Assembly: GCA_003605055.1 (NCBI GenBank)
Contig: QZKP01000048.1
Coordinates: 1-64,000 of the forward strand
DNA: 64,000 bases
Source: Desulfarculus sp.
Lineage (GTDB): Bacteria > Desulfobacterota > Desulfarculia > Desulfarculales > Desulfarculaceae
Reading direction: 5' to 3'
Part shown: one piece after another, positions 1 through 64,000 of the stretch
Numbering within the stretch: the first letter of the stretch is position 1
How the letters are laid out: every line of letters begins with the position of its first letter
Translations under genes and position numbers: made by a program
Notes under the pieces: generated by a model
Seen by the model: the letters and a program-made list of their open reading frames with translations, nothing else
Database searches by the model: none
What the model was told of the DNA's origin: nothing

Positions 1-18
1 CGAACCAGGAGGCACAGT

Positions 19-44
19 GCCAACGGACACATCAGCCCGTTGGC
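19..44. other. Short inverted repeat (hairpin) upstream of the first gene
   Basis: GCCAACGG at 19-26 pairs perfectly with CCGTTGGC at 37-44 across a 10-nt loop. No T-tract follows, so it is not a typical intrinsic terminator. It could end an upstream transcript or lie in the leader of the molybdoenzyme gene. Role unknown. Confidence 0.3.
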
Positions 45-125
45 CTATGAACACAAAATGATCGCTTAACCAATTGTCCGCTGTTACTGGGCAAGATCAG
101 AGCTTCTATAGCAAATGGGCAGGCC

Positions 126-1349
126 ATGCAGGCACAAGAAAAAATCAAACTAGCATCAGAATATACCAAGCTCCTGCGCAATCTGCTCTCCGAAGGCCAA
201 GACCTTCCCATCCTGAGCTACAGGCCCCCCATCGAAACCAGGCAGTATGGCATCATCATAAGCCGCGAGATATATCTTTCAAAAATCGATTCCTTTGTAA
301 CCCCCACCAATGATTTTTTCCTACGCAGTCACTTCCCCTACCCCCAAAAGGTAATTCTCAACCAATGGAAGTTGAGTCTTAGGGGATGTTTCCCGCAGGA
401 GGTCGATCTGAGCCTGGAAGAGCTGTTTTCATTCGATCACACCACTCAGGTGGTAATGATTGAGTGCACGGGCAACTCCCACTCCACAACCAAAGATATG
501 AAGGAACACCTCACCTTCCAGAAAATCTTGCGCCTGCTCGACCCTTCGCAATGGAAATCCATCCTGGCTTTTATCAGGGGTGGCCAGCGGCACGGGATGT
601 TAAGCACCGGGCTGTACACCGGGGTCCGCTTGCATGACGTCTTAAAAAAATATAGCCCGAGACCCGAGGCCAGATATTTGGTCTTCCGGGGCAAGGATCG
701 GGGATACGATAATTTGGCCCACCGGCTTAAAGGTCAGAAGCATCACTATGAACGGAGCTTCCCTATAGAAGAACTCTTGCAATACGATCCGCTGCTGTGC
801 TTCGAACTCAACGGCAAACCACTCAGCCCCGAACAAGGATATCCCATACGTCTAATCATCCCCGGAGTCTATGGTGCAGAGCACGTTAAGTGGCTAGAGG
901 GAATCTATGCCTTCCAGGAAGAATTTCACGGCTACTTTATGGATAATTACTACGCAAACATCGTGGAACAAGAGCAGGATGGCAACTTGATCCAAGTATC
1001 GGTTCCGGTTCATGCCCTGGGTCCCAAGTCTTTAGTCTTCAGTGTGAAAAAGTTGAAGGATAAGCTGCGCTTCCTTGGTATTGCCTGGGGGGGAATCCAC
1101 CCCCTATCTGCGGTTAAGGTCAGCTTGGATGGAGGCCGGAGTTGGCAGGACTCTGAACTCGTCTGCGAGGCGATAGACTTATCCTGGACTTTCTGGAAAT
1201 ACGAGGTTCCTCTAGCTGGCAGCAACGACTACGTCCTGATGCCTAGAGCCTTCTGCGCACATGGCCAATGCCAGCCCCTGACCCAGCCGGACCATCTTTT
1301 CTATGGAAACAATGCCGTCATTCCCGCCCAGGTATCGATCAAGCCTTGA
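126..1349 (+). CDS. Sulfite-oxidase-like molybdopterin oxidoreductase
   Basis: 407 residues covering the two-domain sulfite oxidase fold. The N-terminal half carries the oxidoreductase molybdopterin domain: TPTNDFFLRSHF (59-70), ECTGN with the presumed molybdenum-ligand Cys114, and PGVYGAEHVKWLEGI (246-260). The C-terminal part is a Mo-co dimerisation domain, with GIAWGGIHPLSAVKVSLDGG around 318-337. In this family the enzyme oxidises or reduces small oxyanions or sulfoxides at a Mo-pterin centre. There is no Tat signal, heme domain or membrane helix, so this version looks cytoplasmic and its substrate is not predictable. An in-frame stop at 48-50 limits N-terminal extension. GC is visibly lower than in the glycan genes downstream, which suggests a separate origin. 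The family is clear; the reaction is not. Confidence 0.85.
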   Translation: MQAQEKIKLASEYTKLLRNLLSEGQDLPILSYRPPIETRQYGIIISREIYLSKIDSFVTPTNDFFLRSHFPYPQKVILNQWKLSLRGCFPQEVDLSLEELFSFDHTTQVVMIECTGNSHSTTKDMKEHLTFQKILRLLDPSQWKSILAFIRGGQRHGMLSTGLYTGVRLHDVLKKYSPRPEARYLVFRGKDRGYDNLAHRLKGQKHHYERSFPIEELLQYDPLLCFELNGKPLSPEQGYPIRLIIPGVYGAEHVKWLEGIYAFQEEFHGYFMDNYYANIVEQEQDGNLIQVSVPVHALGPKSLVFSVKKLKDKLRFLGIAWGGIHPLSAVKVSLDGGRSWQDSELVCEAIDLSWTFWKYEVPLAGSNDYVLMPRAFCAHGQCQPLTQPDHLFYGNNAVIPAQVSIKP

Positions 1350-1643
1350 AACTAGATTTTATCTTTTGCCGCTAAGTGTTACGTGTTACAATCATCTTTA
1401 ACTGAGGAGCATTATTATACATAGCGCCATAAATAATTGCGCATAAAATTACTCAACTTGCTGTATTCATTAGGCTTATTTGATAGATTATCGCAAACCA
1501 AATATTCGTTGCGTATAGCAACAATTTTCACGACATAAGCCTTTCCCTCGGCTCCGAGTCTCATATTGCTCCATTTTTGCGTCGATGGTGATCTTCAACC
1601 TCGGCCAGCAAAATGTTCACAAGAAAGATCTCGATTGAAAGCC
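1350..1643. other. AT-rich intergenic region, no gene seen
   Basis: About 290 bp, markedly AT-rich. I see a tandem GTGTTAC repeat near 1377 and a spaced inverted repeat (AGGCTTAT near 1471, ATAAGCCT near 1537). No convincing coding frame or RNA gene. It probably holds the promoter of the small membrane-protein gene. Confidence 0.4.
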
Positions 1644-2108
1644 ATGGGGCACATCATCAGCGCGCTTCCCTTGGGTGCCACCCTGTACTTGGCAACCAAA
1701 AGCCCTACTTGCGTCTTGATGGGCTGCGCAGTTGCTGTCCTGGTGGATACCGATCACTTGCTGGATTACCTAATCATCACTAAGAGAGTGGATACCCCCC
1801 GCAAGATCATGGAGTCATATAAGACCTTGCAAATATTGCACAAAAACTATTTTTTGTTCCACGCCTGGGAATGGGCGGCCTTGCTGCTGTTGTTGCTGGC
1901 GCTGTTCCCCTCCTTGTTGTTGGCCTCGTTTGTGGCCGGATATCTTACCCACATGATCATTGACCAAATTTACAACACCCGGTTTTTGGGCAAGTTCAAC
2001 CTGAAAAACCTTTTCTATTTTTTCCTCTACCGTTTAAAGTATGGTTTTGATGTTATTCGCCTGCGCCAAAATGGACCGATACTGACCACCAGCGAAAGGA
2101 TTTATTAA
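1644..2108 (+). CDS. Small membrane protein with HxxD-type motifs (YdjM/DUF457-like)
   Basis: 154 residues from the ATG at 1644. An in-frame ATG at 1566 would add 26 residues without membrane character, so the later start is preferred. Visible features are an N-terminal hydrophobic segment, DTDHLLDY, then HAWEWAALLLLLLALF and AGYLTHMIIDQ. Conserved Asp/His pairs set between membrane helices recall the YdjM/DUF457 group of predicted membrane-bound metal-dependent hydrolases. That assignment is by motif resemblance only. It sits in the lower-GC left edge of the window with no operon link to the glycan genes (52 bp gap). Function unknown. Confidence 0.6.
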   Translation: MGHIISALPLGATLYLATKSPTCVLMGCAVAVLVDTDHLLDYLIITKRVDTPRKIMESYKTLQILHKNYFLFHAWEWAALLLLLLALFPSLLLASFVAGYLTHMIIDQIYNTRFLGKFNLKNLFYFFLYRLKYGFDVIRLRQNGPILTTSERIY

Positions 2109-2160
2109 ATTTCTCTAAAGGGCCTTTACTAGTCAGCCTAGGGAGGGAGCCGAGATCGCC

Positions 2161-3195
2161 ATGAGTGCTGATCGCCTGTGCGTGGGAGTTCTGGGCGTAG
2201 GGCACTGGGGACCCAACGTGGTGCGCAACCTGGCCACCCACCCCCGGGTTCGCCTGAAGTACGTCTGCGACATTGAGCAAAACGCCTTAAGCCGCCTGGA
2301 GCATCTCAAACTTGAAGGGTGTTCGCTGGTGACTGATCCGGACCTGGTAATTAATGACCCGGAGGTGCAGGCTATCGCCATCGAAACACCGGCCTCCACC
2401 CACTACGCCCTTTCCCGCCAGGCCCTGCAGGCCGGCAAACACGTCTATTGCGAAAAGCCCCTCACCATTGACCCCCAGGAGGGTAGAGAGCTCTGTCGGC
2501 TGGCCGAGGAAAGAGATCGCAAGCTGCTCGTGGGCTTCACCTTCCTCTACAACAAGGGGGTGCACAAGCTGCGCGAGCTTATCCAGTCCGGCCGCTTGGG
2601 CGATATCTACTACATCTGCTGCACTCGCACCCATCTGGGGCTGGTGCGCAACGACGTGGACGTGGTCTGGGATTTGGTGCCCCACGATATCTCCATAATC
2701 AACTACGTAACTGGTCTGACGCCCACGGCGGTACTGGCCAGCGGGGTGGAACCTCTGGGAACCGGCCGGATGGACGCCGCCTTCATCACCCTGTTTTACC
2801 CGGGCAATATTGTGGGACAAATTCACGTGAGCTGGGTGGATTCCAACAAGCAGCGCCTGGTGAGGGTGATCGGCAGCAAGGCCAGGGCTGAATTCGACGA
2901 TCTGAACAACTTGGAGCCCATTCGCATCTTTGAAAAAGGGATATCCATGGTCAAAAAGGTGCAGCCCGACTTCGGCGACTTCCGCTTCCTGTTGCGGGAT
3001 GGCGACATCATCAGCCCCAAAATAGACATGTCCGAACCACTGCGTGATATGATCGACAGCTTCGTGCGGGCCATTCTGGACCATGAGACGACCATAAGCG
3101 ACGGAAAGCGCGCTGTGCAGATCACCGCCATAGTAGAGGCCATTCAACGCTCCCTGCTCACCCGTCGCCAGGAGCCGGTGACCCTGAAAGGTTAA
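2161..3195 (+). CDS. Gfo/Idh/MocA family sugar oxidoreductase
   Basis: 344 residues. The N-terminal Rossmann motif is GVLGVGHWGPNVVRNL, and CEKPL carries the family's catalytic lysine. The alpha/beta C-terminal domain completes a full-length member. These NAD(P)-dependent enzymes oxidise or reduce sugar nucleotides or cyclitols. With a DegT aminotransferase 39 bp downstream, the likely role is making a 3-keto sugar nucleotide that is then aminated, as WbpB/WlbA and WbpE do in UDP-2,3-diacetamido sugar synthesis. This pairing is the basis for the inference; the sugar is not determined. It is first in a plus-strand run that continues through the radical SAM genes. Confidence 0.85.
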   Translation: MSADRLCVGVLGVGHWGPNVVRNLATHPRVRLKYVCDIEQNALSRLEHLKLEGCSLVTDPDLVINDPEVQAIAIETPASTHYALSRQALQAGKHVYCEKPLTIDPQEGRELCRLAEERDRKLLVGFTFLYNKGVHKLRELIQSGRLGDIYYICCTRTHLGLVRNDVDVVWDLVPHDISIINYVTGLTPTAVLASGVEPLGTGRMDAAFITLFYPGNIVGQIHVSWVDSNKQRLVRVIGSKARAEFDDLNNLEPIRIFEKGISMVKKVQPDFGDFRFLLRDGDIISPKIDMSEPLRDMIDSFVRAILDHETTISDGKRAVQITAIVEAIQRSLLTRRQEPVTLKG

Positions 3196-3234
3196 TAATG
3201 GTTGCTCCATATGTAAGGCTGAGGTTGTAGTTTG

Positions 3235-4353
3235 ATGAGCGCTACCATTCCCTTTGTGGACTTGGGTCTCCAGTACAAAGAGCATCGCAAAGTGTTTCAG
3301 GAGGCCCTTGAAGAGGTCTGCACGCGAGGCTCCTATGTCCTGGGTCCGCAGGTGGCTCGCTTTGAGGAGAACTTTGCCCGCTACCTGAGGGCTGAGGCCT
3401 GCGTGGCTGTGGCCAGCGGCACCGATGCGCTCAAACTCAGCCTATGGGCCCTGGGCATCTGCCTGGGCGACGAGGTCCTGACCCCGGCCAACACCTTCAT
3501 TGCCACGGCCCTGGCCGTCTCCAGCCTGGGAGCGGTGCCGGTGATGGTGGACGTTGATCCCCAAACCTTTCTCCTGGACCTCACGGACGCCGAGCGCAAG
3601 GTTTCTCCTGCCTGCAAGGCTGTAATCCCCGTGCACCTGTATGGCCAGGCGGCCGACATGGACGCCGTGACCGCTTTTGCCCAGCGTCACGGCCTACTGG
3701 TGGTGGAGGACGCCTGCCAGTCCCACGGCGCCCAGTGGCGCGGACGCTGCAGCGGAACCATGGGGCGGACCGGCTGCTTCAGTTTTTACCCCGCCAAGAA
3801 CCTGGGTGCTTTCGGCGATGGCGGCATGATTTGTACCAACGATCTTCAGGTTGCCCAACACTTTCGCTTGTTGCGCAACTACGGATCAACGGAAAAGTAT
3901 CGCCACCAGATTATCGGCACCAACAGCCGCCTGGACTCCCTGCAGGCGGCGGTACTGGACAAGAAGTTGCCTTTTCTGGACGGCTGGAACGCCAGGCGTT
4001 TCCAGGCCGCTTGTCTCTATCGAGACCTGCTGGCCGGCATGGATGAGGTGCGCGCCCCGCTCTTCGATGCCGACGACCCTGCCCGGCATGTATTCCATCT
4101 ATTCGTAATAACCTGCCGGGACCGGGACGGGCTCAAAGACTACCTGCAGGGGGCGGGGGTAGAGTGCGGCATACACTACCCTGTTCCGGTCCACTTACAT
4201 GAAGCCTACCGGGGTTTGCAGCGAAACTTAGGCATGGCGCCGGTGGCAGAGGAACTGTCCGGGCGCATCCTGTCCCTGCCCATGTTCCCGGAGATAACTC
4301 CGGAGCAAATCACGATCGTGGTTGACCGCATAAAAGAGTTCTATGCCCGCTAG
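3235..4353 (+). CDS. DegT/DnrJ/EryC1/StrS sugar aminotransferase
   Basis: 372 residues. ATG at 3235 is preferred over the TTG one codon earlier because GAGGTTG lies at suitable spacing. PLP-fold landmarks are SGTDALKLSL, VEDACQSHGA (Asp159 faces the pyridine nitrogen) and SFYPAKNLGAFGDGG with Lys188 as the internal aldimine lysine. The family transfers an amino group from glutamate to a keto sugar nucleotide. Position directly after a Gfo/Idh dehydrogenase suggests a WbpE-like step giving an amino sugar for the surface glycan. The next gene starts 11 bp before this one ends, so the two are probably translationally coupled. Confidence 0.92.
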   Translation: MSATIPFVDLGLQYKEHRKVFQEALEEVCTRGSYVLGPQVARFEENFARYLRAEACVAVASGTDALKLSLWALGICLGDEVLTPANTFIATALAVSSLGAVPVMVDVDPQTFLLDLTDAERKVSPACKAVIPVHLYGQAADMDAVTAFAQRHGLLVVEDACQSHGAQWRGRCSGTMGRTGCFSFYPAKNLGAFGDGGMICTNDLQVAQHFRLLRNYGSTEKYRHQIIGTNSRLDSLQAAVLDKKLPFLDGWNARRFQAACLYRDLLAGMDEVRAPLFDADDPARHVFHLFVITCRDRDGLKDYLQGAGVECGIHYPVPVHLHEAYRGLQRNLGMAPVAEELSGRILSLPMFPEITPEQITIVVDRIKEFYAR

Positions 4354-5065
4354 ATACAGCATGTCGGCGGTGGTGCCCGCCTATAACGAACAACTCCGTC
4401 TTGAAGCGGCAGTGCTGCGCACCATGATCACCATGCAGACCCTGGGCCTTGATTATGAGGTGATAGTCGTTGACGACGGCAGCGCGGACCTTACCTCCCA
4501 AATCGCCGGGCGCCTAGCGGCTGAGCACCCTCAGGTGCAGTTCATGGCCCATGCCAGCAACCAGGGCCTGGGAGGCGCCTTCAAGACCGGCCTGTCACGG
4601 GCCAGTAAGGAGTACGTGATACTGGTGCCGGTGGACAGCCCGCTGGATGTGTCTGATTTACAGGCTTACCTGCCGCGTCTGTCCGTCTGCGATATAGTAG
4701 TAGGGGTGCGATCAGAAAGACGGGGCTATACCGCCCTGGGCCGGTTCATGTCCTTCGTTTACAACCGCATCCTGGTGCCGCTGCTGTTCAACCTGGGCCT
4801 GGCCGACGTGAACTGGATCCAGGTGTATCGCCGGGAGCTTTTTACCACGAGAATCCTCTCCTTCCACAATCTGCGCATGTTCTATCTGGTGGAGATACTG
4901 GTGCAGGCGCGGCGCAATGGCCTGATAGTGGCCGAGGTTCCCTCGCCCATGAAAAAACGGCTGCACGGCCGGGCCAGCAACACCCGACCTTCGGTGATTA
5001 TCAGGACCCTTTGGGACATGTTCAGCTTTTTTTGGCGGCAAAGGAACCAAAAATATCTGTCATGA
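4343..5065 (+). CDS. Family 2 glycosyltransferase (GT-A fold)
   Basis: 240 residues, short single-domain GT2. SAVVPAYNEQLRLE opens the nucleotide-binding fold and VVDDGSADLTSQ carries the first Asp pair. The closest general resemblance is to DPM/undecaprenyl-phosphate sugar transferases (LRMFYLVEILVQARRNG). A C-terminal hydrophobic stretch is weak and there are no clear paired membrane helices. A start at 4361 is also possible. It overlaps the aminotransferase by 11 bp and the next gene by 4 bp (ATGA). It may charge a polyprenyl carrier with the amino sugar made upstream; that is inferred from context. Confidence 0.85.
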   Translation: MPARYSMSAVVPAYNEQLRLEAAVLRTMITMQTLGLDYEVIVVDDGSADLTSQIAGRLAAEHPQVQFMAHASNQGLGGAFKTGLSRASKEYVILVPVDSPLDVSDLQAYLPRLSVCDIVVGVRSERRGYTALGRFMSFVYNRILVPLLFNLGLADVNWIQVYRRELFTTRILSFHNLRMFYLVEILVQARRNGLIVAEVPSPMKKRLHGRASNTRPSVIIRTLWDMFSFFWRQRNQKYLS

Positions 5066-6744
5066 GAGTCGTCTTCGTGGCCATAGGCTGGGAAAACATT
5101 TCCCTGCAAGCCATTTCAGCCATGCTTCAAAAGAGCGGCCACGAAACTCACCTGGTTTACGACCAGGCCCTGTTCGACGACAAAAACTACTTGTCCATAC
5201 CCTGGCTGGCCCGGTTGCTGGACCAGAAAGATTTGGTGATCCAGCGCATCATTGAGCTGGAGCCGGACCTGCTGGGCTTCAGCGTGCAGACCATACAGTT
5301 CCAGGAAATGCGCGCGCTGGCCGCCGCGGTCAAGAGGCACTACAAGGTGCCGGTTATCTTCGGCGGCATCCACCCCCATTCGGCCCCGGAGCAGGTATTG
5401 TTGCCCGAGGACGCGGCCGTGGACATCATCTGCCTGGGCGAGGGCGACCAGGCCATAGTGGAGCTGTGCGACAGCATGCAGGCGGGCCGCATTGACTACG
5501 GCATAAAGAACTTATGGTTCCGTCTGCAGGACGGCACCATCATCAAGAACCCCCAGCGCCCGCTGATCAGCGATCTGGATCAGCTGCCCACCATAGACAA
5601 GGAGCTCTTCGCGCCCCACTACCCCATGAAGTACTCCTACCTGTCCTGCCCCTCACGCGGCTGCCCCTTTGACTGTAGCTATTGCTCCTTGTCTTTCCTG
5701 GGCCAGGAAGCCACCAAGATGGGCTGCCCCCGGGTCCGGGAGCGCTCGGTGGACTCCCTGATCGCTGAGCTCAAAGAGCACGTGGCCAGATACCAACCGG
5801 CCTGGGTAGACTTCCGCCAGCCAGTGATGTCCGCTTCGGAAAAATGGACGGTGAAGTTTTGCCGGCGCTACCAGGAGGAGATCGGCCTCCCCTTCCGCTG
5901 CTTCAGCCACCCCCTGCTCATCACCCCGGCGGCGGTCAAAGCCTTGCATCAGGCCGGCTGCTACGCGATACAGATCGGCATCGAATGCTGGGACGAACAG
6001 GTGCGCCGGGTGGTGATCAACCGCCGGGAAACCAACCAGCAGATAACAGCCGCCGCGCGAATTCTGGAGGAAGAGGGGCAGCCCTACGCCTTTGATTACA
6101 TCCTGGGCCTGCCCCGTCTGCCGCGGAGCCTGCCCGGGGGCGGCGAGGCCCCCCTTAGCGAAGAGGAGACTTACCAGTCCTTTGCCCGCGAGCTGATGGG
6201 ATTTGCTCAGTTCATCGCTCCGCTCAAGCATTGCTACCGGATTGCCCCCTTCATGATCCAATATATGCCAGGTACCGACCTCATTGAGCACGGCTTGCGG
6301 GCCGGGGATCTCTGCAACCGCGAGGTGCAGCGCCTGCAGCAGGGCCTGCACGACAACTACATGGCCTCCGGCTCTATGGCCATGAACCCCCAGCGCCTGC
6401 GTCTGCTCAACGGTTATCGGGTCATGCTGCGGCTGATGAGCTTCCTGTCGCCTTGGGCAAAGCGCAAGCTCTTGCAGTGGAAGGCATACAAGATATTCTG
6501 GATGGCCCCTTTCAAGCTACTCATCTCTCTCTTGGACCTGATGATCGCGGTGCGGGACAAGGATGCCACCACCTACGCCAAAAACTACTGGTGGTGGTTC
6601 CGCAAGAGATTCGACTCCAACTACCACCTCCACTATTTCAAAAAGCGCAAAAAGTTAGCTAACCTACCCGGCGAAATCTTTGCCCTGCCCAAAAGTGGCC
6701 GCTTGGGCCAGAAGACTGGCCAGGGCTGGGAAAGAAACCAATGA
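5062..6744 (+). CDS. B12-binding-domain radical SAM protein
   Basis: 560 residues from ATG 5062, which overlaps the preceding stop as ATGA. An ATG at 5011 would add 17 unconserved residues. The N-terminal half (about 1-150) has the cobalamin-binding-type Rossmann fold, with VIFGGIHPHSAP near 98-109. Cys201, Cys205 and Cys208 (CPFDCSYC) give the CxxxCxxC motif for the [4Fe-4S]/SAM cluster. The classical DxHxxG cobalamin motif is absent, so cobalamin binding is uncertain. Members of this group methylate or rearrange unactivated carbons of lipids, pterins and antibiotics. It is less similar to the two radical SAM genes downstream than they are to each other. Substrate unknown. Confidence 0.85.
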   Translation: MRVVFVAIGWENISLQAISAMLQKSGHETHLVYDQALFDDKNYLSIPWLARLLDQKDLVIQRIIELEPDLLGFSVQTIQFQEMRALAAAVKRHYKVPVIFGGIHPHSAPEQVLLPEDAAVDIICLGEGDQAIVELCDSMQAGRIDYGIKNLWFRLQDGTIIKNPQRPLISDLDQLPTIDKELFAPHYPMKYSYLSCPSRGCPFDCSYCSLSFLGQEATKMGCPRVRERSVDSLIAELKEHVARYQPAWVDFRQPVMSASEKWTVKFCRRYQEEIGLPFRCFSHPLLITPAAVKALHQAGCYAIQIGIECWDEQVRRVVINRRETNQQITAAARILEEEGQPYAFDYILGLPRLPRSLPGGGEAPLSEEETYQSFARELMGFAQFIAPLKHCYRIAPFMIQYMPGTDLIEHGLRAGDLCNREVQRLQQGLHDNYMASGSMAMNPQRLRLLNGYRVMLRLMSFLSPWAKRKLLQWKAYKIFWMAPFKLLISLLDLMIAVRDKDATTYAKNYWWWFRKRFDSNYHLHYFKKRKKLANLPGEIFALPKSGRLGQKTGQGWERNQ

Positions 6745-6805
6745 CGGCCCGCGGTCTGGCTGTATTCCGCACGTCTTCTGACCCTAGGCAGGCCGAAGTA
6801 GTAAT

Positions 6806-7813
6806 ATGATTAAGATGATTATTGTCGGGGCCTTCTTAAGCCTGATATTCATATACCTGTCCCTGCACGGCGTAGATTTCGCTGTGGTAGCTGACTCAAT
6901 CGCCGGCTTCAGTCCCTGGGCCGTACTGCTTTGCGTCTCCATTGTGCTGCTGCGCGAGCTGATCCGCTCCCTGCGCTGGAAGCTGATCCTCTCGCCCCTG
7001 GGCAAGGTAGGTCTGCGCTACACCTTCCCCATAAACGCCGTGGGCATCATGGGGGTAATTCTCATACCCCTCAGGATAGGGGAGTTAGTGAAACCCTATT
7101 TGTTGTCCACCAACTGCCGCTACAAATTTTCTACGGCAGTGGGGACCATACTGGTCGAGAGGGTCATGGACGGCATCGTTTTGCTGGCCATGGCGCTGCT
7201 GCTTTCCGCTGTCGAGGTATCTTCCGACTCTTTCCAGCGCACCTCTCTGGCCGCTGCCGTTCTGTTTCCGCTGCTGTTCATCGTTCTGTTTTTGGTCTAT
7301 GCGCAGAACAAAGTTGTCCTTCGCCTTGCCGACCGCCTGTTTGGGCTTTTGCCCTCTTTCCTGGCCGGCCGCCTCAGCAACGCCATGGCTTCGTTCATAG
7401 AGGGCATCCGCATTTTGGGCAGCCCACTGCGGCTGGGGCTGGTTCTGCTTTATTCCTTCGCCATTTGGTCCTTTTCTGGGCTGATGATTTTCGTCATATC
7501 CAGATTCATGGGTCTGAACCTGGGCTCCTGGGGAGTGATGACCGTGCTGGTCTTTACGGTCATAGGCATCAGCATCCCCGCCTTACCTGGGCACCTGGGC
7601 ACCTTCCAGTACAGTTGCATATTGGCCTTGGCAACCGTGGGTATCGCACATAACCAAGCCCTAGCATTCTCGGTCATCTATTTTCTGATGGGGATTGGAT
7701 CCCACATTCTGCTAGGTCTGGCGTGTCTTTGGTTCGTGTCCTTTTCCTGGCGGTCGTTTTATCATTCCGTCACTAGGCAGAGACATGCTTTGAACCAGGA
7801 CCAGACGGACTGA
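6806..7813 (+). CDS. Lysylphosphatidylglycerol synthase-type integral membrane protein
   Basis: 335 residues, almost wholly hydrophobic, with about eight predicted membrane segments. The pattern matches the LPG_synthase_TM/UPF0104 domain: LRELIRSLRWKLIL near residues 50-63, then RIGELVKPYLL, VERVMDGIVLL, and PALPGHLGTFQYS towards the C-terminus. The family includes the flippase half of MprF and many proteins beside glycan and lipid genes. No aminoacyl transferase domain is fused. Between a GT2/radical SAM block and another radical SAM gene (3 bp gap), a role in moving or sensing a lipid-linked intermediate is plausible but unproven. Confidence 0.82.
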   Translation: MIKMIIVGAFLSLIFIYLSLHGVDFAVVADSIAGFSPWAVLLCVSIVLLRELIRSLRWKLILSPLGKVGLRYTFPINAVGIMGVILIPLRIGELVKPYLLSTNCRYKFSTAVGTILVERVMDGIVLLAMALLLSAVEVSSDSFQRTSLAAAVLFPLLFIVLFLVYAQNKVVLRLADRLFGLLPSFLAGRLSNAMASFIEGIRILGSPLRLGLVLLYSFAIWSFSGLMIFVISRFMGLNLGSWGVMTVLVFTVIGISIPALPGHLGTFQYSCILALATVGIAHNQALAFSVIYFLMGIGSHILLGLACLWFVSFSWRSFYHSVTRQRHALNQDQTD

Positions 7814-7816
7814 GCC

Positions 7817-9379
7817 ATGATTCTGATCAACGCATGCCAAGACGACACCATGAAGGTGTTCCAGCCCTTTGCCCGCTACAACGTGCCGGTGGGCATCGGC
7901 TATCTCTATGCGGTGCTGAGGATGCACGGTCTGCCGGTCCACCTGATTGACGAGCAGGTGGCCGATGACACCCTGGGTCTGGTGGAAAATTACCGGCGCC
8001 AGCTTGCGCCGCCCTACACCTTCGGTTTCAGCGTCTTGACTGCCGGGCTTAGCCGGTCGCTTCATCTGGCCAGGCGCCTGAAGCAAAGCATTCCCGGCTG
8101 CAAGGTGGTTTTCGGCGGTATACACCCCTCAGCCGCGCCCGAGGAGATATTGGCCTTTCCCCAGGTGGACCTGGTGGTGAGGGGAGAGGCCGAGGACGTG
8201 ATCCTAGATCTGTATCAGGCCCTGAAGAGAGGTGAGGATACTCAACATCTGCCCAACCTTTCCTATCGCCGCAACGGCCGCCTGGTGCACAACCCCTTGC
8301 AGACCAAGCCGGTTGATCTGGACGCCCTGCCCCCCTTCCCCTATGAATTGTTTACGGCGCCGCAATATGACCTGGGCGCGGTGATGAGTTCGCGGGGCTG
8401 CCCCTACAACTGCATCTTCTGCAGCAACCGGGTCACGACCGGCAAGCGCTACCGCTACCGCGCGGCCGAAAAAATCGCCCAGGAGATCAAGACGCTGCAT
8501 GATCAGTACGGCATCAGGCATATTCTTTTTTTAGACGACAACCTGATGGTGGATCGGTCGCGGGTCTATGCCCTCCTGAATCAATTGCGCCAGATGGGGC
8601 TGCAGGGCAGAATCAGCTACACCTTCCAGTCCCGCTGCGACAATGTGGACCAGGCCACCCTCGGTGACCTTTACGCGGCGGGATTCAGCAACATCTCCTT
8701 CGGCTTGGAGACCGCCTCGGACCATGTCATGCAAACCATTAAAAAGGGCGAGACCGTGGCCCAGTGCCATTCCGCCGTCGCCCTGGCCAAGCAGATCGGC
8801 TTCCACGTCAGTGCGACCTTTATCTTCGGCCTGCCGGGCGAAACCCACGCTGAGCGCCTGCAAAGCATCGCCTTCGCCAGGGAACACAACCTGGACTTGG
8901 TCCGCTTCAACAACGCCACGCCGTATCCGGGCACCGAGCTGAATGTCATCGCCGCCAAGGACGGGGGACTTAATGTACAGGGCGTTTATCGCAACTTCAA
9001 CTCGGTTTCCACCATCATCGAGAATCCCTTCAATAAGATGACCTTCTCCTATGTGCCCCCCGGCAGCAGCGAAGAAGCCATCCGCAACGACATTTTGCTG
9101 GCCTACTTGGCCACCTACCTCAATCCCCGCCGTCTGGCCACGCTGTTCAAGGACCAGGCGCCAGTGAAGCGTTGGTTCAACCCAGGCAAGACCAAGCTGG
9201 ATTTGATCCGCAAACTGCCGGCCCTGTTCGTCCTCACCGGAACCATGGCCATAAAGTTCACCAAGCTGATTTGGGACGTTTGCTGGCGGAGAGACACCGA
9301 CATCACCCTGCGGGAATTCCTCTATGTGGTTTTTTCTACGCCATCTGCTGCGGAGGGCACCGGGCAGGGTGGCAAATGA
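7817..9379 (+). CDS. B12-binding-domain radical SAM protein (paralogue 1)
   Basis: 520 residues. The B12-binding-like domain covers roughly 1-140, with VVFGGIHPSAAPEE at 97-110. The radical SAM core starts at SSRGCPYNCIFC, with Cys195, Cys199 and Cys202. Further core landmarks are LFLDDNLMVD, FGLETAS and FGLPGETHAE. The C-terminal 130 residues are a family-specific extension without recognised motifs. It begins 3 bp after the membrane-protein gene. It is clearly homologous along its whole length to the gene at 9655-11205, for example the shared CSNRVTTGKRYR and VRFNNATPYPGTEL. The pair looks like a tandem duplication. Substrate unknown. Confidence 0.88.
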   Translation: MILINACQDDTMKVFQPFARYNVPVGIGYLYAVLRMHGLPVHLIDEQVADDTLGLVENYRRQLAPPYTFGFSVLTAGLSRSLHLARRLKQSIPGCKVVFGGIHPSAAPEEILAFPQVDLVVRGEAEDVILDLYQALKRGEDTQHLPNLSYRRNGRLVHNPLQTKPVDLDALPPFPYELFTAPQYDLGAVMSSRGCPYNCIFCSNRVTTGKRYRYRAAEKIAQEIKTLHDQYGIRHILFLDDNLMVDRSRVYALLNQLRQMGLQGRISYTFQSRCDNVDQATLGDLYAAGFSNISFGLETASDHVMQTIKKGETVAQCHSAVALAKQIGFHVSATFIFGLPGETHAERLQSIAFAREHNLDLVRFNNATPYPGTELNVIAAKDGGLNVQGVYRNFNSVSTIIENPFNKMTFSYVPPGSSEEAIRNDILLAYLATYLNPRRLATLFKDQAPVKRWFNPGKTKLDLIRKLPALFVLTGTMAIKFTKLIWDVCWRRDTDITLREFLYVVFSTPSAAEGTGQGGK

Positions 9380-9654
9380 CATAGATCAATGCACAGTTTT
9401 GGCTCTCAAGCAAATCTCGCGAAAGTCGGCTTCATACCACGGAAGTTCCGGGGATTTTGCCGGCACTGAAATGCCACCGCGAACAGGCCTTCGGAGCCAG
9501 TGCTAAAAGTTGGGGCGGCAAAGCGATGGGGGCACTGGTCCGGCGCGGGCACCCGGAGGATAATTATTTTGAAATGGGTTCATCCATGCAGTAAGCATAT
9601 AAATCAATTTTCTGAGTTCGCCCACGGATACGCTGTGCGCCGGCCGAGGGGAAA
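9380..9654 (+). other. Intergenic spacer between tandem radical SAM paralogues
   Basis: 275 bp without a convincing gene. Its 3' half is AT-rich and carries TATAAA at 9598-9603 and TTGAAA at 9569-9574. Their spacing is too long for one standard sigma-70 promoter. GAGGGG just before 9655 is a good ribosome-binding site for the next gene. The spacer suggests the second paralogue may have its own promoter. Confidence 0.35.
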
Positions 9655-11205
9655 ATGATCCTGATCAACTCCTCACCCAAAGACGCTCTAAAGATATTCC
9701 AGCCCTTTTTGCCCATATTCATTCCCGTGGGCGTGGGACAGTTAATGGCCGAGTTGGTGCGCGCCGGCATAGACGCCAGGCACCTTGACCAGCAGGTGGA
9801 AGAAGAAGTCTATGGCCGGGTGCGGGAGCTGGTCAAGGACCTGCCCAAGCCTTATATCTTCGGCTTTTCCGTGCTCACGGCCAGCTACAAAAACGCCTTG
9901 GAGGTGTCGCACAACCTGAAGCGGATGTATCCGGACTCGATCATCGTCTTCGGCGGGGTGCACCCCACGGCGGTACCAGCAGAGGTGCTGGGCTTCAGCC
10001 ACATAGACCTGGTGCTGCGCGGCGAAGGTGACCAGTTGCTGCCGCAACTGTACCGGCTCATCAAGGACGGCAAGGACTACAGCCAACTGCCCAACCTTTC
10101 CTTCCGCCGAAACGGCGGGGTGCAGCACAACCCGCCAGCGCCCTACATACACGACCTAGACGAGCTGGCCCCCTTCCCCTATCACCTGTTTGAGCAGCGG
10201 CGCGATCGCTACGACCTGGGTTTTATCGTCAGTTCCCGCGGCTGCCCCCATCGCTGCATCTTTTGCAGCAACCGAGTCACCACCGGCAAGCGCTACCGTT
10301 TTCGCTCCAACGAATACATCGTCTCCGAGATGGAGCGGCTGCGCCAAGATTACGGCGTGCGGCACATCCTGTTCCTGGACGACAACCTGCTGGTGGACAA
10401 AGAGCGCATCTACGACCTCATGGCCCTGATCCGCGCCAAGGGCTTCCATCGAGACATGACCTACAGCTTCCAGGCCCGCGGCGACAACGTGGACCGCCCC
10501 CTGCTGCGCGAGCTGTACGCCTCCGGCTTTAACAGCGTGTTCTTCGGCCTGGAGACGGCCTCTGAAGAAATAATGCAGATCATCAAAAAAGGCGAAACGG
10601 TGCTCGAGTGCCTGGCCGCAGCTAGGATGGCCAAGGAGATCGGATTCCACGTGAGCGCCACCTTCATCTTTGCCCTGCCCGGCGAGAATCATCGCATCCG
10701 TATGGACGCCGCCCGGCTGGCCCAAGAGTTGGATTTGGACATGGTGCGCTTTAATAACGCCACGCCCTACCCGGGCACTGAACTGTATGATGTCGCGCGG
10801 CGGCAAGGCCGTCTGCACGTGGAAGGCTTGTACGAAAACTTCAATTCCGTCTCAACTTTTATTGAGTCACCCTTTAAGAAAATACCCTTCTCCTATCTGC
10901 CCGCGGGCAGTCAGGAAACCGAGATCAGAAACGACATCCTGATCAGCTACCTGGCCTTTTACCTGAACCCCCGGCGTCTCCGGTCCATACTGGCCAACCC
11001 TGATCAAGGAGTGGGCTGGTTCGACGCCAGCCAGTTGAGCAAGCTCCCCGCTCTGTTTATCTTGGGCCTGAACCTGTGCATAAAATTCGGCGATCTATTC
11101 TGGCGCATGTTGTTTGGGAGGCGCAACCAGCTATCTTTCCGCCAATTGTGGAATTTGATCAGAGCTAGAAAGCGAGAGAATCGTCGGCGATTGGCCCCTG
11201 GCTAG
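9655..11205 (+). CDS. B12-binding-domain radical SAM protein (paralogue 2)
   Basis: 516 residues, same architecture as the 7817-9379 gene: B12-type N-domain (VFGGVHPTAVPAE near 98-110) and radical SAM core with Cys197, Cys201, Cys204 (CPHRCIFC). Then come LFLDDNLLVD, FGLETASEE and FALPGENH, and a C-terminal extension. Both proteins begin MILIN and share the core sequence GETV..C..A..AK.IGFHVSATFIF. Start at ATG 9655 follows GAGGGGAAA. The duplicated pair probably acts on related substrates, or on two positions of one lipid or glycan. It is the last plus-strand gene before the AT-rich stretch at 11.2-12.6 kb. Confidence 0.88.
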   Translation: MILINSSPKDALKIFQPFLPIFIPVGVGQLMAELVRAGIDARHLDQQVEEEVYGRVRELVKDLPKPYIFGFSVLTASYKNALEVSHNLKRMYPDSIIVFGGVHPTAVPAEVLGFSHIDLVLRGEGDQLLPQLYRLIKDGKDYSQLPNLSFRRNGGVQHNPPAPYIHDLDELAPFPYHLFEQRRDRYDLGFIVSSRGCPHRCIFCSNRVTTGKRYRFRSNEYIVSEMERLRQDYGVRHILFLDDNLLVDKERIYDLMALIRAKGFHRDMTYSFQARGDNVDRPLLRELYASGFNSVFFGLETASEEIMQIIKKGETVLECLAAARMAKEIGFHVSATFIFALPGENHRIRMDAARLAQELDLDMVRFNNATPYPGTELYDVARRQGRLHVEGLYENFNSVSTFIESPFKKIPFSYLPAGSQETEIRNDILISYLAFYLNPRRLRSILANPDQGVGWFDASQLSKLPALFILGLNLCIKFGDLFWRMLFGRRNQLSFRQLWNLIRARKRENRRRLAPG

Positions 11206-11257
11206 ACGCACGGTGTCCGGCAGATCGTGTGACTCGCTTGACCGTAAATCGGCAGGG

Positions 11258-12100
11258 CTATAACGGGTGGCGATCCAATCCTGCGACATTTTTTGAGTCA
11301 GCGTTAATAAACGTTTTCCTGGCACCCAAGCAGTATTTCATTTTCACAGGCCCCGTCAAAAGCTCTTTCATTTTTAGGCGGGTGAGGATCCGCTGGTCCA
11401 ACAGCATCAGCCCAGGCTCTTCACCTTCAATCAGCAGGTTCAGATAGTCGCTGACCATGGGCTTGCCAATGGCCTGAACCTGAGGCCAATTCTGCGGTGA
11501 ATCCGCGGGACCGTCCACATAAATCAGGTCGTATTTCCGCCGCGGTAAAAACCGGTAACAAACTCCCGGCCAGGCAACTCGTTTGCGGCGACTGACATAA
11601 TTAAAACATTCCACCGGCGAGATATGCCATTCAACATACTGCTGCAATGAGGCAGGAAACTCCGCCAAGATTCGGCGCTCAAGATACTCTTGATTGTCAT
11701 CTATGCTGACCAGCAAGCCCGCTTGCTTGCTCTGCTGGTGTACTCTGCGTAGGGCATAAGCGATGGCCACCGTGCTGGCTCCGGCGCCGCACTCCAAAAC
11801 CAGTTTGGGGCGTTCCTGGCAAATCAAATGAAAAAGAAAATAGGCATCGCTGTATTTATTGGATGGTTGGGAATAAAGCAGCCCACGGGCGCGGAGAATC
11901 GCGGTGACATGCTGATAAAGCTCGGGCTCCTCTTTTTGCAGCTTTTTAAAAAAAATTTTGTTGTATAGCAGGCGGTAATATCTAATAAATGGGTTTTCGT
12001 TCGAATAAAACAGAAGGCTCTTAGCCTTGTAAATCCTATTACTCAAGGCTTTACGCTTCGAGGCCAAATAGCTCTTAAACATTAAAATAAAATTCCCCAT
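11258..12100 (-). CDS. Class I SAM methyltransferase-like protein
   Basis: 280 residues. LVLECGAGASTVAIAYAL is a motif I glycine-rich SAM site, followed by VSIDDNQEYLERRI (acidic motif) and DLIYVDGPADSP, which is typical of small-molecule methyltransferases. The basic N-terminal 80 residues have no motif. Base composition is more AT-rich than the glycan operon upstream. A 470-bp non-coding gap separates it from that operon, so it may be independently acquired. It is convergent with the radical SAM gene (52 bp between stops). It probably modifies a sugar of the surface glycan, but the target is unknown. Confidence 0.7.
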   Translation of the reverse strand: MGNFILMFKSYLASKRKALSNRIYKAKSLLFYSNENPFIRYYRLLYNKIFFKKLQKEEPELYQHVTAILRARGLLYSQPSNKYSDAYFLFHLICQERPKLVLECGAGASTVAIAYALRRVHQQSKQAGLLVSIDDNQEYLERRILAEFPASLQQYVEWHISPVECFNYVSRRKRVAWPGVCYRFLPRRKYDLIYVDGPADSPQNWPQVQAIGKPMVSDYLNLLIEGEEPGLMLLDQRILTRLKMKELLTGPVKMKYCLGARKTFINADSKNVAGLDRHPL

Positions 12101-12570
12101 TTGTCGTTAGCAGGTCGGAAATAGGAGAGAGTGAAATTTTTACTGTCTGTCAAAAAAATGGTCCAATGGCGCCCCTGAGTGGCAGGAATGAAATGGTACG
12201 ACCACGGCGTTCCCCCTCCTTGCCGCAACAAAATACTCCTGGCTACGACTACCTGCCTTCCAACGCCTTGGTATCCGTAGACCAGTAACCCGAACCCTTT
12301 TATTAAACCTACTGCGTAAATGATTTATTTGTCCAGACCAAAAGAACAGGGCATTAACTACTGGGTTGTTACTATTCATATTGGTAGCGGCGGCAACAAT
12401 ACCTTGAACGCTTTTTCCTCGCGACAGGCGGGAGCCTTTTTGGTTAACGCAGTAAGTCCATGATCACCGCCTGAGGTGTTTCTCCAACCCGGTTTTATTT
12501 CTTCGGAGAACAGCCACCCAGGCGGGCTCGGCTCCACGAAGGTTCCTCCAAATCTGCATGTGACATAAAC
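12101..12570. other. AT-rich non-coding stretch, possible decayed DNA
   Basis: 470 bp with lower GC than its flanks. A 79-codon minus-strand frame (12140-12379) exists, but it has no recognisable family and no good ribosome-binding site. I see no tRNA, no terminal repeats and no transposase remnant. It lies downstream of the long minus-strand operon, so it may contain that operon's terminator and the promoter of the methyltransferase at 11258-12100. Confidence 0.35.
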
Positions 12571-13830
12571 CTATCCCTTGGCCTGCTTGAGTATGAAGGC
12601 CGCGTGCTCGCCCAATACGTCGCGTCCGGGGACCCCGCCGAACACCGCCTCAGCCAGGAAGGCTTGCACCTGCGCCTCGTCATAGGGCCGCCAGGCGGGA
12701 TCTGCCTTGGCCCGGCCCAGGGCCGCCTCCAATTCAGCCTGGTCCGCCACCGTCCAGCAGGCCCCATATTCCTCGAAGAGCATGTGGTTATCATGGAAAA
12801 ACTTGGGGTAGATGAGCGTCTTCCCCTCCAGCAGCACCTCCAAGCAAATGCTGGAGGAAGCACAAAGCACTGCATCGGCCCAACGGATCAGGTTCGGGGA
12901 GTGGCTGTCTGAAGCCGACTTGGCCAGGTGGCTGATATCCTCGGAGGAGGCGCCCCACTCGGGGTCGGCCAAGGTCTGCCCCACGCCCCGGGTGGCCGGC
13001 TTGACCAGCAGCTCCAGGTCCGGCCGCCGGGTCATCGCCAAAACCGCCTCGGCCACCCGTTCCTGGTGCAGGCGCATGCGGCGGTGTTGGTCCATATACA
13101 CCACCTTGAGCTTGCCTTGGCCGCGTCCGGCCAAGGCCTGGTCCGGGGGCAGGAGTGATTTATAAACCTCGCGCCACTCTGGACAGAACCGGGCGCTGCC
13201 CATGACCAGAACTTTGTCCGGTGACACGCCGCCCGCAATTACCCGCTGCCGGTAGAGATCGAGCTGCACCAAGCTGAAATCAAAATACTTCCAGTCCTCA
13301 CCGAAATTCTGATCGCGGCCCTCTTTCACCGCCTTATTAGTGCATAAGAAGTTGGTCACCAGATTCATGCCGTGAGGCAGGGCCACTATGGGGATGCCCA
13401 GGCCACGGGCCGCCTGCAGCACGGACACTACGTTGAAGAACTTGGGGCGCTGCCAGTCCAAAACCAGGACGTCGGGTCGTTGGCGCTCGAGCATCTGCCG
13501 GGGCCAGTCCCGGCCGAAAAGCACAAAGCGGGCCCGTTCGTGGATCCACTCCACCGCGGCCGGCGGCAGCAGGCTGCGGCCGCAGATCAGGCCGGCCGCC
13601 AGGCGGTGGGCAAGGGTGGGCAGATGGGCCTGGTACAGGTAGCCGCAGGGCACCTGGTATTCCCGGCTCAGAAACTGGATGCGGAAGTCGCCCGCCAGGT
13701 CATAGGTGGGGTTGAAGCACAGCAACTCCACCTCGGCAGTCTGGTCAGCGGCCAGCCGCCAGGCCACCGGCAGCATGTGATCAATGTCATTGTAGGCCCG
13801 GACCAGGAACAGTATGCGCGGCCGGCCCAT
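12571..13830 (-). CDS. Predicted GT-B-fold glycosyl/glycerophosphotransferase
   Basis: 419 residues. It opens with RILFLVRAYNDIDHMLPVAW, a Rossmann-like first half. The second half has VLVMGSARFCPEW, ELLVKPATRGVGQ and ADAVLCASSSICLEVLLEGK. The pattern 'SS.S..LE.L..GK' resembles the donor-binding region of CDP-glycerol/polysialyl-type transferases and surface-carbohydrate proteins. No signal peptide or membrane helix. It starts one base after the transketolase gene ends, so it is the last gene of the minus-strand operon. It is probably a cytoplasmic transferase using a nucleotide-activated product of the operon; the exact family is not certain. Confidence 0.65.
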   Translation of the reverse strand: MGRPRILFLVRAYNDIDHMLPVAWRLAADQTAEVELLCFNPTYDLAGDFRIQFLSREYQVPCGYLYQAHLPTLAHRLAAGLICGRSLLPPAAVEWIHERARFVLFGRDWPRQMLERQRPDVLVLDWQRPKFFNVVSVLQAARGLGIPIVALPHGMNLVTNFLCTNKAVKEGRDQNFGEDWKYFDFSLVQLDLYRQRVIAGGVSPDKVLVMGSARFCPEWREVYKSLLPPDQALAGRGQGKLKVVYMDQHRRMRLHQERVAEAVLAMTRRPDLELLVKPATRGVGQTLADPEWGASSEDISHLAKSASDSHSPNLIRWADAVLCASSSICLEVLLEGKTLIYPKFFHDNHMLFEEYGACWTVADQAELEAALGRAKADPAWRPYDEAQVQAFLAEAVFGGVPGRDVLGEHAAFILKQAKG

Positions 13831-13831
13831 A

Positions 13832-15745
13832 TCAGCCCGCGTTCAACAGGCGCTCGGCCAGCGAGGCGCCGTCCAGGCCGTGATAGCGCAGGGCCTCGGC
13901 CGGGGTGCCGCAGGCGGGCCAGCCCTCCACCGCCAAGCGGTGCAGCCGGCGGCCGGCCAACAGGTTTTCCTGGTCCAGCCAGGTCAGCATGCGGTCGGCC
14001 AGGCCGCCCACCGGACCGTGGTCCTCCAGCACGGCCAGCCGGGCCGCGCCCTGCACCTCCTCCGCCAGCCAGGCCGGGTCCACCCGGCTGAGCCAAGGCG
14101 TGTTGACCACCTTGAGGCCAAAGCCCCGCCCGGCCAGCAGCTCGGCCGCCAGCAGCGCCTCGTGCAGCATCACCGGCCCGTAGGCGAACAGCACCGCGTC
14201 CGCGCCGGGGGTGAGGGCCGCGCCGCGGCCGGGGGTTAGCTGGTACCCCTCCGGCAGCGCGATGGCGCGCGGCGAGGGGCCGATCACCAGGCGCAGGGCC
14301 ACGTTCTCCTGGGCCTGCTCCACCGCCCAGGCCAGGGCCTGCTGAGTCTCGGCCGTGTTGCAGGGCTGGATGATGGTCATATTGGGAATAGCCCCCAGCA
14401 GGGAGATGTCGCGCAGGCTCTGGTGCGACTTGCCCGGGCCAGCCGGGATCAGGCCGGCGTAATGGCAGGCGTAGATGATCTTGCTGCGCTCGCTGGCGTT
14501 GTTGTAGATCTGCTCGTTGGCCCGGCTGACCAGGAAGCAGGCAAAGCTGTTGACCACCGGCAGAAAGCCCTGCCGGGCCAGACCGCCGGCCATGGAAACC
14601 ATGTCCTGCTCGGCGATGCCGCACTCGATAAATCGCTCGGGAAAGGCCTGTTCAAAGGCCCTCACCCGGCAGTCCACGGCCAGGTCCGCGTCCAGCACCA
14701 CCAGCTCCGGGTGGCCGGGCGCCAGGGCCAGCAGGGCCTGGCCGTAGGCCTCGGCCACCCTCTCCGCGCTGACCGCGCCGGCCTCCCTGGCCGGCGGGGT
14801 CATGTCCTTCAGGGCCAGGGGCTCCAGACCGGCAGCGGCCAGGCGGCGGTCTATCCCTTCCAACAGCTCGGCGTGGGCCCGCTGAAAGTGCTCGTCGTCG
14901 GGCGCCCCGGCGTGCCAGGGGTAGCTGCCGTTGCCGTGGGCCAGTGCCCAGGGGTGCTCCATGAACGACACCCCGCGGCCCTTGATGGTGTCGGCGATGA
15001 TCAGGCAAGGGCCGGGCATCTGGCGGCAGTGGGCCAGGGCCTCGGCGATCTGGCCGAAGTCGTGCCCGTCTATGCGCCGCACCTGCCAGCCGAAGGCCTT
15101 GAACTTAGCCTCCAGGTCGCCTAGGTCTATTATCTGGGCCACCGGCTTGTCCGACTGCACCTTGTTGTGATCCACGATGGCCACCAGGTTGTCCGCGCCC
15201 TGCTGGACCGCGTTCTGCAGGGCCTCGAAGTTCTGGCCCTCCTGCCACTCGCCGTCGCCGGTGAGCACGAAGACCCGGGCCTGATGGCCCCGGGCCCGCT
15301 GGGCCCAGGCCAGGCCGCGGCCCTTGGACAGCCCCATGCCCAGGGAGCCGGAGTTGGCCTCCACGCCCGGCACCCCCACGTCCGGGTGGCCGTCCAGGCC
15401 CTGCAGGCGCCGCAGCCGCAGCAGGCTTTCCTCTGGCACCACGCCCAGGGCGTAAAGCACGGCGTACAGCCCGGGCACGTCGTGCCCTTTGGAGGAAAAG
15501 TAGATGTCCCGGGCCGGGCTGTCCAGGCCCACCCGCAGCGTGTTCATCTCCTTGAAATACAGCCAGACCACGAGGTCCATGGCGCTGAAGGAGGAGCCCA
15601 GGTGCCCGCTGCCGGCCAGCTTCACCGCGGCCAGGGCGTTGGCCCGGCACATGTCCGCCACCAGGCCCAACCGCTGGGCCTCCTCTAGGTTGGATCGCCA
15701 CGCCCGCATGATTTCCGCGCGGGGTATCAGATTAATGCTGGCCAT
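13832..15745 (-). CDS. Transketolase, full length
   Basis: 637 residues from ATG 15745, with GAGG 9-12 bases upstream. The frame stays open a further 684 bases, but that part is antisense to the cytidylyltransferase gene. N-terminal thiamine-diphosphate domain: GSGHLGSSFSAMDL, GLSKGRGLAWAQ, GDGEWQEGQNFEALQNA. Central pyrimidine domain: ECGIAEQDMVSMAGGLA (catalytic Glu region). The C-terminal transketolase domain is present. Transketolase moves two-carbon units between sugar phosphates and can make sedoheptulose 7-phosphate. A dedicated copy inside a CMP-sugar operon is unusual. It may supply a C7 precursor, or extend an unusual aldose, for the glycan acid made by the neighbouring NeuB/NeuA-type enzymes. 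That role is inferred from context. Confidence 0.9.
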   Translation of the reverse strand: MASINLIPRAEIMRAWRSNLEEAQRLGLVADMCRANALAAVKLAGSGHLGSSFSAMDLVVWLYFKEMNTLRVGLDSPARDIYFSSKGHDVPGLYAVLYALGVVPEESLLRLRRLQGLDGHPDVGVPGVEANSGSLGMGLSKGRGLAWAQRARGHQARVFVLTGDGEWQEGQNFEALQNAVQQGADNLVAIVDHNKVQSDKPVAQIIDLGDLEAKFKAFGWQVRRIDGHDFGQIAEALAHCRQMPGPCLIIADTIKGRGVSFMEHPWALAHGNGSYPWHAGAPDDEHFQRAHAELLEGIDRRLAAAGLEPLALKDMTPPAREAGAVSAERVAEAYGQALLALAPGHPELVVLDADLAVDCRVRAFEQAFPERFIECGIAEQDMVSMAGGLARQGFLPVVNSFACFLVSRANEQIYNNASERSKIIYACHYAGLIPAGPGKSHQSLRDISLLGAIPNMTIIQPCNTAETQQALAWAVEQAQENVALRLVIGPSPRAIALPEGYQLTPGRGAALTPGADAVLFAYGPVMLHEALLAAELLAGRGFGLKVVNTPWLSRVDPAWLAEEVQGAARLAVLEDHGPVGGLADRMLTWLDQENLLAGRRLHRLAVEGWPACGTPAEALRYHGLDGASLAERLLNAG

Positions 15746-15786
15746 GGGGTTTGGTCCTCGTTGGGTGTAGGCGAAGAGGCAGCCGC

Positions 15787-16542
15787 TCAGCCCCGCCAGG
15801 GCGGCGGGCCAACCACGGGCAGGCGGGCCTGGCCTTCGGCCAGCAGGCGCTCGGCGATCCAGACGTCCTCGGGATGGTTGATGTCCCAGCCCTCGCTGCC
15901 CTGGGTGAAAAAGGGCATCAACACGTTGCCGGCGATGGTGCCCTCCTCCAGGGCCACCCGGCTCCAGGCGATCTCCAGGGAGGCGTTCTGCACGTACACC
16001 TCGGGCAGGTCCGCGTACTGGCTGCTGTGCCAGGGCCGCGCCGGCGGGGTCAGGGGCAACAGCGGCGTCATACGCTGGCCGCGCACCACCCACATCTTGC
16101 CCGGGTGCTGCTTGCATTTCTCCACCGCCCGCAGGGAGTCCACCCCTTCCTGGGCCAGAAACTCGCCCCAGGCCCGTTGGATGGTCTGGGGCAAGCGGAA
16201 GGGGCTGGTGGGCCGCAGAATGCTGAAGGAGTCGTAGGCACGGCCCAGGGCGGCCAACCGCTCCAAGGTGTAGCGCACCCACTCTATGTCCGGCGACTTG
16301 GACCCGGCCATCTCCACCGGCCGCAGGAAGGGCGCCTCGGCTCCGTAGTGGCGGGCTATATCGGCGTAAAGCTGCGAATCCGTGGACGCCACCACGGCGT
16401 CGAACACGCCACTGTCCAGGGCCGCGCACACGGAGTAGGCGATCAGGGGGTGGCCCTGCAGCTGGACGATGTTCTTGTCCTTGATGCGCTGGCTGCCGGC
16501 CCGGGCCGGGATCAGGCCGATTATGCTGGGCCGCCCGCTCAC
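15787..16542 (-). CDS. CMP-acylneuraminate-type cytidylyltransferase (NeuA family, copy 1)
   Basis: 251 residues from a GTG that overlaps the upstream stop (GTGA). The nucleotide-binding signature is LIPARAGSQRIKDKNI, followed by LQGHPLIAYSV and VVASTDSQLYADIARHYGAE. The family activates 9-carbon keto-acid sugars (neuraminic, legionaminic, pseudaminic) with CTP. SQRIKDKN differs from the SKGVP.KN of the other two copies in this window, so a different substrate is likely. It lies between aldehyde dehydrogenase and transketolase genes, in the same operon as a NeuB-type synthase. Confidence 0.88.
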   Translation of the reverse strand: MSGRPSIIGLIPARAGSQRIKDKNIVQLQGHPLIAYSVCAALDSGVFDAVVASTDSQLYADIARHYGAEAPFLRPVEMAGSKSPDIEWVRYTLERLAALGRAYDSFSILRPTSPFRLPQTIQRAWGEFLAQEGVDSLRAVEKCKQHPGKMWVVRGQRMTPLLPLTPPARPWHSSQYADLPEVYVQNASLEIAWSRVALEEGTIAGNVLMPFFTQGSEGWDINHPEDVWIAERLLAEGQARLPVVGPPPWRG

Positions 16543-18023
16543 GGCCGGCCTCCGGGGCTTACCTGCGGGTTCACGCCCAGGTAGATGTCCTTGAGCTCAG
16601 AGTAGATGTCCAGGGCCTCGGTGCCGGGCTCGCGGGTGCCGTTGCCCGAGACCTTCACCCCGCCAAAGGGCATGTGGGGCTCGGAGCCGTAGGTGCCCAT
16701 ATTCACCACCGCCACCCCGGCCTGCACCCGGTGGGCGAACTCCAGGGCCCGGTCAAAGCTCTGGGTGTGGATGCAGGCGGTCAGACCGTAGGGGGAGCGG
16801 TTGGCCAGCTCCAGGGCCTCGGCAAAGCCCACCGCCTTGTACAGGCAGGCGATGGGCCCGAAGAGTTCGTTGACGGAGATGGGGTCCTCCGGGTCCACCC
16901 CCTCCAGCAGGGTGGGCTGCACGTAAAAGCCGTTGGCCAGATCCGGGGCCGAGGCCCGCCGGCCCCCGCAGAGCCGGACCGCGCCGCGTCCCACGGCCTC
17001 CTGCACCGCAGCCAGCATGTTGTCCATCTGGCGCTGGTTGATCACCGGACCCAGGTCGTCCAGGTCGCTGGGCCCCAGGCGCAGGCCCCGGGCCTTGTCC
17101 AGCAGCATCTGCTTGAATTGGTCATAAACCGCCTCGAACACGATCAGCCGGCTGCCCGAGGCGCAGCGCTGGCCGGCGTTGGAAAAGGCGGACAGGGCGG
17201 CCCACTTGACCGCGTGCTCCAGGTCCGCGTCGTCGCAGACCACCAGGGGGTTCTTGCCGCCCAGCTCCAGGGATATCTTGAGCAGGCGCCGGCCGGCCAC
17301 CTCGGCCAGCCAGCGGCCCACCCGGCTGGAGCCGGTGAAGGAGAGCACGTCTATGTCGGCACGCTCGGCCAGGGGCGCGCCGGCCTCCGGGCCCAGGCCC
17401 TGCACCACGTTGCACAGCCCCGGCGGCAGCCCGGCCTCCTCGGCTATCTTGGCCACGATCCAGGCCGTGGCCGGGGTGTCCTCGGCGGCCTTGAGCACCA
17501 CCCCGTTGCCGCAGATCAGGGCCGGGAACAGCTTCCAGGCCACGTTGGCGATGGGCGTGTTGGCGGCCACGATCAACCCGGCCACCCCGCAGGGCACGCG
17601 CACGGTCATAGCGTATTTGTTGGCCGTGCCGCTGGTGGTGGTGCGGCCATAGAGGCGCTGGCCCTCGCCGGCGAAGAAGCGGCCCAGGGCGATGGCCCCG
17701 CCCGTCTCGCCCTTGGCCTCGGCCAGGGACTTGCCGGTCTCCTGGGCCACGATGCCCGCGATCTCCTGGGCCCGCTGCTCCAGCCGGTTGCAGACCTGGT
17801 GCAGGATGTAGCCGCGTTGCACCGCGGGTGTGGCCGCCCAGGCCGGCTGCGCCGCCCGGGCCGCGGCCACCGCCGCCCGCACCTCGTCCCAGCCGGAGCG
17901 GGCCAGGCGGCAGAGCAACCGCCCGTTGTGCGGCGAAAGCTTGGCGATGGTCTCGCCGCTGGCGGCCGGCGCCTCCCCGCCTGCGATCCAGTTGTAAACC
18001 TCCGAGGGTATCAACCGCGCCAC
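16539..18023 (-). CDS. Aldehyde dehydrogenase family protein
   Basis: 494 residues, normal family length, GTG start preceded by GGGGAG. Catalytic features are Asn155 (AANTPIAN), FTGSSRVGR in the NAD site, the general base Glu253 in LELGGKNP, and nucleophile Cys287 in NAGQRCASG. It oxidises an aldehyde to an acid with NAD(P). Its last codons overlap the cytidylyltransferase start by 4 bp, which ties it to CMP-sugar synthesis. It may make a carboxylated sugar or oxidise a sugar aldehyde precursor; no closer substrate can be read from the sequence. Confidence 0.9.
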   Translation of the reverse strand: MARLIPSEVYNWIAGGEAPAASGETIAKLSPHNGRLLCRLARSGWDEVRAAVAAARAAQPAWAATPAVQRGYILHQVCNRLEQRAQEIAGIVAQETGKSLAEAKGETGGAIALGRFFAGEGQRLYGRTTTSGTANKYAMTVRVPCGVAGLIVAANTPIANVAWKLFPALICGNGVVLKAAEDTPATAWIVAKIAEEAGLPPGLCNVVQGLGPEAGAPLAERADIDVLSFTGSSRVGRWLAEVAGRRLLKISLELGGKNPLVVCDDADLEHAVKWAALSAFSNAGQRCASGSRLIVFEAVYDQFKQMLLDKARGLRLGPSDLDDLGPVINQRQMDNMLAAVQEAVGRGAVRLCGGRRASAPDLANGFYVQPTLLEGVDPEDPISVNELFGPIACLYKAVGFAEALELANRSPYGLTACIHTQSFDRALEFAHRVQAGVAVVNMGTYGSEPHMPFGGVKVSGNGTREPGTEALDIYSELKDIYLGVNPQVSPGGRP

Positions 18024-18072
18024 CGCTTCACTCCCCTGCCCTGCACCCGCCGCTGAGCCCCGGCCTGCGCGC

Positions 18073-18891
18073 CTACCAGGCGGTCCAGCCGCCGTCCATC
18101 ACCAGGTTGGCCCCGGTCATGTAGGCCGAGGCGTCCGAGAGCAAAAACACCACCGCTCCATTGTACTCCTCGGGCCGGGCCATGCGGCCCAGAGGCACCC
18201 GGGACTCATAGGCCTCCACGAACTGCTGATCCTGGTTATTATAAACGCCCCCCAGGGTCAGGCAATTCACCCGCACCCCGCGCTCTCCCCAGTAGGTGGC
18301 CAGATAACGGGTCAGGTTGAGCAGGGCGCTCTTGGAGGCGCTGTAGGCCACGGGCTTGAAGAACTCCTGCCCTTGGGCGCGGCGGTAGGCGTATAGGCGC
18401 TGGTCCGGCGAGACCAGGCCGTAGGTGGAGCAGATGTTGATGATGGAGCCGCGGCCGGCCTGGGCCATGGTTCCGCCGAAGACCTGGCAGCACAAAAACA
18501 CGCCCTTGGCGTTGACCTCCATCACCCGGTCCCAGGAGGCCTCGGGGTAGGTCTCAAAGGGGCCGTTCTCCTGCACCGGCGCATCGGGCGGCGAATCCAG
18601 AGCCGCGTTGTTGATCAGGCCGTGGGGCGCTCCCCAGCGCTCCTGGACTCCCGCCAGGGCCTGTTCCAGGGAGTCGCGCCGGGTCACGTCCGCGGCCAGA
18701 CAGAGCAGGCGCCGGTCGTCGGCCAGGTCGCCGAAAATCCGGCGGCGCTCCGGGTCCGAGACCTGGCGGTCCAGCACCGCCACCAGGGCCCCGCGGCCCA
18801 GCAGCTCCCGGGCGTACTGGCTGCCCAACTGGCCCAGGCCACCGGTTATGACCACCACTTTCCCGGCGATATTGAACTGCTCAGGGCTCAT
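18073..18891 (-). CDS. SDR-family oxidoreductase (PtmA-like)
   Basis: 272 residues from the ATG at 18891, chosen over 18900 and 18924 because GGA lies upstream and the Rossmann motif then begins near residue 10. Motifs are ITGGLGQLGSQYA, NNAALD and AYSASKSALLNL (catalytic Tyr/Lys), with an insertion before the Tyr. It ends DGGWTAW. It is closely similar to the SDR at 38590-39417, especially the C-terminal 70 residues; both also sit next to NeuA-type genes. It resembles PtmA-type oxidoreductases of flagellin-glycan loci. Probable role: reduction or oxidation of a nonulosonate or its precursor. Confidence 0.85.
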   Translation of the reverse strand: MSPEQFNIAGKVVVITGGLGQLGSQYARELLGRGALVAVLDRQVSDPERRRIFGDLADDRRLLCLAADVTRRDSLEQALAGVQERWGAPHGLINNAALDSPPDAPVQENGPFETYPEASWDRVMEVNAKGVFLCCQVFGGTMAQAGRGSIINICSTYGLVSPDQRLYAYRRAQGQEFFKPVAYSASKSALLNLTRYLATYWGERGVRVNCLTLGGVYNNQDQQFVEAYESRVPLGRMARPEEYNGAVVFLLSDASAYMTGANLVMDGGWTAW

Positions 18892-18950
18892 GCTGTCCAT
18901 CAGTCTGCCAGATAATCTTGGCAATCATTTGGCCTGCGTTCCGGCGGTGC

Positions 18951-19751
18951 CTAACCCTGCTGGGAATTAACAACCTCGGCCTCAGGCAAAAACTCTTCAA
19001 GCATCGGCTTTTCAATGACAGAAGTTAGGCGGGGCCAATCGGCGGTCAACAAAAGCAGGTTGGCAGAATACTGGTCCAGCCTACCGCCCAAGGAATATAC
19101 GATCTCGGCAAGAAAAGTGTAGGGATGCACCCAACTGGTTTTTGAGCGCAGGGCGACCCGCGGGCCGTTGCGGTAATTTATTAACGCCTTGGTGTGGGGT
19201 TGCAAGATGGCCAAAATATTGGGAAAATAAGCTCTTACTTCCTTCGGCGGCACGTGCTGCAGAACAGAGGTCGAGATAACGAAGTCCGGCGAGAACGCTT
19301 TGCCCTCTGCCAAGGATTCCCTGCTGATGACCGCGCAAAGCGGCATTTTCTCTGTCAGCAAAACCTGTCCAACAGCTTTCAATCCTCTACAAAAGAAATC
19401 CGGTACCGTATCCATTCCAAAATAATTCCCAGGCTCAAGATAATTTATTAACTTGCGACCGACCCTTAAGGCGCCGCAGCCATAATCCAGGCAGCGGTGA
19501 TGCGGCTGCATGCCTGCTTCAATTAATATATTTAAATACTTTTCCCCAGACCGATCAAACTCCTGTTGGTCTTTGGGTATTCTTCCCAGGCTGGGGTGCC
19601 TTTCGTCTCGCTTTAAGGCCTTGATCGTCTTATAGGTGTAATAGGCGCTAAAGGGCTCCTCGGGAAGCGCCAGTTTCCACAAGTAATAAGGCGCCCGTGC
19701 CCTTAGACACCAAAACTGGTGCGCCAACCAGTTTATCTTGCCTCTAAACAT
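18951..19751 (-). CDS. Class I SAM methyltransferase
   Basis: 266 residues. RCLDYGCGALRVGRKLINYL is motif I, FGMDTVP the acidic motif, and SVLQHVPPKEVRAYFPNI a typical methyltransferase post-motif. Base composition is clearly more AT-rich than both neighbours in the operon, which suggests it was inserted by transfer. A GGGAG box precedes the ATG by 5 bases. It likely O- or N-methylates a sugar residue of the glycan. There is no membrane or secretion signal. Confidence 0.78.
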   Translation of the reverse strand: MFRGKINWLAHQFWCLRARAPYYLWKLALPEEPFSAYYTYKTIKALKRDERHPSLGRIPKDQQEFDRSGEKYLNILIEAGMQPHHRCLDYGCGALRVGRKLINYLEPGNYFGMDTVPDFFCRGLKAVGQVLLTEKMPLCAVISRESLAEGKAFSPDFVISTSVLQHVPPKEVRAYFPNILAILQPHTKALINYRNGPRVALRSKTSWVHPYTFLAEIVYSLGGRLDQYSANLLLLTADWPRLTSVIEKPMLEEFLPEAEVVNSQQG

Positions 19752-19772
19752 ACTGCTCCCGGGGCTTGGGAC

Positions 19773-20825
19773 TCAGTCCCCTAAGTCTTGCCACCGGATG
19801 TTTTCGTGGGCCGCCAGGTCCTTGTTCAGGCGCCGGCCCAGAATCCCGTCCAGTTCATAGGGCGGCAATCCGTCATTGGGCGAGCGTATGGCCACGTCCG
19901 CGGCGGTTAAAACCGTCCCCACATTCAGGTCGCGGGCGGCCACCAGCTTCTTGCCCATCTTGTATAGGGGCTTTTTCTCGCTGGGATAGGCCCTCTTGAC
20001 GCCGTCGCCTACGGCCACCCGGGCCCGCCGCAGGTCGCGGACCAGCTTGCGCAGGCCGGGCCGCTCCAAGGAAAAGGCATGATCCGTGCCTTTCATGGCC
20101 CGGTTGAGGGTGAAGTGCTTTTCCACCACCCGGGCCCCCAGCATGTAGGCGGTCAGGTCCATGGCGATGCCGCTCACGTGAGAGGACAGGCCCACCACCA
20201 CCTCCGGAAACTCCTGCCGGAAGGTGGTCAATACCCGCAGGTTCAACTCCTCGAAGGCCGGCGGATAGCCCGCCGTGCACTGCAAAAGACACAGTTGCGG
20301 GTTCAGGGGCATGACCGCGTCCACCGCCCGGCGCACGTCGTCCATGGTGGCGCCGCCGGTGCTGACGATCATGGGCTTGCCGAAAGAGGCTATGTACTTG
20401 AGCAGGGGGGTGTTGAGCAGATCGCCCGAGGCCATCTTAAAGGCCGGCGCCCCGAGCTGGTTCATCAACTCGGCGCTGCCGAAATCAAACACGCTGGCAA
20501 ATAAGGTTATGCCTAATTCTTTGGCGTACTGTTGGAGTTCAGCGATCTGCTCCCGGCTGAGCTCCAAGAACTCACGGTGCTCGCCGTAAGTGGTGCCGAA
20601 GCTGTTTTCATGGTCATAAGGGGCGTTGTACAACTCGGGAGTGAAGAGGTTCTTATTATCCCGCTTTTGAATCTTGACCGCGTCGGCCCCGCATTCCTTG
20701 GCTGCGGCGATGAGCTGCCTGGCCTGGTCCATGTCGCCCTGATGGTTGTGGCCGATCTCGGCTATCACATAGCAGTCGCTGTCGTCGCTGATGAGGGTGC
20801 CGTCTATGGTTAACTCACGGGGCAT
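19773..20825 (-). CDS. N-acetylneuraminate synthase family protein (NeuB type, copy 1)
   Basis: 350 residues from ATG 20825, preceded by GGAAAGGTG. The open frame reaches 20915, but those 30 residues are not family-like. A TIM barrel (1-270) shows YVIAEIGHNHQGD, ADAVKIQKRDN, FKMASGDL, LLQCTAGYP and the GLSSHVSG region. A C-terminal SAF/antifreeze-like domain (LVAARDLNVGTVLTAADV) completes the architecture. Enzymes of this family condense PEP with a 6-carbon N-acyl sugar to make a 9-carbon keto acid. Operon partners (NeuA-type, SDR, ALDH, transketolase) suggest a modified or non-standard sugar substrate. Confidence 0.9.
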   Translation of the reverse strand: MPRELTIDGTLISDDSDCYVIAEIGHNHQGDMDQARQLIAAAKECGADAVKIQKRDNKNLFTPELYNAPYDHENSFGTTYGEHREFLELSREQIAELQQYAKELGITLFASVFDFGSAELMNQLGAPAFKMASGDLLNTPLLKYIASFGKPMIVSTGGATMDDVRRAVDAVMPLNPQLCLLQCTAGYPPAFEELNLRVLTTFRQEFPEVVVGLSSHVSGIAMDLTAYMLGARVVEKHFTLNRAMKGTDHAFSLERPGLRKLVRDLRRARVAVGDGVKRAYPSEKKPLYKMGKKLVAARDLNVGTVLTAADVAIRSPNDGLPPYELDGILGRRLNKDLAAHENIRWQDLGD

Positions 20826-20926
20826 ACGCGCGCACCTTTCCGAGGTTTTAGAGATCCCCAGCAACGGGTACATAACCATATCAAAAAACTCCCCCAGGCA
20901 CACGGCGGGCAGCATCCTGCCACGGC

Positions 20927-21691
20927 TTAGAGGCGGGTGAAGATTATGTTCTCCGCTTTTTCCGAGGCTGTACCCTTGCGCCGGTTGCGGGAGTGGTTGG
21001 GCAGGCGGTTCAGTTCATGGTCGTCGCGAAAACCGGCGGCTATGAATATCTGCCTTAGTTCGTTGAAGTCGGCGGCATCGAGGTTGACCTCCACCAGAAC
21101 CGACTTGACTCGAGGTTGAGCCAACGTGTGGGTCATACCCCGGATGATGCGGCTCTCGATGCCGTCCACGTCTATCTTGATATGGTCAGGCACGGCGACA
21201 TTCATGGTGGCCACAAAGCTGTCCACCGTCATCACCGGCACGAACTCCTCGTCCAAGACTTCGTAAGCCTTGCCGTGCTCATCCACGTTGGAGCCGATCT
21301 GGCTGCCCGAGGCGCCGAAACGCTCATCCTTGACATAGAGCTTTTCCACCCCGTTGCCATCGGACAGACCCATATATAAGGGAACCAGGTTCTTAACTCC
21401 GTTAAGCCGAGCATTGGCCACCAGGTGGTTTATGTTTTTGAGATAAGGCTCGAAGGCATAGAGTTGGGAGTCCGGATAGCGCAGAGCCGCATATATCGCG
21501 TAAATGCCCACATTGGCACCGATATCAAAAAACACTTGGCCGTCGGCGAAAAGAGTATCTATCCAGGCGACCGTCTCCGGCTCTTTGGAAAGAAAAGTCT
21601 CTGCCCGGTAGCGTTCCAGAGAGTTGCTCGTCAATAACTGGTACCCTGCCGCAACCTGCACAATCTTTTCTTCGCTCATGGAAACCGCCAT
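20927..21691 (-). CDS. FkbM-family methyltransferase
   Basis: 254 residues. FFDIGANVGIYAIYAAL is motif I of the FkbM type, AFEPYLKNI the acidic motif, and HIKIDVDGIESRII the characteristic 'K.D.DG.E' signature of the family. The family O-methylates sugars or polyketides. A second in-frame ATG at 21679 is possible. It lies in the minus-strand operon between NeuB-type and surface-carbohydrate genes, and so probably methylates a hydroxyl of the surface glycan. Confidence 0.85.
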   Translation of the reverse strand: MAVSMSEEKIVQVAAGYQLLTSNSLERYRAETFLSKEPETVAWIDTLFADGQVFFDIGANVGIYAIYAALRYPDSQLYAFEPYLKNINHLVANARLNGVKNLVPLYMGLSDGNGVEKLYVKDERFGASGSQIGSNVDEHGKAYEVLDEEFVPVMTVDSFVATMNVAVPDHIKIDVDGIESRIIRGMTHTLAQPRVKSVLVEVNLDAADFNELRQIFIAAGFRDDHELNRLPNHSRNRRKGTASEKAENIIFTRL

Positions 21692-21770
21692 TAATTCTTA
21701 ACTTGCTGGACGGCCCCGCCAGTCCGCCAAGCTTCGGAGGCTTCGATCTTCCCCTGACATGCTTAGATGG

Positions 21771-23246
21771 TCAACAAGATTTTCCATCACCTTCAACGTT
21801 CTGCTCTTTCCCCTGTAGCTCAAGCACCGAAGACTTGCCCCAGTAAGGGCAAATGTAGTCTCCCTCAACGTAGGAGGCCGGCCGCAGGCTCATCCGCAGG
21901 CCTTGGTTGCGCTCCGCATCGCAGGCCGCGATGGCCTCGGCCATGCTCCGGGCGTCTTCCAAGTCGAACAGCTTGCGTTCCGGCACTGGGTCCAGCACCA
22001 CCTTTTTCTGGCGAAGGCTCCACTGGGGCGGCATACCCCAGGCCTTTTTCAGCCTGGCCAGCAGATAGCCGCCGGCGGTGGCAGGCTCCTGCAGCCCATA
22101 GAGGAAGTCGCGGCAGAATTCGCGGCCGGCGCCGGCGCCCGGTCGGTCCAACTCTTCCATGATTATCTGCACATGGCGTTGCCAGGCCAGGCCGTCTATG
22201 GCGTGAAAGCGCCGGGCGATGAAGTCCTTGAGCACCTGCTCCACCCGCTCTGGCCGGCGGTAGGTTCCTGCCAGCACGGCCGCCAGCGCATCCCCCAGGG
22301 CCTCTGGGCTGGCAAAGGGCTCGGCCACCGCCTTGGATTCCTCATTGCCCAGCGCCTGGGCGAACCAACTGGGCATCAGGCCGGGGATGCCCACAAAGGC
22401 GCCCTCCACTCCGGTCAGGCAGCCGGTGTGGATCACCGCCACCGAGCGCAGCAGCCAGCCGTAGACCAGGCCCTCCCGCACCAGGCGCAGATTGGGCAGG
22501 TCCTTGAGTAGCTGGCGATAGGTGTCCAGCAGCTCAAAGGGGTGGGGCCTGAAGATAAAGGTGGCCTGGGGGAATCTTTCGGCCAGGTAGTTGGCCAGTC
22601 CGGCCATCTCCTGAAAGGCGGTTTTGGACTGGTCCAGGTATTCCTGCGCGCCCGCCGGGGTGTAGCCCCTTTCCAGCAGCAGCTTATAAATCTGTTCGAA
22701 GCTGCCGAAGCCGGGCCCCGGGTTGCCGCGGGGGTAGTGGGTGTTGATCATCACCATGGGCTGGGCGTAGCGGTCCAGCCCGGGGGTGGTTTCCATGATC
22801 GCCCGGCGCCAGGGCTCCACGTAGAAGTCGTAGCGCATGGTGCCGGTCTCCAGCACCCGGGCCTTGGGATAGACGTTTTGCTGGCGAATATGCTCCAGCA
22901 TCTCGCTTCCCCAGGTGCTCACGAAATCCACCATGCTGCGCAGGCGCGGGTCCTGGATGCAGGAGGCGGCGTATTTGTCTATGCCGGTGGCCGGGCTGCC
23001 CTCTCCGTCGTGCAGGCCGATGACCATGCCCGCCTGGTGCAGAGGCTCTATCCAGCGGGTGAACAAAGGCTGAAAGGAGGGGAGCAGCACCAGGTCCGGG
23101 GCCAGGGCCCACAGCTCCTGGGAGCGGATGGACAGCGGCACCAGGAAGCACTTCACTCCCTGTTGGCAGAGGCCGTAGGCCAACAGCACCATGCTGGCCA
23201 AATCCCGCACCGGGTTGTTGACGATCAAGGCAACGCGATCGGCCAA
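21771..23246 (-). CDS. Surface carbohydrate biosynthesis protein, predicted GT-B fold
   Basis: 491 residues, TTG start with AGGGGAAG upstream. The first half is Rossmann-like (VALIVNNPVRDLASMVLLAY; GLHDGEGSP). The second half has ATFIFRPHPFELLDTY and AVIHTGCLTGVEGAFVGIP, which match the 'RPHP ... S...EA...G.P' pattern of surface-polysaccharide proteins (TIGR04396-like). The C-terminal 130 residues are an unrecognised extension. It is probably a transferase using a CMP- or nucleotide-activated sugar. Starts and stops are closely packed with the ABC transporter upstream (22 bp). Confidence 0.68.
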   Translation of the reverse strand: MADRVALIVNNPVRDLASMVLLAYGLCQQGVKCFLVPLSIRSQELWALAPDLVLLPSFQPLFTRWIEPLHQAGMVIGLHDGEGSPATGIDKYAASCIQDPRLRSMVDFVSTWGSEMLEHIRQQNVYPKARVLETGTMRYDFYVEPWRRAIMETTPGLDRYAQPMVMINTHYPRGNPGPGFGSFEQIYKLLLERGYTPAGAQEYLDQSKTAFQEMAGLANYLAERFPQATFIFRPHPFELLDTYRQLLKDLPNLRLVREGLVYGWLLRSVAVIHTGCLTGVEGAFVGIPGLMPSWFAQALGNEESKAVAEPFASPEALGDALAAVLAGTYRRPERVEQVLKDFIARRFHAIDGLAWQRHVQIIMEELDRPGAGAGREFCRDFLYGLQEPATAGGYLLARLKKAWGMPPQWSLRQKKVVLDPVPERKLFDLEDARSMAEAIAACDAERNQGLRMSLRPASYVEGDYICPYWGKSSVLELQGKEQNVEGDGKSC

Positions 23247-23268
23247 TGGCTTCCCCTAATCCGGTTGG

Positions 23269-25098
23269 TTATTCTCGGTTTCTTTTAGCATCGAGGGTCT
23301 GGTTATCCACCATGCGCGCAAACAGGCCTTGGCGGTCGATCAGATCATCCCAGGACCCAGCCTCCACCACGCCCCCGCTTTCCAGCACGTAGATGCGGTC
23401 CACGCTTTTCAGGGTGGCCAGGCGGTGGGCGATCATGATCAAGGTCTTGTCGCGGGTGAGTTTCTCTATGGTCTTGATGATCTCCTTTTCCGTGGCGCTG
23501 TCCAGGGCGCTGGTGGCCTCGTCGAAGATGATCACCTCGGGATCCTTGAGCAGAATCTGGCTGATGAGCAGCCGCTGCTTTTCACCGCCGGAGAGCCTGG
23601 CCCCCATCTCGCCTATTACCGTGTCGTACTTTTGGGGCAGCTTTTCTATGAAGGCGTGGGCGTTGGCCCGCCTGGCCGCGTCCTGCACCTGTTGCTCGCT
23701 GCAGTCCTGGCGGGCGAAAGCGATCACCTCGCGCACCGGAAGATCGAACAGGTGCAGGTCCTGACTGACCAGCCCGATGTTCGCCCAGAGGCAGGTCCTG
23801 GATATCTCCTCCAGGGGCACGCCGTCCACCGTCACCTGCCCCTGGGCGGGCTCATAAAGCCCCAGCAGCAGGTGGGCCAGGGAGGATTTGCCCGCGCCGG
23901 AGGGGCCCACGATTCCCACCCGCTCGCCCTTGGCAATGCTCAGGCTGACCTTGCGCAGCACCTCGGGCCGGCCGCGGTAAGACAGGGTGACGTTATTAAG
24001 CTCGATGCTCCGCTCCAGAAAGGGCTTTTTGTCTTTGCCGCCGCTGTGCTCCAGGTAATGGGGCGGCATGCGGTAGAAGCGGTAAACATACTCCACCGCC
24101 GGGAACTCCTGCAGCGCAACGGAGACCTCTACCCCCAGCCGGCTCAGCAGCGGCACCGTGCGGTTCAAGAGCACCAGGAAGGCGATCACCGAGGCCAAGG
24201 GGACCACCGCTCCGCCCAGCACGCCGCTGCGGCCCACCAGGATGATAAAGCCCACCGCCACCAGCCCCAGCACCTCGATCATGGGGTTCTCCCAGCGCCG
24301 CATGAGCTTTTCCTTCTGCATCATGTGCTCAGCGTGAAAGGAGGCCTCGGCGAAGGTCTTTTCCACCTTGGGCAGTATGCCCGCCAGCTTGATCTGCTTG
24401 ATGCCCGAGGCGTAGTCCTTCATCTTCCGCCAGAAGTCGGTGCGGTAATTCAGGGCCATCTGGGACAGGCCCTTTAGATAGCGGGTGTAGTGGTATTTGA
24501 GGATCACGATGGGAAGCAGGCACACCGCCAATACCAGGGTCAGCCAGGGGCTGAGGTGCAGCATCATGGCCATCATAACCGCCACGTTGGCGGCCAGGCC
24601 CACTACGGCCAGCAAGGCGACCATGGCCATCACCACCTTGCGGCTCTCGCCGATCAATATCTGGTCGCGGTCGCTACTCTTGTGGTCGTCTAAAAAGCTT
24701 TGGTTGGCGTGGTAGTAGCACCTGAGAAGCGCGGTGCGCAGGGTGGTGGTGGCGCGGACGATGAAGCGGGTCTCCACGATCAGCACCAGCATGTCCAGCA
24801 GATCGCGGACGATCACCGCGCCCAGGGCGCCCAGGATGCCCAACACGGGCGCGTCCTGGGCGGAGAAACCGAACCTGGTCGCCATGGCGTGCAGGAAGCT
24901 GGTGCCTTCCTCGCTGCCCGCGCCCTTTATCACGCTGCCCACGGCCAAGATGACCACAGTGTAGAGCACCACGTCCCAAAGAGAGATGCCCACCCTGAGC
25001 AGGCCCAGCCTGAGCATCGCCAGGCGGTGCGGGCGGGTCATCTCCAGGACCAGCTTGGTGGTGCGGTAGGTTCTGGATATGCGCTCCAGGATCAACAA
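23269..25098 (-). CDS. ABC half-transporter, fused permease and ATPase (MsbA/PglK type)
   Basis: 609 residues, TTG start with GAGGTG 6 bases upstream. The membrane domain (about 1-340) has roughly six helices. The ATPase domain has Walker A GPSGAGKSS at 398-406, signature LSGGEKQ at 502-508, Walker B VIIFDE at 522-527 and the switch His558. Half-transporters of this type flip lipid A or, as PglK, lipid-linked oligosaccharides. No Wzx/Wzm gene is evident in the operon, so this is the best candidate to flip the glycan across the inner membrane. Substrate is inferred from context. Confidence 0.9.
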   Translation of the reverse strand: MLILERISRTYRTTKLVLEMTRPHRLAMLRLGLLRVGISLWDVVLYTVVILAVGSVIKGAGSEEGTSFLHAMATRFGFSAQDAPVLGILGALGAVIVRDLLDMLVLIVETRFIVRATTTLRTALLRCYYHANQSFLDDHKSSDRDQILIGESRKVVMAMVALLAVVGLAANVAVMMAMMLHLSPWLTLVLAVCLLPIVILKYHYTRYLKGLSQMALNYRTDFWRKMKDYASGIKQIKLAGILPKVEKTFAEASFHAEHMMQKEKLMRRWENPMIEVLGLVAVGFIILVGRSGVLGGAVVPLASVIAFLVLLNRTVPLLSRLGVEVSVALQEFPAVEYVYRFYRMPPHYLEHSGGKDKKPFLERSIELNNVTLSYRGRPEVLRKVSLSIAKGERVGIVGPSGAGKSSLAHLLLGLYEPAQGQVTVDGVPLEEISRTCLWANIGLVSQDLHLFDLPVREVIAFARQDCSEQQVQDAARRANAHAFIEKLPQKYDTVIGEMGARLSGGEKQRLLISQILLKDPEVIIFDEATSALDSATEKEIIKTIEKLTRDKTLIMIAHRLATLKSVDRIYVLESGGVVEAGSWDDLIDRQGLFARMVDNQTLDAKRNRE

Positions 25099-25107
25099 AA
25101 ACGCACC

Positions 25108-26109
25108 TCAATTCCCGGGCAGCGGCCGGGCCACCACCCGCAGGTGGCTGCTGAGCCGGTGGGCAGCCAAAAAGTCCTGAAAGGCCTGGCGCAGGCCCTC
25201 GTCGTCGCTCTGCACGATATCCCTTAAAAAGGGGGCCACCGCCAAGGATGCATCCACAGCCAAGGCGTTGCGCACGATATCAACGTCCAGGCGGCCCGGG
25301 GTCTCCATTTCCAGGATCTCAAATCCGCAGCGCTGCAAGAGCAGGCGCACCCCCTCCAGGGACAGCAGGTTCAGATGGTACGGCGGCTGCACCGCCTTAG
25401 AGTGGCGGCCCAGAACCCGAATGTCAAATCCGTTGCAGGTCAGGGTGGTGACTACCAGCAGGCCCTCCGCATTCATCACCCGCAGGGCCCCCCGCAGAAA
25501 GGCGGCCGGCTCGAACAGATGCTCCAATACCTCGAAGCTGGCGGTCAGGGAGGCCTGGAACTCGCCTGGCTGCAGGTCCTCAATCCTCTTTTCCGCGACC
25601 TGGAACCCCTTTCCCCGGCAGACCGCCGCCAGAGGCGGAGAGCAGTCCACGCCCTGCACCTGGGCAAAGGCTCCGGTTTTTTGCACCTCCTCCAGCAGGG
25701 TGCCGTAGCCGCAGCCCAGGTCCAGGAAGGAGCCCCGGGCCAGGCCATAGCGCTGGGCCAGGTCAGACAGATAAGCAGCGCGGGGGATGAAGATCTTTTC
25801 CCGCCGGCTGTCCTCGGTGGCTTTGTAAAAGTCCGTGGCCCAAAATTTAACCGAAGGGGCCTCCTGGTAATAGCGGGCAATCATCTCCGGGGCGGGCCGG
25901 GGGGAATTGTATAGGCTGTGGCAGGCATCGCAAAAGACATAGGCAAAACCGTCCTTGTCAAAGGCCGGGCGTGATCTCTTGGTACCGCAGGCCGGGCAGG
26001 CCACCGCCCGGAACCTGTATTTATCCTGAAAATAATCGCGGGCGTCGGCCTGGGCCAACTCCAAGTAGCGCCCAAAAACGTCCTGCGGCCTGATGTCCTC
26101 TTCCTTCAT
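25108..26109 (-). CDS. Class I SAM methyltransferase with N-terminal zinc-ribbon-like motif
   Basis: 333 residues from ATG 26109; the frame stays open to 26460, but that part is antisense to the SDR gene. Paired cysteines CPACG and CDACH, about 25 residues apart near residues 38-65, look like a zinc ribbon. The SAM domain follows with FLDLGCGYGTLLEEV and SFEVLEHLFEP. This two-part layout is common in sugar methyltransferases of glycan loci. It is the first gene of the minus-strand operon and divergent from the SDR at 26294. A TATAAT box lies 71 bases upstream of the ATG. Confidence 0.83.
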   Translation of the reverse strand: MKEEDIRPQDVFGRYLELAQADARDYFQDKYRFRAVACPACGTKRSRPAFDKDGFAYVFCDACHSLYNSPRPAPEMIARYYQEAPSVKFWATDFYKATEDSRREKIFIPRAAYLSDLAQRYGLARGSFLDLGCGYGTLLEEVQKTGAFAQVQGVDCSPPLAAVCRGKGFQVAEKRIEDLQPGEFQASLTASFEVLEHLFEPAAFLRGALRVMNAEGLLVVTTLTCNGFDIRVLGRHSKAVQPPYHLNLLSLEGVRLLLQRCGFEILEMETPGRLDVDIVRNALAVDASLAVAPFLRDIVQSDDEGLRQAFQDFLAAHRLSSHLRVVARPLPGN

Positions 26110-26179
26110 GCGCCTGATCCTCGGCTCCGGCTGCTCTCTCGGTCGGTTGGCCTCCAATATTAGCAGGTTGCCCAGGGGG

Positions 26180-26185
26180 ATTATA
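26180..26185 (-). promoter_or_regulatory. Candidate -10 box for the long minus-strand glycan operon
   Basis: TATAAT read on the minus strand, preceded by GGG, in the 184-bp divergent gap. No good -35 box is visible at 16-18 bases. Distance to the methyltransferase ATG is about 70 bases. Support is the exact -10 match and the operon boundary. Confidence 0.4.
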
Positions 26186-26253
26186 CCCCTTGCGTTCCCG
26201 ACGGGCCGATCTCCCCGACCGCAACCGGCGGTTCCCTTTCCCCGGCCAGGAGT

Positions 26254-26259
26254 TATAAT
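26254..26259 (+). promoter_or_regulatory. Candidate -10 box for the cyclase operon
   Basis: Perfect TATAAT on the plus strand, 34 bases before the SDR start codon. The -35 region (near 26232) is poor. An AGGAGG ribosome-binding site lies at 26285-26290. With the minus-strand box it forms a divergent control region between two glycan operons. Confidence 0.42.
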
Positions 26260-26293
26260 AGCCGCGGCAGAGCCGAAAAAAGCGAGGAGGCTG

Positions 26294-27052
26294 ATGAGCG
26301 CGGAGCAGAGCTTCCAGGGGCAGACCGCCCTGGTCACCGGCGGCACCCGGGGCATCGGGGCGGCCATCGTCCAGGCCCTGGTCCAGGCTGGGGCCCAGGT
26401 GATCGCCACTGGCCGCGACCCAGAGGCGGTGAGGCGGTTGAACCAGGACCCAGTAGCCACCCAGGAAGGCCAAGTGGCCTATTGGGCGGCGGATTTCGCC
26501 CACCCGGCTTCGCTGGCCGATTTCCTGGCCAAGGTGGAGGGCCTGGAGCGGCTGGAGGTCTGCGTGAACAACGCAGGCATTAACGTGATCCGGTCCACCA
26601 ACGAGCTGAGCGAGGCCGAGTTCGAGCTGATAGACCGGGTTAACCTGCGGGCGCCCTTCTTGGTGGCCCAGGCCGCATCCCGGGTCATGGCCCGGGCCGG
26701 CTATGGCCGGGTGGTCAACATCGCCTCCATCTGGGGGGTGATCAGCAAGCCGGGCCGGGCGGCTTACACCGCCAGCAAGCACGGGTTGGTGGGCCTGACC
26801 AAGACGCTGGCCCTGGACCTGGCCCCCACGGGGGTGCTGGTCAACGCGGTCTCGCCGGGCTTCACTCTCACCGAGCTCACCCGCGACTCCCTGAGCGCGG
26901 AGGAGATGGCCAGCCTGGCGGCGCAGGTGCCCTTGGGCCGCCTGGCCCAGCCCGAAGAGATGGCCCGGGTGGTTCTCTTCTTGGCCAGCCGGGAGAACAC
27001 CTATATCACCGGGCAGAACATCGTGGTGGATGGAGGCTTTTCCATTGTCTGA
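26294..27052 (+). CDS. SDR-family oxidoreductase
   Basis: 252 residues. ATG 26294 has a perfect AGGAGG four bases upstream; the frame extends back to 26093, but that part is antisense to the methyltransferase gene. Classical SDR motifs: VTGGTRGIGAAIVQAL (TGxxxGxG), NNAGIN, and AYTASKHGLVGL with the catalytic Tyr/Lys, ending VVDGGFSIV. It is more FabG-like than the two PtmA-like SDRs in this window. It overlaps the cyclase gene, so it probably reduces the cyclase product (a keto-cyclitol) or another keto sugar. Confidence 0.88.
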   Translation: MSAEQSFQGQTALVTGGTRGIGAAIVQALVQAGAQVIATGRDPEAVRRLNQDPVATQEGQVAYWAADFAHPASLADFLAKVEGLERLEVCVNNAGINVIRSTNELSEAEFELIDRVNLRAPFLVAQAASRVMARAGYGRVVNIASIWGVISKPGRAAYTASKHGLVGLTKTLALDLAPTGVLVNAVSPGFTLTELTRDSLSAEEMASLAAQVPLGRLAQPEEMARVVLFLASRENTYITGQNIVVDGGFSIV

Positions 27053-28127
27053 GCAGCTCGGCTTCAGCGTAAAGAGCCTGCGCCGCGACTACAGCGTCAC
27101 CTTTGTGGATGACTTCGCCGCCGCTCTGGCCGCCGCCCTGCGTCCGGGCGACACCCTGTTGGTGGACCGCCGCCTGGCCGAGCTCTACGCCGGCCGGCTG
27201 GAGCCGCTGCTGGCCCAGAGCCCCCACCTGCTGCTGAAGGCCAGCGAGGGGCAAAAGGAGTTCAGCCGCCTGAGCGAGATCATCACCTTCTTGGTGGAAA
27301 AGGGCTTTCGCAAGAACCACCGCCTGGTAGCAATAGGCGGAGGAGTGGTCCAGGACATCACTGGCTTTATCGCCTCGATTCTTTTTCGCGGGGTGGGATG
27401 GCTGTTCGTCCCCACCACCCTGCTGGCCCAGGCCGATAGCTGCATCGGCAGCAAGACCTCCATCAACTTCGGCCCCTACAAGAACCAACTGGGCACCTTC
27501 TATCCGCCCTCGGCCATCTTCGTAGACACCTCGCTCCTGGACACCCTGAGCGAGTTGGAGATACGCTCGGGCCTGGGGGAGATGATCCACTATTTCCTGG
27601 TCAACGGCCGGGCCGAGTTCGAGTTCATCCGGGACAGTTACGACGCCTGCCTGCGTGACAAGGTGGTGCTGGGCGAGGCCATCGCCCGCAGCCTGGCCAT
27701 CAAGCGGGCCATGATTGAGCGTGACGAGTTCGACCAGGGACCCCGCCAAGTGTTCAACTACGGCCACTCCTTTGGCCACGCCATAGAGACCCTCACCGAC
27801 TACGCCACCCCCCACGGGGTGGCGGTGTGCTTCGGCATGGACCTGGCCAACTTCCTCTCCGCCCGCCTGGGCTACATCGCGGAAGACCTGCGCCAGGAGC
27901 TGCGCCCCCTGCTGGCCAAGAACTGGGGCCAGGCCCGCCTAAGCCAGATAGAGCCCGGGCAGCTCATCGCCGCCCTGGGCAAGGACAAGAAGAACGTGGG
28001 CCGCCAGATCAAGGTGATCCTGACCAGGGGCCTGGGGGACATGTTCAAGACCACCCTGGAGGTGGACGAGCGCTGCCGCGGCTGGCTGCAAGAGTACTTC
28101 CGCCAGGCGGCCCGGGAGGGGAATTGA
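27030..28127 (+). CDS. Sugar-phosphate cyclase, 3-dehydroquinate synthase superfamily
   Basis: 365 residues from ATG 27030. A TTG at 27045 has GGAGG eight bases upstream and may be the true start (360 aa). NAD-site GGGVV at 103-107; DSCIGSKTSINFG (136-148) and KNQLGTFYPP (151-160). Metal ligands are Glu184, His246 and His262. The conserved Lys (Lys225) and Arg239 are present. His187 stands where dehydroquinate synthases have a conserved Lys (GLGEMIHY here against GLAEVIKY). NFG.YKN.LGT resembles the 2-epi-5-epi-valiolone synthase subgroup more than housekeeping AroB. Partners are an SDR, dehydrogenases, a KdsB-like transferase and an SIS isomerase. Likely product: a C7 cyclitol or related ring, not shikimate. 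Confidence 0.85.
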   Translation: MEAFPLSEQLGFSVKSLRRDYSVTFVDDFAAALAAALRPGDTLLVDRRLAELYAGRLEPLLAQSPHLLLKASEGQKEFSRLSEIITFLVEKGFRKNHRLVAIGGGVVQDITGFIASILFRGVGWLFVPTTLLAQADSCIGSKTSINFGPYKNQLGTFYPPSAIFVDTSLLDTLSELEIRSGLGEMIHYFLVNGRAEFEFIRDSYDACLRDKVVLGEAIARSLAIKRAMIERDEFDQGPRQVFNYGHSFGHAIETLTDYATPHGVAVCFGMDLANFLSARLGYIAEDLRQELRPLLAKNWGQARLSQIEPGQLIAALGKDKKNVGRQIKVILTRGLGDMFKTTLEVDERCRGWLQEYFRQAAREGN

Positions 28128-28231
28128 TTCCGGCCGCGGCCAGCCTGAGGCGGACTTGTAAAGTTTTCATGCTTTGTTATGCTCATTTTGGCGCGCGGCG
28201 CCGTTGTTTTTACCACCCAAGGACGTAAATC

Positions 28232-29176
28232 TTGTCGGTTGCCCCTCTGAAAGTGCTGCTGGCGCCCTCTTCTTTCGGCGCCAACGATCCTGCCCCGCTG
28301 GCGCGCCTGGCCCAGGCCGGTCTGGAGCTGGTGGACAACCCTTACAAGCGCAAGCTGACCCAGGAGGAGCTGCTCACGCTCCTGCCCGGGGTCAGCGGGA
28401 TCATCGCCGGCCTGGAGCCCCTCAACCGCGAGGTGCTTTCCCGCAGCCAGCTCAAGGTCATCTCCCGGGTGGGGGTGGGCCTGAGCAACGTGGACCTGGA
28501 GGCGGCGGCCGAGCTGGGCATCGCCGTGCGCTACACCCCTGACGCCCCCACCATCGCCGTGGCCGAGCTTACCGTGGGCTGCCTGCTCTCCCTGCTGCGC
28601 CGGGTGATGGAAATGGACCGGACCCTACACCAGTGCCGCTGGGAAAAGTGCGTGGGCTATCAGTTGGCCGGGCGCACCGTGCTCCTGGTGGGGCTGGGAC
28701 GCATCGGCCGGGCCGTGGCCCGCCTGCTGGCGCCCTTCGGGGTGCGGCTGCTGGCCGCGGATCCCGCTGTTGAGCAGACCCCCCAAGGGGTCGAACTAGT
28801 GAGCTTGGCTCAGGGCCTGCCCCAGGCGGACGTGATCAGCCTGCACGCCAGCGGCAGCCAGCAGGTGCTGGGCCCGGAGCAGTTCGCCCTGATCAAGCCC
28901 GGCGCCTTTTTGCTCAACCCCTCCCGGGGCGAGCTGGTGGACGAGGCCGGCCTGCAGGCGGCCCTGGACTCGGGCCGCCTGGCCGGGGCCTGGCTGGACG
29001 CCTTTCAACAAGAGCCCTATGCCGGCCCCTTGACCGGCTACGCCAACGTAATCCTCACCCCCCACGTGGGCAGCTATTCCGCGGAATGCCGTCTGGACAT
29101 GGAGATGCAGGCCGTGAATAATCTTCTGGCGGCCCTGGCCGAGCAGGGGCTCTTGCCAGAGGCCCAGCCAAGGTGA
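28232..29176 (+). CDS. D-isomer-specific 2-hydroxyacid dehydrogenase (SerA-like)
   Basis: 314 residues from TTG 28232, with AAGGA eight bases upstream. NAD site: VGLGRIGRAVARLL. Catalytic triad candidates are Arg in NPSRGELVDE, Glu in FQQEPY, and His in TPHVGSYS. There is no ACT domain, so it is a single-substrate type rather than regulated SerA. The reaction is NAD-linked interconversion of a 2-hydroxy acid and 2-keto acid. Inside the cyclase operon it may act on a sugar-derived keto acid. About 100 bp separate it from the cyclase gene. Confidence 0.87.
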   Translation: MSVAPLKVLLAPSSFGANDPAPLARLAQAGLELVDNPYKRKLTQEELLTLLPGVSGIIAGLEPLNREVLSRSQLKVISRVGVGLSNVDLEAAAELGIAVRYTPDAPTIAVAELTVGCLLSLLRRVMEMDRTLHQCRWEKCVGYQLAGRTVLLVGLGRIGRAVARLLAPFGVRLLAADPAVEQTPQGVELVSLAQGLPQADVISLHASGSQQVLGPEQFALIKPGAFLLNPSRGELVDEAGLQAALDSGRLAGAWLDAFQQEPYAGPLTGYANVILTPHVGSYSAECRLDMEMQAVNNLLAALAEQGLLPEAQPR

Positions 29177-29181
29177 AGCTC

Positions 29182-29940
29182 ATGAGGATTGTGGCCCTGA
29201 TACCGGCGCGCATGGCCGCCACCCGCTTTCCCGGCAAACCCCTGGCCCTGATCAAGGGCCTGCCCATGATCGAGCACGTGCGCCGCCGGGCCCTGCTCTG
29301 TGCCCTGTTGGACGAGGTGCTGGTGGCCACCTGCGACCCGGAAATATGCCGAGTGGTGGAGGAGGCCGGCGGCAAGGCCGTTATGACCGCCGACACCCAC
29401 CTGCGCTGCACGGACCGCATCGCCGAGGCGGCCCTAGGCATGCAGGCCGACGTGGTGGTGAACCTGCAGGGCGACGAGCCCCTGGTCATGCCCGAGATGC
29501 TGGAGCTGGTGGCCCGGCCCCTGCTGGAGGACCCGGAGCTGCCCGCGGCCAACCTGGTCAGTCCTATAACTGACCAGGCGGAGTTCAACGACCCCAACGC
29601 CCCCAAGGTGGTCACCAATCTGGCCGGTGACATCCTCTACATCTCCCGGGAGCCGATACCCTCGGGCAAAAAGGCCGATTCGCAGCAGTACCGCAAGCTC
29701 AAGCAACTGGGCATCATCGCCTTCCGGGGTGACTTTTTGCAGACCTTCACCCGCCTGAGCCCCACTCCCTTGGAGGTCATAGAGTCGGTGGACATGAACC
29801 GGGCCCTGGAGCACGGCTACCGGGTGCGGGCGGTGGAGGTGCCCGGACGCATGGTTGGGGTGGACCTGCCCGGCGACGTGGCCCGAGTGGAGGCCTTATT
29901 GGAGAGTGACCCTCTCTATCCCCGCTATCGCTTAGGTTGA
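29182..29940 (+). CDS. KdsB-like CTP:ulosonate cytidylyltransferase (variant)
   Basis: 252 residues from ATG 29182, with AAGGTGA before it. A GTG at 29173 that overlaps the upstream stop is the alternative. VALIPARMAATRFPGKPL is the nucleotide-binding signature. VVVNLQGDEPLV and GVDLPGDVARVEALL are KdsB landmarks. In canonical KdsB the loop reads H.SGT(D/E)R; here it is THLRCTDRIAEA, and the last third (EVIESVDMNRALEHG) also departs from housekeeping KdsB. It probably activates a keto acid or cyclitol other than plain Kdo. This is the fourth cytidylyltransferase in the window. Family confident, substrate not. Confidence 0.85.
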   Translation: MRIVALIPARMAATRFPGKPLALIKGLPMIEHVRRRALLCALLDEVLVATCDPEICRVVEEAGGKAVMTADTHLRCTDRIAEAALGMQADVVVNLQGDEPLVMPEMLELVARPLLEDPELPAANLVSPITDQAEFNDPNAPKVVTNLAGDILYISREPIPSGKKADSQQYRKLKQLGIIAFRGDFLQTFTRLSPTPLEVIESVDMNRALEHGYRVRAVEVPGRMVGVDLPGDVARVEALLESDPLYPRYRLG

Positions 29941-29958
29941 GGGAAGAGGCGAGGCACA

Positions 29959-31002
29959 ATGGCCGATAAGCTATACAAGGTGGGAATAGCCGGCTACGGA
30001 GTGGTGGGCAAGAGACGCCATCAGTTCATCAACCAGCACCCGAACCTGCGCGTGGTGGCGGTCTGCGACCAGAGCTTCAGCAAGCCGGGCGCCACTCAAA
30101 ACGGTGTAAAGTGCCTGGGCAACTACCAGCAACTGCTCAATGAGCCGCTTGAGGTGCTGTTCGTGAGCCTGCCCAACTACCTGGCCGCCGAGGTGACCAT
30201 GGCCGGCCTTGAGAGGGGCCTGCACGTCTTTTGCGAAAAGCCGCCGGGCCGGACGGTGGAGGATGTCAAGCAGGTGATGGCGGTGGAAAGGGCCCACCCC
30301 GGCCTGGCCCTGAAGTACGGCTTCAACCACCGCTACCACGACTCGGTGCGCAAGGCCCTGGCGCTGATCCATTCCGGCGACCTGGGCCAGATCATCAACC
30401 TGCGCGGGGTTTACGGCAAAAGCAAGATCATCCCCTTCTCCGGCGGCTGGCGGGCCGAGCGCAAGCTGGCCGGCGGCGGCATTCTCCTGGACCAGGGCAT
30501 CCACATGGTGGACCTGATGCGCCTTTTCTGCGGCCAGTTCCGGGAGGTGAAGAGCTTCGTCAGCAACCGCTACTGGAACCATGACGTGGAGGACAACGCC
30601 TACGCCCTGATGCGCGACGAACAGGGTCGCGTGGCCGTGCTGCACTCCACGGCCACCCACTGGCAGCACCGCTTTTCCATGTACCTCTCCCTCAGCGAGG
30701 GCTACCTGGAGTTGAGGGGCATCCTTTCCGGCAGCAAGAGCTACGGCGAGGAGAAGCTGATCATCGGCCGGCGCAGCGAAGAGAGCGTGGGCACCTTGCA
30801 GCGGGAGGTCATCACCTACCTGGAAGACAACTCCTGGCGCGATGAGGTGTTCGAGTTCGCCGAGGACATACAAAACGGCCGCCCGGTGCGCTCGGGCAGC
30901 AGCGCCGAGGCCCTGGCCACCATGAAGCTGGTCTACCGCATTTATTATGCTGACCCCCAGTGGCGGGCGACCTATAATATTGCCGATCCTGACGCGGATT
31001 GA
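29959..31002 (+). CDS. Gfo/Idh/MocA family oxidoreductase
   Basis: 347 residues. IAGYGVVGKRRHQF is the dinucleotide-binding motif and FCEKPPGRTVED carries the catalytic Lys. GGGILLDQGIHMVDLMRLF is a typical C-terminal domain helix. AGAGGCGAGG precedes the ATG. It acts on sugars or cyclitols with NAD(P). In the operon of the sugar-phosphate cyclase it is a candidate inositol-dehydrogenase-like enzyme for the cyclitol product. Confidence 0.87.
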   Translation: MADKLYKVGIAGYGVVGKRRHQFINQHPNLRVVAVCDQSFSKPGATQNGVKCLGNYQQLLNEPLEVLFVSLPNYLAAEVTMAGLERGLHVFCEKPPGRTVEDVKQVMAVERAHPGLALKYGFNHRYHDSVRKALALIHSGDLGQIINLRGVYGKSKIIPFSGGWRAERKLAGGGILLDQGIHMVDLMRLFCGQFREVKSFVSNRYWNHDVEDNAYALMRDEQGRVAVLHSTATHWQHRFSMYLSLSEGYLELRGILSGSKSYGEEKLIIGRRSEESVGTLQREVITYLEDNSWRDEVFEFAEDIQNGRPVRSGSSAEALATMKLVYRIYYADPQWRATYNIADPDAD

Positions 31003-31024
31003 CCCTTAGGCAAAGGCGAGCCCC

Positions 31025-31648
31025 ATGAGTCTGACCAAAGACATCTTCCGGCAGAGCAGCGGGCTGGCGCAGTTCGCCAAGGGCTATTTCCAGTGCCTAG
31101 GTCAGTTGTTGGAGGGACTGGACCTCAAGGCCATCGAGGCCTTTGTGGACCAGTTGGAGCAGGCCCGCGAGGCCGGCAATACCGTTTTCATAGTGGGCAA
31201 CGGGGGCTCGGCGGCCACCGCCGCCCATATGGCCAATGACCTGGCCACGGATGTCTTGCGCAAGGCCCGCGGCGGCAAACCGTTCCGGGTCTGGGCCCTC
31301 ACCGACAGCGTGCCCTGCCTGACCGCCATCGCCAACGACGAGTGCTACGAGAACATCTTCCTTAACCAGTTGAAGATTCATTACCGTCCGGGAGACAAGC
31401 TCATCGCCATATCCGCCAGCGGCAACTCGCCCAACGTGGTGGCCGCCGCCAGATGGGTCAAGGAGGCTGGCGGCGCGGTCATGGGCATGCTGGGCTTCGA
31501 CGGCGGCAGGCTCAAGGAGTTCTGCGACGTGGCCATCCACGCGCAGACGCCGGCCGGCGACTACGGACCCGTGGAGGACATCCACGTCATCATTGACCAC
31601 CTAATCTCTAATTGGCTGATCTACAAAAGCGGGGCTGCGTCGCGTTAG
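31025..31648 (+). CDS. SIS-domain phosphosugar isomerase (GmhA-like)
   Basis: 207 residues. NGGSAATAAHMANDL is the phosphate-binding signature of the GmhA/SIS group, and AISASGNSPNVVAAARW is the second. The ending HVIIDHLISNWLI matches GmhA. GmhA isomerises sedoheptulose 7-phosphate to D-glycero-manno-heptose 7-phosphate. It is last in the cyclase operon. Both a cyclase of the EEVS type and this isomerase could share sedoheptulose 7-phosphate as substrate, so they may compete or work in sequence. No heptose kinase or adenylyltransferase (HldE) is seen in the window. Confidence 0.85.
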   Translation: MSLTKDIFRQSSGLAQFAKGYFQCLGQLLEGLDLKAIEAFVDQLEQAREAGNTVFIVGNGGSAATAAHMANDLATDVLRKARGGKPFRVWALTDSVPCLTAIANDECYENIFLNQLKIHYRPGDKLIAISASGNSPNVVAAARWVKEAGGAVMGMLGFDGGRLKEFCDVAIHAQTPAGDYGPVEDIHVIIDHLISNWLIYKSGAASR

Positions 31649-31821
31649 TCGCGCGGGCCGACGCCTTTGAAGCCTAAACCGCCAAGGCCAGCGTGGACGC
31701 ATAACCTATGCCCCAGGGAGCATGTTTTTCAGCGCAACCCGACCTCCCCGCCCCCTACCTCCATAACTCAGGGGAGCCCGTCTGCTGCCGCGCCTCTGGC
31801 CAGCCGGTCTTTTAACTCCTG
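31649..31821 (+). other. Intergenic region before the acyl-transfer operon
   Basis: 173 bp with no gene. I see no strong terminator or -10/-35 pair. It separates the cyclase operon from the MBOAT operon. Confidence 0.3.
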
Positions 31822-33264
31822 ATGCTCTTCCACACCTACACCTTCCTTTTTTTCATGCTGGCGGTTCTGCTGGGCCACCGGCTGCTGCCCTGGCGGGCCG
31901 CCCGCTGGTTCCTGCTGGTGGCCTCCTATTTCTTCTATGCCTGCAGCACCTGGTACTACATATTCCTGTTAGGCTTCTGCACCCTGGCCACCTATGCCGC
32001 CGCCCACCTGATGCGGCACGCCGCTACCTTGGCGGGCCGGCGGCTCTGGCTGCTGGCGGGCATCGCCTCGCCCCTGGCCGTGCTGGCCGTGTACAAGTAC
32101 TCCCATTTCGCCCTCAGCCAGGTGCACGGCTTGCTGGGCCTGGACCTCAGCGCGTTCATTGATCCCCAGGCCATGCGTTTCCTGCTGCCGGTGGGCATAT
32201 CCTTTTACACCTTCCAGTCCGTGGCCTACGTGGTTGACGTTTACCGGGGAGGGTTGTCGGCGGTGCGCAACTTCGGCACCTATGCCCTTTACATCTCTTT
32301 CTTCCCCCAGTTGGTGGCCGGCCCCATCGAGCGCGGCCACAACATCCTGCCCCAACTGGAGCAAAAGCACGTGCCCGACGCCGCCGAGACCACGGAGGCG
32401 GTGTACCTTTTCCTGCGGGGTCTGGTCAAGAAAGTGGTTTTTGCCGACCGCCTGGGCATCTTTGTGGACCATATCTATTCCCTGCCCGCCTCCTCCCTGG
32501 ACGGCAGCCTGTGGTGGCTGGCCACCCTGTGCTTCTCTTTCCAGATATACCTGGACTTCTCGGCCTACACGGACATGGCCCTGGCCTGCGGCCGTCTGAT
32601 CGGCGTGCGGCTCAGCCAGAACTTCCGCTACCCCTACTGCGCCAGCAACCCGCGCGATTTCTGGCGGCGCTGGCACATGACCCTCTCCTCCTGGCTGCGC
32701 GACTATCTGTACATCCCCCTGGGCGGCAACGCCAAGGGCAAGCTCCGCCAATACCTGAACATAATGCTGGTGATGTTCATCGCCGGGCTTTGGCACGGTG
32801 CGGCCTGGCATTTCGTGGCCTGGGGGTTGTTCATGGGGCTGTTGATCATGGGCTATGACCTGCTGCGGGTGGCAAGCCGGAAGCGGCCCGAGGAGCCCCT
32901 GGTCGCCGGCCCGGCGGCCGGCGCCCTGGGGGTGGCCCTGACCTTCACTTTGGTGACCCTGGGCTGGGTGTTCTTCCGGGCGCCGTCTATAGACAGCGCC
33001 CTGAGCATTCTCGGCCGCATGCTGGCCCACCCCGGCGACTGGCTGGCGCCGCTGCAGGGCAACTACCGCTTCTTTGCCCTGCTGTGCTTCCTGCTGTACG
33101 CCAGCCACCTGTTCGGCAGTTCTCAGTACGTGCAGAAACTCAAGCAGCCGGCCACCTACTGGGGCAGGGGATTGGGCTATGGCCTGCGCTGGGGGGCCAT
33201 ACTGCTGCTATTATATTTCGGGGCGGTGGAGCGCACCTCCCAGTTCATATATTTTGAATTCTAG
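31822..33264 (+). CDS. MBOAT-family membrane O-acyltransferase (AlgI/PatA-like)
   Basis: 480 residues, about 10-12 membrane helices. It starts MLFHTYTFLFFMLAV, the usual AlgI-family opening. NPRDFWRRWHMTLSSWLRDY is the family signature, and GLWHGAAWHF has the catalytic His. It moves an acyl group (usually acetyl) across the inner membrane to a periplasmic acceptor or partner. The SGNH protein encoded 48 bp downstream is the expected partner that places the acyl group on the glycan. Confidence 0.93.
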   Translation: MLFHTYTFLFFMLAVLLGHRLLPWRAARWFLLVASYFFYACSTWYYIFLLGFCTLATYAAAHLMRHAATLAGRRLWLLAGIASPLAVLAVYKYSHFALSQVHGLLGLDLSAFIDPQAMRFLLPVGISFYTFQSVAYVVDVYRGGLSAVRNFGTYALYISFFPQLVAGPIERGHNILPQLEQKHVPDAAETTEAVYLFLRGLVKKVVFADRLGIFVDHIYSLPASSLDGSLWWLATLCFSFQIYLDFSAYTDMALACGRLIGVRLSQNFRYPYCASNPRDFWRRWHMTLSSWLRDYLYIPLGGNAKGKLRQYLNIMLVMFIAGLWHGAAWHFVAWGLFMGLLIMGYDLLRVASRKRPEEPLVAGPAAGALGVALTFTLVTLGWVFFRAPSIDSALSILGRMLAHPGDWLAPLQGNYRFFALLCFLLYASHLFGSSQYVQKLKQPATYWGRGLGYGLRWGAILLLLYFGAVERTSQFIYFEF

Positions 33265-33312
33265 GCGGCTCCTCCTCCGCGGAATCTCTGCTCGATTCCA
33301 GGGATCAAGGGT

Positions 33313-34572
33313 ATGTTCGCAGACAAGACAGGAAGCGCCCCCCAGCCGTCGGCAAAGCAGCGCTCGCCCCTCTTGCTGAGCCTTGCCTTGGCGGTTGCGT
33401 TCCTGCTGCTGCTGGAGCTGGCCTGCTTCTTGGTGCTGCGCTACAAGGGCATTGAGCGGGTGCAGCAGGAGTCGAATTTTCAATACTACGACGGCCTGTG
33501 CGGCTGGCGCTATGTCACCCCGCACGGGTTCAAGTGGGAGGACTTCTCTGAGCGTTACGACACCTCCACCCTCATCGTCTTGGACCGTTTCGGTTTCAAC
33601 ACCACCGCCCAGAACCTCACCCTTAAAAAGCAGCCAGGAGAGCTTCGCATCATCGTCACTGGGGCCAGCGCCACCTTTGGCATCGGCAACCAGCGTCCGG
33701 AATGGACCATGCCCTCCCGCCTGCAACAGGAGCTGCGCCGCCGACACCCCGGCCGCAGGATCAACGTAATCAACGCCTGCGTGCGGGGCTACAACACCTT
33801 TCAGCAGATGATGTTTTATATTTTGTACCTGCGCGGCTTCCAACCGGACGCGGTTATAGCGGTCAGCGGGCCCAATGACATCACCGTGCCCTCTAGGCAG
33901 GGCCCCCTGGGCATCTCCCAGCCTCTTAAGAACAAATACCAAATTGAAATGGAAGATTTTGTAAACCAACACATAAGGAAGCAGATTCCCCCGGATCTAA
34001 GGGCCGACGTTAACTATTATTTTTCTCGCACCAACACCGGCCGGGTAATACAGTTGCTCCTGTCCCGGTTCGGCAGCGAGCAATGGCTTTCGCAACTAAT
34101 CACCGAGCAGCACCGCAAGATCGCCCCGTCGCCCGCCGCCCCCCAGAAGCTAGACAAGGACCACCTGCGCCTCCGGGGAGAAAATTATCTGAAGGTGGTC
34201 AAGGACTATGGCGCAGTGGCCGGCAATGCAGGCAGCGGTTTTATAGCCCTGCTGCGGCCGGTGCTGAGCATGGGCAAGCCCCCCACTCCCCGGGAGCGAA
34301 GGTTCTTGGCCACCCCTCAAGGGGAGCCCACCCTGCAAACCCGGCAGCGCCGCTTTTATTATGCTTACCTGCGCGGCCGCATGGCCGGAGTGCCTGGTCT
34401 GCACGACTTCTCCCACATCTTCCAGAACGCCGGCTCCGAAACGCTTTACGTGGACGCCTCCCACTACAACCCTCAGGGGGCCTCCCTCTTTGCCCTGGCC
34501 TTGGCGGACCTCTTGGATAGCCAGGACTGGTTCCAGGCCAAGCTGCGCGGCTTGCCCGCGCAAGCTCGTTGA
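33313..34572 (+). CDS. SGNH/GDSL-hydrolase-like protein, membrane anchored
   Basis: 419 residues. One N-terminal membrane helix (about 22-42, SLALAVAFLLLLELACFLVL). Block I is GASATFGIG, where Ser replaces the Asp of GDS. GPNDITVPS supplies the block III Asn, and DASHYNPQG is the DxxH block V. Such proteins accept acyl groups from an MBOAT and transfer them to polysaccharide (AlgJ/AlgX/PatB logic). It faces the periplasm in this orientation. Next to the MBOAT gene, it likely acetylates the island's glycan. Confidence 0.82.
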   Translation: MFADKTGSAPQPSAKQRSPLLLSLALAVAFLLLLELACFLVLRYKGIERVQQESNFQYYDGLCGWRYVTPHGFKWEDFSERYDTSTLIVLDRFGFNTTAQNLTLKKQPGELRIIVTGASATFGIGNQRPEWTMPSRLQQELRRRHPGRRINVINACVRGYNTFQQMMFYILYLRGFQPDAVIAVSGPNDITVPSRQGPLGISQPLKNKYQIEMEDFVNQHIRKQIPPDLRADVNYYFSRTNTGRVIQLLLSRFGSEQWLSQLITEQHRKIAPSPAAPQKLDKDHLRLRGENYLKVVKDYGAVAGNAGSGFIALLRPVLSMGKPPTPRERRFLATPQGEPTLQTRQRRFYYAYLRGRMAGVPGLHDFSHIFQNAGSETLYVDASHYNPQGASLFALALADLLDSQDWFQAKLRGLPAQAR

Positions 34573-34641
34573 CTGGGAACCGCGCAGCATATATCTTAAA
34601 ATTACGTTTCCCCTGGGGGTCCTTAAGTTAGGCTGTCAATT

Positions 34642-35424
34642 ATGCACCTGTCTTCACCCAGCCTCAGGAAAAAGATCGCCGCCGGCGGCCTTACTGTTGG
34701 CTCCTGGATCACCCTGGGCCATCCCGGCATCGCCGAGATCATGGCCCGGGCCGGCTTTGACTGGCTGGTGGTGGACCTGGAGCACAGCACCATTTCCCTG
34801 GAGCAGGCAGGTGAGCTGATTCGCACCATAGATTTGTGCGGCGTGCCCCCCCTGGTGCGCCTGTCGGCCAACGATCCAGTGCAGATCAAACGCCTCATGG
34901 ACGCCGGCGCCCACGGCGTCATCGTGCCCATGGTCAACAGCGCCCAGGAGGCCGAGGCGGCGGTGCGGGCCGTGCAGTATCCGCCCCGGGGCCAGCGGGG
35001 GGTGGGCCTGGGCCGGGCCCAGGGCTATGGCGCGGCCTTTGCCCAGTATCGGCGCTGGCTGGAGGACGAGGCCGTAGTCATCGTGCAGATCGAGCACGTC
35101 CAGGCCGTGGAAAACCTGGCCTCCATCCTGGCGGTGGATGGCGTAGACGGCTGCATCGTGGGCCCCTACGATCTTTCCGGCTCCATGGGCCGGCCCGGGG
35201 ACTTCGACCACCAGGACATGAAGGCGGCCATGCAGCGCATCCTGGCCGAGGCCGCGCGCAGCGGCAAGCCGGCCGGCCTGCACGTGGTGGAGCCGGACCC
35301 GGCCGAGCTGCGGCGCCGGATACAGGAAGGCTTCCGCTTCTTGGCCTACAGCGTGGACATCCGCATGCTGGACACCGCCTGCCGCAGCCTTCTGGACGAA
35401 CTGAAGAACGCCCCCCCGGCCTGA
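34642..35424 (+). CDS. HpcH/HpaI-type pyruvate aldolase
   Basis: 260 residues, TIM barrel. VVDLEHSTISLEQ supplies the catalytic His, VRLSANDP the Arg region, VQIEHVQAVEN the metal Glu and GPYDLSGSMG the metal Asp. Class II HpaI aldolases condense or cleave pyruvate with aldehydes to give 2-keto-3-deoxy-4-hydroxy acids. In a catabolic setting it would sit with aromatic-degradation genes, but here it lies between SGNH and GT-B genes with a CMP-sugar cytidylyltransferase two genes further on. It may make a 3-deoxy-ulosonate by aldol addition. That is inference. Confidence 0.88.
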   Translation: MHLSSPSLRKKIAAGGLTVGSWITLGHPGIAEIMARAGFDWLVVDLEHSTISLEQAGELIRTIDLCGVPPLVRLSANDPVQIKRLMDAGAHGVIVPMVNSAQEAEAAVRAVQYPPRGQRGVGLGRAQGYGAAFAQYRRWLEDEAVVIVQIEHVQAVENLASILAVDGVDGCIVGPYDLSGSMGRPGDFDHQDMKAAMQRILAEAARSGKPAGLHVVEPDPAELRRRIQEGFRFLAYSVDIRMLDTACRSLLDELKNAPPA

Positions 35425-35433
35425 CCAGGCGGC

Positions 35434-36891
35434 ATGACCAACAAACCCCACACCATCTTCATCGCCGTCAACTCCGGCTTCGGGGCGCGCTATCTGTTGC
35501 GCAGCGACATCCTGCCCGAGCTGATCGCGGCCGGGCTCAAGGTGGTGGTGCTCTCGCCCAACGCCGATGAGGACTACTTCCGCCGGGAGTTCGAGGCCGT
35601 TGGCGCGGTGGTGGAGCTTTTCGACTTCGCGGCCTGCCGGCGCTATTTCCTGGGCAGCCAGGCGCAGATATTCCTGAAGGAGCTGCGCTGGTACGCCATG
35701 CCCGGCCGGCACGACCAGGGCTCGCTGGGCGCGCGCTTCAAGGCCTTCGAGAACATCTGCTACGCCCAGGGGCCCAAGGCTAGGCTGCGCTATTGGCTGA
35801 TCAACCTGCTGCGCCGTCCCCTGATGCGCTGGCGCTGGGCCCGGCGGCTGCTGGTGGCCCTGGAGGAGCGCTGCTTTGTGGGCCGGGCCCATCAAGAGCT
35901 GTTCGCGCGCCATCGGCCGGGCCTGGTCATCACCACCAGCCTGGGCTACTTCGACTATGACCAGTACCTCATGCGCGAGGCCAAGCGGCAGGGAGCCCGG
36001 CGCTGCGCCGTGATCCTGAGCTGGGACAACACCAGCGGCAAGGGCCTGCCCGGCGCCACCGCCGAGCACATCGTGGCCTGGACCGAGATCATGAAGGACG
36101 AGCTGGTGCGCTACTACGACGTGGACCCGGCCAAGGTCTTCGTGGGCGGGGTGGCCCACTTTGACATCTACCGCCACCCGGAACGCTGGCTGAGCCGGGC
36201 TGATCTTTGCGCCCGCTTCGGCCTGGACCCGGAGCGCAAGATCATCTTCTTCGGCACCCGCACCCCCAACAAATTCCCCTGGACGCCGGACTACATCCGC
36301 CTGCTGGCCGAGGCCATCGCCGGCGGCCGCCTGGCCCTGCCCTGCTCGCTGCTGGTGCGCCTGCACCCCAACCACTTCCAGGGCGACGGACGCGGCCTCA
36401 AGTTCCAAAAGGTGCTGGACCAGTACCAGGCCATCCAGGACCAGTACCCCTTTGTGGCCTTCAACCGGCCCCGCATTCTCTCCACCAAGTTGGCTTCGGA
36501 CATGCCGGCCTGCGAGATCGTGGATTTGGCTTCCATGCTGGCCCACAGCGCGGTTTTGGTAAACTACTACTCGACGCTCATGCTGGAGGCCTCGGCCGTG
36601 GACCTGCCCATCGTCAACTTCATCATGCACGCGCACAACGTGCACCTGGGGGCCGAGGACCGCTCGGTCTACACCCTGGAGCACATCGTGCGCATCTGCC
36701 GGCGCGGGGCCGAGCGCACCGCCGAGGGTCCGGAGGAGCTTATCGCGGCCATCAACGAGGCCCTGCTGCACCCGGAAATGCGGCGCGAGGGCCGGGCCCT
36801 GGTGGCCGCCGAGGAGCTGGGCCCCAACCAGGGCGCGGCGGGCCGGGCCATCGCTGGGCATTTAATCTCCCTGGCGCGAGGAGAGGCCTAG
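35434..36891 (+). CDS. Predicted GT-B-fold transferase of the surface-glycan locus
   Basis: 485 residues. It opens TIFIAVNSGFGARYLLRSDI, then LPELIAAGLKVVVLSPNAD, a Rossmann-type N-domain. KIIFFGTRTPNKFPW and LLVRLHPNHFQGD start the second domain. LASMLAHSAVLVNYYSTLML and EASAVDLPIVNF form the 'S....EA...P' donor loop like that in CDP-glycerol and surface-carbohydrate transferases. Soluble. It overlaps the next gene by one base. Likely a glycosyl- or glycerophosphotransferase; family uncertain. Confidence 0.65.
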   Translation: MTNKPHTIFIAVNSGFGARYLLRSDILPELIAAGLKVVVLSPNADEDYFRREFEAVGAVVELFDFAACRRYFLGSQAQIFLKELRWYAMPGRHDQGSLGARFKAFENICYAQGPKARLRYWLINLLRRPLMRWRWARRLLVALEERCFVGRAHQELFARHRPGLVITTSLGYFDYDQYLMREAKRQGARRCAVILSWDNTSGKGLPGATAEHIVAWTEIMKDELVRYYDVDPAKVFVGGVAHFDIYRHPERWLSRADLCARFGLDPERKIIFFGTRTPNKFPWTPDYIRLLAEAIAGGRLALPCSLLVRLHPNHFQGDGRGLKFQKVLDQYQAIQDQYPFVAFNRPRILSTKLASDMPACEIVDLASMLAHSAVLVNYYSTLMLEASAVDLPIVNFIMHAHNVHLGAEDRSVYTLEHIVRICRRGAERTAEGPEELIAAINEALLHPEMRREGRALVAAEELGPNQGAAGRAIAGHLISLARGEA

Positions 36892-37883
36892 TGCGGGCGC
36901 TGTTCATAGGCCTGGGCTCCATCGGCCGGCGGCACCTGCGCATCCTGCGCGAGCTGGCGCCCCATACTGAGATATTGGCCCTGCGCTCTGGCCAGGGTCC
37001 GGCCCAAGTGCCGGAGCTGGCCTCGGCCGGCGGCCGCTCCTTCGGCACTTTGGAACAGGCCCTGGAACAGCGGCCCGACTTCGCGCTGGTGGCCAACCCC
37101 ACCAGCCGGCACCTGGAAACCGCCCTGGCCCTGGCCCGGGCCGGGGTGCCCTTTCTGCTGGAGAAGCCGGTGGGCCACCAGGAGGCGGGCCTGGAGGAGT
37201 TGGCGACTGAGGTGGCCAGCCGCGGCCTGCCCGTGCTGGTGGGTCTGCAACTGCGCTACCACCCCGCCTTCGGGCAACTGAGCGCCTGGCTGGAGCAAGG
37301 GGCCATCGGCCGGCCCCTGTCGCTCAGGGCCGAGGTGGGTCAGTGGCTGCCGGACTGGCGGCCGGGCGCGGACTACCGCGCCTCGCAGACCGCCCGGGCC
37401 GAGCTGGGCGGCGGCGTGATCCTGGAGCTGGTGCACGAGCTGGACCTGGCCCTGGCCTGCCTGGGGCCGGCCAAGGGCGTGGCCTGTGCGGCCGGCCGCC
37501 TCTCCGGCCTGGAGATGGACGCCGAGGACCTGGCCGAGATCAGCATCAGCCACGCCTCGGGCGGCCTGAGCCAGGTGCACCTGGACTGCATCCAGCCCGG
37601 CTACACCCGCTGGCTCAAGGTCATCGGCGAGGGCGGCATCATCATGTGGCAGCAGGACGCGGGCTGGCTGGAGCTGCAACGGCCGGGCCAGGTGCCGCAG
37701 CGGTTGAGCGACCCGCCCGGCTTCACTCGCGACGACCTGTTCCGGGCCCAGATGCGCCACTGGCTGGCCGTGTTGGCCGGCCGGGAGGAGCCGCGGGTAA
37801 GCCTGGCCCAGGGCCTCGCCGCCACCCGCCTGGCCCTGGCCGCCAAGCGGGTCGCAGCCGAGCAAAGGACGGTGCAACCATGA
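36891..37883 (+). CDS. Gfo/Idh/MocA family oxidoreductase
   Basis: 330 residues from GTG 36891, with AGGAGAGG upstream. The frame extends much further back, but that part overlies the GT-B gene. Motif ALFIGLGSIGRRHLRIL, and FLLEKPVGHQ with the catalytic Lys. GGGVILELVHELDLALACLG is the C-domain. It is tied by overlaps to the cytidylyltransferase (ATGA) and through it to an SDR. This trio matches loci where a Gfo/Idh enzyme, a CMP-sugar synthetase and a PtmA-like SDR make a flagellar or O-antigen nonulosonate. Confidence 0.87.
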   Translation: MRALFIGLGSIGRRHLRILRELAPHTEILALRSGQGPAQVPELASAGGRSFGTLEQALEQRPDFALVANPTSRHLETALALARAGVPFLLEKPVGHQEAGLEELATEVASRGLPVLVGLQLRYHPAFGQLSAWLEQGAIGRPLSLRAEVGQWLPDWRPGADYRASQTARAELGGGVILELVHELDLALACLGPAKGVACAAGRLSGLEMDAEDLAEISISHASGGLSQVHLDCIQPGYTRWLKVIGEGGIIMWQQDAGWLELQRPGQVPQRLSDPPGFTRDDLFRAQMRHWLAVLAGREEPRVSLAQGLAATRLALAAKRVAAEQRTVQP

Positions 37884-38593
37884 GCCGAGGCCTGACCTTG
37901 GGGCTGATCCCGGCCCGGGGCGGCAGCAAGGGCGTGCCGGGCAAGAACCTGCGCCCGGTGGCCGGCCGGCCGCTCATCGCCCGCGCCATCGCCTGCGGAT
38001 TGGCCTGCCCTTCCGTTGACAAGGTGGTGGTCTCCACCGACAGTCAGGCCATCGCCGCCGCGGCCCGCGAGCACGGGGCCGAGGCGCCCTTTATGCGGCC
38101 GGCCGAGCTGGCCAGCGACATTGCGCCCATGCTGCCGGTGATGCAGCACGCCATCACCGCCTGCGAGGCGCACTATGGCCAGACGGTGGCGGTGTTGGTG
38201 CTGCTGGACTGCACCGCGCCCCTGCGGCGGGTGGAGGACGTGGAGGCGGCGCTCAGGCTCTTGGCCGCGCCGGACTGCGACGCGGTGGTCAGCGGCTCGC
38301 CGGCCCAGCGCAGCCCCTACTTCAACATGGTGCGGCCGCGAAATGGCTACGTGGATCTGTTCGCTCCCCTGCCGGGCGGGGTGGGCCGGCGCCAGGACGC
38401 GCCGCCGGTCTGGGACCTGAACACTGTGGTCTGGGCCTACAGGCGCGCCGCCCTCATGGAGGAGGCCGCCCGCCTGCCCCGGCGCACCCGGCTCTACGAG
38501 GTGCCCCGGGAGCGGGCCCTGGACCTGGACAGCGAGCTGGACTTCCAGGTGCTGGAGGCGCTGCTGGCCCGCGAGCAGGAGGAGCGGCCATGA
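37880..38593 (+). CDS. CMP-acylneuraminate-type cytidylyltransferase (NeuA family, copy 2)
   Basis: 237 residues from ATG 37880, overlapping the upstream stop as ATGA. Signature LIPARGGSKGVPGKNLRPVA, then GRPLIARAI and KVVVSTDSQAIAAAA. VLLDCTAPLRRVEDVEAAL is the usual 'D.T.P.R' region. It transfers CMP to a nonulosonic-type acid. It is more similar to copy 3 (39668-40393) than to copy 1. No NeuB gene is in this operon, so its substrate may come from the aldolase two genes upstream or from elsewhere. Confidence 0.9.
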   Translation: MSRGLTLGLIPARGGSKGVPGKNLRPVAGRPLIARAIACGLACPSVDKVVVSTDSQAIAAAAREHGAEAPFMRPAELASDIAPMLPVMQHAITACEAHYGQTVAVLVLLDCTAPLRRVEDVEAALRLLAAPDCDAVVSGSPAQRSPYFNMVRPRNGYVDLFAPLPGGVGRRQDAPPVWDLNTVVWAYRRAALMEEAARLPRRTRLYEVPRERALDLDSELDFQVLEALLAREQEERP

Positions 38594-39417
38594 GCGAGGC
38601 CCGCGACATCTTCGACCTGAGTGGCCGGGTGGTGCTCATCGTGGGCGGGGCCGGCGGCATCGGCCGGCGCATGGCCGCGGCCATTGCCCGGGCCGGGGCC
38701 CAGGTGCTCATCGCCGACCAGGACAGCGGCCGCTGCCAGGAGTTGGCTCGGGCCATCGCCGATGAGATCGGCGGCCGGCTGGCCGGCCTGGCTATGGACG
38801 TGACCCAGGAGGCCGGCGTGGTGCAGGCCTTCGCCGGCCTGGGCCAGGAATACGGCCGCCTGGACGGTCTGGTCTACAATGTCATGGCCAAGCCCTCAGG
38901 TTACTACCGACCCTTTGACCAGTACCCCTGGGAGACCTGGCGGCGAGTGCTGGAAACCAACCTGGGCGGGGCCTTCCTCTGCTGCCGGGAGGCGGGCAAG
39001 CTCATGCTGCCGGCCGGCCAAGGCAGCGTGGTGCTCACGGCCAGCGTGTACGGGGTGGTGGCCCCGGACCAGCGCATCTATGAGGGCTCCACCAGCGCGG
39101 GCAACATCTACGGCGGCGGCGACCCCCTGAGCTGCCCGGCCGCCTACTCGGCCAGCAAGGGCGGCCTCATCGCCCTGGCCCGCCACCTGGCCGCCCTGTG
39201 GGGGCCGGCCGGGGTGCGGGTGAACTGCCTCACTCCCGGCGGGGTCTATGACGGCCAGGAGGAAGCCTTTCACCAGGCCTACCAGGCCCGCACGCCCCTG
39301 GGGCGCATGGCCGCCTTCACCGACTTCGACGGCGCGGCGGTGTTTCTTCTGAGCGAGGCCGCGGCCTACATGACCGGGGTCAACCTGGTGGTGGACGGCG
39401 GCTGGACCGCCTGGTGA
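38590..39417 (+). CDS. SDR-family oxidoreductase (PtmA-like, second copy)
   Basis: 275 residues, start overlapping the cytidylyltransferase stop (ATGA). LIVGGAGGIGRRMAAAIA is the NAD site and AYSASKGGLIALA has the catalytic Tyr/Lys. An insertion precedes the Tyr, as in the 18073-18891 SDR. Both end MTG.NLV.DGGWTAW. It is last in the plus-strand operon and faces a 256-bp inverted-repeat element starting 12 bp after the stop. Likely acts on a CMP-sugar precursor. Confidence 0.88.
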   Translation: MSEARDIFDLSGRVVLIVGGAGGIGRRMAAAIARAGAQVLIADQDSGRCQELARAIADEIGGRLAGLAMDVTQEAGVVQAFAGLGQEYGRLDGLVYNVMAKPSGYYRPFDQYPWETWRRVLETNLGGAFLCCREAGKLMLPAGQGSVVLTASVYGVVAPDQRIYEGSTSAGNIYGGGDPLSCPAAYSASKGGLIALARHLAALWGPAGVRVNCLTPGGVYDGQEEAFHQAYQARTPLGRMAAFTDFDGAAVFLLSEAAAYMTGVNLVVDGGWTAW

Positions 39418-39429
39418 GAGGCGGGGCCC

Positions 39430-39685
39430 AGCCCGGATATTTCGTGAGGGCTGGGCGGTATTGTAATCTAGGCTTTATGCGCGTGGCGGTTAGGGAAAAT
39501 CATTGCAATCTGCCGGGTACGGTTTGTACCCTGCCCGGCACAGCCAGCCGCCGGCAGACAAGGCGTCTGGCGAGCGAGCGCCGCAGGTGTAGCCAAAGCT
39601 ACATCCAGGCGCGAGCGAAGCCGGCAACACAGTATGCCGGGGGCTGGCGAAGCCGGACGCCCGGCCTTCATGAGATATCCGGGCT
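39430..39685. mobile_element. MITE-like element with 18-bp terminal inverted repeats
   Basis: The left end AGCCCGGATATTTCGTGA (39430-39447) and the right end (39668-39685), read in reverse complement as AGCCCGGATATCTCATGA, agree at 16 of 18 positions. Inside are nested inverted repeats: GGCGTCTGGC (39562-39571) with GCCGGACGCC (39652-39661); TGCCGGG (39511-39517) with CCCGGCA (39534-39540); and a hairpin GCGCC..GG-TGTAGC / GCTACA-TC..GGCGC (39578-39612, CAAA loop). There is no coding frame of note and no obvious target duplication. The right end forms the last codons and stop of the cytidylyltransferase at 39668. It could also act as a bidirectional terminator between convergent genes. Confidence 0.65.
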
Positions 39686-40393
39686 AATCTTTTTTCCCGA
39701 TAGAATCAGGTCCGCCAGTTGTAGGTGCTGCTCGCTGTCAATGGACAGGGAGCGCTCCTCGGGCATGACGTAGGGGTGGATCACCCGGCCCCAGATGGAG
39801 TTCTGCTCCAGGAGCACCTCTCGCCGCGTCAGGTAGATGGCGCCGTTGCGCATGTAGGCCGACGGTTGGTAGTCCTGGCGGCGGGTGCCCTCTTTTTCCT
39901 CGATGCAGAAGGGCAGCAGCACACCGTCTTCGATGCGCTTCATCAGGATGGGGTGCACGTCAAAAACCTGCACCACGCTGATCACCGAGTCGCAGCCGCC
40001 GGCCAGGGCCAGTTCCAGGGCGCCGGCGATGTCCTGGGGCGCGCGCAGGGGCGCGGTGGGCTGCAGGAGCATCACCCAGTCCAGGGTCAGGCCGTCGGCC
40101 TCCTCCACGAAGCGCGCCGCGTGCTGCAACACCGGCAGGGTGGGCACCTGGTCGCCGGCCAGCTCGGCCGGCCGCAGGAAGGGCGCCTCGGCCCCGAAGC
40201 GCCGGGCGATCTCGGCCGTCTCGGGGTCGTCGGTGCTTACGATCACGCGGTGGAACAGCTGCCGCGCGGCCAGGGCGCACTGGATGGTCCAGGCGATGAG
40301 CGGCCGGCCGCCCACCAGGCGTACGTTCTTGCGGGGCACCCCCTTGGAGCCGCCCCGGGCCGGGATCACGGTCAGCACCTTGGCGGCGCTCAT
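39668..40393 (-). CDS. CMP-acylneuraminate-type cytidylyltransferase (NeuA family, copy 3)
   Basis: 241 residues. VIPARGGSKGVPRKNVRLVG signature, GRPLIAWTI, RVIVSTDDPETAEIA and LLQPTAPLRAPQDI. It overlaps the dehydrogenase gene upstream by 4 bp. Its last six codons, including TGA, lie inside the right terminal repeat of the adjacent element, so the C-terminus was probably altered by an insertion. The divergent NeuB/NeuC operon (42730-44938) has no cytidylyltransferase of its own, so this copy is a good candidate to activate its product. Confidence 0.9.
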   Translation of the reverse strand: MSAAKVLTVIPARGGSKGVPRKNVRLVGGRPLIAWTIQCALAARQLFHRVIVSTDDPETAEIARRFGAEAPFLRPAELAGDQVPTLPVLQHAARFVEEADGLTLDWVMLLQPTAPLRAPQDIAGALELALAGGCDSVISVVQVFDVHPILMKRIEDGVLLPFCIEEKEGTRRQDYQPSAYMRNGAIYLTRREVLLEQNSIWGRVIHPYVMPEERSLSIDSEQHLQLADLILSGKKISPDIS

Positions 40394-41358
40394 GGCCGGG
40401 CCCCGGCCCAGACCTGCCCCTGCAGCCAGGCGGCCAGCTTCTTGGCCATGAACAGCTCGGTTTTGGCCATGGACTCCTTGGTGGCCCCGGCCAGGTGGGG
40501 CGTGATGATCAGGTTGTCGTGCTCCCGGGCATAGGCCAGAAGCGGGCTGTGGGGCAGGCCCTTGCCCGTCTCAGAGGCCAGCACGTCCAGGGCCGCACCG
40601 GCCAGGCGGCCGCTGCTCAGGGCCGCCAGCAGCGCCGCCTCGTCAATGAGCCCGCCCCGGGCGGTGTTGATGAGCACCGCGCCCTCGGGCAGCAGCTCCA
40701 TCTCCCGCTTGCCGATCATGCCCCTGGTCTGCTCGTTGAGCGGGGGGTGCAGGCTGAGCACATCACTGCCGGCCAGGAGCCGCTCCAGGCTTTCCACCCG
40801 GCGCACCCCGTCTCGCCACTTGATGGGGTCCGGGTCATAAGCCGCCACCTGCATGCCGAAGACCAGGCCGTAGCCAGCCACCTTGCGGCCCAGGCGGCCC
40901 AGGCCCACGCAGCCCAGACGGCGGTCCATGAGTTCGCGGCCCTTGAAGGCGTCGCGGTCCCAGCGGCCGCCGCGCACCGCGGCAAAGGCCGCCGGTATCC
41001 GGCGCACCAGGGCCAAGAGCAGGCCCCAGGTGTGCTCGGCCGTGGCGCTCACCGACTCCAGGAACTTCCACTCGCCCTGCAGGCTGAGCACGGTCAGGCC
41101 CCGCTGCCGGGCCTGCTCCAGGTCTATGTGGTCCAGGCCGGTGGTGGCGCTGAGGATGCAGCGCAGGCCCGGGGCGCTGTCCAGGACCTGGGCGTCTATC
41201 TGGTGGCCCAGGCGCACGATTAGCACCTGGAAGCCGGGCAGCCGCCGGAGCATCTGCTCCCGGTCCAGCTCCTCCTCCACCAGCTCGCCCAGGCCTAGAA
41301 GCACCCGCCGGGCCGGCTCGGTGAAGTCCCTGGGCTCCACATTGAGAATGCGAACCAT
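40390..41358 (-). CDS. D-isomer-specific 2-hydroxyacid dehydrogenase
   Basis: 322 residues from ATG 41358, with GGAGGTG nine bases upstream; a TTG at 41385 is less likely. NAD site GLGRLGRKVAGYG. NTARGGLIDEAAL holds the catalytic Arg and TPHLAGATKES the catalytic His. It belongs to the same broad family as the gene at 28232-29176, but the two are not close copies. NAD-linked reduction of a 2-keto acid, sugar-derived if the operon context holds. Confidence 0.87.
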   Translation of the reverse strand: MVRILNVEPRDFTEPARRVLLGLGELVEEELDREQMLRRLPGFQVLIVRLGHQIDAQVLDSAPGLRCILSATTGLDHIDLEQARQRGLTVLSLQGEWKFLESVSATAEHTWGLLLALVRRIPAAFAAVRGGRWDRDAFKGRELMDRRLGCVGLGRLGRKVAGYGLVFGMQVAAYDPDPIKWRDGVRRVESLERLLAGSDVLSLHPPLNEQTRGMIGKREMELLPEGAVLINTARGGLIDEAALLAALSSGRLAGAALDVLASETGKGLPHSPLLAYAREHDNLIITPHLAGATKESMAKTELFMAKKLAAWLQGQVWAGARP

Positions 41359-41386
41359 GCCTCCCCACCTCCGCTCCTCTGACAAC

Positions 41387-42532
41387 TTAGCCCCTTGCGC
41401 GGCCTCCTGGCAAGCCGCCCGCTTGCTCGGCCAGGTGCTCCAGGATCAGGCGGGCTCGGCCCTGCCAGGTGTAGTGCCGGGCCAGGTCGTCGTAGGCCCG
41501 CTGGGCCAGGGAGCCGGCCAGCTCCGGGTCGGCCATGAGGCGGCGCAAGGCCTGGGCCCAGGCCTCAGCGTCATCCGGCGGCGCCAGCAGGGCGTTGTCG
41601 CCGCCCCGCAGCACCTCCCGCAGCACCGGCAGGTCCGAGGAGATGATGGCCGCGCCGCTGGCCATGTACTCGAACATCTTCAGGGGGCTCATCCACTGAC
41701 TGGTGTCGCCCAGACCCGGCACCGAGACCACCCGCTGGTAGGGCATCAGCAGCGCCCGGCACTGGCGCTGCATGGCCAGGGCCTGGGCCGGCGACACATA
41801 CCCGTGCAGGGTCACATTGGCCGGGGCCTGGGTTTGCAGGCGCTGGCGCAGCTCCTGCTCCCGGCCGCCCACCAGATGGAAGCTGGCCTCGGGCACCAGC
41901 CGGGCCAGGGCCAGTATCAGCTCGATGCCCCGGCCAGGGTAGAGGTTGCCGAAGTAGCCCACCGGAAAGCGGCCCGGCAGAGGGGCCGCGGGCGGCTCAT
42001 CAGCGGCGGGCAGGTCCGCGCCGTCGTGGGCCACCAGGATGGGCCGCAGGCCACACTGTTCCTCGGCCAGCCGGCGCAGCACGTCGGAGATCACCACCAG
42101 CATCTTGAAGCCGCCCTTCCGCTCCAGCGCGCGGAACATCAGGCGCGACACCGGGTCCAGGCGGGCCGGGGGCAGGTGGGTCTCGTACACCGAGCGGTGA
42201 CCCAGCAGCCAGGCCAGGAACAGGCCCCGCAGATAACGGCCAAACAGGAGGTCTGGTTGCAGGCCCACGGCCAGGCGGGCCGAGCGCCAGGCGTGCAGCA
42301 GCCAGCCGCCCTTGAAGGCCGGGAACCGCTGCGTCTTTATCTGGAAGATGGGCCGCACGCCGTAGTGCGCGAACAGATCGCCGCCGGCCAGGTCCTCCTG
42401 GCCGCGGTTATCCACGGCCAGCAGCGTGACCTCATGCCCCAGGGAGGCAAAGGCCTGGCACATCTTCATGACATGCACGCTGTAGGCCATGCGCGAGGGC
42501 AAGGGCGCATCCGAGAGGTAAACCAGGCGCAT
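41387..42532 (-). CDS. Family 4 glycosyltransferase
   Basis: 381 residues from ATG 42532, with GGGGAG six bases upstream. The frame stays open to 42616, but that part is leader. RLVYLSDAPLPSRMAYSVHV opens the GT-B fold. PVGYFGNLYPGRGIELILAL is the inter-domain link. LKMFEYMASGAAIISSDLPV is the GT4 'E..A.G.P' donor motif. Retaining transferase, cytoplasmic. First of a three-gene minus-strand operon, divergent from the NeuB gene. Confidence 0.9.
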   Translation of the reverse strand: MRLVYLSDAPLPSRMAYSVHVMKMCQAFASLGHEVTLLAVDNRGQEDLAGGDLFAHYGVRPIFQIKTQRFPAFKGGWLLHAWRSARLAVGLQPDLLFGRYLRGLFLAWLLGHRSVYETHLPPARLDPVSRLMFRALERKGGFKMLVVISDVLRRLAEEQCGLRPILVAHDGADLPAADEPPAAPLPGRFPVGYFGNLYPGRGIELILALARLVPEASFHLVGGREQELRQRLQTQAPANVTLHGYVSPAQALAMQRQCRALLMPYQRVVSVPGLGDTSQWMSPLKMFEYMASGAAIISSDLPVLREVLRGGDNALLAPPDDAEAWAQALRRLMADPELAGSLAQRAYDDLARHYTWQGRARLILEHLAEQAGGLPGGRARG

Positions 42533-42572
42533 CTGTACTCCCCAGGGCCGGCGGCGGCCGCTTGGAGGCCAG

Positions 42573-42601
42573 TATATAACCTTGGGCCGCCCCGCTGGCA
42601 A
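42573..42601 (-). promoter_or_regulatory. Candidate promoter for the GT4/dehydrogenase/cytidylyltransferase operon
   Basis: On the minus strand TTGCCA (42601-42596), a 17-base spacer, then TATATA (42578-42573), about 40 bases before the ATG at 42532. The -35 matches 5 of 6; the -10 is weaker. Confidence 0.42.
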
Positions 42602-42624
42602 GCGGGGCCTGGCCAAGGCCCTGC

Positions 42625-42653
42625 TTTACCCGCTGGGGCCAGGCTGCTAGAAT
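42625..42653 (+). promoter_or_regulatory. Candidate promoter for the NeuB/NeuC operon
   Basis: TTTACC (42625-42630), a 17-base spacer, then TAGAAT (42648-42653): 4 of 6 and 5 of 6 matches to the sigma-70 consensus. The ATG lies 77 bases downstream, leaving a leader that contains a strong hairpin. Confidence 0.55.
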
Positions 42654-42675
42654 GATTCGCCAGTAAGGGGTGCTA

Positions 42676-42703
42676 GCCGGCGGACCTTTGGCGGTCCGGC
42701 GGC
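42676..42703 (+). promoter_or_regulatory. Leader hairpin before the NeuB/NeuC operon
   Basis: GCCGGCGGACC (42676-42686) pairs with GGTCCGGCGGC (42693-42703): six pairs, one mismatch and four more pairs around a TTTGGC loop. ATTTT follows at 42710. It resembles a weak intrinsic terminator or attenuator in the 5' leader. No riboswitch class is recognised. Confidence 0.4.
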
Positions 42704-42729
42704 GGGCCATATTTTCCGCGGCAGGGGCC

Positions 42730-43779
42730 ATGGACCAGACTGTGATCGACATAGGGGGCCGGCTCATCGGCCAGGGCCACAAGGCCCTGCTCGTGGCCGA
42801 GGTGGCCCAGGCCCACGACGGCTCCCTGGGCCTGGCCCACAGCTACATAGAGGCCGCCGCCCGGGCCGGGGTGGACGCGGTGAAGTTCCAGACCCACATC
42901 GCCGCGGCTGAGAGCACCCTTGACGAGCAGTTCCGGGTCAAGTTCTCCTATCAGGACGACACCCGTTACGACTATTGGCGACGCATGGAGTTCACCCCCG
43001 CCCAGTGGCGCGGCCTGGCCCAGCACTGCCGCGATCAGGGGCTGTTGTTTCTGAGTTCGCCCTTCTCCCTGCCGGCGGCCGAGCTGCTGGAGGAGCTGGA
43101 GGTGCAGGCCTGGAAGCTGGCTTCGGGCGAGCTGGGCCATCGGCCCTTGCTGGAGTTCATGGCCGCCACCGGCAAGCCGGTGATCCTCAGTTCGGGCCTG
43201 AGCGGCTGGCCGGAGTTGGAGAGGGTGGTGGCCTTCTTTCGCGGCCGCGGCTGCCCCCTGGCCCTGTTGCAGTGCACCACGGCCTACCCGGTGCCCCTGG
43301 AGCAGGTGGGCCTGAACCTGATGGAGGAGATGGGGCGGCGCTTCGGCGCGCCGGCTGGGCTGTCGGACCACTCGGGCAGCCTATTCCCGGCCCTGGCCGC
43401 CCTGGCCCGCGGCGCGGCCATCCTCGAGGTGCACATCACCTATGACCGGCAGATGTTCGGCCCGGACGCCGCGGCCTCGCTCACCCCGGCGGAGCTAAGC
43501 CTGCTGGCGCAGGCCCGGGACGCCTTTTTCACCCTGGCCGCGCCCCTGGACAAGGACGCCCTGGCCGCGGACAAGGCCCCGCTGCGGGCCCAGTTCGGCC
43601 GCAGCCTGGCCTTAATCCAGGACCGGCCGGCCGGCCACCGGCTCTCGGCCGGGGACCTGACCCTGAAAAAGCCCGGCGGCGGCATACCCCACGAGGATAT
43701 GGCCCGCTTGATCGGCAAACGCCTGGCCCGACCGGTTGAGGACCGCCGCCTGCTCCGGTGGGAAGACATAGAGGACTGA
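42730..43779 (+). CDS. N-acetylneuraminate/legionaminate synthase family protein (NeuB type, copy 2)
   Basis: 349 residues from ATG 42730. Barrel domain: LLVAEVAQAHDGSL, VDAVKFQTHIAAAESTLDE, WKLASGELGHRPLL, LLQCTTAYPVP and GLSDHSGS. C-terminal SAF domain: HRLSAGDLTLKKPGGGIP. It condenses PEP with an N-acyl hexosamine. The NeuC-type epimerase follows one base after the stop, which is the standard NeuB-NeuC pairing. HTSAESTLDE-like text is usual in Leg/Neu synthases. It is diverged from copy 1 at 19773, so a different acceptor sugar is likely. Confidence 0.92.
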   Translation: MDQTVIDIGGRLIGQGHKALLVAEVAQAHDGSLGLAHSYIEAAARAGVDAVKFQTHIAAAESTLDEQFRVKFSYQDDTRYDYWRRMEFTPAQWRGLAQHCRDQGLLFLSSPFSLPAAELLEELEVQAWKLASGELGHRPLLEFMAATGKPVILSSGLSGWPELERVVAFFRGRGCPLALLQCTTAYPVPLEQVGLNLMEEMGRRFGAPAGLSDHSGSLFPALAALARGAAILEVHITYDRQMFGPDAAASLTPAELSLLAQARDAFFTLAAPLDKDALAADKAPLRAQFGRSLALIQDRPAGHRLSAGDLTLKKPGGGIPHEDMARLIGKRLARPVEDRRLLRWEDIED

Positions 43780-43780
43780 G

Positions 43781-44938
43781 TTGGCAAAGCGCAAGATATG
43801 CACCATCGTGGCCAGCCGGGCCAACTACGGCCGGGTGAAGTCGCTCTTGGAGTCGGTGCAGAAGCATCCCGATCTGGAGTTGCAGCTCATCGTAGGGGCC
43901 TCGGGCCTCTTGTACCGCTTCGGACAGGTGGTCAACGTCATCGAGCGGGACGGCTTCCCGGTCAACGCTCGAGTGTACTCCATCGTGGAGGGCGAGAACC
44001 TCACCACCATGGCCAAGTCCACCGGCCTGGCCATCCAGGAGCTGGCCACCCTGTTCGAGAACCTGCGGCCGGATGTGGTGGTCACCGTGGCCGACCGCTT
44101 CGAGACCATGGGCACCGCCGTGGCCGCCAGCTACATGAACATCTGCCTGGCCCACACCCAGGGCGGCGAGGTGAGCGGGTCCATTGACGAAAGCGTGCGC
44201 CACGCCATCAGCAAGCTGGCCCATCTGCACTTCCCGGCCAACCAGGAGGCGGCCGACATCCTGGTGCGCATGGGCGAGGACCCGGCGCGCATCTTCGTCA
44301 CCGGCTGCCCGGCCATTGACCTGGCCGCCCGGGCGCCCAAAGAGATCGGCCCGGAGTTCTTCGCCCGCTATGGCGGGGTGGGTCCGGCCATGGACCTGAA
44401 CCGGCCTTACCTGGTGGTGCTGCAGCACCCGGTGACCACCGAGTTCGGCCAGGGCATAGACCAGATCAACCAAACCCTGGCGGCGGTGAACCAGGCCGGG
44501 ATGCAGACCGTATGGCTGTGGCCCAACGTGGACGCCGGCAGCGACGACATATCCAAGGGCCTGCGCATGTTCCGGGAGCGCAACCCCGAAGCGCCCATCC
44601 ACTTCTACCGCAACTTCACGCCCGAGGATTACGTGACCCTGATCGCTAACTGCGCCTGTCTGGTGGGCAACTCCTCCAGCGCCATCCGGGAGGGATCCTT
44701 CCTGGGCACGCCCGCGGTAAACATCGGCTCCCGGCAGACCGGCCGCACCCGCGGGCCTAACGTAGCCGACGCGGGCTACACCGCGCAGGGCATCGCCGAG
44801 GCCATCCGGGCCCAGGTGGCCCATGGCCCCTACCCTTCGGCCTCCATCTACGGCGACGGGCGCGCCGGCGAACGCATGGCCCAGGTGCTGGCCACGGCCG
44901 AGGTGAGCATCCAAAAACAGTTTTTCCTGCGGGGCTGA
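43781..44938 (+). CDS. UDP-N-acetylglucosamine 2-epimerase, hydrolysing (NeuC/LegG family)
   Basis: 385 residues from TTG 43781, preceded by GAGGACTGAG. VASRANYGRVKSLLESV, then VTVADRFETMGTAVAASY, HTQGGEVSGSIDESVRHAI and VGNSSSAIREGSFLGTPAVN are the epimerase landmarks. NeuC/LegG enzymes turn UDP-GlcNAc (or a 4-amino-6-deoxy derivative) into free ManNAc-type sugar plus UDP, the substrate of the NeuB encoded just upstream. No separate LegB/LegC genes are adjacent. Confidence 0.93.
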   Translation: MAKRKICTIVASRANYGRVKSLLESVQKHPDLELQLIVGASGLLYRFGQVVNVIERDGFPVNARVYSIVEGENLTTMAKSTGLAIQELATLFENLRPDVVVTVADRFETMGTAVAASYMNICLAHTQGGEVSGSIDESVRHAISKLAHLHFPANQEAADILVRMGEDPARIFVTGCPAIDLAARAPKEIGPEFFARYGGVGPAMDLNRPYLVVLQHPVTTEFGQGIDQINQTLAAVNQAGMQTVWLWPNVDAGSDDISKGLRMFRERNPEAPIHFYRNFTPEDYVTLIANCACLVGNSSSAIREGSFLGTPAVNIGSRQTGRTRGPNVADAGYTAQGIAEAIRAQVAHGPYPSASIYGDGRAGERMAQVLATAEVSIQKQFFLRG

Positions 44939-44986
44939 ACCCTGGCGCGCGGCCCCGGCGTCAAAGGCCATAGGAGAGGGGCAGCC

Positions 44987-45559
44987 ATGAATTCTAAGCT
45001 TCCCTGGGCTGTTTTGCGGTCCCTGGCCCTGGGCTTGGTCGTAGCGGGCCTGTTCGCGCTCTGCCTCTATTTGCAACCCGCACCCAACCCCTTGATGGGG
45101 GCCGTGGCCAGCGGCGACCTCGAACGGGCCCGCAGCATCCTGGACAAGCATCCCGGGCTGATCAACGCCCGCTTCATGGGCCGCACCGCCTTGCATCTGG
45201 CCGCCGCGCAAAACGACCTGCCCATGGCCAAAATGCTCCTGGACCGCGGCGCCGACCCCCTGGCCCGGGACGCCTGCGGCAACACGCCCCTGCACGCAGC
45301 AGCCTGGGGCATGGGCAAACAGACTCTGGTTCTATTATTGGTCCGCGGCCGGTCCCACTCGCCGGTCAACAACTGGGGCGACACCCCCCTGCACCTGGCC
45401 GCCTACGTCACATCCAGCCCTTATTCCCTAGAGAACGCCCGCGACCTGGTGCAGGCCGGGGCCGACCGCCAGGCCGTGGACCAGGCAGGATACACGCCCC
45501 TGCAGTTGGCTCATTTGATGCAAAACCTGCCCGTGATACACCTTCTGGGCACGCCTTAG
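44987..45559 (+). CDS. Membrane-anchored ankyrin-repeat protein
   Basis: 190 residues. One N-terminal membrane segment (about 8-27, LRSLALGLVVAGLFALCLYL), then about four ankyrin repeats: MGRTALHLAAAQNDLPMAKMLLDRG, CGNTPLHAAAWG, WGDTPLHLAAYV and AGYTPLQLAHLM. Good ribosome-binding site AGGAGAGG. Ankyrin repeats mediate protein binding; nothing enzymatic is visible. Placed between NeuC and a GT-C membrane protein, it could scaffold glycan enzymes at the membrane, but that is speculation. Confidence 0.8.
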   Translation: MNSKLPWAVLRSLALGLVVAGLFALCLYLQPAPNPLMGAVASGDLERARSILDKHPGLINARFMGRTALHLAAAQNDLPMAKMLLDRGADPLARDACGNTPLHAAAWGMGKQTLVLLLVRGRSHSPVNNWGDTPLHLAAYVTSSPYSLENARDLVQAGADRQAVDQAGYTPLQLAHLMQNLPVIHLLGTP

Positions 45560-45569
45560 CCCCGGCCGG

Positions 45570-47027
45570 ATGAAAATGGACGCCGCTTCCACGCAGACCG
45601 CCCCCCCGGCAGACTCCCGCCTGCGGGCGACCGACGCCAGGCCCGGCCGGCTGGGGCGGCGCTTGCTGCTGTGCTTGGCGCTGGCCGCCTTGCTGCGCCT
45701 GTTCCTGGGCGGCGGCCTTTTCTGGGCCAGCGGCCAGCCCAGCCCGGAGCTGGCCCTGCAGGCCGTGGGTCAGAGGCTCCTGGCGCCGGACTCCGTGCGC
45801 TACCATGAGACCGCCCGTTCGTTCACGCGGTATTGGCGGGGCCAGCTCCCTGACTTTTCACCGGGCCTGACCCCGGAGTACCTGGGCTATCCCCTGCTCT
45901 TGGGCGCCCTCTACCACCTGACCGTCCCCCATCCCCTGGTGGGTGTGGCCCTGAATGCCCTGTGCTTTTTTCTTATGAGCCTGTTGGCCCACGGCCTGGC
46001 GGTTCGCCTGGGGCGGAGGCCCGCAGGGGCGGCCTTTGCCGCCCTGTTGGTGGCGCTGTGGCCCCCCTCCCTGGCCTACTCCTCGGTTCTGCTCAAGGAC
46101 TCCATCTTTCTCTTGTGCGTCATGGCCATGCTGTTTCTGCTGGTCAGCCTGGTGCAGCCCCTGGACCGGCGCGACCTTTGGAAGGCCGCCCTGGGCCTGG
46201 CGCCCTGCGCCTGGCTGGCCATGAACCTGCGCCAAGACTTTGTGCCGCTGGGGCTGGCGGCGGCCTGCGCCGGGGCCCTGTTGGCCCTGGCCGAAGCGGT
46301 GCGCAGAAAGCGGGCAGCTTGGGGCCTGGTGATCCTGGCGGCCTGGCTGGCCGTGGCCGGCGCGTCCTGGCTCAGCTATTGCTACCCCCTGGGGCCCACC
46401 TATTATCAGAAGATAACCGCCTCCAAGTCCAAACCGCAGGCCGGCCTGAAGGGCGCCTGGCCAGAGGTAAAGGCCCAGCCTCCGGTTTGGCAACAGGCCT
46501 CGGTGTGGGACGTGACGCTGCGGTTGATGCGCCAGACGGCCCTCAAAGGCTGGCACCAACTCTGGGCCAAGCGCTGGCTCTATGCAACGGTGAGCTCGGC
46601 CAGCCTCTCGCCCCAAGACATGCTCATCATCACCGGCCCCAAGTCCCTGGCCGTTCTGCTGGGGGCAAGCCTGCGCAACCTGTTCCTGTTCCCCGACCCC
46701 TGGCAGCGCTGGCCCAGCAGCGCGGGAAACGACCTGCTGCGGCTGGCCATCACCGCCCAGGCCCTGTTGTGGTACGCCCTGCTGGCGGCCGCGGTGCTGG
46801 GCCTGGTCGCGGCCCTGCGCCGGCGGCTGCGGCCTGCCTGCCTGCTCCTGTTCTGGGTGCTGGGGATCGGACTGCTCTTGGCCGTGGTGGTGACCAACCT
46901 GGGCACCCTCTACCGCCTGCGGGACCTAGTCATGCTGCCTCTGCTCACGGTAGTCTCGCTGCGTCCCTTTGTCTGGCTGGGAAACTGGGTCGCACTGGCA
47001 GGGCCGGCTAGGTCCGCGACTGGATAG
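45570..47027 (+). CDS. Polytopic membrane protein, GT-C/PMT (ArnT-like) glycosyltransferase
   Basis: 485 residues, about ten membrane helices. LLAPDSVRYHETARSF near residue 70 is the acidic periplasmic loop that usually holds the catalytic Asp of GT-C enzymes, and GYPLLLGALYHLTVPHP follows as in the PMT_2 family. It probably transfers a sugar from a polyprenyl phosphate donor on the periplasmic side. Its last 20 bases overlap the end of the convergent GT4 gene. Family likely, substrate unknown. Confidence 0.72.
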   Translation: MKMDAASTQTAPPADSRLRATDARPGRLGRRLLLCLALAALLRLFLGGGLFWASGQPSPELALQAVGQRLLAPDSVRYHETARSFTRYWRGQLPDFSPGLTPEYLGYPLLLGALYHLTVPHPLVGVALNALCFFLMSLLAHGLAVRLGRRPAGAAFAALLVALWPPSLAYSSVLLKDSIFLLCVMAMLFLLVSLVQPLDRRDLWKAALGLAPCAWLAMNLRQDFVPLGLAAACAGALLALAEAVRRKRAAWGLVILAAWLAVAGASWLSYCYPLGPTYYQKITASKSKPQAGLKGAWPEVKAQPPVWQQASVWDVTLRLMRQTALKGWHQLWAKRWLYATVSSASLSPQDMLIITGPKSLAVLLGASLRNLFLFPDPWQRWPSSAGNDLLRLAITAQALLWYALLAAAVLGLVAALRRRLRPACLLLFWVLGIGLLLAVVVTNLGTLYRLRDLVMLPLLTVVSLRPFVWLGNWVALAGPARSATG

Positions 47028-48183
47028 CCTGCGTCAGGGCCTGGCAGGTGCGCTGGGCCAGGAGGACGGGGCTGAAGTTCTCCACTATGCGCCGGCGGGC
47101 CCGCTGGCCCAGGGCGGCGCGCTCCTCTGGCGCCAGGCGGACGGCCCCCAGCAGGGCCTGGGCCAGGGCCGGGGGGTCCCCCGGCGGCGCCACCAGCCCG
47201 CAGCCGCCCAGCACCTGGGCCGCGTCCCCCACCTGGGTCACCACGCAGACCCGCTCGCAGGCCATGGCCTCGGCCACCACGTTGGGAAAGCCCTCGCCGT
47301 ACAGGGAGGCGCTGCACAGCACGTCCAGGGCTCTGTATATCTGCTCCACCCGCTCCCGCCCGGGCAGCCAGAGCAGGCGCTGTGCCAGGCCCAGGCCCCC
47401 GGCCAGGGAGGCCAGGCGATTGCGGTATTCAGCCGGGCCGTCGCCCAGGCACAGGAAGCGGGCCCGGGGCTCCTGGGCCGCCACCAGGGCTGCGGCCTTT
47501 ATGAAGTTGGGGTGGTCCTTCATGGGGTCCAGGCGGCCCACCAGGCCCACGAGCAGCTCCTGCGTCCCCAGGCCCAGCTCCCGGCGCAGCTCCTGGCCGG
47601 CCTGGGGCTGGGGGCAAAAGCGCTCGGTGTCTACGGCGTTGGGGATCATCCGCAAGCGCTTGTCGGGGAAGCCGGCCGCCCGCACGTGCTCCAGGCCGGC
47701 CTGGGAGTTGCAAATGATCAGCTCCGCCCCCCGGGCCAGCACCCGCTCCAGGCCGAAGACCCGTCGGTCCAGCCAGCCGTAGCGACTCAGGTCCATGTCC
47801 GAGGCCCGCACCCCCCAGACCACGGCCAGGCCGCCCAGCAGCGGCTTGAGCAACACCGCCAGGGCGTTGGGCACGTCCAGGTAGCTGTGCAGCACCTGGG
47901 CCCGCTGGCCCCGGATGGCCCGCAGCAGGCGGGGCAGAAAGGCCAGCAGGTCCCAGCGACCCTTCTTGTCCAGGATCACCAGCGAGCAGCCGGACTGGCG
48001 CAGTTCGGCCTCCAGGGGGCCCTGGGGATAGAACACCAGCACCGAGACCTGGTGCCCCAGGCGCACCATCTCCCGGGCCAGCAGCACCACCTGGCGCTCG
48101 GCGCCCCCGTAGTTCAGGGAGCGCAGCAGAAAACACACCCGCAAGGGCGCTGGTTTTTGTTCAGCCGGTGACAATATCCGCAT
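47008..48183 (-). CDS. Family 4 glycosyltransferase
   Basis: 391 residues from ATG 48183 (TTGGAG upstream); an ATG at 48225 is the alternative. The frame remains open to 48948 as antisense to the methyltransferase gene. RVCFLLRSLNYGGAERQVVL is the GT4 N-domain, VGLVGRLDPMKDHPNFI the linker and EGFPNVVAEAMACERVCV the donor motif. Similar in style to the two GT4 genes at 50199 and 51350. Last gene of a seven-gene minus-strand run; its 3' end overlaps the convergent membrane-protein gene by 20 bp. Confidence 0.9.
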   Translation of the reverse strand: MRILSPAEQKPAPLRVCFLLRSLNYGGAERQVVLLAREMVRLGHQVSVLVFYPQGPLEAELRQSGCSLVILDKKGRWDLLAFLPRLLRAIRGQRAQVLHSYLDVPNALAVLLKPLLGGLAVVWGVRASDMDLSRYGWLDRRVFGLERVLARGAELIICNSQAGLEHVRAAGFPDKRLRMIPNAVDTERFCPQPQAGQELRRELGLGTQELLVGLVGRLDPMKDHPNFIKAAALVAAQEPRARFLCLGDGPAEYRNRLASLAGGLGLAQRLLWLPGRERVEQIYRALDVLCSASLYGEGFPNVVAEAMACERVCVVTQVGDAAQVLGGCGLVAPPGDPPALAQALLGAVRLAPEERAALGQRARRRIVENFSPVLLAQRTCQALTQAIQSRT

Positions 48184-48266
48184 AGACTCCAAGTCAAGGG
48201 GCGGCCAGTCCTCCGCCAGGGTCATGGTGCCAAAAGCCGCGGCCTCGGGCAACCGCCGCCCTCCGC

Positions 48267-49220
48267 CTACTGGGCCAGCAGCACGTAGTGGGCCCCCAGT
48301 TGCCTGATGAGGGGCGTGGCCGCGCCCAGGCGCTCCAGGGCCCGGGCCGCGGCCGGGCCCGGCCAGCGATAGACCGGCCGCGGGGCGAAGGTGCGGTATA
48401 GCACCCGGAAGCGCCGGAAGCCGTAGCCGCGCAGCATAGCCCTCAGGCTGGCGGTGCTGAACATCCGCTCGTTGGTCATCATCAACTCGCGGCCGGTGGC
48501 CGGGTCCTTGAAGCGGGCCGGGAACAGCCAATAGTCTCCCTGGCGGTATTCCTCGGGCGCCCGGCCGCGCCGGCGGAAATGGTCCTGGCGCTCGACGTCC
48601 ACCTGCCGCCGCACCAGCGGGTTGCGCACGTTGGACTCGCCCACCCCCAGCCAGCCGCCCGGTGCCAGGGCCGCCCGCGCCAGGGGCCAGAACTCCTCCA
48701 GCGGATGTATGTGCGACACCGCCTCGGCCACCCAGATCAGGTCGAAGCGGGGCTGGTCCTGCTGCGCCGCCAGAAAAGAAAAGAGGTCCTGGTAGTAAAA
48801 GCGCAGGGCCAGCTCCGCGCCGCTGGCCGCGTGGGCCTGGGCCAGCTCTTGGGCGATGGCCACGCTGCGCTCGGTGACGTCTACCCCCTGCACCTCCGCG
48901 CCCAGCAGGCCCAGGAGCAGGGATTGATAGCCGGTGCCGCAGCCGCAATCCAGCACGCGCGTTCCCCGCGGCCGGGCCAGGACCATGGCCGCGGCCGGCT
49001 CCAGGCGGTTGGCCAGCAAATGGCGGCGGTACTGGTAGGCCGGGCCCGCAAAGTCGCCGCCGAAAATCTTGATGAGGCTTTTATACTGGCGGGCCGTCTC
49101 CGGCCGGTCCAAGGGCGCAGTGAGAGCGCGCAGATGGTCGAAATAGCGCAGGCAGACCTCCTGGGGGCCGGCGCCGGCGGGCGCGGCGAAGCGGGCAACC
49201 GGCGGCAGGCCCTCAGGCAT
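48267..49220 (-). CDS. Class I SAM methyltransferase
   Basis: 317 residues from ATG 49220; a TTG at 49262 would add 14. RVLDCGCGTGYQSLLLGLL is motif I, VQGVDVTERSVAIAQE the acidic motif and DLIWVAEAVSHIHPLEEFW the post-motif, giving a UbiE/Methyltransf_11 pattern. It sits beside another methyltransferase and GT4 genes, which fits sugar or lipid-carrier methylation, possibly the end-capping of a glycan. Confidence 0.85.
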   Translation of the reverse strand: MPEGLPPVARFAAPAGAGPQEVCLRYFDHLRALTAPLDRPETARQYKSLIKIFGGDFAGPAYQYRRHLLANRLEPAAAMVLARPRGTRVLDCGCGTGYQSLLLGLLGAEVQGVDVTERSVAIAQELAQAHAASGAELALRFYYQDLFSFLAAQQDQPRFDLIWVAEAVSHIHPLEEFWPLARAALAPGGWLGVGESNVRNPLVRRQVDVERQDHFRRRGRAPEEYRQGDYWLFPARFKDPATGRELMMTNERMFSTASLRAMLRGYGFRRFRVLYRTFAPRPVYRWPGPAAARALERLGAATPLIRQLGAHYVLLAQ

Positions 49221-49271
49221 GGCCCCCGCCCGGCTTCGGGAAAATTGCGCGCGTGCAGTCAAGGTGCATGC

Positions 49272-50138
49272 TCAGTACTCCAACTCGGCGGCCAGGCCCG
49301 CGGCCCGCGCCCCGCCGTGGGCCTGGGCCCGAACGGCCCAGCGGCGCTGGCCTTTGCCCAAAACGCTGAAGCACATATCTTCCGGTGCTGGTCCTACATT
49401 GTCCACCAACAACAGCAGCCCTTGCGGCCGTAAGCTTCGCCACAGATGGCCCAGGGCCAGGGCCAGTTGTTCGCGGCCGAAGTACTCCGGGTTGAGCAGG
49501 TTGGCCGCCTTGATCAGGTCCAGCGGCGGGCCGGGCCAGGGCCGGAACACGTCGTAGGCTTGGATCACAATGCGGTGGTCCTGGCGGGCGGCCCGCTCCA
49601 ACTCGGGCTGCACCAGGCGCAAGCGCCGGGCCTGGACGCCGGGCGCCGGGCCGGACAACAAGCGGCCGGCCAGCCAGCGGCTCAGGGGGCCGGCGCCGGC
49701 CATCTCGCCGTAGGCCAGCAGACGCGGGCCTACCCCCAGCAGCACCTCGCCCCCCGGCCCTAGAAAATACCCGCGCCGGCCCTGCTGGGCAAAGCCCACC
49801 TCCAGAAATGCGTCGGTGACGTAATAGCGGGCGAAGCAACCCTGCATCTGCTCCATCAGCTCCAGGCTGGTCACCCCATCCGCGGCGCCCACGTCCAGGA
49901 CCGTGGGTTCGGCCGCGGCCAGCAGGCCCAGGGCGGCCTGGTCCGCGTCCCGGTGCCGGCCGGGCGCGGTGGTCTTCCAGGTGGCCCCCACCTTCAGGGC
50001 CGAAACCAGCCGGGCGAACTCGGCCCGGCCGGCGGGCGGCTCCGGCCCGGCCAGGGGCGTGGGGTCCGGGCCGCTGGGCAGCAGGCGGCACAGCCAGGCC
50101 GGCCAGGCGCCCTGCTTGAGTTTTACGGGCAGGCGCAT
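49272..50138 (-). CDS. Predicted SAM-dependent methyltransferase-like protein
   Basis: 288 residues. VLDVGAADGVTSLELMEQM looks like motif I, and LDLIKAANLLNPEYFG precedes LRPQGLLLLVDNVG as in methyltransferase beta-strands. A long insertion (about 115-190) separates these parts. Less typical than the neighbour at 48267; it may be a divergent methyltransferase. 51 bp before the next gene in the run. Confidence 0.6.
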   Translation of the reverse strand: MRLPVKLKQGAWPAWLCRLLPSGPDPTPLAGPEPPAGRAEFARLVSALKVGATWKTTAPGRHRDADQAALGLLAAAEPTVLDVGAADGVTSLELMEQMQGCFARYYVTDAFLEVGFAQQGRRGYFLGPGGEVLLGVGPRLLAYGEMAGAGPLSRWLAGRLLSGPAPGVQARRLRLVQPELERAARQDHRIVIQAYDVFRPWPGPPLDLIKAANLLNPEYFGREQLALALGHLWRSLRPQGLLLLVDNVGPAPEDMCFSVLGKGQRRWAVRAQAHGGARAAGLAAELEY

Positions 50139-50198
50139 GGTGGCGGTGCCATCCTGGGACCAGGCTTCCCGGCGGCGAAACCCGCCGGGGCGGGTAGA

Positions 50199-51353
50199 TC
50201 AGTGGGCATGGCTGGGCAGCAGAAAGCGGTGGTAGAGGTTCTGGAAGGCCCGGGCCATGACCGCCAGGGAGTACTTTTCCACGATGCGCCGCCGCGCCGC
50301 CAGGCCCAGGTCCCGGCGCTCCTGGGTAGAAAGCGAAAGGACGGCCTTGAGCGAGTTAGCCAGGGCCATGGGCTGGCGCGGCGGCACCACCAGGCCGGTG
50401 TCGCCCACCAGGCGTCCGCTGTCCCCCACCCGGGTGACCACATTGGGCACGCCGGTGGCCATGGCCTCGCCCACGGCGTTGGAAAGGCCCTCGCCGAAGG
50501 CGCTGGAGGATACGTGCACGTCCAAGGCCTTGAGCCAGCGCGGCACGTCCTGGCGCCGGCCCTCCAGGAAAAAGTGGCCGGCCAGGGGCGGGGTCACGGC
50601 GGCGCGCAGCTTGGGGTTGTTCGGCTCCATGCCCAGGCCCAGGGTCACGAAGCGGGCCCGGGGAAATTCGCGAATCACCTCGGCGGCGGCCTTGAGCAGC
50701 GACCGGTGGTCCTTCATGGGGTCGAAGCGGGCCACCTTGCCGATGAGCAGGTGCTCCTGGTTCAGGTCCAGCTCCGCGCGCAGCTCGGCGCGCACCTGCG
50801 GATCGGGCCGGTAGTTCTCGGTGTCAAAGCCGTTGGGGATAACCAGCATGGTGCTCCGGGGGTAGCCCTGGGCCACATGGAACTCCACCCCCACGTAGCT
50901 GTTGGAGACGATGGCCACCGGCTGCCGGGAGGCCAGCACGCAGGCCTTGACCAACAGGCGGGTGCTGGGGCCGTATTTGTCCATCTCCATGTTGGAGCAG
51001 AAAACGCCCCAGATCACCGGCCCCACCCCGGCCAAGCGGGCCGCGGCCAGGCCCAGCAGGTTGGCATGGTACATCCAGCCCTGCACCAGGTCCGGCCGCA
51101 TGCGGCGCAGGATGCGTGCCAGGCGCTCCACGCCCTTGTGCACCGCTCCCACCGTAGGCTCCAGGCCCAGGTTCACCACCTCGGCGCCGGCCCGCCGCAT
51201 GGCCTCGGCCAAGGGGCCCTCGGGCCCCAGGCCCACCACCGTGTGCCTGAACTGCTCTGGATCGCTGGCCGCGATCAGGCGCACCAGTTGAATCTCCGCC
51301 CCGCCCACCATGGTGGTGGTGATCACGTGCAGCACTCGGTGCGGCCGGCTCAT
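50199..51353 (-). CDS. Family 4 glycosyltransferase (tandem copy A)
   Basis: 384 residues from ATG 51353, which overlaps the stop of copy B as ATGA; GGGGGGGA is upstream. VLHVITTTMVGGAEIQLVRL is the acceptor-domain start, GKVARFDPMKDHRSLLKAA the linker and EGLSNAVGEAMATGVPNV the donor motif. Nearly the same motif wording as copy B (51350-52549), so the two arose by tandem duplication. Probably add consecutive sugars of the same glycan. Confidence 0.9.
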   Translation of the reverse strand: MSRPHRVLHVITTTMVGGAEIQLVRLIAASDPEQFRHTVVGLGPEGPLAEAMRRAGAEVVNLGLEPTVGAVHKGVERLARILRRMRPDLVQGWMYHANLLGLAAARLAGVGPVIWGVFCSNMEMDKYGPSTRLLVKACVLASRQPVAIVSNSYVGVEFHVAQGYPRSTMLVIPNGFDTENYRPDPQVRAELRAELDLNQEHLLIGKVARFDPMKDHRSLLKAAAEVIREFPRARFVTLGLGMEPNNPKLRAAVTPPLAGHFFLEGRRQDVPRWLKALDVHVSSSAFGEGLSNAVGEAMATGVPNVVTRVGDSGRLVGDTGLVVPPRQPMALANSLKAVLSLSTQERRDLGLAARRRIVEKYSLAVMARAFQNLYHRFLLPSHAH

Positions 51354-52549
51354 GAATTCCCCCCCGGCTGGGGCCAAAACGCCGGCCGCAACAGGCTGCC
51401 AGCCGCCTGGGAGGTCAACAGCTCCTCGTATAGCTGGTCAAAGGCCCGGGCCATGGTTTGCTGGGAGAATTTTTCTTGGATGCGGGCGCGGGCCCGCTGA
51501 CCCAGGGCCAGACGCTGCTCCCGCGGCAGGGTCAGGATATCCTCCATGGCCTGGGCCAGCTCGGCCGGCCGCCGCGGGGGCACCGACCGGCCGGTGTCTC
51601 CCACCAACAGCACGTTGTCCCCCACCTGGGTCACCACGTTGGGGATGCCCGCGGCCATGGACTCGCCCACGGCGTTGGACAGCCCCTCGCCAAAGGCGCT
51701 GCTGGACACGTGCAGATCCATGGCCGCCAGCCAAGGGGTAACGTTCTCCTGGCGCCCCAGCAGGTGGCAGCGCCCGGCCAGGGGCAGATTCAACACCCGT
51801 TCCAGGGCCGGGTTGCTCTCGGTCATGTCCAGGCCCAGCAGCACGAAATGCACATTGCGCAGGCGGCGGGCCACCTGGGTGGCCGCCTCCAGGAAGGTGG
51901 CGTGGTCCTTCATGGGATCGAAGCGGGCCATGTGCCCCACCAACAGGTCATCCTTGGCCATGCCCAGGCGGCGGCGCGGGGCCTGAGCCAGGCGCTTGCC
52001 ATCGCCGCCGGCCGGAACGCGGAAGCCATTGTAGATCACTCGCATGGTCTGGGCGGGGTAACCCTGGCGCAGGTGGAAGTCCACCCCCCGCTGGCTGTTG
52101 GAGACGATGGCCGTGGGCCAGCGGGAGAGCAGGGCGCAGACCTTGACCAGCAGGCGGGTGCCCTGCCGGTACAGCCCCAGGTTCATGTCCGAGCAGCGCA
52201 GGCCCCAGATCACCGGCCTCACCCCGGCCAGGCGGGAGGCCAGCAGGGCCATAAGGTTGGCGTGGTACATCCAGCCCTGCACCAAGTCCGGCCGCTGGTT
52301 GCGCATGATGGCCACCAGGCGCAGCAGGCCGGCCACCCCCTTGTGCAGCGAGGGCTCCAGGTCCAGGCTGAGCACCTGCGCGCCGGCCCGGCGCATCTCG
52401 CCGGCCAACAGGCCCTCCGGGGTCAGACCCACCACCAGGTGCTGGAAGCGCCGGGGGTCGCTGGCCGCGATCAGGCGGGCCAGTTGCACCTCGGCGCCGC
52501 CCACGGTGGTAGTGGTGATGACGTGCAGGACCTTGCGGGGCTGGCTCAT
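51350..52549 (-). CDS. Family 4 glycosyltransferase (tandem copy B)
   Basis: 399 residues. VLHVITTTTVGGAEVQLARL, GHMARFDPMKDHATFLEAA and EGLSNAVGESMAAGIPNV mark a GT4. It shares long runs with copy A, including the WGL/VF.CS(N/D)M region and the WMYHANL motif. The two genes overlap by 4 bp. It has a short C-terminal extension. Substrate not known. Confidence 0.9.
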   Translation of the reverse strand: MSQPRKVLHVITTTTVGGAEVQLARLIAASDPRRFQHLVVGLTPEGLLAGEMRRAGAQVLSLDLEPSLHKGVAGLLRLVAIMRNQRPDLVQGWMYHANLMALLASRLAGVRPVIWGLRCSDMNLGLYRQGTRLLVKVCALLSRWPTAIVSNSQRGVDFHLRQGYPAQTMRVIYNGFRVPAGGDGKRLAQAPRRRLGMAKDDLLVGHMARFDPMKDHATFLEAATQVARRLRNVHFVLLGLDMTESNPALERVLNLPLAGRCHLLGRQENVTPWLAAMDLHVSSSAFGEGLSNAVGESMAAGIPNVVTQVGDNVLLVGDTGRSVPPRRPAELAQAMEDILTLPREQRLALGQRARARIQEKFSQQTMARAFDQLYEELLTSQAAGSLLRPAFWPQPGGNS

Positions 52550-52649
52550 GAAGTTACCTTGCTGGAATCAGTGGCCTTTCCGTCTGCAATATGCCCTCAG
52601 GCCGCAAGCAAAGTCAACCTCGGCCCGGCCGGCGAGCCGCCCAGGGGGT

Positions 52650-53939
52650 TCAGGCTTGTTGCCGGCAAAAGGTCTCCCGGGCCAGGAGCAGCAAGCCAAC
52701 GGCCAGCAGGGTCCAGGCCAACATCAGGGCCAGGCCGCCTTGGTAGGCCCCCAGGCTGTACACCCGCACCCCCCGCTCCAGGCGGCCGTCCCAGAGGGCA
52801 TCCAGGACCCAGCCTATGGCCGGCTGCAGGATCATGGGCCCCAGCATGATGCCCATGTTTATCACCCCGGCCACGGTGCCGGCCAGGGGCAGGGGCACCG
52901 ACTCTTTGCCCCAGGCGAAGCTGATGATCATGCTGCCGCTGGCCAGGCCGGTGCTGGCCGCGCAAAATACAAAGCCCCAAACGGGCAGGCCGGGCAAGAA
53001 TATCATCAGGGCCCAGCCGCAGGCCGCCACGCCGCAGCCCACCAACAACAGGGGCTTGCGCCGGTCCAGGCGCTCGGACAGGGCCCCCATCAGGGTGCCG
53101 CCCACGGCGAAGCCTATGAGCAGCAGGGAGCAGAGAGCCGCGGCCGAGGCCGGGCTCAGGGCGTAGCGTACCTGCAGAAAGGGGACCCCCCACAGTCCGG
53201 CGAAGGACAGCAGCGGCCCGGCTATGCCGGCCGGGGCCCAGGCCAGGAGCCAGGTGTTGCGATAGCGCAGCACTTGGCGCAGCCCGGCCAGGGGGCCCGG
53301 CGCCGCCTGGCCCGGGGAGCCCAGCTCCGGCGCGTGGCTGCGGTAGCCCCAGGCCCTGGGGTCGTCGCGGATGAAGGCCCAGGCCGCCGCGGCCAGAAGC
53401 AGGGTCACCAGGCCCGAGACCAGCATCACCGGCCGCCAGCCGAAGTGGTCCACCATGAGCCGCAGCGGCACTCCGCCGCCCACCGCGCCCACCACCCCCC
53501 AAAACAGGGCCAGGCCCGCGGCCAAGGAGAAGCGCCGGGCTGGGAACCAGTGGCTGGCCAGCTTCAACAGGGCCACGAAGGCCACCGCCACTGAGCCGCC
53601 GATCAAGAAACGACCCAGATTGGCCCAGATCAGGGCCGGGGCCAGGGCGAAGAGCAGCGAGCCGGCCCCGGCCACCACGGCGCCCGCGGCAAGCAGCCGG
53701 CGCGGCCCCCAGCGGTCGGCCAGCACGCCGGTGGGTATCTGCATGGCCACGTAGGCGTAGAAGTAGAAGGCCGAGAGGTTGCCCAGGGAGGCGGCGCTGA
53801 TGCTGAAGTCGCGCATCAGCTCAGTGGTCATCACCGCCGGGGCCACCCGCTGGTAAAAGCCCGCCAGGTAAAGAACGACCCCGATGCCCCAAAGGGCCCA
53901 GCCCAGCCAGGGCGGCGGATAGGCGGCCGCGCGGTTCAT
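52650..53939 (-). CDS. Major facilitator superfamily transporter
   Basis: 429 residues, 12 predicted membrane helices. TGVLADRWGPRRLL between helices 2 and 3 is the MFS signature (GxLaDrxGrr). The arrangement resembles the organic-acid/sugar-phosphate group. It overlaps the MATE gene by 4 bp (ATGA). Export or uptake substrate not predictable; it may be unrelated to the glycan. Confidence 0.9.
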   Translation of the reverse strand: MNRAAAYPPPWLGWALWGIGVVLYLAGFYQRVAPAVMTTELMRDFSISAASLGNLSAFYFYAYVAMQIPTGVLADRWGPRRLLAAGAVVAGAGSLLFALAPALIWANLGRFLIGGSVAVAFVALLKLASHWFPARRFSLAAGLALFWGVVGAVGGGVPLRLMVDHFGWRPVMLVSGLVTLLLAAAAWAFIRDDPRAWGYRSHAPELGSPGQAAPGPLAGLRQVLRYRNTWLLAWAPAGIAGPLLSFAGLWGVPFLQVRYALSPASAAALCSLLLIGFAVGGTLMGALSERLDRRKPLLLVGCGVAACGWALMIFLPGLPVWGFVFCAASTGLASGSMIISFAWGKESVPLPLAGTVAGVINMGIMLGPMILQPAIGWVLDALWDGRLERGVRVYSLGAYQGGLALMLAWTLLAVGLLLLARETFCRQQA

Positions 53940-55339
53940 GCCTGACCTCCGGCTTCAGCGCCCGCGCCCTGCTCGATGACCCGCATGCTCTGCCATTGGC
54001 CGCGGCGGTAACGCCAGCGGAAGACCAGGCCCAGCAGGATGGCGTACAGGGTGATGCAGACCCAGGAGAAGTGCAGGCCGGCCCCCAGGTGCTCAATGCC
54101 CAGATACAGCGGCAGGATCATCACCGTGAGCGAGAGCATAAAGATGGTCTTCATGACGAAGTGGATGTCGCCGGCGCCTTTGAGGGCCCCGAAGTAGATC
54201 ATGGCCATGGCGTCGAAGAGAGTGTACACCGCCACGTAGCGCAGCAGGACCACCCCCAGCGCCATGATGCGGGCGTATTCGCCCGGCTCGGCGCCGTCGC
54301 CCCGGAACAGTTCCAACAGCGGCTGCGGAAACAGCACGAAGCAGGCGGCCACCAAGCCCATGTAGGCCAAGGTGATGTGCAGGGCGCTGGTGGTCGCCTC
54401 CACGGCCTCCTGGGGCCGGCCGCCGCCGATGGCCTGGCCCACCATGGTGCTCACCGCGATGGACAGGCCCACCATGGGTAGAAAGGACAAGGTGTTGATG
54501 GCGAAGACGACGTTGGTGGCGGCCAGTTCGGCGCGGCCCAGGCGCCCCACCATGAACACGAAAAAGGTGTAGGCGAACATGTCCAGAAAGAACTGCACCC
54601 CTCCGGGCAGGCCGAAGCGCATCAGGCGCCTGAACAGCTCGCGGTTAAAGGCCCGGGCGCGCCAAACCGCGAAGTGTTGGTTGTTCTCCCGGGTGAATAT
54701 CAGCAGGGCCAAGAGCAGCGCCACCAGCCCCTGGGAGGCCACCGTGGCCAGGCCGGCGCCCACGATGCCCAACTCCGGGAAAAAACCCACTCCGTAGATA
54801 AGAAAATAGTCCAGGGGGACGTTCAGGGCCGCTCCGGCCAGGTTCACCAGCATCACCGGCCGGGTCAGGCCCCGCCCGGAGTAAAAGCAGCTCAGGGTGG
54901 TGGAGAGCACCACCAGGCCCGAGCCCAGGGTGAGAATGCGGAAGTAGGTGACCTCCAGGCGTTGTATTGCCGGCAGATGGCCTCCCGCCGCGAAATAGGC
55001 CGGGGCCAGGAAATACAGCAGGGAGAGCGCGGCGTAGGCGAACAGGGAGAAGTAGATGCCCTGCCACAGCGCGGCCCCCACCCGCTGGGGCGCGGCCGCG
55101 CCCAGGTACTGGGCCACGAACACGTTCACGTAGCTGGCCACGCCCATGAAAAAGCTCAGGAACAGGAAGGAGGACAGGCCCGCGGGCAGGGCGGCGGCTA
55201 TGGCGTCCACCGCGTAGTTGCTCAGGAAAATCCGGTCCGTGAAGTGGATCACGGTGGTGGAGCCCATACTGACCACCAGGGGCAGGCCGATGGCCAGCAC
55301 CTGGCGGTAGCCGTTGCTTTGTGACCAGCGCTGGAGCAT
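53936..55339 (-). CDS. MATE-family efflux transporter (NorM-like)
   Basis: 467 residues, about 12 helices in two homologous halves. GLPLVVSMGSTTVIHFTDRI and GLSIAVSTMVGQAIGGGRP match the MATE repeat motif. GGAAGAG precedes the ATG. It usually exports cationic drugs with Na+ or H+; Wzx flippases are distant relatives, but this looks NorM-type. First gene of the minus-strand run that ends with the GT4 at 47008. Confidence 0.9.
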   Translation of the reverse strand: MLQRWSQSNGYRQVLAIGLPLVVSMGSTTVIHFTDRIFLSNYAVDAIAAALPAGLSSFLFLSFFMGVASYVNVFVAQYLGAAAPQRVGAALWQGIYFSLFAYAALSLLYFLAPAYFAAGGHLPAIQRLEVTYFRILTLGSGLVVLSTTLSCFYSGRGLTRPVMLVNLAGAALNVPLDYFLIYGVGFFPELGIVGAGLATVASQGLVALLLALLIFTRENNQHFAVWRARAFNRELFRRLMRFGLPGGVQFFLDMFAYTFFVFMVGRLGRAELAATNVVFAINTLSFLPMVGLSIAVSTMVGQAIGGGRPQEAVEATTSALHITLAYMGLVAACFVLFPQPLLELFRGDGAEPGEYARIMALGVVLLRYVAVYTLFDAMAMIYFGALKGAGDIHFVMKTIFMLSLTVMILPLYLGIEHLGAGLHFSWVCITLYAILLGLVFRWRYRRGQWQSMRVIEQGAGAEAGGQA

Positions 55340-55488
55340 GTCTCTTCCCGGACCGCGGGGGCGGCCAAAGGATGGGCAGGCGCTAAAGACTATGCTCAGA
55401 GGCTGGCCGTGTCAATGCGCGCACTGGCCACGGCCCGGGAACAGGCCCGGGTGTCCGCGGGTGGGTTCAAGAAGGCGGATAACCGACC

Positions 55489-56502
55489 TTAACCCTTGCC
55501 GAATCCGAAGCGGGGATCGCTCTCCTGCATCCCCGCGTACAGGTGCGCCACGTACGAGCCGTAGCCGTTGTAGAGCTGGGTGGGCCGCGAATCGCCGGTG
55601 CCTAGCATGCGCTCGTACTTCTGGGACCAGCGCGGGTGGGGCTTGTCCGGGTTGACGTTGGACCAGAAGTCATATTCGTCGGGCCCCAGGGTGTTCCAGA
55701 AGGTGCGCGGTTGTTCGGCCACCAACTCGATGCGGGTGATGGACTTGGGTCCCTTGAAGCCGTACTTCCAGGGCAGCACCACCCGGATGGGTGCGCCGTG
55801 CTGCTTGGGCAGCTCGTGGCTGTAGATGCCCACGGTCACCAAGGCCAGCTCGTTCATGGCCTCGGGCAGGGTCAGGCCCTCGAAGTAGGGCCAGAGGTTG
55901 TAGGTGGAGCCGTCGTTCTGGACCGGAGCCTGGTCGCGCTTGAGGAAGGAGCGGAAGCGCACGTAGCGGGCCTGGGGCAGGGGCAGGGCCTGTTTGAGGA
56001 GCCGGTGCAGGGGGAAGCCGATCCAGGGCACGGCCATGGCCCAGGCCTCCACGCAGCGGAAGCGGTACAGCCGCTCCTCCAGCTTCTGGCCGGCGATCAA
56101 GTCCTTCACATCGTAGGTGACCGGATTCTTGACCAGGCCGCTGATCTCCAGGCGCCAGGGCTTGGTCTGGAAACGCTCCACCTTGGGCCACACATTCTTG
56201 GTGGGGGTGAACTCGTAAAAATTGTTGAAGCTGGCCGCCACCCGGCGGGCGGTGAGGGGCCGGTCCAGGCCGAAGCGCTTGTCCGGACGGCTTTTCAGGG
56301 GAGCCAGGCCCTTGAGGGTGTCTTCCAGGGTGAAGCCCGGCCCGGCCAGGGCCCGGCCGCCGCCCAGCCAGGGCGACAGGCCCAGGCCGGCCACGCCCAG
56401 GGCCTGGATGAAGCGCCGCCGGTTCAGCCATACGTGCTCGGGCGTCACCTCGTCGGCGGGCAGCATGAATCGGCTCTGGCTGGCCTCAAGCTTCTGGCTC
56501 AT
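55489..56502 (-). CDS. msrP: Protein-methionine-sulfoxide reductase catalytic subunit MsrP (YedY)
   Basis: 337 residues from ATG 56502 (GGGAG eight bases upstream). Tat motif NRRRFIQALG at 27-36, so it is exported folded. YRFRCVEAWAMAVPW contains Cys150, the molybdenum ligand; NNFYEFTPTK and PIRVVLPWKYGFKGPKSI are family landmarks. MsrP repairs methionine sulfoxide in periplasmic proteins using a Mo-pterin centre. Its usual heme partner MsrQ is not found beside it in this window. The next gene upstream encodes an exported isoaspartate-repair enzyme. Confidence 0.93.
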   Translation of the reverse strand: MSQKLEASQSRFMLPADEVTPEHVWLNRRRFIQALGVAGLGLSPWLGGGRALAGPGFTLEDTLKGLAPLKSRPDKRFGLDRPLTARRVAASFNNFYEFTPTKNVWPKVERFQTKPWRLEISGLVKNPVTYDVKDLIAGQKLEERLYRFRCVEAWAMAVPWIGFPLHRLLKQALPLPQARYVRFRSFLKRDQAPVQNDGSTYNLWPYFEGLTLPEAMNELALVTVGIYSHELPKQHGAPIRVVLPWKYGFKGPKSITRIELVAEQPRTFWNTLGPDEYDFWSNVNPDKPHPRWSQKYERMLGTGDSRPTQLYNGYGSYVAHLYAGMQESDPRFGFGKG

Positions 56503-56566
56503 GACAAACACTCCCGGGCTGAGGTTGGCTGGGCTGTCTTGGCGCGCCGCCGCGGATCGGCGGAGG

Positions 56567-57268
56567 TTATTCTTTCTCCCGCACCAGGGGCACGAAGCGC
56601 ACCGCCATCAGGCCGCGGGTGCTCACCTTGCCCTGGGGCCCCTTTTCCACCAGGGTCAACTCCTCGTAGCCGCCGGACCCCACCGGTATTACCATGCGGC
56701 CGCCGGGCCTGAGCTGCTCCACCAGCGGCGGCGGTATGTGCGGGGCCGCAGCGGTGACGATGACGGCGTCAAAGGGCGCCTCCTGCGGCCAGCCCTTGTA
56801 GCCGTCGCCCACCTTGAGCCGCACTGCCCCATAGCCCAGGCGCTTGAGGACCGCAGCCGCCCGGCGGGAAAGCTCCGGCAGTATTTCTATAGAGTAAACC
56901 TTGGCCCCCATGGCCGCCAGCACCGCGGCCTGGTAGCCGGAGCCGGTGCCGATCTCCAGCACCTTCTGCCCCGGCTTCACACCCAGGGCTTCGCTCATGT
57001 AGGCCACGATGAATGGCTGGGAGATGGTCTGGCCCTGGCCGATGGGCAGTGGGTGGTCGTTGTAGGCCATGCCCCGCAGGTCCTCGGGCACGAACTCGTG
57101 GCGGGGCAGCGTGCGCATGGCCGCCAGCACCGCGGGATCGCTGACGCCCCGGGCCACGATCTGGCGCTCCACCATCTTGGCCCGGAGGGCGGTGTAATCG
57201 GGGCCGGCGGCGGCCGGCAGGACCGTGGTCAGGATCAGGGCGGCCAGCAGGGCTAGGCAGCGCTTCAT
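56567..57268 (-). CDS. pcm: Protein-L-isoaspartate O-methyltransferase with signal peptide
   Basis: 233 residues from the ATG at 57268, which has GGAGG six bases upstream; an ATG two codons earlier is also present. The N-terminus (KRCLALLAALILTTVLPAAA) looks like a Sec signal peptide ending AAA-G. VLEIGTGSGYQAAVLAAM is the SAM motif. PLPIGQGQTISQP is the PIMT signature. Canonical enzyme repairs L-isoaspartyl residues with SAM in the cytoplasm. Export would need periplasmic SAM, so the predicted location is odd. Confidence 0.9.
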   Translation of the reverse strand: MKRCLALLAALILTTVLPAAAGPDYTALRAKMVERQIVARGVSDPAVLAAMRTLPRHEFVPEDLRGMAYNDHPLPIGQGQTISQPFIVAYMSEALGVKPGQKVLEIGTGSGYQAAVLAAMGAKVYSIEILPELSRRAAAVLKRLGYGAVRLKVGDGYKGWPQEAPFDAVIVTAAAPHIPPPLVEQLRPGGRMVIPVGSGGYEELTLVEKGPQGKVSTRGLMAVRFVPLVREKE

Positions 57269-57327
57269 GCCCATCCTCCGCCTAGGAGAATAAAGGCCCC
57301 CGCCGCGCGCCAGACCCTATCCGTTTT

Positions 57328-58008
57328 TCAGTCCGCCCGGTGCTCCTGGCCATAGGGGCAGTGAGGCAGAAGCCCGCAGCCAGGGCAGTCCGGCTTGCGG
57401 CTGTGGCAGACCCGGCGGCCGTGGGTGATCACCTGGTGGCTGAACCGGGTCCAGCGCTGGCGGGGAATGATATCCATGAGCTCGAACTCGGCCTTTACCG
57501 CGTCGGTCTGGGCAGTGAACTCCAAGCGGCGGCAGACCCGGCCCACGTGGGTGTCCACGGTGATGCCCGGCAGGCCGAAGGCCGCGCCCAGCACCACGTT
57601 GGCCGTCTTGCGCCCCACCCCAGGCAGCTTGACCAGGGCCTCCAGCTTGGGCGGCACCCGGCCGTCGTGCTCGGCCGCCAGGGCCCGGGCCGCGCCCTGG
57701 ATGGCTTTGGCCTTGTTGCGGAAGAAACCCGTGGGCCGCACCGCCTCCTCCAGCTCGGCCAGGTCGGCCCGGGCGAAGGCCTGCACGCTGGCAAAGCGCT
57801 TGAACAGGCCCGGCGTGACCTGGTTCACCCGCTCGTCGGTGCACTGGGCGCTCAGGATGGTGGCCACCAGGAGCTGCCAGGGGTCGCCGAAGTGCAGGGC
57901 GCACTGGGCCTGGGGATACAGGCGGTCCAGGACCCGCAACACCGCCGCCACCCGCTGGGGGTCGGGCGGTTTGGCTTTCTTGGTCGCTGGGGCCTGGCCG
58001 CGGGCCAA
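57328..58008 (-). CDS. nth: Endonuclease III, DNA glycosylase/AP lyase
   Basis: 226 residues from TTG 58008 (GGAGGAG upstream). HhH motif LPGVGRKTANVVLG with catalytic Lys134, Asp152 in VDTHVGRV, and the [4Fe-4S] cysteines Cys201, Cys208, Cys211, Cys217 (C-x6-C-x2-C-x5-C). It removes oxidised pyrimidines in base excision repair. Its start lies one base after the upstream cyclophilin stop. Normal length and composition. Confidence 0.96.
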   Translation of the reverse strand: MARGQAPATKKAKPPDPQRVAAVLRVLDRLYPQAQCALHFGDPWQLLVATILSAQCTDERVNQVTPGLFKRFASVQAFARADLAELEEAVRPTGFFRNKAKAIQGAARALAAEHDGRVPPKLEALVKLPGVGRKTANVVLGAAFGLPGITVDTHVGRVCRRLEFTAQTDAVKAEFELMDIIPRQRWTRFSHQVITHGRRVCHSRKPDCPGCGLLPHCPYGQEHRAD

Positions 58009-58009
58009 G

Positions 58010-58627
58010 CTACTCCTCCACCACCACCGCCTTGTTGACCATCACCGGCTGCGCCGGCACGTCCTGGTACATGCCCTTGCTGGTGGTGCCCACGCCCTTG
58101 ATCTTGTCCACCACGTCCTGGCCGGCGGTCACCTTGCCGAACACGGCGTAGCCCCAGCCCTGGGGGTTCTTGCCGGAGTGGTTCAGGAAGTCGTTGTCGG
58201 CCACGTTGATGAAGAATTGGGCGGTGGCGCTGTGGGGATCCATGGTGCGGGCCATGGCCACGGTGTACTTGTCGTTCTTCAGGCCGTTGTCCGCCTCGTT
58301 GGTGATGGGGTTGTCCGTGGGCTTGGTCTTCATGTCCGCGGTCAGGCCGCCGCCCTGGATCATGAATCCGTCTATGATGCGGTGAAAAATGGTGCCGTCA
58401 TAGAAGCCCTTCTTGACGTAGGCCAGGAAATTGGCCGCGCTTTTGGGCGCTTTCTGGGCGTCCAGCTCCAGAGTGATGTCGCCCATGCTGGTTTGCAACT
58501 TGACCACGGGATGGCTCCTTGCGCCGCGGGCCGGGGCCCCGGCCATAAGGGTGAAGATGAGGGCCAGGCTGAGCATCAGCGCCCAGGAAGCGGCCCGGAT
58601 ATTGCCTTTGTGGGTTGCGTTTTTCAT
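58010..58627 (-). CDS. Peptidyl-prolyl cis-trans isomerase, cyclophilin type, exported
   Basis: 205 residues. N-terminal signal-like segment (about 10-34, [21 protein letters not shown]). Cyclophilin core: [16 protein letters not shown] with the catalytic Arg, [19 protein letters not shown] and [17 protein letters not shown]. It isomerises prolyl bonds in envelope proteins. It lies with MsrP and exported PIMT in a run of protein-care genes. Confidence 0.92.
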
Positions 58628-58694
58628 GAAGGCCTCTCCCGCCCAGGTGCCGCGCCCCGCCCGCTGGATTGAGTCCGCGGCGATAGGTCAGACC

Positions 58695-59357
58695 CTAGAG
58701 AATCACCACCTGCCTGATGAAGCGCACCACCTCCGCCGGGTCGTCCATGACCCGGAAGTAGTCCAGGTCCTCGGGGCTGATCTTGCCGCCGCCCAGGTGC
58801 TTTTCTTTGATCCATTCTACCAGGCCCTGCCAGTATTCGCTGCCCATGAGCACCACCGGAAAGGGCCGGATGCGCTTGGTCTGGATCAGGGTCAGGGCCT
58901 CGCTCAACTCGTCCAAGGTGCCGTAGCCGCCGGGCATGACTATATAGGCCACAGAGTACTTGACGAAGATCACCTTGCGCACGAAGAAGTAGCGGAAGCT
59001 CAGGCGCACGTTGGCGTAGGGGTTGGGCCGCTGCTCAAAGGGCAGCTCGATGTTCAGCCCCACCGAGTGGCCGCCGGCCTCGGTGGCCCCCTTGTTGCCG
59101 GCCTCCATCACCCCCCCGCCGCCGCCGGTGATCACCGAGAACCCGGCCTCGGCCAGGCGGCGGCCCATCTCCTCGGCCAGGGTGTACTCCATGCTGCCGG
59201 GCAGCACCCGGCCGGAGCCGAAGATGGTCACGCCCTTGGGTACCTGGCTCATGGCGTCTATGGCGTCCACGAACTCGCTGATGATGCGGAACATGCGCCA
59301 GGATTCCTTGGCGGAAAGGGCGTCTATTACATACTGCTGCTCGATCTTGTCCGGCAT
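58695..59357 (-). CDS. LOG-family protein (TIGR00730-like nucleoside 5'-monophosphate phosphoribohydrolase)
   Basis: 220 residues from ATG 59357 (AAGGT upstream); a GTG at 59372 is the alternative. PGGYGTLDELSEALTLIQT holds the PGGxGTxxE active-site motif. GGGGGVMEAGNKGATEAGG is the nucleotide-binding part. LOG proteins cleave ribose phosphate from cytokinin or purine nucleotides, or bind nucleotides. Divergent from the MBL-fold gene. Confidence 0.9.
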   Translation of the reverse strand: MPDKIEQQYVIDALSAKESWRMFRIISEFVDAIDAMSQVPKGVTIFGSGRVLPGSMEYTLAEEMGRRLAEAGFSVITGGGGGVMEAGNKGATEAGGHSVGLNIELPFEQRPNPYANVRLSFRYFFVRKVIFVKYSVAYIVMPGGYGTLDELSEALTLIQTKRIRPFPVVLMGSEYWQGLVEWIKEKHLGGGKISPEDLDYFRVMDDPAEVVRFIRQVVIL

Positions 59358-59412
59358 GGGATTACCTTTCACAGGCGGGTGTTCGGCCGGGGGTGAAATC
59401 GCCGGCGCCTGT

Positions 59413-59418
59413 TATACT
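59413..59418 (+). promoter_or_regulatory. Candidate -10 box before the MBL-fold gene
   Basis: TATACT (5 of 6 to consensus) about 94 bases before the ATG in the divergent gap. The -35 region is GC-rich and poor. GAGGAG lies six bases before the start codon at 59512. Confidence 0.3.
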
Positions 59419-59511
59419 AAATGGCGGCCGCAGTATATCGTCTCCCTTTAGGTTGCCCACTGTCAAGGCGAAGCCGGCGGGCCGGGCAGCCGCCAATTTG
59501 AGGAGTTTGCC

Positions 59512-61107
59512 ATGCGCATAATCTGCCTGGGCGCCGCCCGCACGGTAACTGGATCATCCTACCTGGTGGAGTTGGACGACGACCGCTGCTTCCTGGTGGA
59601 CTGCGGCCTGTTCCAGGGCAGCCGCCAGTTGGAGCGGCGCAACCGCCTCAATCGGCCCTACCGCCCCACCGACCTGGCCGGCATCTTCATCACCCACGCC
59701 CACATTGACCACTCGGGGCTGGTGCCGCGCCTGGTGCGTCAGGGCTACAAGGGGCCGATTTACGCCACCCGGCCCACCTGTGAACTGCTCAAGATTCTCT
59801 GGCTGGACTCGGCCAACATCCAGGAGTTCGAGGCGGAGTGGCAGAGCCGCAAGAACAACCGCCTGGGCAGAGAGAGCATCGAGCCCCTGTACACCACCCC
59901 CGACGCCGAGGCGGCCATAGGCCTGCTACACCCCATGGAGCTGGAGTGCTACGAAAAACTGATCCCGGGGGTGGAGAGCTGCTTCGTGGGCGCCGGGCAC
60001 ATCCTGGGCGCGGCCAGTCTGCAGTTGAACCTGGAGTCCGACGGCGGGCTGCACTCGGTGGGCTTCTCCGGCGACGTGGGCCGCCCCAACCAACTCATCG
60101 TGCCCGACCCGAGCCAGATGAAGCCGGTGAACACCCTGTTCATGGAGACCACCTACGGCAACCGCTCGCACAAGTCCCTGGAGGACAGCCAGGCCGAGCT
60201 GATGGAGGTGGTCCACCGAGCCTACCAGGAGGGCGGCAAGGTAGTCATCCCGGTGTTCGCCGTGGAGCGCAGCCAGGAGATCATCTACACCTTGGCCGCG
60301 GCCCAGCGCCGGGGCGAGTTGCCCGAAGACATGCCGGTGTTTTTGGATTCGCCTTTGGCCATCAACGCCACCCGCATATTCCGCGACCACCCGGAGTATT
60401 TCGACGAACAGACCCAGGCCATCCTGGCGGCGGGCGAGACTCCGCTGAACATGCCCAACCTCAAGTTCACCTCCTCAGTGGAGGAGAGCCAGGCCATCAA
60501 CCGGGTAATGGGCCCGGCCATCATCCTGGCCGGCAGCGGCATGGGCAACGCCGGCCGCATCAAACACCATCTGAAGCACAACCTCTGGCGGCCCAACTGC
60601 CACGTGGTCATCGTGGGCTTCCAGGCCAAGGGCACCACCGGCCGCCTGCTGGTGGATGGGGCCAGCAAGGTCAAGATATTCCGCGAAGACGTGGCCGTGC
60701 GGGCCAAGGTGCACACCATAAACGGCTTCTCGGCCCACGCTGACCAGCCGGAGCTTCTCAAGTGGCTGGAGCCCCTGGCCGTGCCCGGGCTCAAGGTGAA
60801 CCTGATGCACGGCGAGGAAGAGAGCACCCTGGTCTTCAAGCGCCTGGCCGCCGAGCGCTTCCCCCAGGTGCGCTTCCACGTGCCCCGCTGGAACGAGGTG
60901 ATCGCGCTCAGGCCCATGCCCAAGGTGCAACGGCCGGTGGAGCCGGCGGCCCTGGCCGAGCAGGTGCTGGCCCTCAGCCAGCGGCTGGCCGCCCTGGCCC
61001 AGCGCCTGGAAGAGCCCCAGGCCGCCCTGGACCCAGCCCAGGCCGCGGCCTTAGAAGAGGCCCTGCAGGCCGCCGACCAGGCGGCGCGGGCCGGGGAGGC
61101 GCTTTAG
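59512..61107 (+). CDS. MBL-fold RNA-processing-type metallo-hydrolase (beta-CASP)
   Basis: 531 residues. THAHIDHSG (His62, His64, Asp66, His67) is the metallo-beta-lactamase metal site. FMETTYGNRSH and the beta-CASP domain with FLDSPLAINATRIF follow, then GSGMGNAGRIKHHL and VGFQAKGTTGRLL, ending in INGFSAHADQPELLKWL. This is the CPSF/YSH1-like architecture of RNA-specific exo/endonucleases. The last ~65 residues are Ala/Gln/Glu-rich and may form a coiled coil. Overall role likely RNA processing. Confidence 0.93.
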   Translation: MRIICLGAARTVTGSSYLVELDDDRCFLVDCGLFQGSRQLERRNRLNRPYRPTDLAGIFITHAHIDHSGLVPRLVRQGYKGPIYATRPTCELLKILWLDSANIQEFEAEWQSRKNNRLGRESIEPLYTTPDAEAAIGLLHPMELECYEKLIPGVESCFVGAGHILGAASLQLNLESDGGLHSVGFSGDVGRPNQLIVPDPSQMKPVNTLFMETTYGNRSHKSLEDSQAELMEVVHRAYQEGGKVVIPVFAVERSQEIIYTLAAAQRRGELPEDMPVFLDSPLAINATRIFRDHPEYFDEQTQAILAAGETPLNMPNLKFTSSVEESQAINRVMGPAIILAGSGMGNAGRIKHHLKHNLWRPNCHVVIVGFQAKGTTGRLLVDGASKVKIFREDVAVRAKVHTINGFSAHADQPELLKWLEPLAVPGLKVNLMHGEEESTLVFKRLAAERFPQVRFHVPRWNEVIALRPMPKVQRPVEPAALAEQVLALSQRLAALAQRLEEPQAALDPAQAAALEEALQAADQAARAGEAL

Positions 61108-61110
61108 TCC

Positions 61111-63597
61111 GTGGGCCACGAGGAGCTGCTCAGCCAGGTGGAGCGCCCCGCCCGCTACCTGGGCGGGGAGGCCGGCTGCGTCATCAAGGACCCGGCCCGA
61201 GTGCGCCTGTGGCTGGCCCTGGCCTTCCCCGAGGTCTATGAGATCGCCATGAGCCACCTGGGGCTCAAGGTGCTCTATGAGGCCCTGGCACCCCGGCCGG
61301 AGGTGGCCGCCGAGAGGGTCTTCTGCCCCTGGACCGACCTCATGGCCCTCATGCAGCAGCACGGCCTAGGACCCTGGTCCCTGGAAAGCGGCCGGCCCCT
61401 GGCCGAGTTCGACGTCATCGGCTTCTCCTTCCAGTACGAGCTGACCTACACCAACGCCCTGCACATGCTGCGCCTGGCCGGGGTGCCCCTGCGCCGGGAG
61501 CGGCGCGGCCCGGACCACCCCCTGGTCATCGCCGGCGGCCCTTGCATGGTCAACCCCGAGCCCTTGGCCGAGTTCCTGGACCTGGCCGTGGTGGGCGAGG
61601 CCGAGGAGCTGATTCACCCACTGGTGGACCTGCTGCTGGAGGCCAAGGAGCAGGCCTGGCCGCGCGATAGGCTCTTTGATCGGGCCGCGGAGTTGGAGGG
61701 GGTTTACGTCCCGGCCCTGTTTGCGCCCCGCTACCAGGACGGACGCCTGCGGGAGATAGAGCCCCTGAACCCGGCGCGCCCCAAGGTGCGGCGGCGGGTG
61801 GTGGCCGATCTGGCCGCCCAGAAACCGCCCCTACAGCCGGTGCTGCCCGCGGTGCAGCCGGTGCACGACCGCCTGGGGCTGGAGGTGGCCCGGGGCTGCA
61901 CCCGGGGCTGCCGCTTCTGCCAGGCCGGCTTCATCTACCGGCCGGTGCGGGAGCGGCCGGCCCAGCAGGTGCTGGAGGCGGCCCTGGCCGGTCTGGCGGC
62001 CAGCGGCCTGGAGGAGGTGGCGCTGCTGTCCCTGTCCACCAGCGATTATTCCTGCGTGGAGCCCCTGGCCGCGGCCCTGATGGACGCCCTGGAGCCGCGG
62101 CGGGTGAGCCTGAGCCTGCCCTCCCTGCGCATGGACTCCCTGGGCCCGGAGCTGATCGCCCAGATCAAGCGGGTGCGCAAGACCGGCTTCACCCTGGCCC
62201 CGGAGGCGGGCAGTGAGCGCCTGCGCCAGGTGATCAACAAGAACCTGAGCCAGGAGCAGATACTGGCCGCGGTCCGGGCCGTGTTCGGCATGTCCTGGAA
62301 CCTGGTCAAGCTCTACTTCATGCTGGGCCTGCCCACCGAGACCGAGGAGGATATCGAGGCCATCGGGCGGCTCTGTGAGTTGGTGGCCGCTGAGGCTCGG
62401 GCCGCGGGCCGCGGCCGGGGCAAGCGGCCGGTGGTCAACGCCAGCCTGGGCCTGTTCGTGCCCAAGCCCCACACTCCCTTCCAGTGGGAGGGGCAGATGG
62501 ATTTGGAGGAGGCCTGGAGCCGCCTGAAGCTGGCCAAGTCGGTGCTGGGCAGCCGCAGCCTCAAGGCCAAGTGGCACCACCCGGCCACCAGCATCGTCGA
62601 GGGGGTGCTCTCCCGGGGAGACCGCCGGCTGGCACCAGTGCTGGAGCGGGCCGTGGAGCTGGGCTGCTGCTTCGACGGCTGGAGCGAGCACCTGGACTAC
62701 GAGGTCTGGCTGGCCTCCCTCGGCGAGGCCGGTCTGTCCCCGGCCGACTACCTGCGGCCGCGGGCGCCGGAGGAGGCGCTGCCCTGGGACCACATAGACG
62801 TGGGCGTGACCAAGGACTACCTATGGGCCGAGCGGCTGCGGGCCTTGACCGGCCAGGCCACCGGCGACTGCCGCCACGGCTCCTGCCTGGACTGCGGGGT
62901 CTGCGACCACCGGGAGATAAAGCCACGTCTTTTCCCGGAGGCGGCCTTGCAGCCCCCGCCACTGCCCGCGCTTGGCCAGGAGCGGGAGAAGTACCGCCTG
63001 CGCCTGGAGAAGACCGGCCCGGCCCGCTTCCTGGGCCATTTGGAAACCATGCGCCAGTTGGAGCGGGGCTTCCGGCGGGGCGGAGTGGAGCTGGCCCACA
63101 GTCAGGGCTTCCACCCCCACCCTCTGCTCAAGGCGGCCTCAGCCCTGCCCCTGGGCGTGGAGAGCCTGGTGGAGGTGCTGGAGGTGACCACCAGCCGGCC
63201 CTACGACCCCGCGGCCTTGCCGGAGATGGTCAACCCCTGCCTGCCCCGGGGCCTGCGCCTGTCCCAGGCCCGCCCGGCCGTGCCCGGCGAGAAGCTGCTG
63301 GAGCCCGTGGAGGTGACCTACCGGGTGGAACCGGCCGCGCCCCTGGACCCGGAGCGGCTCAGGGCCTTCCATGAATCAGGCGAGTGGATTATGCTAAGGC
63401 AGTCACCCAAGGGGGAGCGCAGCATAGATCTGAAGTCCGCGGTGCGCCGCCTGGAACTGGAGCAGGATGGCCTGCTCCTGTGCGTGGGCCGCTCCGGCGG
63501 CCGGCCCAAGCCGGCCGAGGTGCTGTTGAGCGTATTCGGCCTCAGCGCCCAGGAGGCCGCCGCCAGCCGGGCCCTGAAAATAGCGGCCCAGTATTAG
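61111..63597 (+). CDS. TIGR03960-type radical SAM protein fused to DUF2344 (TIGR03936)
   Basis: 828 residues, GTG start after GGGGAGG. B12-like N-domain; radical SAM CTRGCRFC with Cys263, Cys267, Cys270; cysteine cluster CRHGSCLDCGVC near 586-597; then a C-terminal DUF2344 domain from about 627 (YRLRLEKTGPARFLGHLETM). Such fusions usually sit immediately before an RNase E/G gene, as here. The natural reaction is not established. Codon-close to the MBL gene (3 bp gap). Confidence 0.93.
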   Translation: MGHEELLSQVERPARYLGGEAGCVIKDPARVRLWLALAFPEVYEIAMSHLGLKVLYEALAPRPEVAAERVFCPWTDLMALMQQHGLGPWSLESGRPLAEFDVIGFSFQYELTYTNALHMLRLAGVPLRRERRGPDHPLVIAGGPCMVNPEPLAEFLDLAVVGEAEELIHPLVDLLLEAKEQAWPRDRLFDRAAELEGVYVPALFAPRYQDGRLREIEPLNPARPKVRRRVVADLAAQKPPLQPVLPAVQPVHDRLGLEVARGCTRGCRFCQAGFIYRPVRERPAQQVLEAALAGLAASGLEEVALLSLSTSDYSCVEPLAAALMDALEPRRVSLSLPSLRMDSLGPELIAQIKRVRKTGFTLAPEAGSERLRQVINKNLSQEQILAAVRAVFGMSWNLVKLYFMLGLPTETEEDIEAIGRLCELVAAEARAAGRGRGKRPVVNASLGLFVPKPHTPFQWEGQMDLEEAWSRLKLAKSVLGSRSLKAKWHHPATSIVEGVLSRGDRRLAPVLERAVELGCCFDGWSEHLDYEVWLASLGEAGLSPADYLRPRAPEEALPWDHIDVGVTKDYLWAERLRALTGQATGDCRHGSCLDCGVCDHREIKPRLFPEAALQPPPLPALGQEREKYRLRLEKTGPARFLGHLETMRQLERGFRRGGVELAHSQGFHPHPLLKAASALPLGVESLVEVLEVTTSRPYDPAALPEMVNPCLPRGLRLSQARPAVPGEKLLEPVEVTYRVEPAAPLDPERLRAFHESGEWIMLRQSPKGERSIDLKSAVRRLELEQDGLLLCVGRSGGRPKPAEVLLSVFGLSAQEAAASRALKIAAQY

Positions 63598-63609
63598 AGG
63601 CAGTTCGCT

Positions 63610-64000
63610 TTGTCCGCCACCCTGCTCATAAACAACCGCTCCTACGAGACCCGCGTGGCCCTGTTGGAAAATGGCCAGTGCGTGGAGGTGTACGTGGAGC
63701 GGCACAAGCAGATGTCCCTGGCCGGCAACGTGTATCTGGGGCGGGTGGCCCGGGTGCTGCCGGGCATGCAGGCCGCCTTCGTGGACATCGGCCTGCCCAA
63801 GGCGGCCTTCCTCTACGTCAGCGACGTGTACTACGAGCCCGAGGACTACCAGTGGGACTCCGAGGCCTACCCCAACGAGGCGGGCCGGGGCGGGCACAAC
63901 AGCCGCATCGAGCTGATGCTGCGCGAGGGCCAGGAGATCATGGTGCAGGTGGCCAAGGAGCCCCTGGGCAACAAGGGCGCCCGCGTTACCAGCCACGTAA
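63610..64000 (+). CDS. RNase E/G family ribonuclease, N-terminal part (cut by window edge)
   Basis: About 130 codons are visible, from a TTG at 63610 with AGAGG upstream; the start is inferred. ATLLINNRSYETRVALLENG then VYLGRVARVLPGMQAAFVDI are the N-terminal RNase G/E segment with the S1 domain. GAGLPKAAF-like wording (IGLPKAAFLYVSDV) and a loop insertion follow. Reading frame is open to the window end. RNase E/G cuts single-stranded RNA, notably in 16S rRNA maturation and mRNA decay. Position after the radical SAM/DUF2344 gene is the usual arrangement. Confidence 0.9.
   Translation, partial: MSATLLINNRSYETRVALLENGQCVEVYVERHKQMSLAGNVYLGRVARVLPGMQAAFVDIGLPKAAFLYVSDVYYEPEDYQWDSEAYPNEAGRGGHNSRIELMLREGQEIMVQVAKEPLGNKGARVTSHV

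Follow-up and report, generated by a model that had tools for sequence, protein, structure and literature searches.

Six genes in a surface-polysaccharide region

The window, meaning the whole stretch of 64,000 nucleotides that was analysed, comes from a Desulfarculaceae-like genome and carries, in a surface-polysaccharide setting, a set of six genes at positions 26294-31648 (Table 1). All six reading frames are open, intact, contiguous and on the same strand, and Pfam and NCBIfam profiles concur with the label that each gene had received in an earlier sequence-only reading, so the genes can be taken as real and as named. An HpcH/HpaI aldolase gene on the same strand as the six had gone unmentioned in that reading. 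For the MT12-family methyltransferase, the alignment with a congener's protein starts at residue 118 of the long open reading frame.

Table 1. Features of the locus (positions are those of the window)
Feature	Position	Strand	Basis
SDR1, short-chain dehydrogenase	26294..27052	+	Pfam adh_short_C2
CYC, sugar phosphate cyclase, family TIGR04425	27030..28127	+	431.8 bits against a cut-off of 400
HADH, D-2-hydroxyacid dehydrogenase, PGDH/GhrB-like	28232..29176	+	Pfam 2-Hacid_dh
KDSB, KdsB-like cytidylyltransferase	29173..29940	+	PRK13368; TIGR00466 narrowly
GFO, Gfo/Idh/MocA oxidoreductase	29959..31002	+	Pfam
SIS, GmhA-like isomerase	31025..31648	+	Pfam SIS_2
HpaI, HpcH/HpaI aldolase	34642..35424	+	Pfam HpcH_HpaI
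MT12-family methyltransferase	25108..26109	-	start inferred from congener's protein
Transketolase-family gene	13832-15745		profile matches

The cyclase and its partner enzymes

By the curated cut-off CYC is a member of TIGR04425, the family of AroB-related putative sugar phosphate phospholyases (cyclizing); this model is a hypothetical equivalog without a named substrate, to which genomic context, relatives and a proposed step are added here. The expectation that the enzyme is not a housekeeping AroB was borne out, since its score against the aroB equivalog TIGR01357 (273.4 bits) is under the cut-off of 305, and since the 83 CYC rows of a quick tree, in which branches are long, form one clade (SH-aLRT 99) separate from the 27 AroB rows. 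Sequence differences from AroB are fixed in this clade, for example C138 and S144. CYC differs from AroB, the dehydroquinate synthase (DHQS), in its clade, its score, its family-specific loops and its occurrence in polysaccharide operons, whereas it shares with it the fold, the metal ligands and the DAHP pocket. The structure model (pLDDT 89.9) has the DHQS fold, and in a fold search the nearest entries were DHQS structures, with DOIS and ValA following after the first of these.

Eleven residues that form the DAHP pocket of DHQS have been listed (PMC6262012), and were transferred to CYC by motif. Ten of them are kept over the 83 CYC rows, with a single row differing at the Asn, and the remaining site is changed from Lys to His in 26/83; the window's enzyme itself keeps 10 of the 11, with Lys replaced by His at one site. 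A pocket Lys and Arg, which we take to be the binders of the DAHP carboxylate, are kept in 83/83 rows and are lost in two EboD-like cyclases, where four of the pocket residues differ. Retention of this pocket makes a carboxylated ulosonate phosphate the likelier predicted substrate, over sedoheptulose 7-phosphate, and weakens the earlier proposal that the latter is cyclized directly. Searches of plasmid (115 records) and phage sequences (15 records) gave only matches below 60% identity; among the matches listed (60/115 and 8/15), those with an annotation are AroB or other DHQS-family genes. The window's genome also carries another AroB-family gene.

KDSB scores above the cut-off of the subfamily model PRK13368 (296.1 bits against 255) and just above that of one kdsB equivalog, TIGR00466 (161.7 bits against 155.2), and fails the other kdsB equivalog, NF003948 (174.2 bits, cut-off 281). 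Another KdsB-type gene is found in the same genome, at G000:C5:68408. The catalytic Lys and the metal-binding Asp residues of KdsB have been named (PMC3149649), and the corresponding K22, D101 and D231, mapped by motif, are present in 40/40 KDSB sequences. Compared with housekeeping KdsB, represented by 8 rows of which one (L136) turned out to be KDSB-like, C54 replaces an Asp in 37/40 and D207 replaces a Glu in 36/40. The best PDB relative is 1gq9, a CMP-Kdo synthetase of the capsule type, and this likeness, together with the narrow TIGR00466 score, leaves Kdo itself or some other open ulosonate as a possible, simpler substrate of KDSB. We know of no precedent for the activation of a tertiary alcohol by a KdsB-type enzyme.

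Across the 82 loci, 75 adjacent pairs have SDR1 immediately ahead of CYC in the same orientation. HADH, whose relatives include 2-ketogluconate reductase and PGDH, keeps the Arg, Glu and His motif positions in 61/62 sequences (the other has a gap). GFO keeps EKP, Asp and His in 59/59; its relatives include aldose and inositol dehydrogenases, the best in the PDB being myo-inositol 2-dehydrogenase. SIS scores 95.7 bits against the gmhA equivalog, far under the cut-off of 209.45, and its best PDB relatives are phosphoheptose isomerases. At the two positions that we take to be the catalytic Glu and His of GmhA, SIS has Asp in 41/42 and His in 38/42 sequences, respectively. A GmhA homologue occurs in 33/33 genomes searched (34 had been asked for), a result uninformative on redundancy.

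Distribution of the genes and the exchange of cyclase for phosphatase

The relatives were gathered through CYC itself, as the best 80 of 197 matches plus two further loci, and with 82 loci found in this way the converse was tested by reciprocal searches alone. All six genes occur together in 20/80 relative loci, from five named phyla, and at least five of them in 45/80; such recurrence of the operon across phyla is more than chance and supports the co-occurrence that the sequence-only reading had predicted. The CTP activation it had envisaged finds support too: a CMP-sugar synthetase gene is found near CYC in 40/44 well-flanked loci, although these genes were counted anywhere in the locus and may in part act on other sugars. 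In 19 adjacent pairs KDSB is the neighbour of GFO. In Bacteroidota loci the place of KDSB is taken by a PseF-like enzyme, and HADH is missing from 10/11 cyclase loci of one clade, some of them truncated by contig ends. The sequence-only reading treated all six genes as parts of one pathway, but KDSB and HADH are also found as a unit without the cyclase. In four cyclase-less loci (L174, L175, L177 and L178) HADH stands with KDSB and HpaI, with no GFO or SIS seen, which makes the place of HADH before CYC uncertain. Gene fusions were considered as a guide to the order of steps and set aside, the long reading frames examined looking like artefacts of an upstream start or containing other domains.

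The HpaI aldolase probably belongs to the same pathway as the six genes. Its family is present in 26/44 well-flanked CYC loci, every match exceeding 220 bits, and adjoins KDSB in 15 adjacent pairs. An essential role as the maker of the ulosonate was rejected as a general rule: genome G210, which has both CYC and KDSB, gave no PF03328 match, and HpaI and a HisC-type aminotransferase never occur together in the 44 loci. The MT12 family recurs beside KDSB and was matched in 23/44 loci, of which the 16 strong ones (above 150 bits) are counted and 7 are weak. Some lineages have an aminotransferase with a second Gfo (gfo2), and 8/9 aminotransferase loci share one clade of 10 in a KDSB tree, used here for relations among KDSB rows alone, its housekeeping rows having branches up to 10 and being probably partly misframed.

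A transketolase had been proposed as the source of sedoheptulose 7-phosphate. The gene is real, and its membership in the cyclase pathway is unproven, transketolase being found in 1/82 CYC loci; this survey used flanks of at most 10 kb and could not count the window's own gene, which is 11.3 kb from CYC. Congener G196 has no transketolase at the matching place and no close relative of it in the genome (best 31% identity). When 19 genomes with a cyclase were examined in full, split transketolase relatives turned up at a distance of 17-47 kb from CYC in six (G210, G421, G515, G523, G530 and G577) of the 18 that are not the window's own.

In the Kdo pathway (KdsA-KdsC-KdsB) the HAD phosphatase KdsC dephosphorylates the sugar-acid phosphate, which KdsB then activates. 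A comparable arrangement, with a HAD phosphatase beside the KdsB-type gene, is found in many cyclase-less relatives, whereas the cyclase operons have a cyclase and an SDR instead. Within 4 kb of KDSB, a HAD-motif gene is present in 12/18 cyclase-less loci against 0/41 cyclase loci. These counts lack phylogenetic independence, one order contributing 6 of the 12, one genus 3 and one family 2, and on the cyclase-less side they refer to a chosen subset made up of congener G053, 10 of the higher-scoring matches of a reciprocal search and 7 of 9 further loci. In none of 83 cyclase loci was a HAD-motif gene found close to CYC or to KDSB. HADH is retained in each of seven cyclase-less KDSB loci from the order to which L107 belongs, gfo2 and GFO in five of them; in six of the seven, all alphaproteobacterial, a HAD phosphatase stands between KDSB and HADH, the position of SDR1-CYC in related operons. 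In congener G053, HADH-KDSB is accompanied by PF04199, and no phosphatase was found there; nor was a HAD gene found in L199, and L180 is perhaps just an ordinary Kdo operon. In G339 (L173), which like G452 (L201) was placed in neither group, an inositol-monophosphatase-family gene follows KDSB-GFO-SIS. Genes of the same family lie near cyclase loci L042 and L049, and L095, also a cyclase locus, has a weak HAD-profile match 6.7 kb away.

A possible CMP-activated carbocyclic sugar acid

It is tentatively proposed, as the best reading at somewhat less than even confidence, that these genes encode a KdsB-type CMP-ulosonate pathway in which CYC and SDR1 take over from the phosphatase, with a carbocyclic sugar acid as the outcome. 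The operon would then be one version of a widespread module for surface glycans, with a CMP-activated acidic monosaccharide as its product and a Kdo-like logic; in contrast to the Kdo pathway, the presence of GFO and HADH suggests an oxidative origin of the ulosonate. SIS would convert sedoheptulose 7-phosphate into an aldoheptose 7-phosphate, GFO would oxidise this at C1 to a heptonate 7-phosphate, and HADH would oxidise the latter at C2 to a hept-2-ulosonate 7-phosphate. From this C7 2-ulosonate 7-phosphate CYC may expel the phosphate and close the carbocycle as in dehydroquinate synthase, after which SDR1 would reduce the ring ketone and KDSB would activate the product with CTP. The gene content, the retained pocket and, in the loci examined, the exchange of SDR-CYC with a phosphatase are observed directly; all the substrates, the order of the steps and the action of KDSB on a carbocycle are what we infer. 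The product might be tailored by HpaI and the methyltransferase or, in other lineages, by the aminotransferase and the second Gfo. HpaI has no firm step in this route. The wider and more specific proposal is a doubtful one: that a CMP-activated carbocyclic ulosonic acid, as a carbasugar nucleotide belonging to primary surface-glycan metabolism, is produced by bacteria of many phyla through oxidation of an aldoheptose 7-phosphate to a hept-2-ulosonate phosphate and ring closure by a DHQS relative in place of dephosphorylation. No such pathway was found described in a literature search.

Somewhat unlikely, in our judgement, is that one polysaccharide region houses two sugar pathways independent of each other, SDR-CYC-GFO-SIS leading to one residue and HpaI-KDSB-HADH to a CMP-3-deoxy-ulosonate, possibly CMP-Kdo, with the glycan as their only link. 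It would account for the occurrence of KDSB, HADH and HpaI without CYC and for the PseF-like enzyme of Bacteroidota, and the passing of TIGR00466 by KDSB slightly raises its probability and lowers that of the preferred reading. It also agrees with the distribution of close GFO relatives, matches above 350 bits occurring in 4/395 genomes of the phylum, 3 of which have a CYC over the cut-off. Against it are the CMP-synthetase genes of nearly all well-flanked cyclase loci, the KDSB-GFO adjacency, the absence of a HAD phosphatase where CYC is present, and the presence of GFO in cyclase-less KDSB operons too, GFO-related genes being found in cyclase-less operons of another order.

The sequence-only reading, by which CYC is a sedoheptulose 7-phosphate cyclase of EEVS/EVS type whose valiolone-type C7 cyclitol is reduced and oxidised by SDR1 and GFO, with or without the transketolase, is unlikely. 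EEVS, EVS, DDGS and DOIS do belong to the same superfamily and have the same fold; EVS uses sedoheptulose 7-phosphate, yet its place in a tree would suggest a DHQS (PMC5133447). The GmhA-like SIS shares that metabolite, the best structural relative of GFO acts on myo-inositol, and some cyclase genomes carry split transketolase relatives less than 50 kb away from CYC. Unlike those enzymes, however, CYC has a DHQS-like pocket, whose Lys and Arg are lost in the EboD-like proteins, and a context of CMP-sugar and polysaccharide genes; neither the link to KDSB, KdsB-type enzymes acting on ulosonic acids, nor the exchange with a phosphatase would be explained. That CYC is a diverged AroB making 3-dehydroquinate or a quinate-like acid for a surface glycan from ordinary DAHP is very unlikely: despite a nearly complete DHQS pocket and DHQS structures as nearest folds, CYC stands apart as a clade with its own fixed residues, an AroB-family gene is present in the genome besides it, and ordinary DAHP leaves GFO, SIS and HADH unexplained.

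Bradyrhizose, to our knowledge, is not an acid. This C10 bicyclic sugar of the Bradyrhizobium O-antigen shows that a surface glycan can contain a carbocyclic sugar (PMC9912281, PMC4743980); as the product of the operon it was rejected, serving as a structural precedent only. An eleven-gene cluster has been suggested for it, in an article whose main text does not contain the word "dehydroquinate" (PMC4743980).

For TIGR04425, a family with a name and no assigned substrate, the analysis provides a setting in operons and a class of substrates that can be tested. If the preferred reading, a carbocyclic CMP-ulosonate pathway, is true, a Kdo-like pathway would have a branch point at which ring closure competes with dephosphorylation, and carbocyclic sugars would be common on bacterial surfaces instead of being rare constituents of antibiotics and of a few O-antigens; such carbasugar residues would resist glycosidases, and sugar analysis could overlook them.

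An operon set in a surface-polysaccharide region

The six genes of the operon are contiguous, open and on one strand, with short gaps or overlaps between them, and the label that the sequence-only reading had given to each was borne out by family models. A methyltransferase, an ABC transporter, a surface-carbohydrate protein, NeuB, a cytidylyltransferase and a transketolase lie on the divergent side, and MBOAT, an HpcH/HpaI aldolase (HpaI), a second NeuB and a UDP-GlcNAc 2-epimerase on the 3' side; because of this gene content, the neighbourhood is a surface-polysaccharide region. Two flanking regions hold two NeuB, three further CTP_transf_3 and one UDP-GlcNAc 2-epimerase gene, which suggests that one or two pathways for nonulosonic acids adjoin the operon; an aldehyde dehydrogenase and the transketolase sit with one of them. 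Two further genes, for a cytidylyltransferase and a 2-hydroxyacid dehydrogenase, share a 4-base overlap in the manner of HADH-KDSB, and both orthologues occur in unchanged order in the congener G053 (locus L149). The 3.6-Mb genome that contains the window encodes a further AroB-family protein and a further KdsB-type protein, and therefore neither CYC nor KDSB need be housekeeping. This other AroB-family protein (L001), on a very long tree branch (2.88), may be diverged or badly framed.

Positions of the operon genes and of neighbouring or compared features
Feature	Sequence	Position	Strand
Whole operon	window	26294-31648	+
SDR1	window	26294-27052	+
CYC, sugar phosphate cyclase	window	27030-28127	+
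HADH, 2-hydroxyacid dehydrogenase	window	28232-29176	+
KDSB, KdsB-like cytidylyltransferase	window	29173-29940	+
GFO, Gfo/Idh oxidoreductase	window	29959-31002	+
SIS, GmhA-like isomerase	window	31025-31648	+
HpaI, HpcH/HpaI aldolase	window	34642-35424	
Second cytidylyltransferase and dehydrogenase pair	window	39668-41385	
Candidate nonulosonic-acid region	window	12571-20915	
Candidate nonulosonic-acid region	window	37343-44938	
IMPase-family gene near CYC	locus L049	1390-3334	
IMPase-family gene near CYC	locus L042	13210-13950	

The cyclase and its pocket

CYC belongs by cut-off to TIGR04425, an NCBIfam family without a named substrate. The possibility that it is housekeeping AroB can be set aside, as it scores below the curated aroB equivalog cut-off and lies outside the AroB rows of a quick maximum-likelihood tree, in which the 83 CYC rows group as a single clade (SH-aLRT 99), separate from the 27 AroB rows; this tree has some long branches and no characterised EEVS or DOIS rows. 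The AlphaFold2 model of CYC (pLDDT 89.9) is nearest to DHQS structures (TM 0.86, 28% identity), followed by DOIS and the EEVS ValA.

Eleven residues are listed for the DAHP pocket in PMC6262012, from which they were transferred to CYC by motif. Ten of the 11 are kept across the 83 CYC rows (Thr for Asn in one row), and one Lys is replaced by His in 26 rows, the window protein among them. The kept residues include the Lys and Arg that we take to hold the DAHP carboxylate. Changes specific to CYC lie close to the pocket in sequence (GGGxxQD in 79/83, S144 in 83/83). Two EboD-like cyclases, one from an annotated ebo cluster, deviate at four of the pocket positions, and EboD is thought to act on sedoheptulose 7-phosphate (PMC5133447). 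From these residues we infer that CYC takes a carboxylated substrate, akin to DAHP but not identical with it. A remark in the same source calls for caution here: EVS is a sedoheptulose 7-phosphate enzyme, yet its tree position alone would suggest DHQS (PMC5133447).

Distribution of the module and exchange with a phosphatase

The TIGR04425 cut-off was exceeded in 4 of 395 genomes of the phylum, and the congener G196 carries the complete set of six in the order of the window. The survey used the best 80 of the 197 CYC relatives that a scan of named genomes gave; among these, the nearest operon-bearing relative is a Desulfarculaceae MAG. The co-occurrence of the six genes held up in this survey: by family profiles, 20 of these 80 loci, spread over five named phyla and some unassigned lineages, have the full set, and 45 have five or more of the genes. 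With G210 and G287 added (82 loci, many ending at contig ends; phmmer, 1e-10), CYC was counted in 82, SDR in 77, GFO in 60, HADH in 59, KDSB in 39 and SIS in 38, and SDR1 immediately precedes CYC in 75 adjacent pairs. Of the 44 loci flanked by more than 6 kb on each side, 40 have a CMP-sugar synthetase gene (KDSB in 29, PseF-like in 14, both in three), the other four being those with an acetolactate-synthase-like neighbour. The module is real and widespread, and no earlier description was found; the literature search, which covered mainly papers outside subscription journals and yielded no such operon, is hence weak evidence of novelty.

Several variants were observed. A CYC subgroup from Microcystis, Verrucomicrobia, a Bdellovibrionaceae MAG and G287 (L035, L085, L100, L101, L113, L114) combines SDR-CYC with an acetolactate-synthase-like TPP enzyme and, in some loci, a NeuB-like gene; GFO, HADH, SIS and KDSB were not seen in these six loci. 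In L054, L076, L082, L092, L093, L095, L107 and L033, a HisC-type aminotransferase and a second Gfo/Idh gene (gfo2) replace HpaI, which points to an amino form of the product. A hydrolase of the PF04199 'putative cyclase' family, which might open a lactone, recurs near CYC or KDSB (L065, L040, L041, L044, L092, L093, L149), and L109 has SDR-CYC on a contig assigned by name to a Thaumarchaeota MAG, possibly through transfer or contamination.

KDSB-type genes outnumber CYC within the phylum. KDSB lies with HpaI in 7 of the 10 cyclase-less loci examined from this phylum, four of these seven having HADH too, and G053 has HADH-KDSB and a PF04199 gene, neither CYC nor a phosphatase being found beside KDSB. 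In the order of L107 (Terasakiella, NCBI Rhodospirillales), 41 of the 199 genomes searched have a close KDSB relative; CYC occurs in 16 of the 41 (15 over the cut-off, and a split gene in G429) and in 1 of 20 examined among the 158 KDSB-negative genomes. All 11 genomes whose KDSB shares 74% or more identity with the query have CYC, against 5 of the remaining 30. Seven cyclase-less loci of this order all retain HADH, and five also gfo2 and GFO.

In six of these seven loci, KDSB and HADH are separated by a HAD phosphatase gene, assigned to PF13419 in the two loci scanned and by homology in the rest, at the position of SDR1-CYC in related operons; none was found in the seventh (L199). KDSB has a same-strand HAD-motif gene within 4 kb in 12/18 cyclase-less versus 0/41 cyclase loci (Fisher 1.7e-8), a value that overstates the case because the lineages (one order, one genus with three loci, one family with two, and G339) are only partly independent and L180 could be an ordinary Kdo operon. 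The motif was found near CYC or KDSB in none of 83 cyclase loci, and L095 has a weak HAD-profile match 6.7 kb away. As exceptions to the exchange, L049 and L042 have an IMPase-family gene near CYC, directly after it in L049. On a 4.1-kb contig of G339, KDSB-GFO-SIS is followed by an IMPase-family gene, and no CYC over the TIGR04425 cut-off was found in that genome.

A possible route to an activated acidic sugar

KdsB-type activation in the Kdo pathway is immediately preceded by a HAD phosphatase step; the operon would work as a CMP-ulosonate pathway of this type with a DHQS-type step. If SDR1-CYC replaces such a phosphatase, CYC would take the same ulosonate phosphate, whose phosphate would be lost through elimination and ring closure, and SDR1 would reduce the ketone left behind. 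KdsB-type enzymes couple CMP to ulosonic acids at the C2 hydroxyl (PMC3149649).

Supply from sedoheptulose 7-phosphate could involve SIS as isomerase, GFO as C1 dehydrogenase and HADH as C2 dehydrogenase. SIS falls outside GmhA by curated cut-off; HADH has 2-ketogluconate reductase, PGDH and PdxB as family-mates, and glucose-fructose oxidoreductase, D-galactose 1-dehydrogenase and inositol dehydrogenases are among the relatives of GFO. HADH (61/62) and GFO (59/59) retain their motif residues, as SIS mostly does. The transketolase proposed as the source was found in 1/82 loci (phmmer, 1e-10), which is weak evidence because flanks reached at most 10 kb while the window's own gene sits 11.3 kb from CYC. 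The whole genome of G196 has no close relative of it; split (two-subunit) relatives lie 17-47 kb from CYC on the same contig in 6 of 18 cyclase genomes besides the window's (G210, G421, G515, G523, G530, G577), where they may serve this pathway or a neighbouring sugar.

Kdo or another open ulosonate is a possible substrate of KDSB, since the protein scores just above the cut-off of the kdsB equivalog TIGR00466 and has a CMP-Kdo synthetase as its best relative in the PDB. Its assignment to KdsB is mixed: a second equivalog cut-off is missed, and two conserved sites of the housekeeping enzyme are changed, the catalytic Lys and the Asp residues being kept in 40/40. One KDSB clade of 10 rows, two of them short contigs (L073, L074), takes 8 of the 9 aminotransferase-containing loci, the ninth (L068) being a long branch outside it; this match suggests that KDSB acts on the tailored product.

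Some observations do not fit the proposed route, the arrangement in G053 among them. HADH also accompanies KDSB and HpaI where GFO and SIS are not seen, and one cyclase clade lacks HADH in 10 of its 11 loci. HpaI is without a clear step, and no such gene was found anywhere in the genome of G210. Attaching CMP to a tertiary alcohol would, to our knowledge, be new chemistry for the KdsB-type family. The full carbocyclic CMP-ulosonate route seems rather unlikely. That the operon makes a CMP-activated acidic sugar, with CYC-SDR in the place of the phosphatase, is a tentative reading, held with somewhat less than even confidence.
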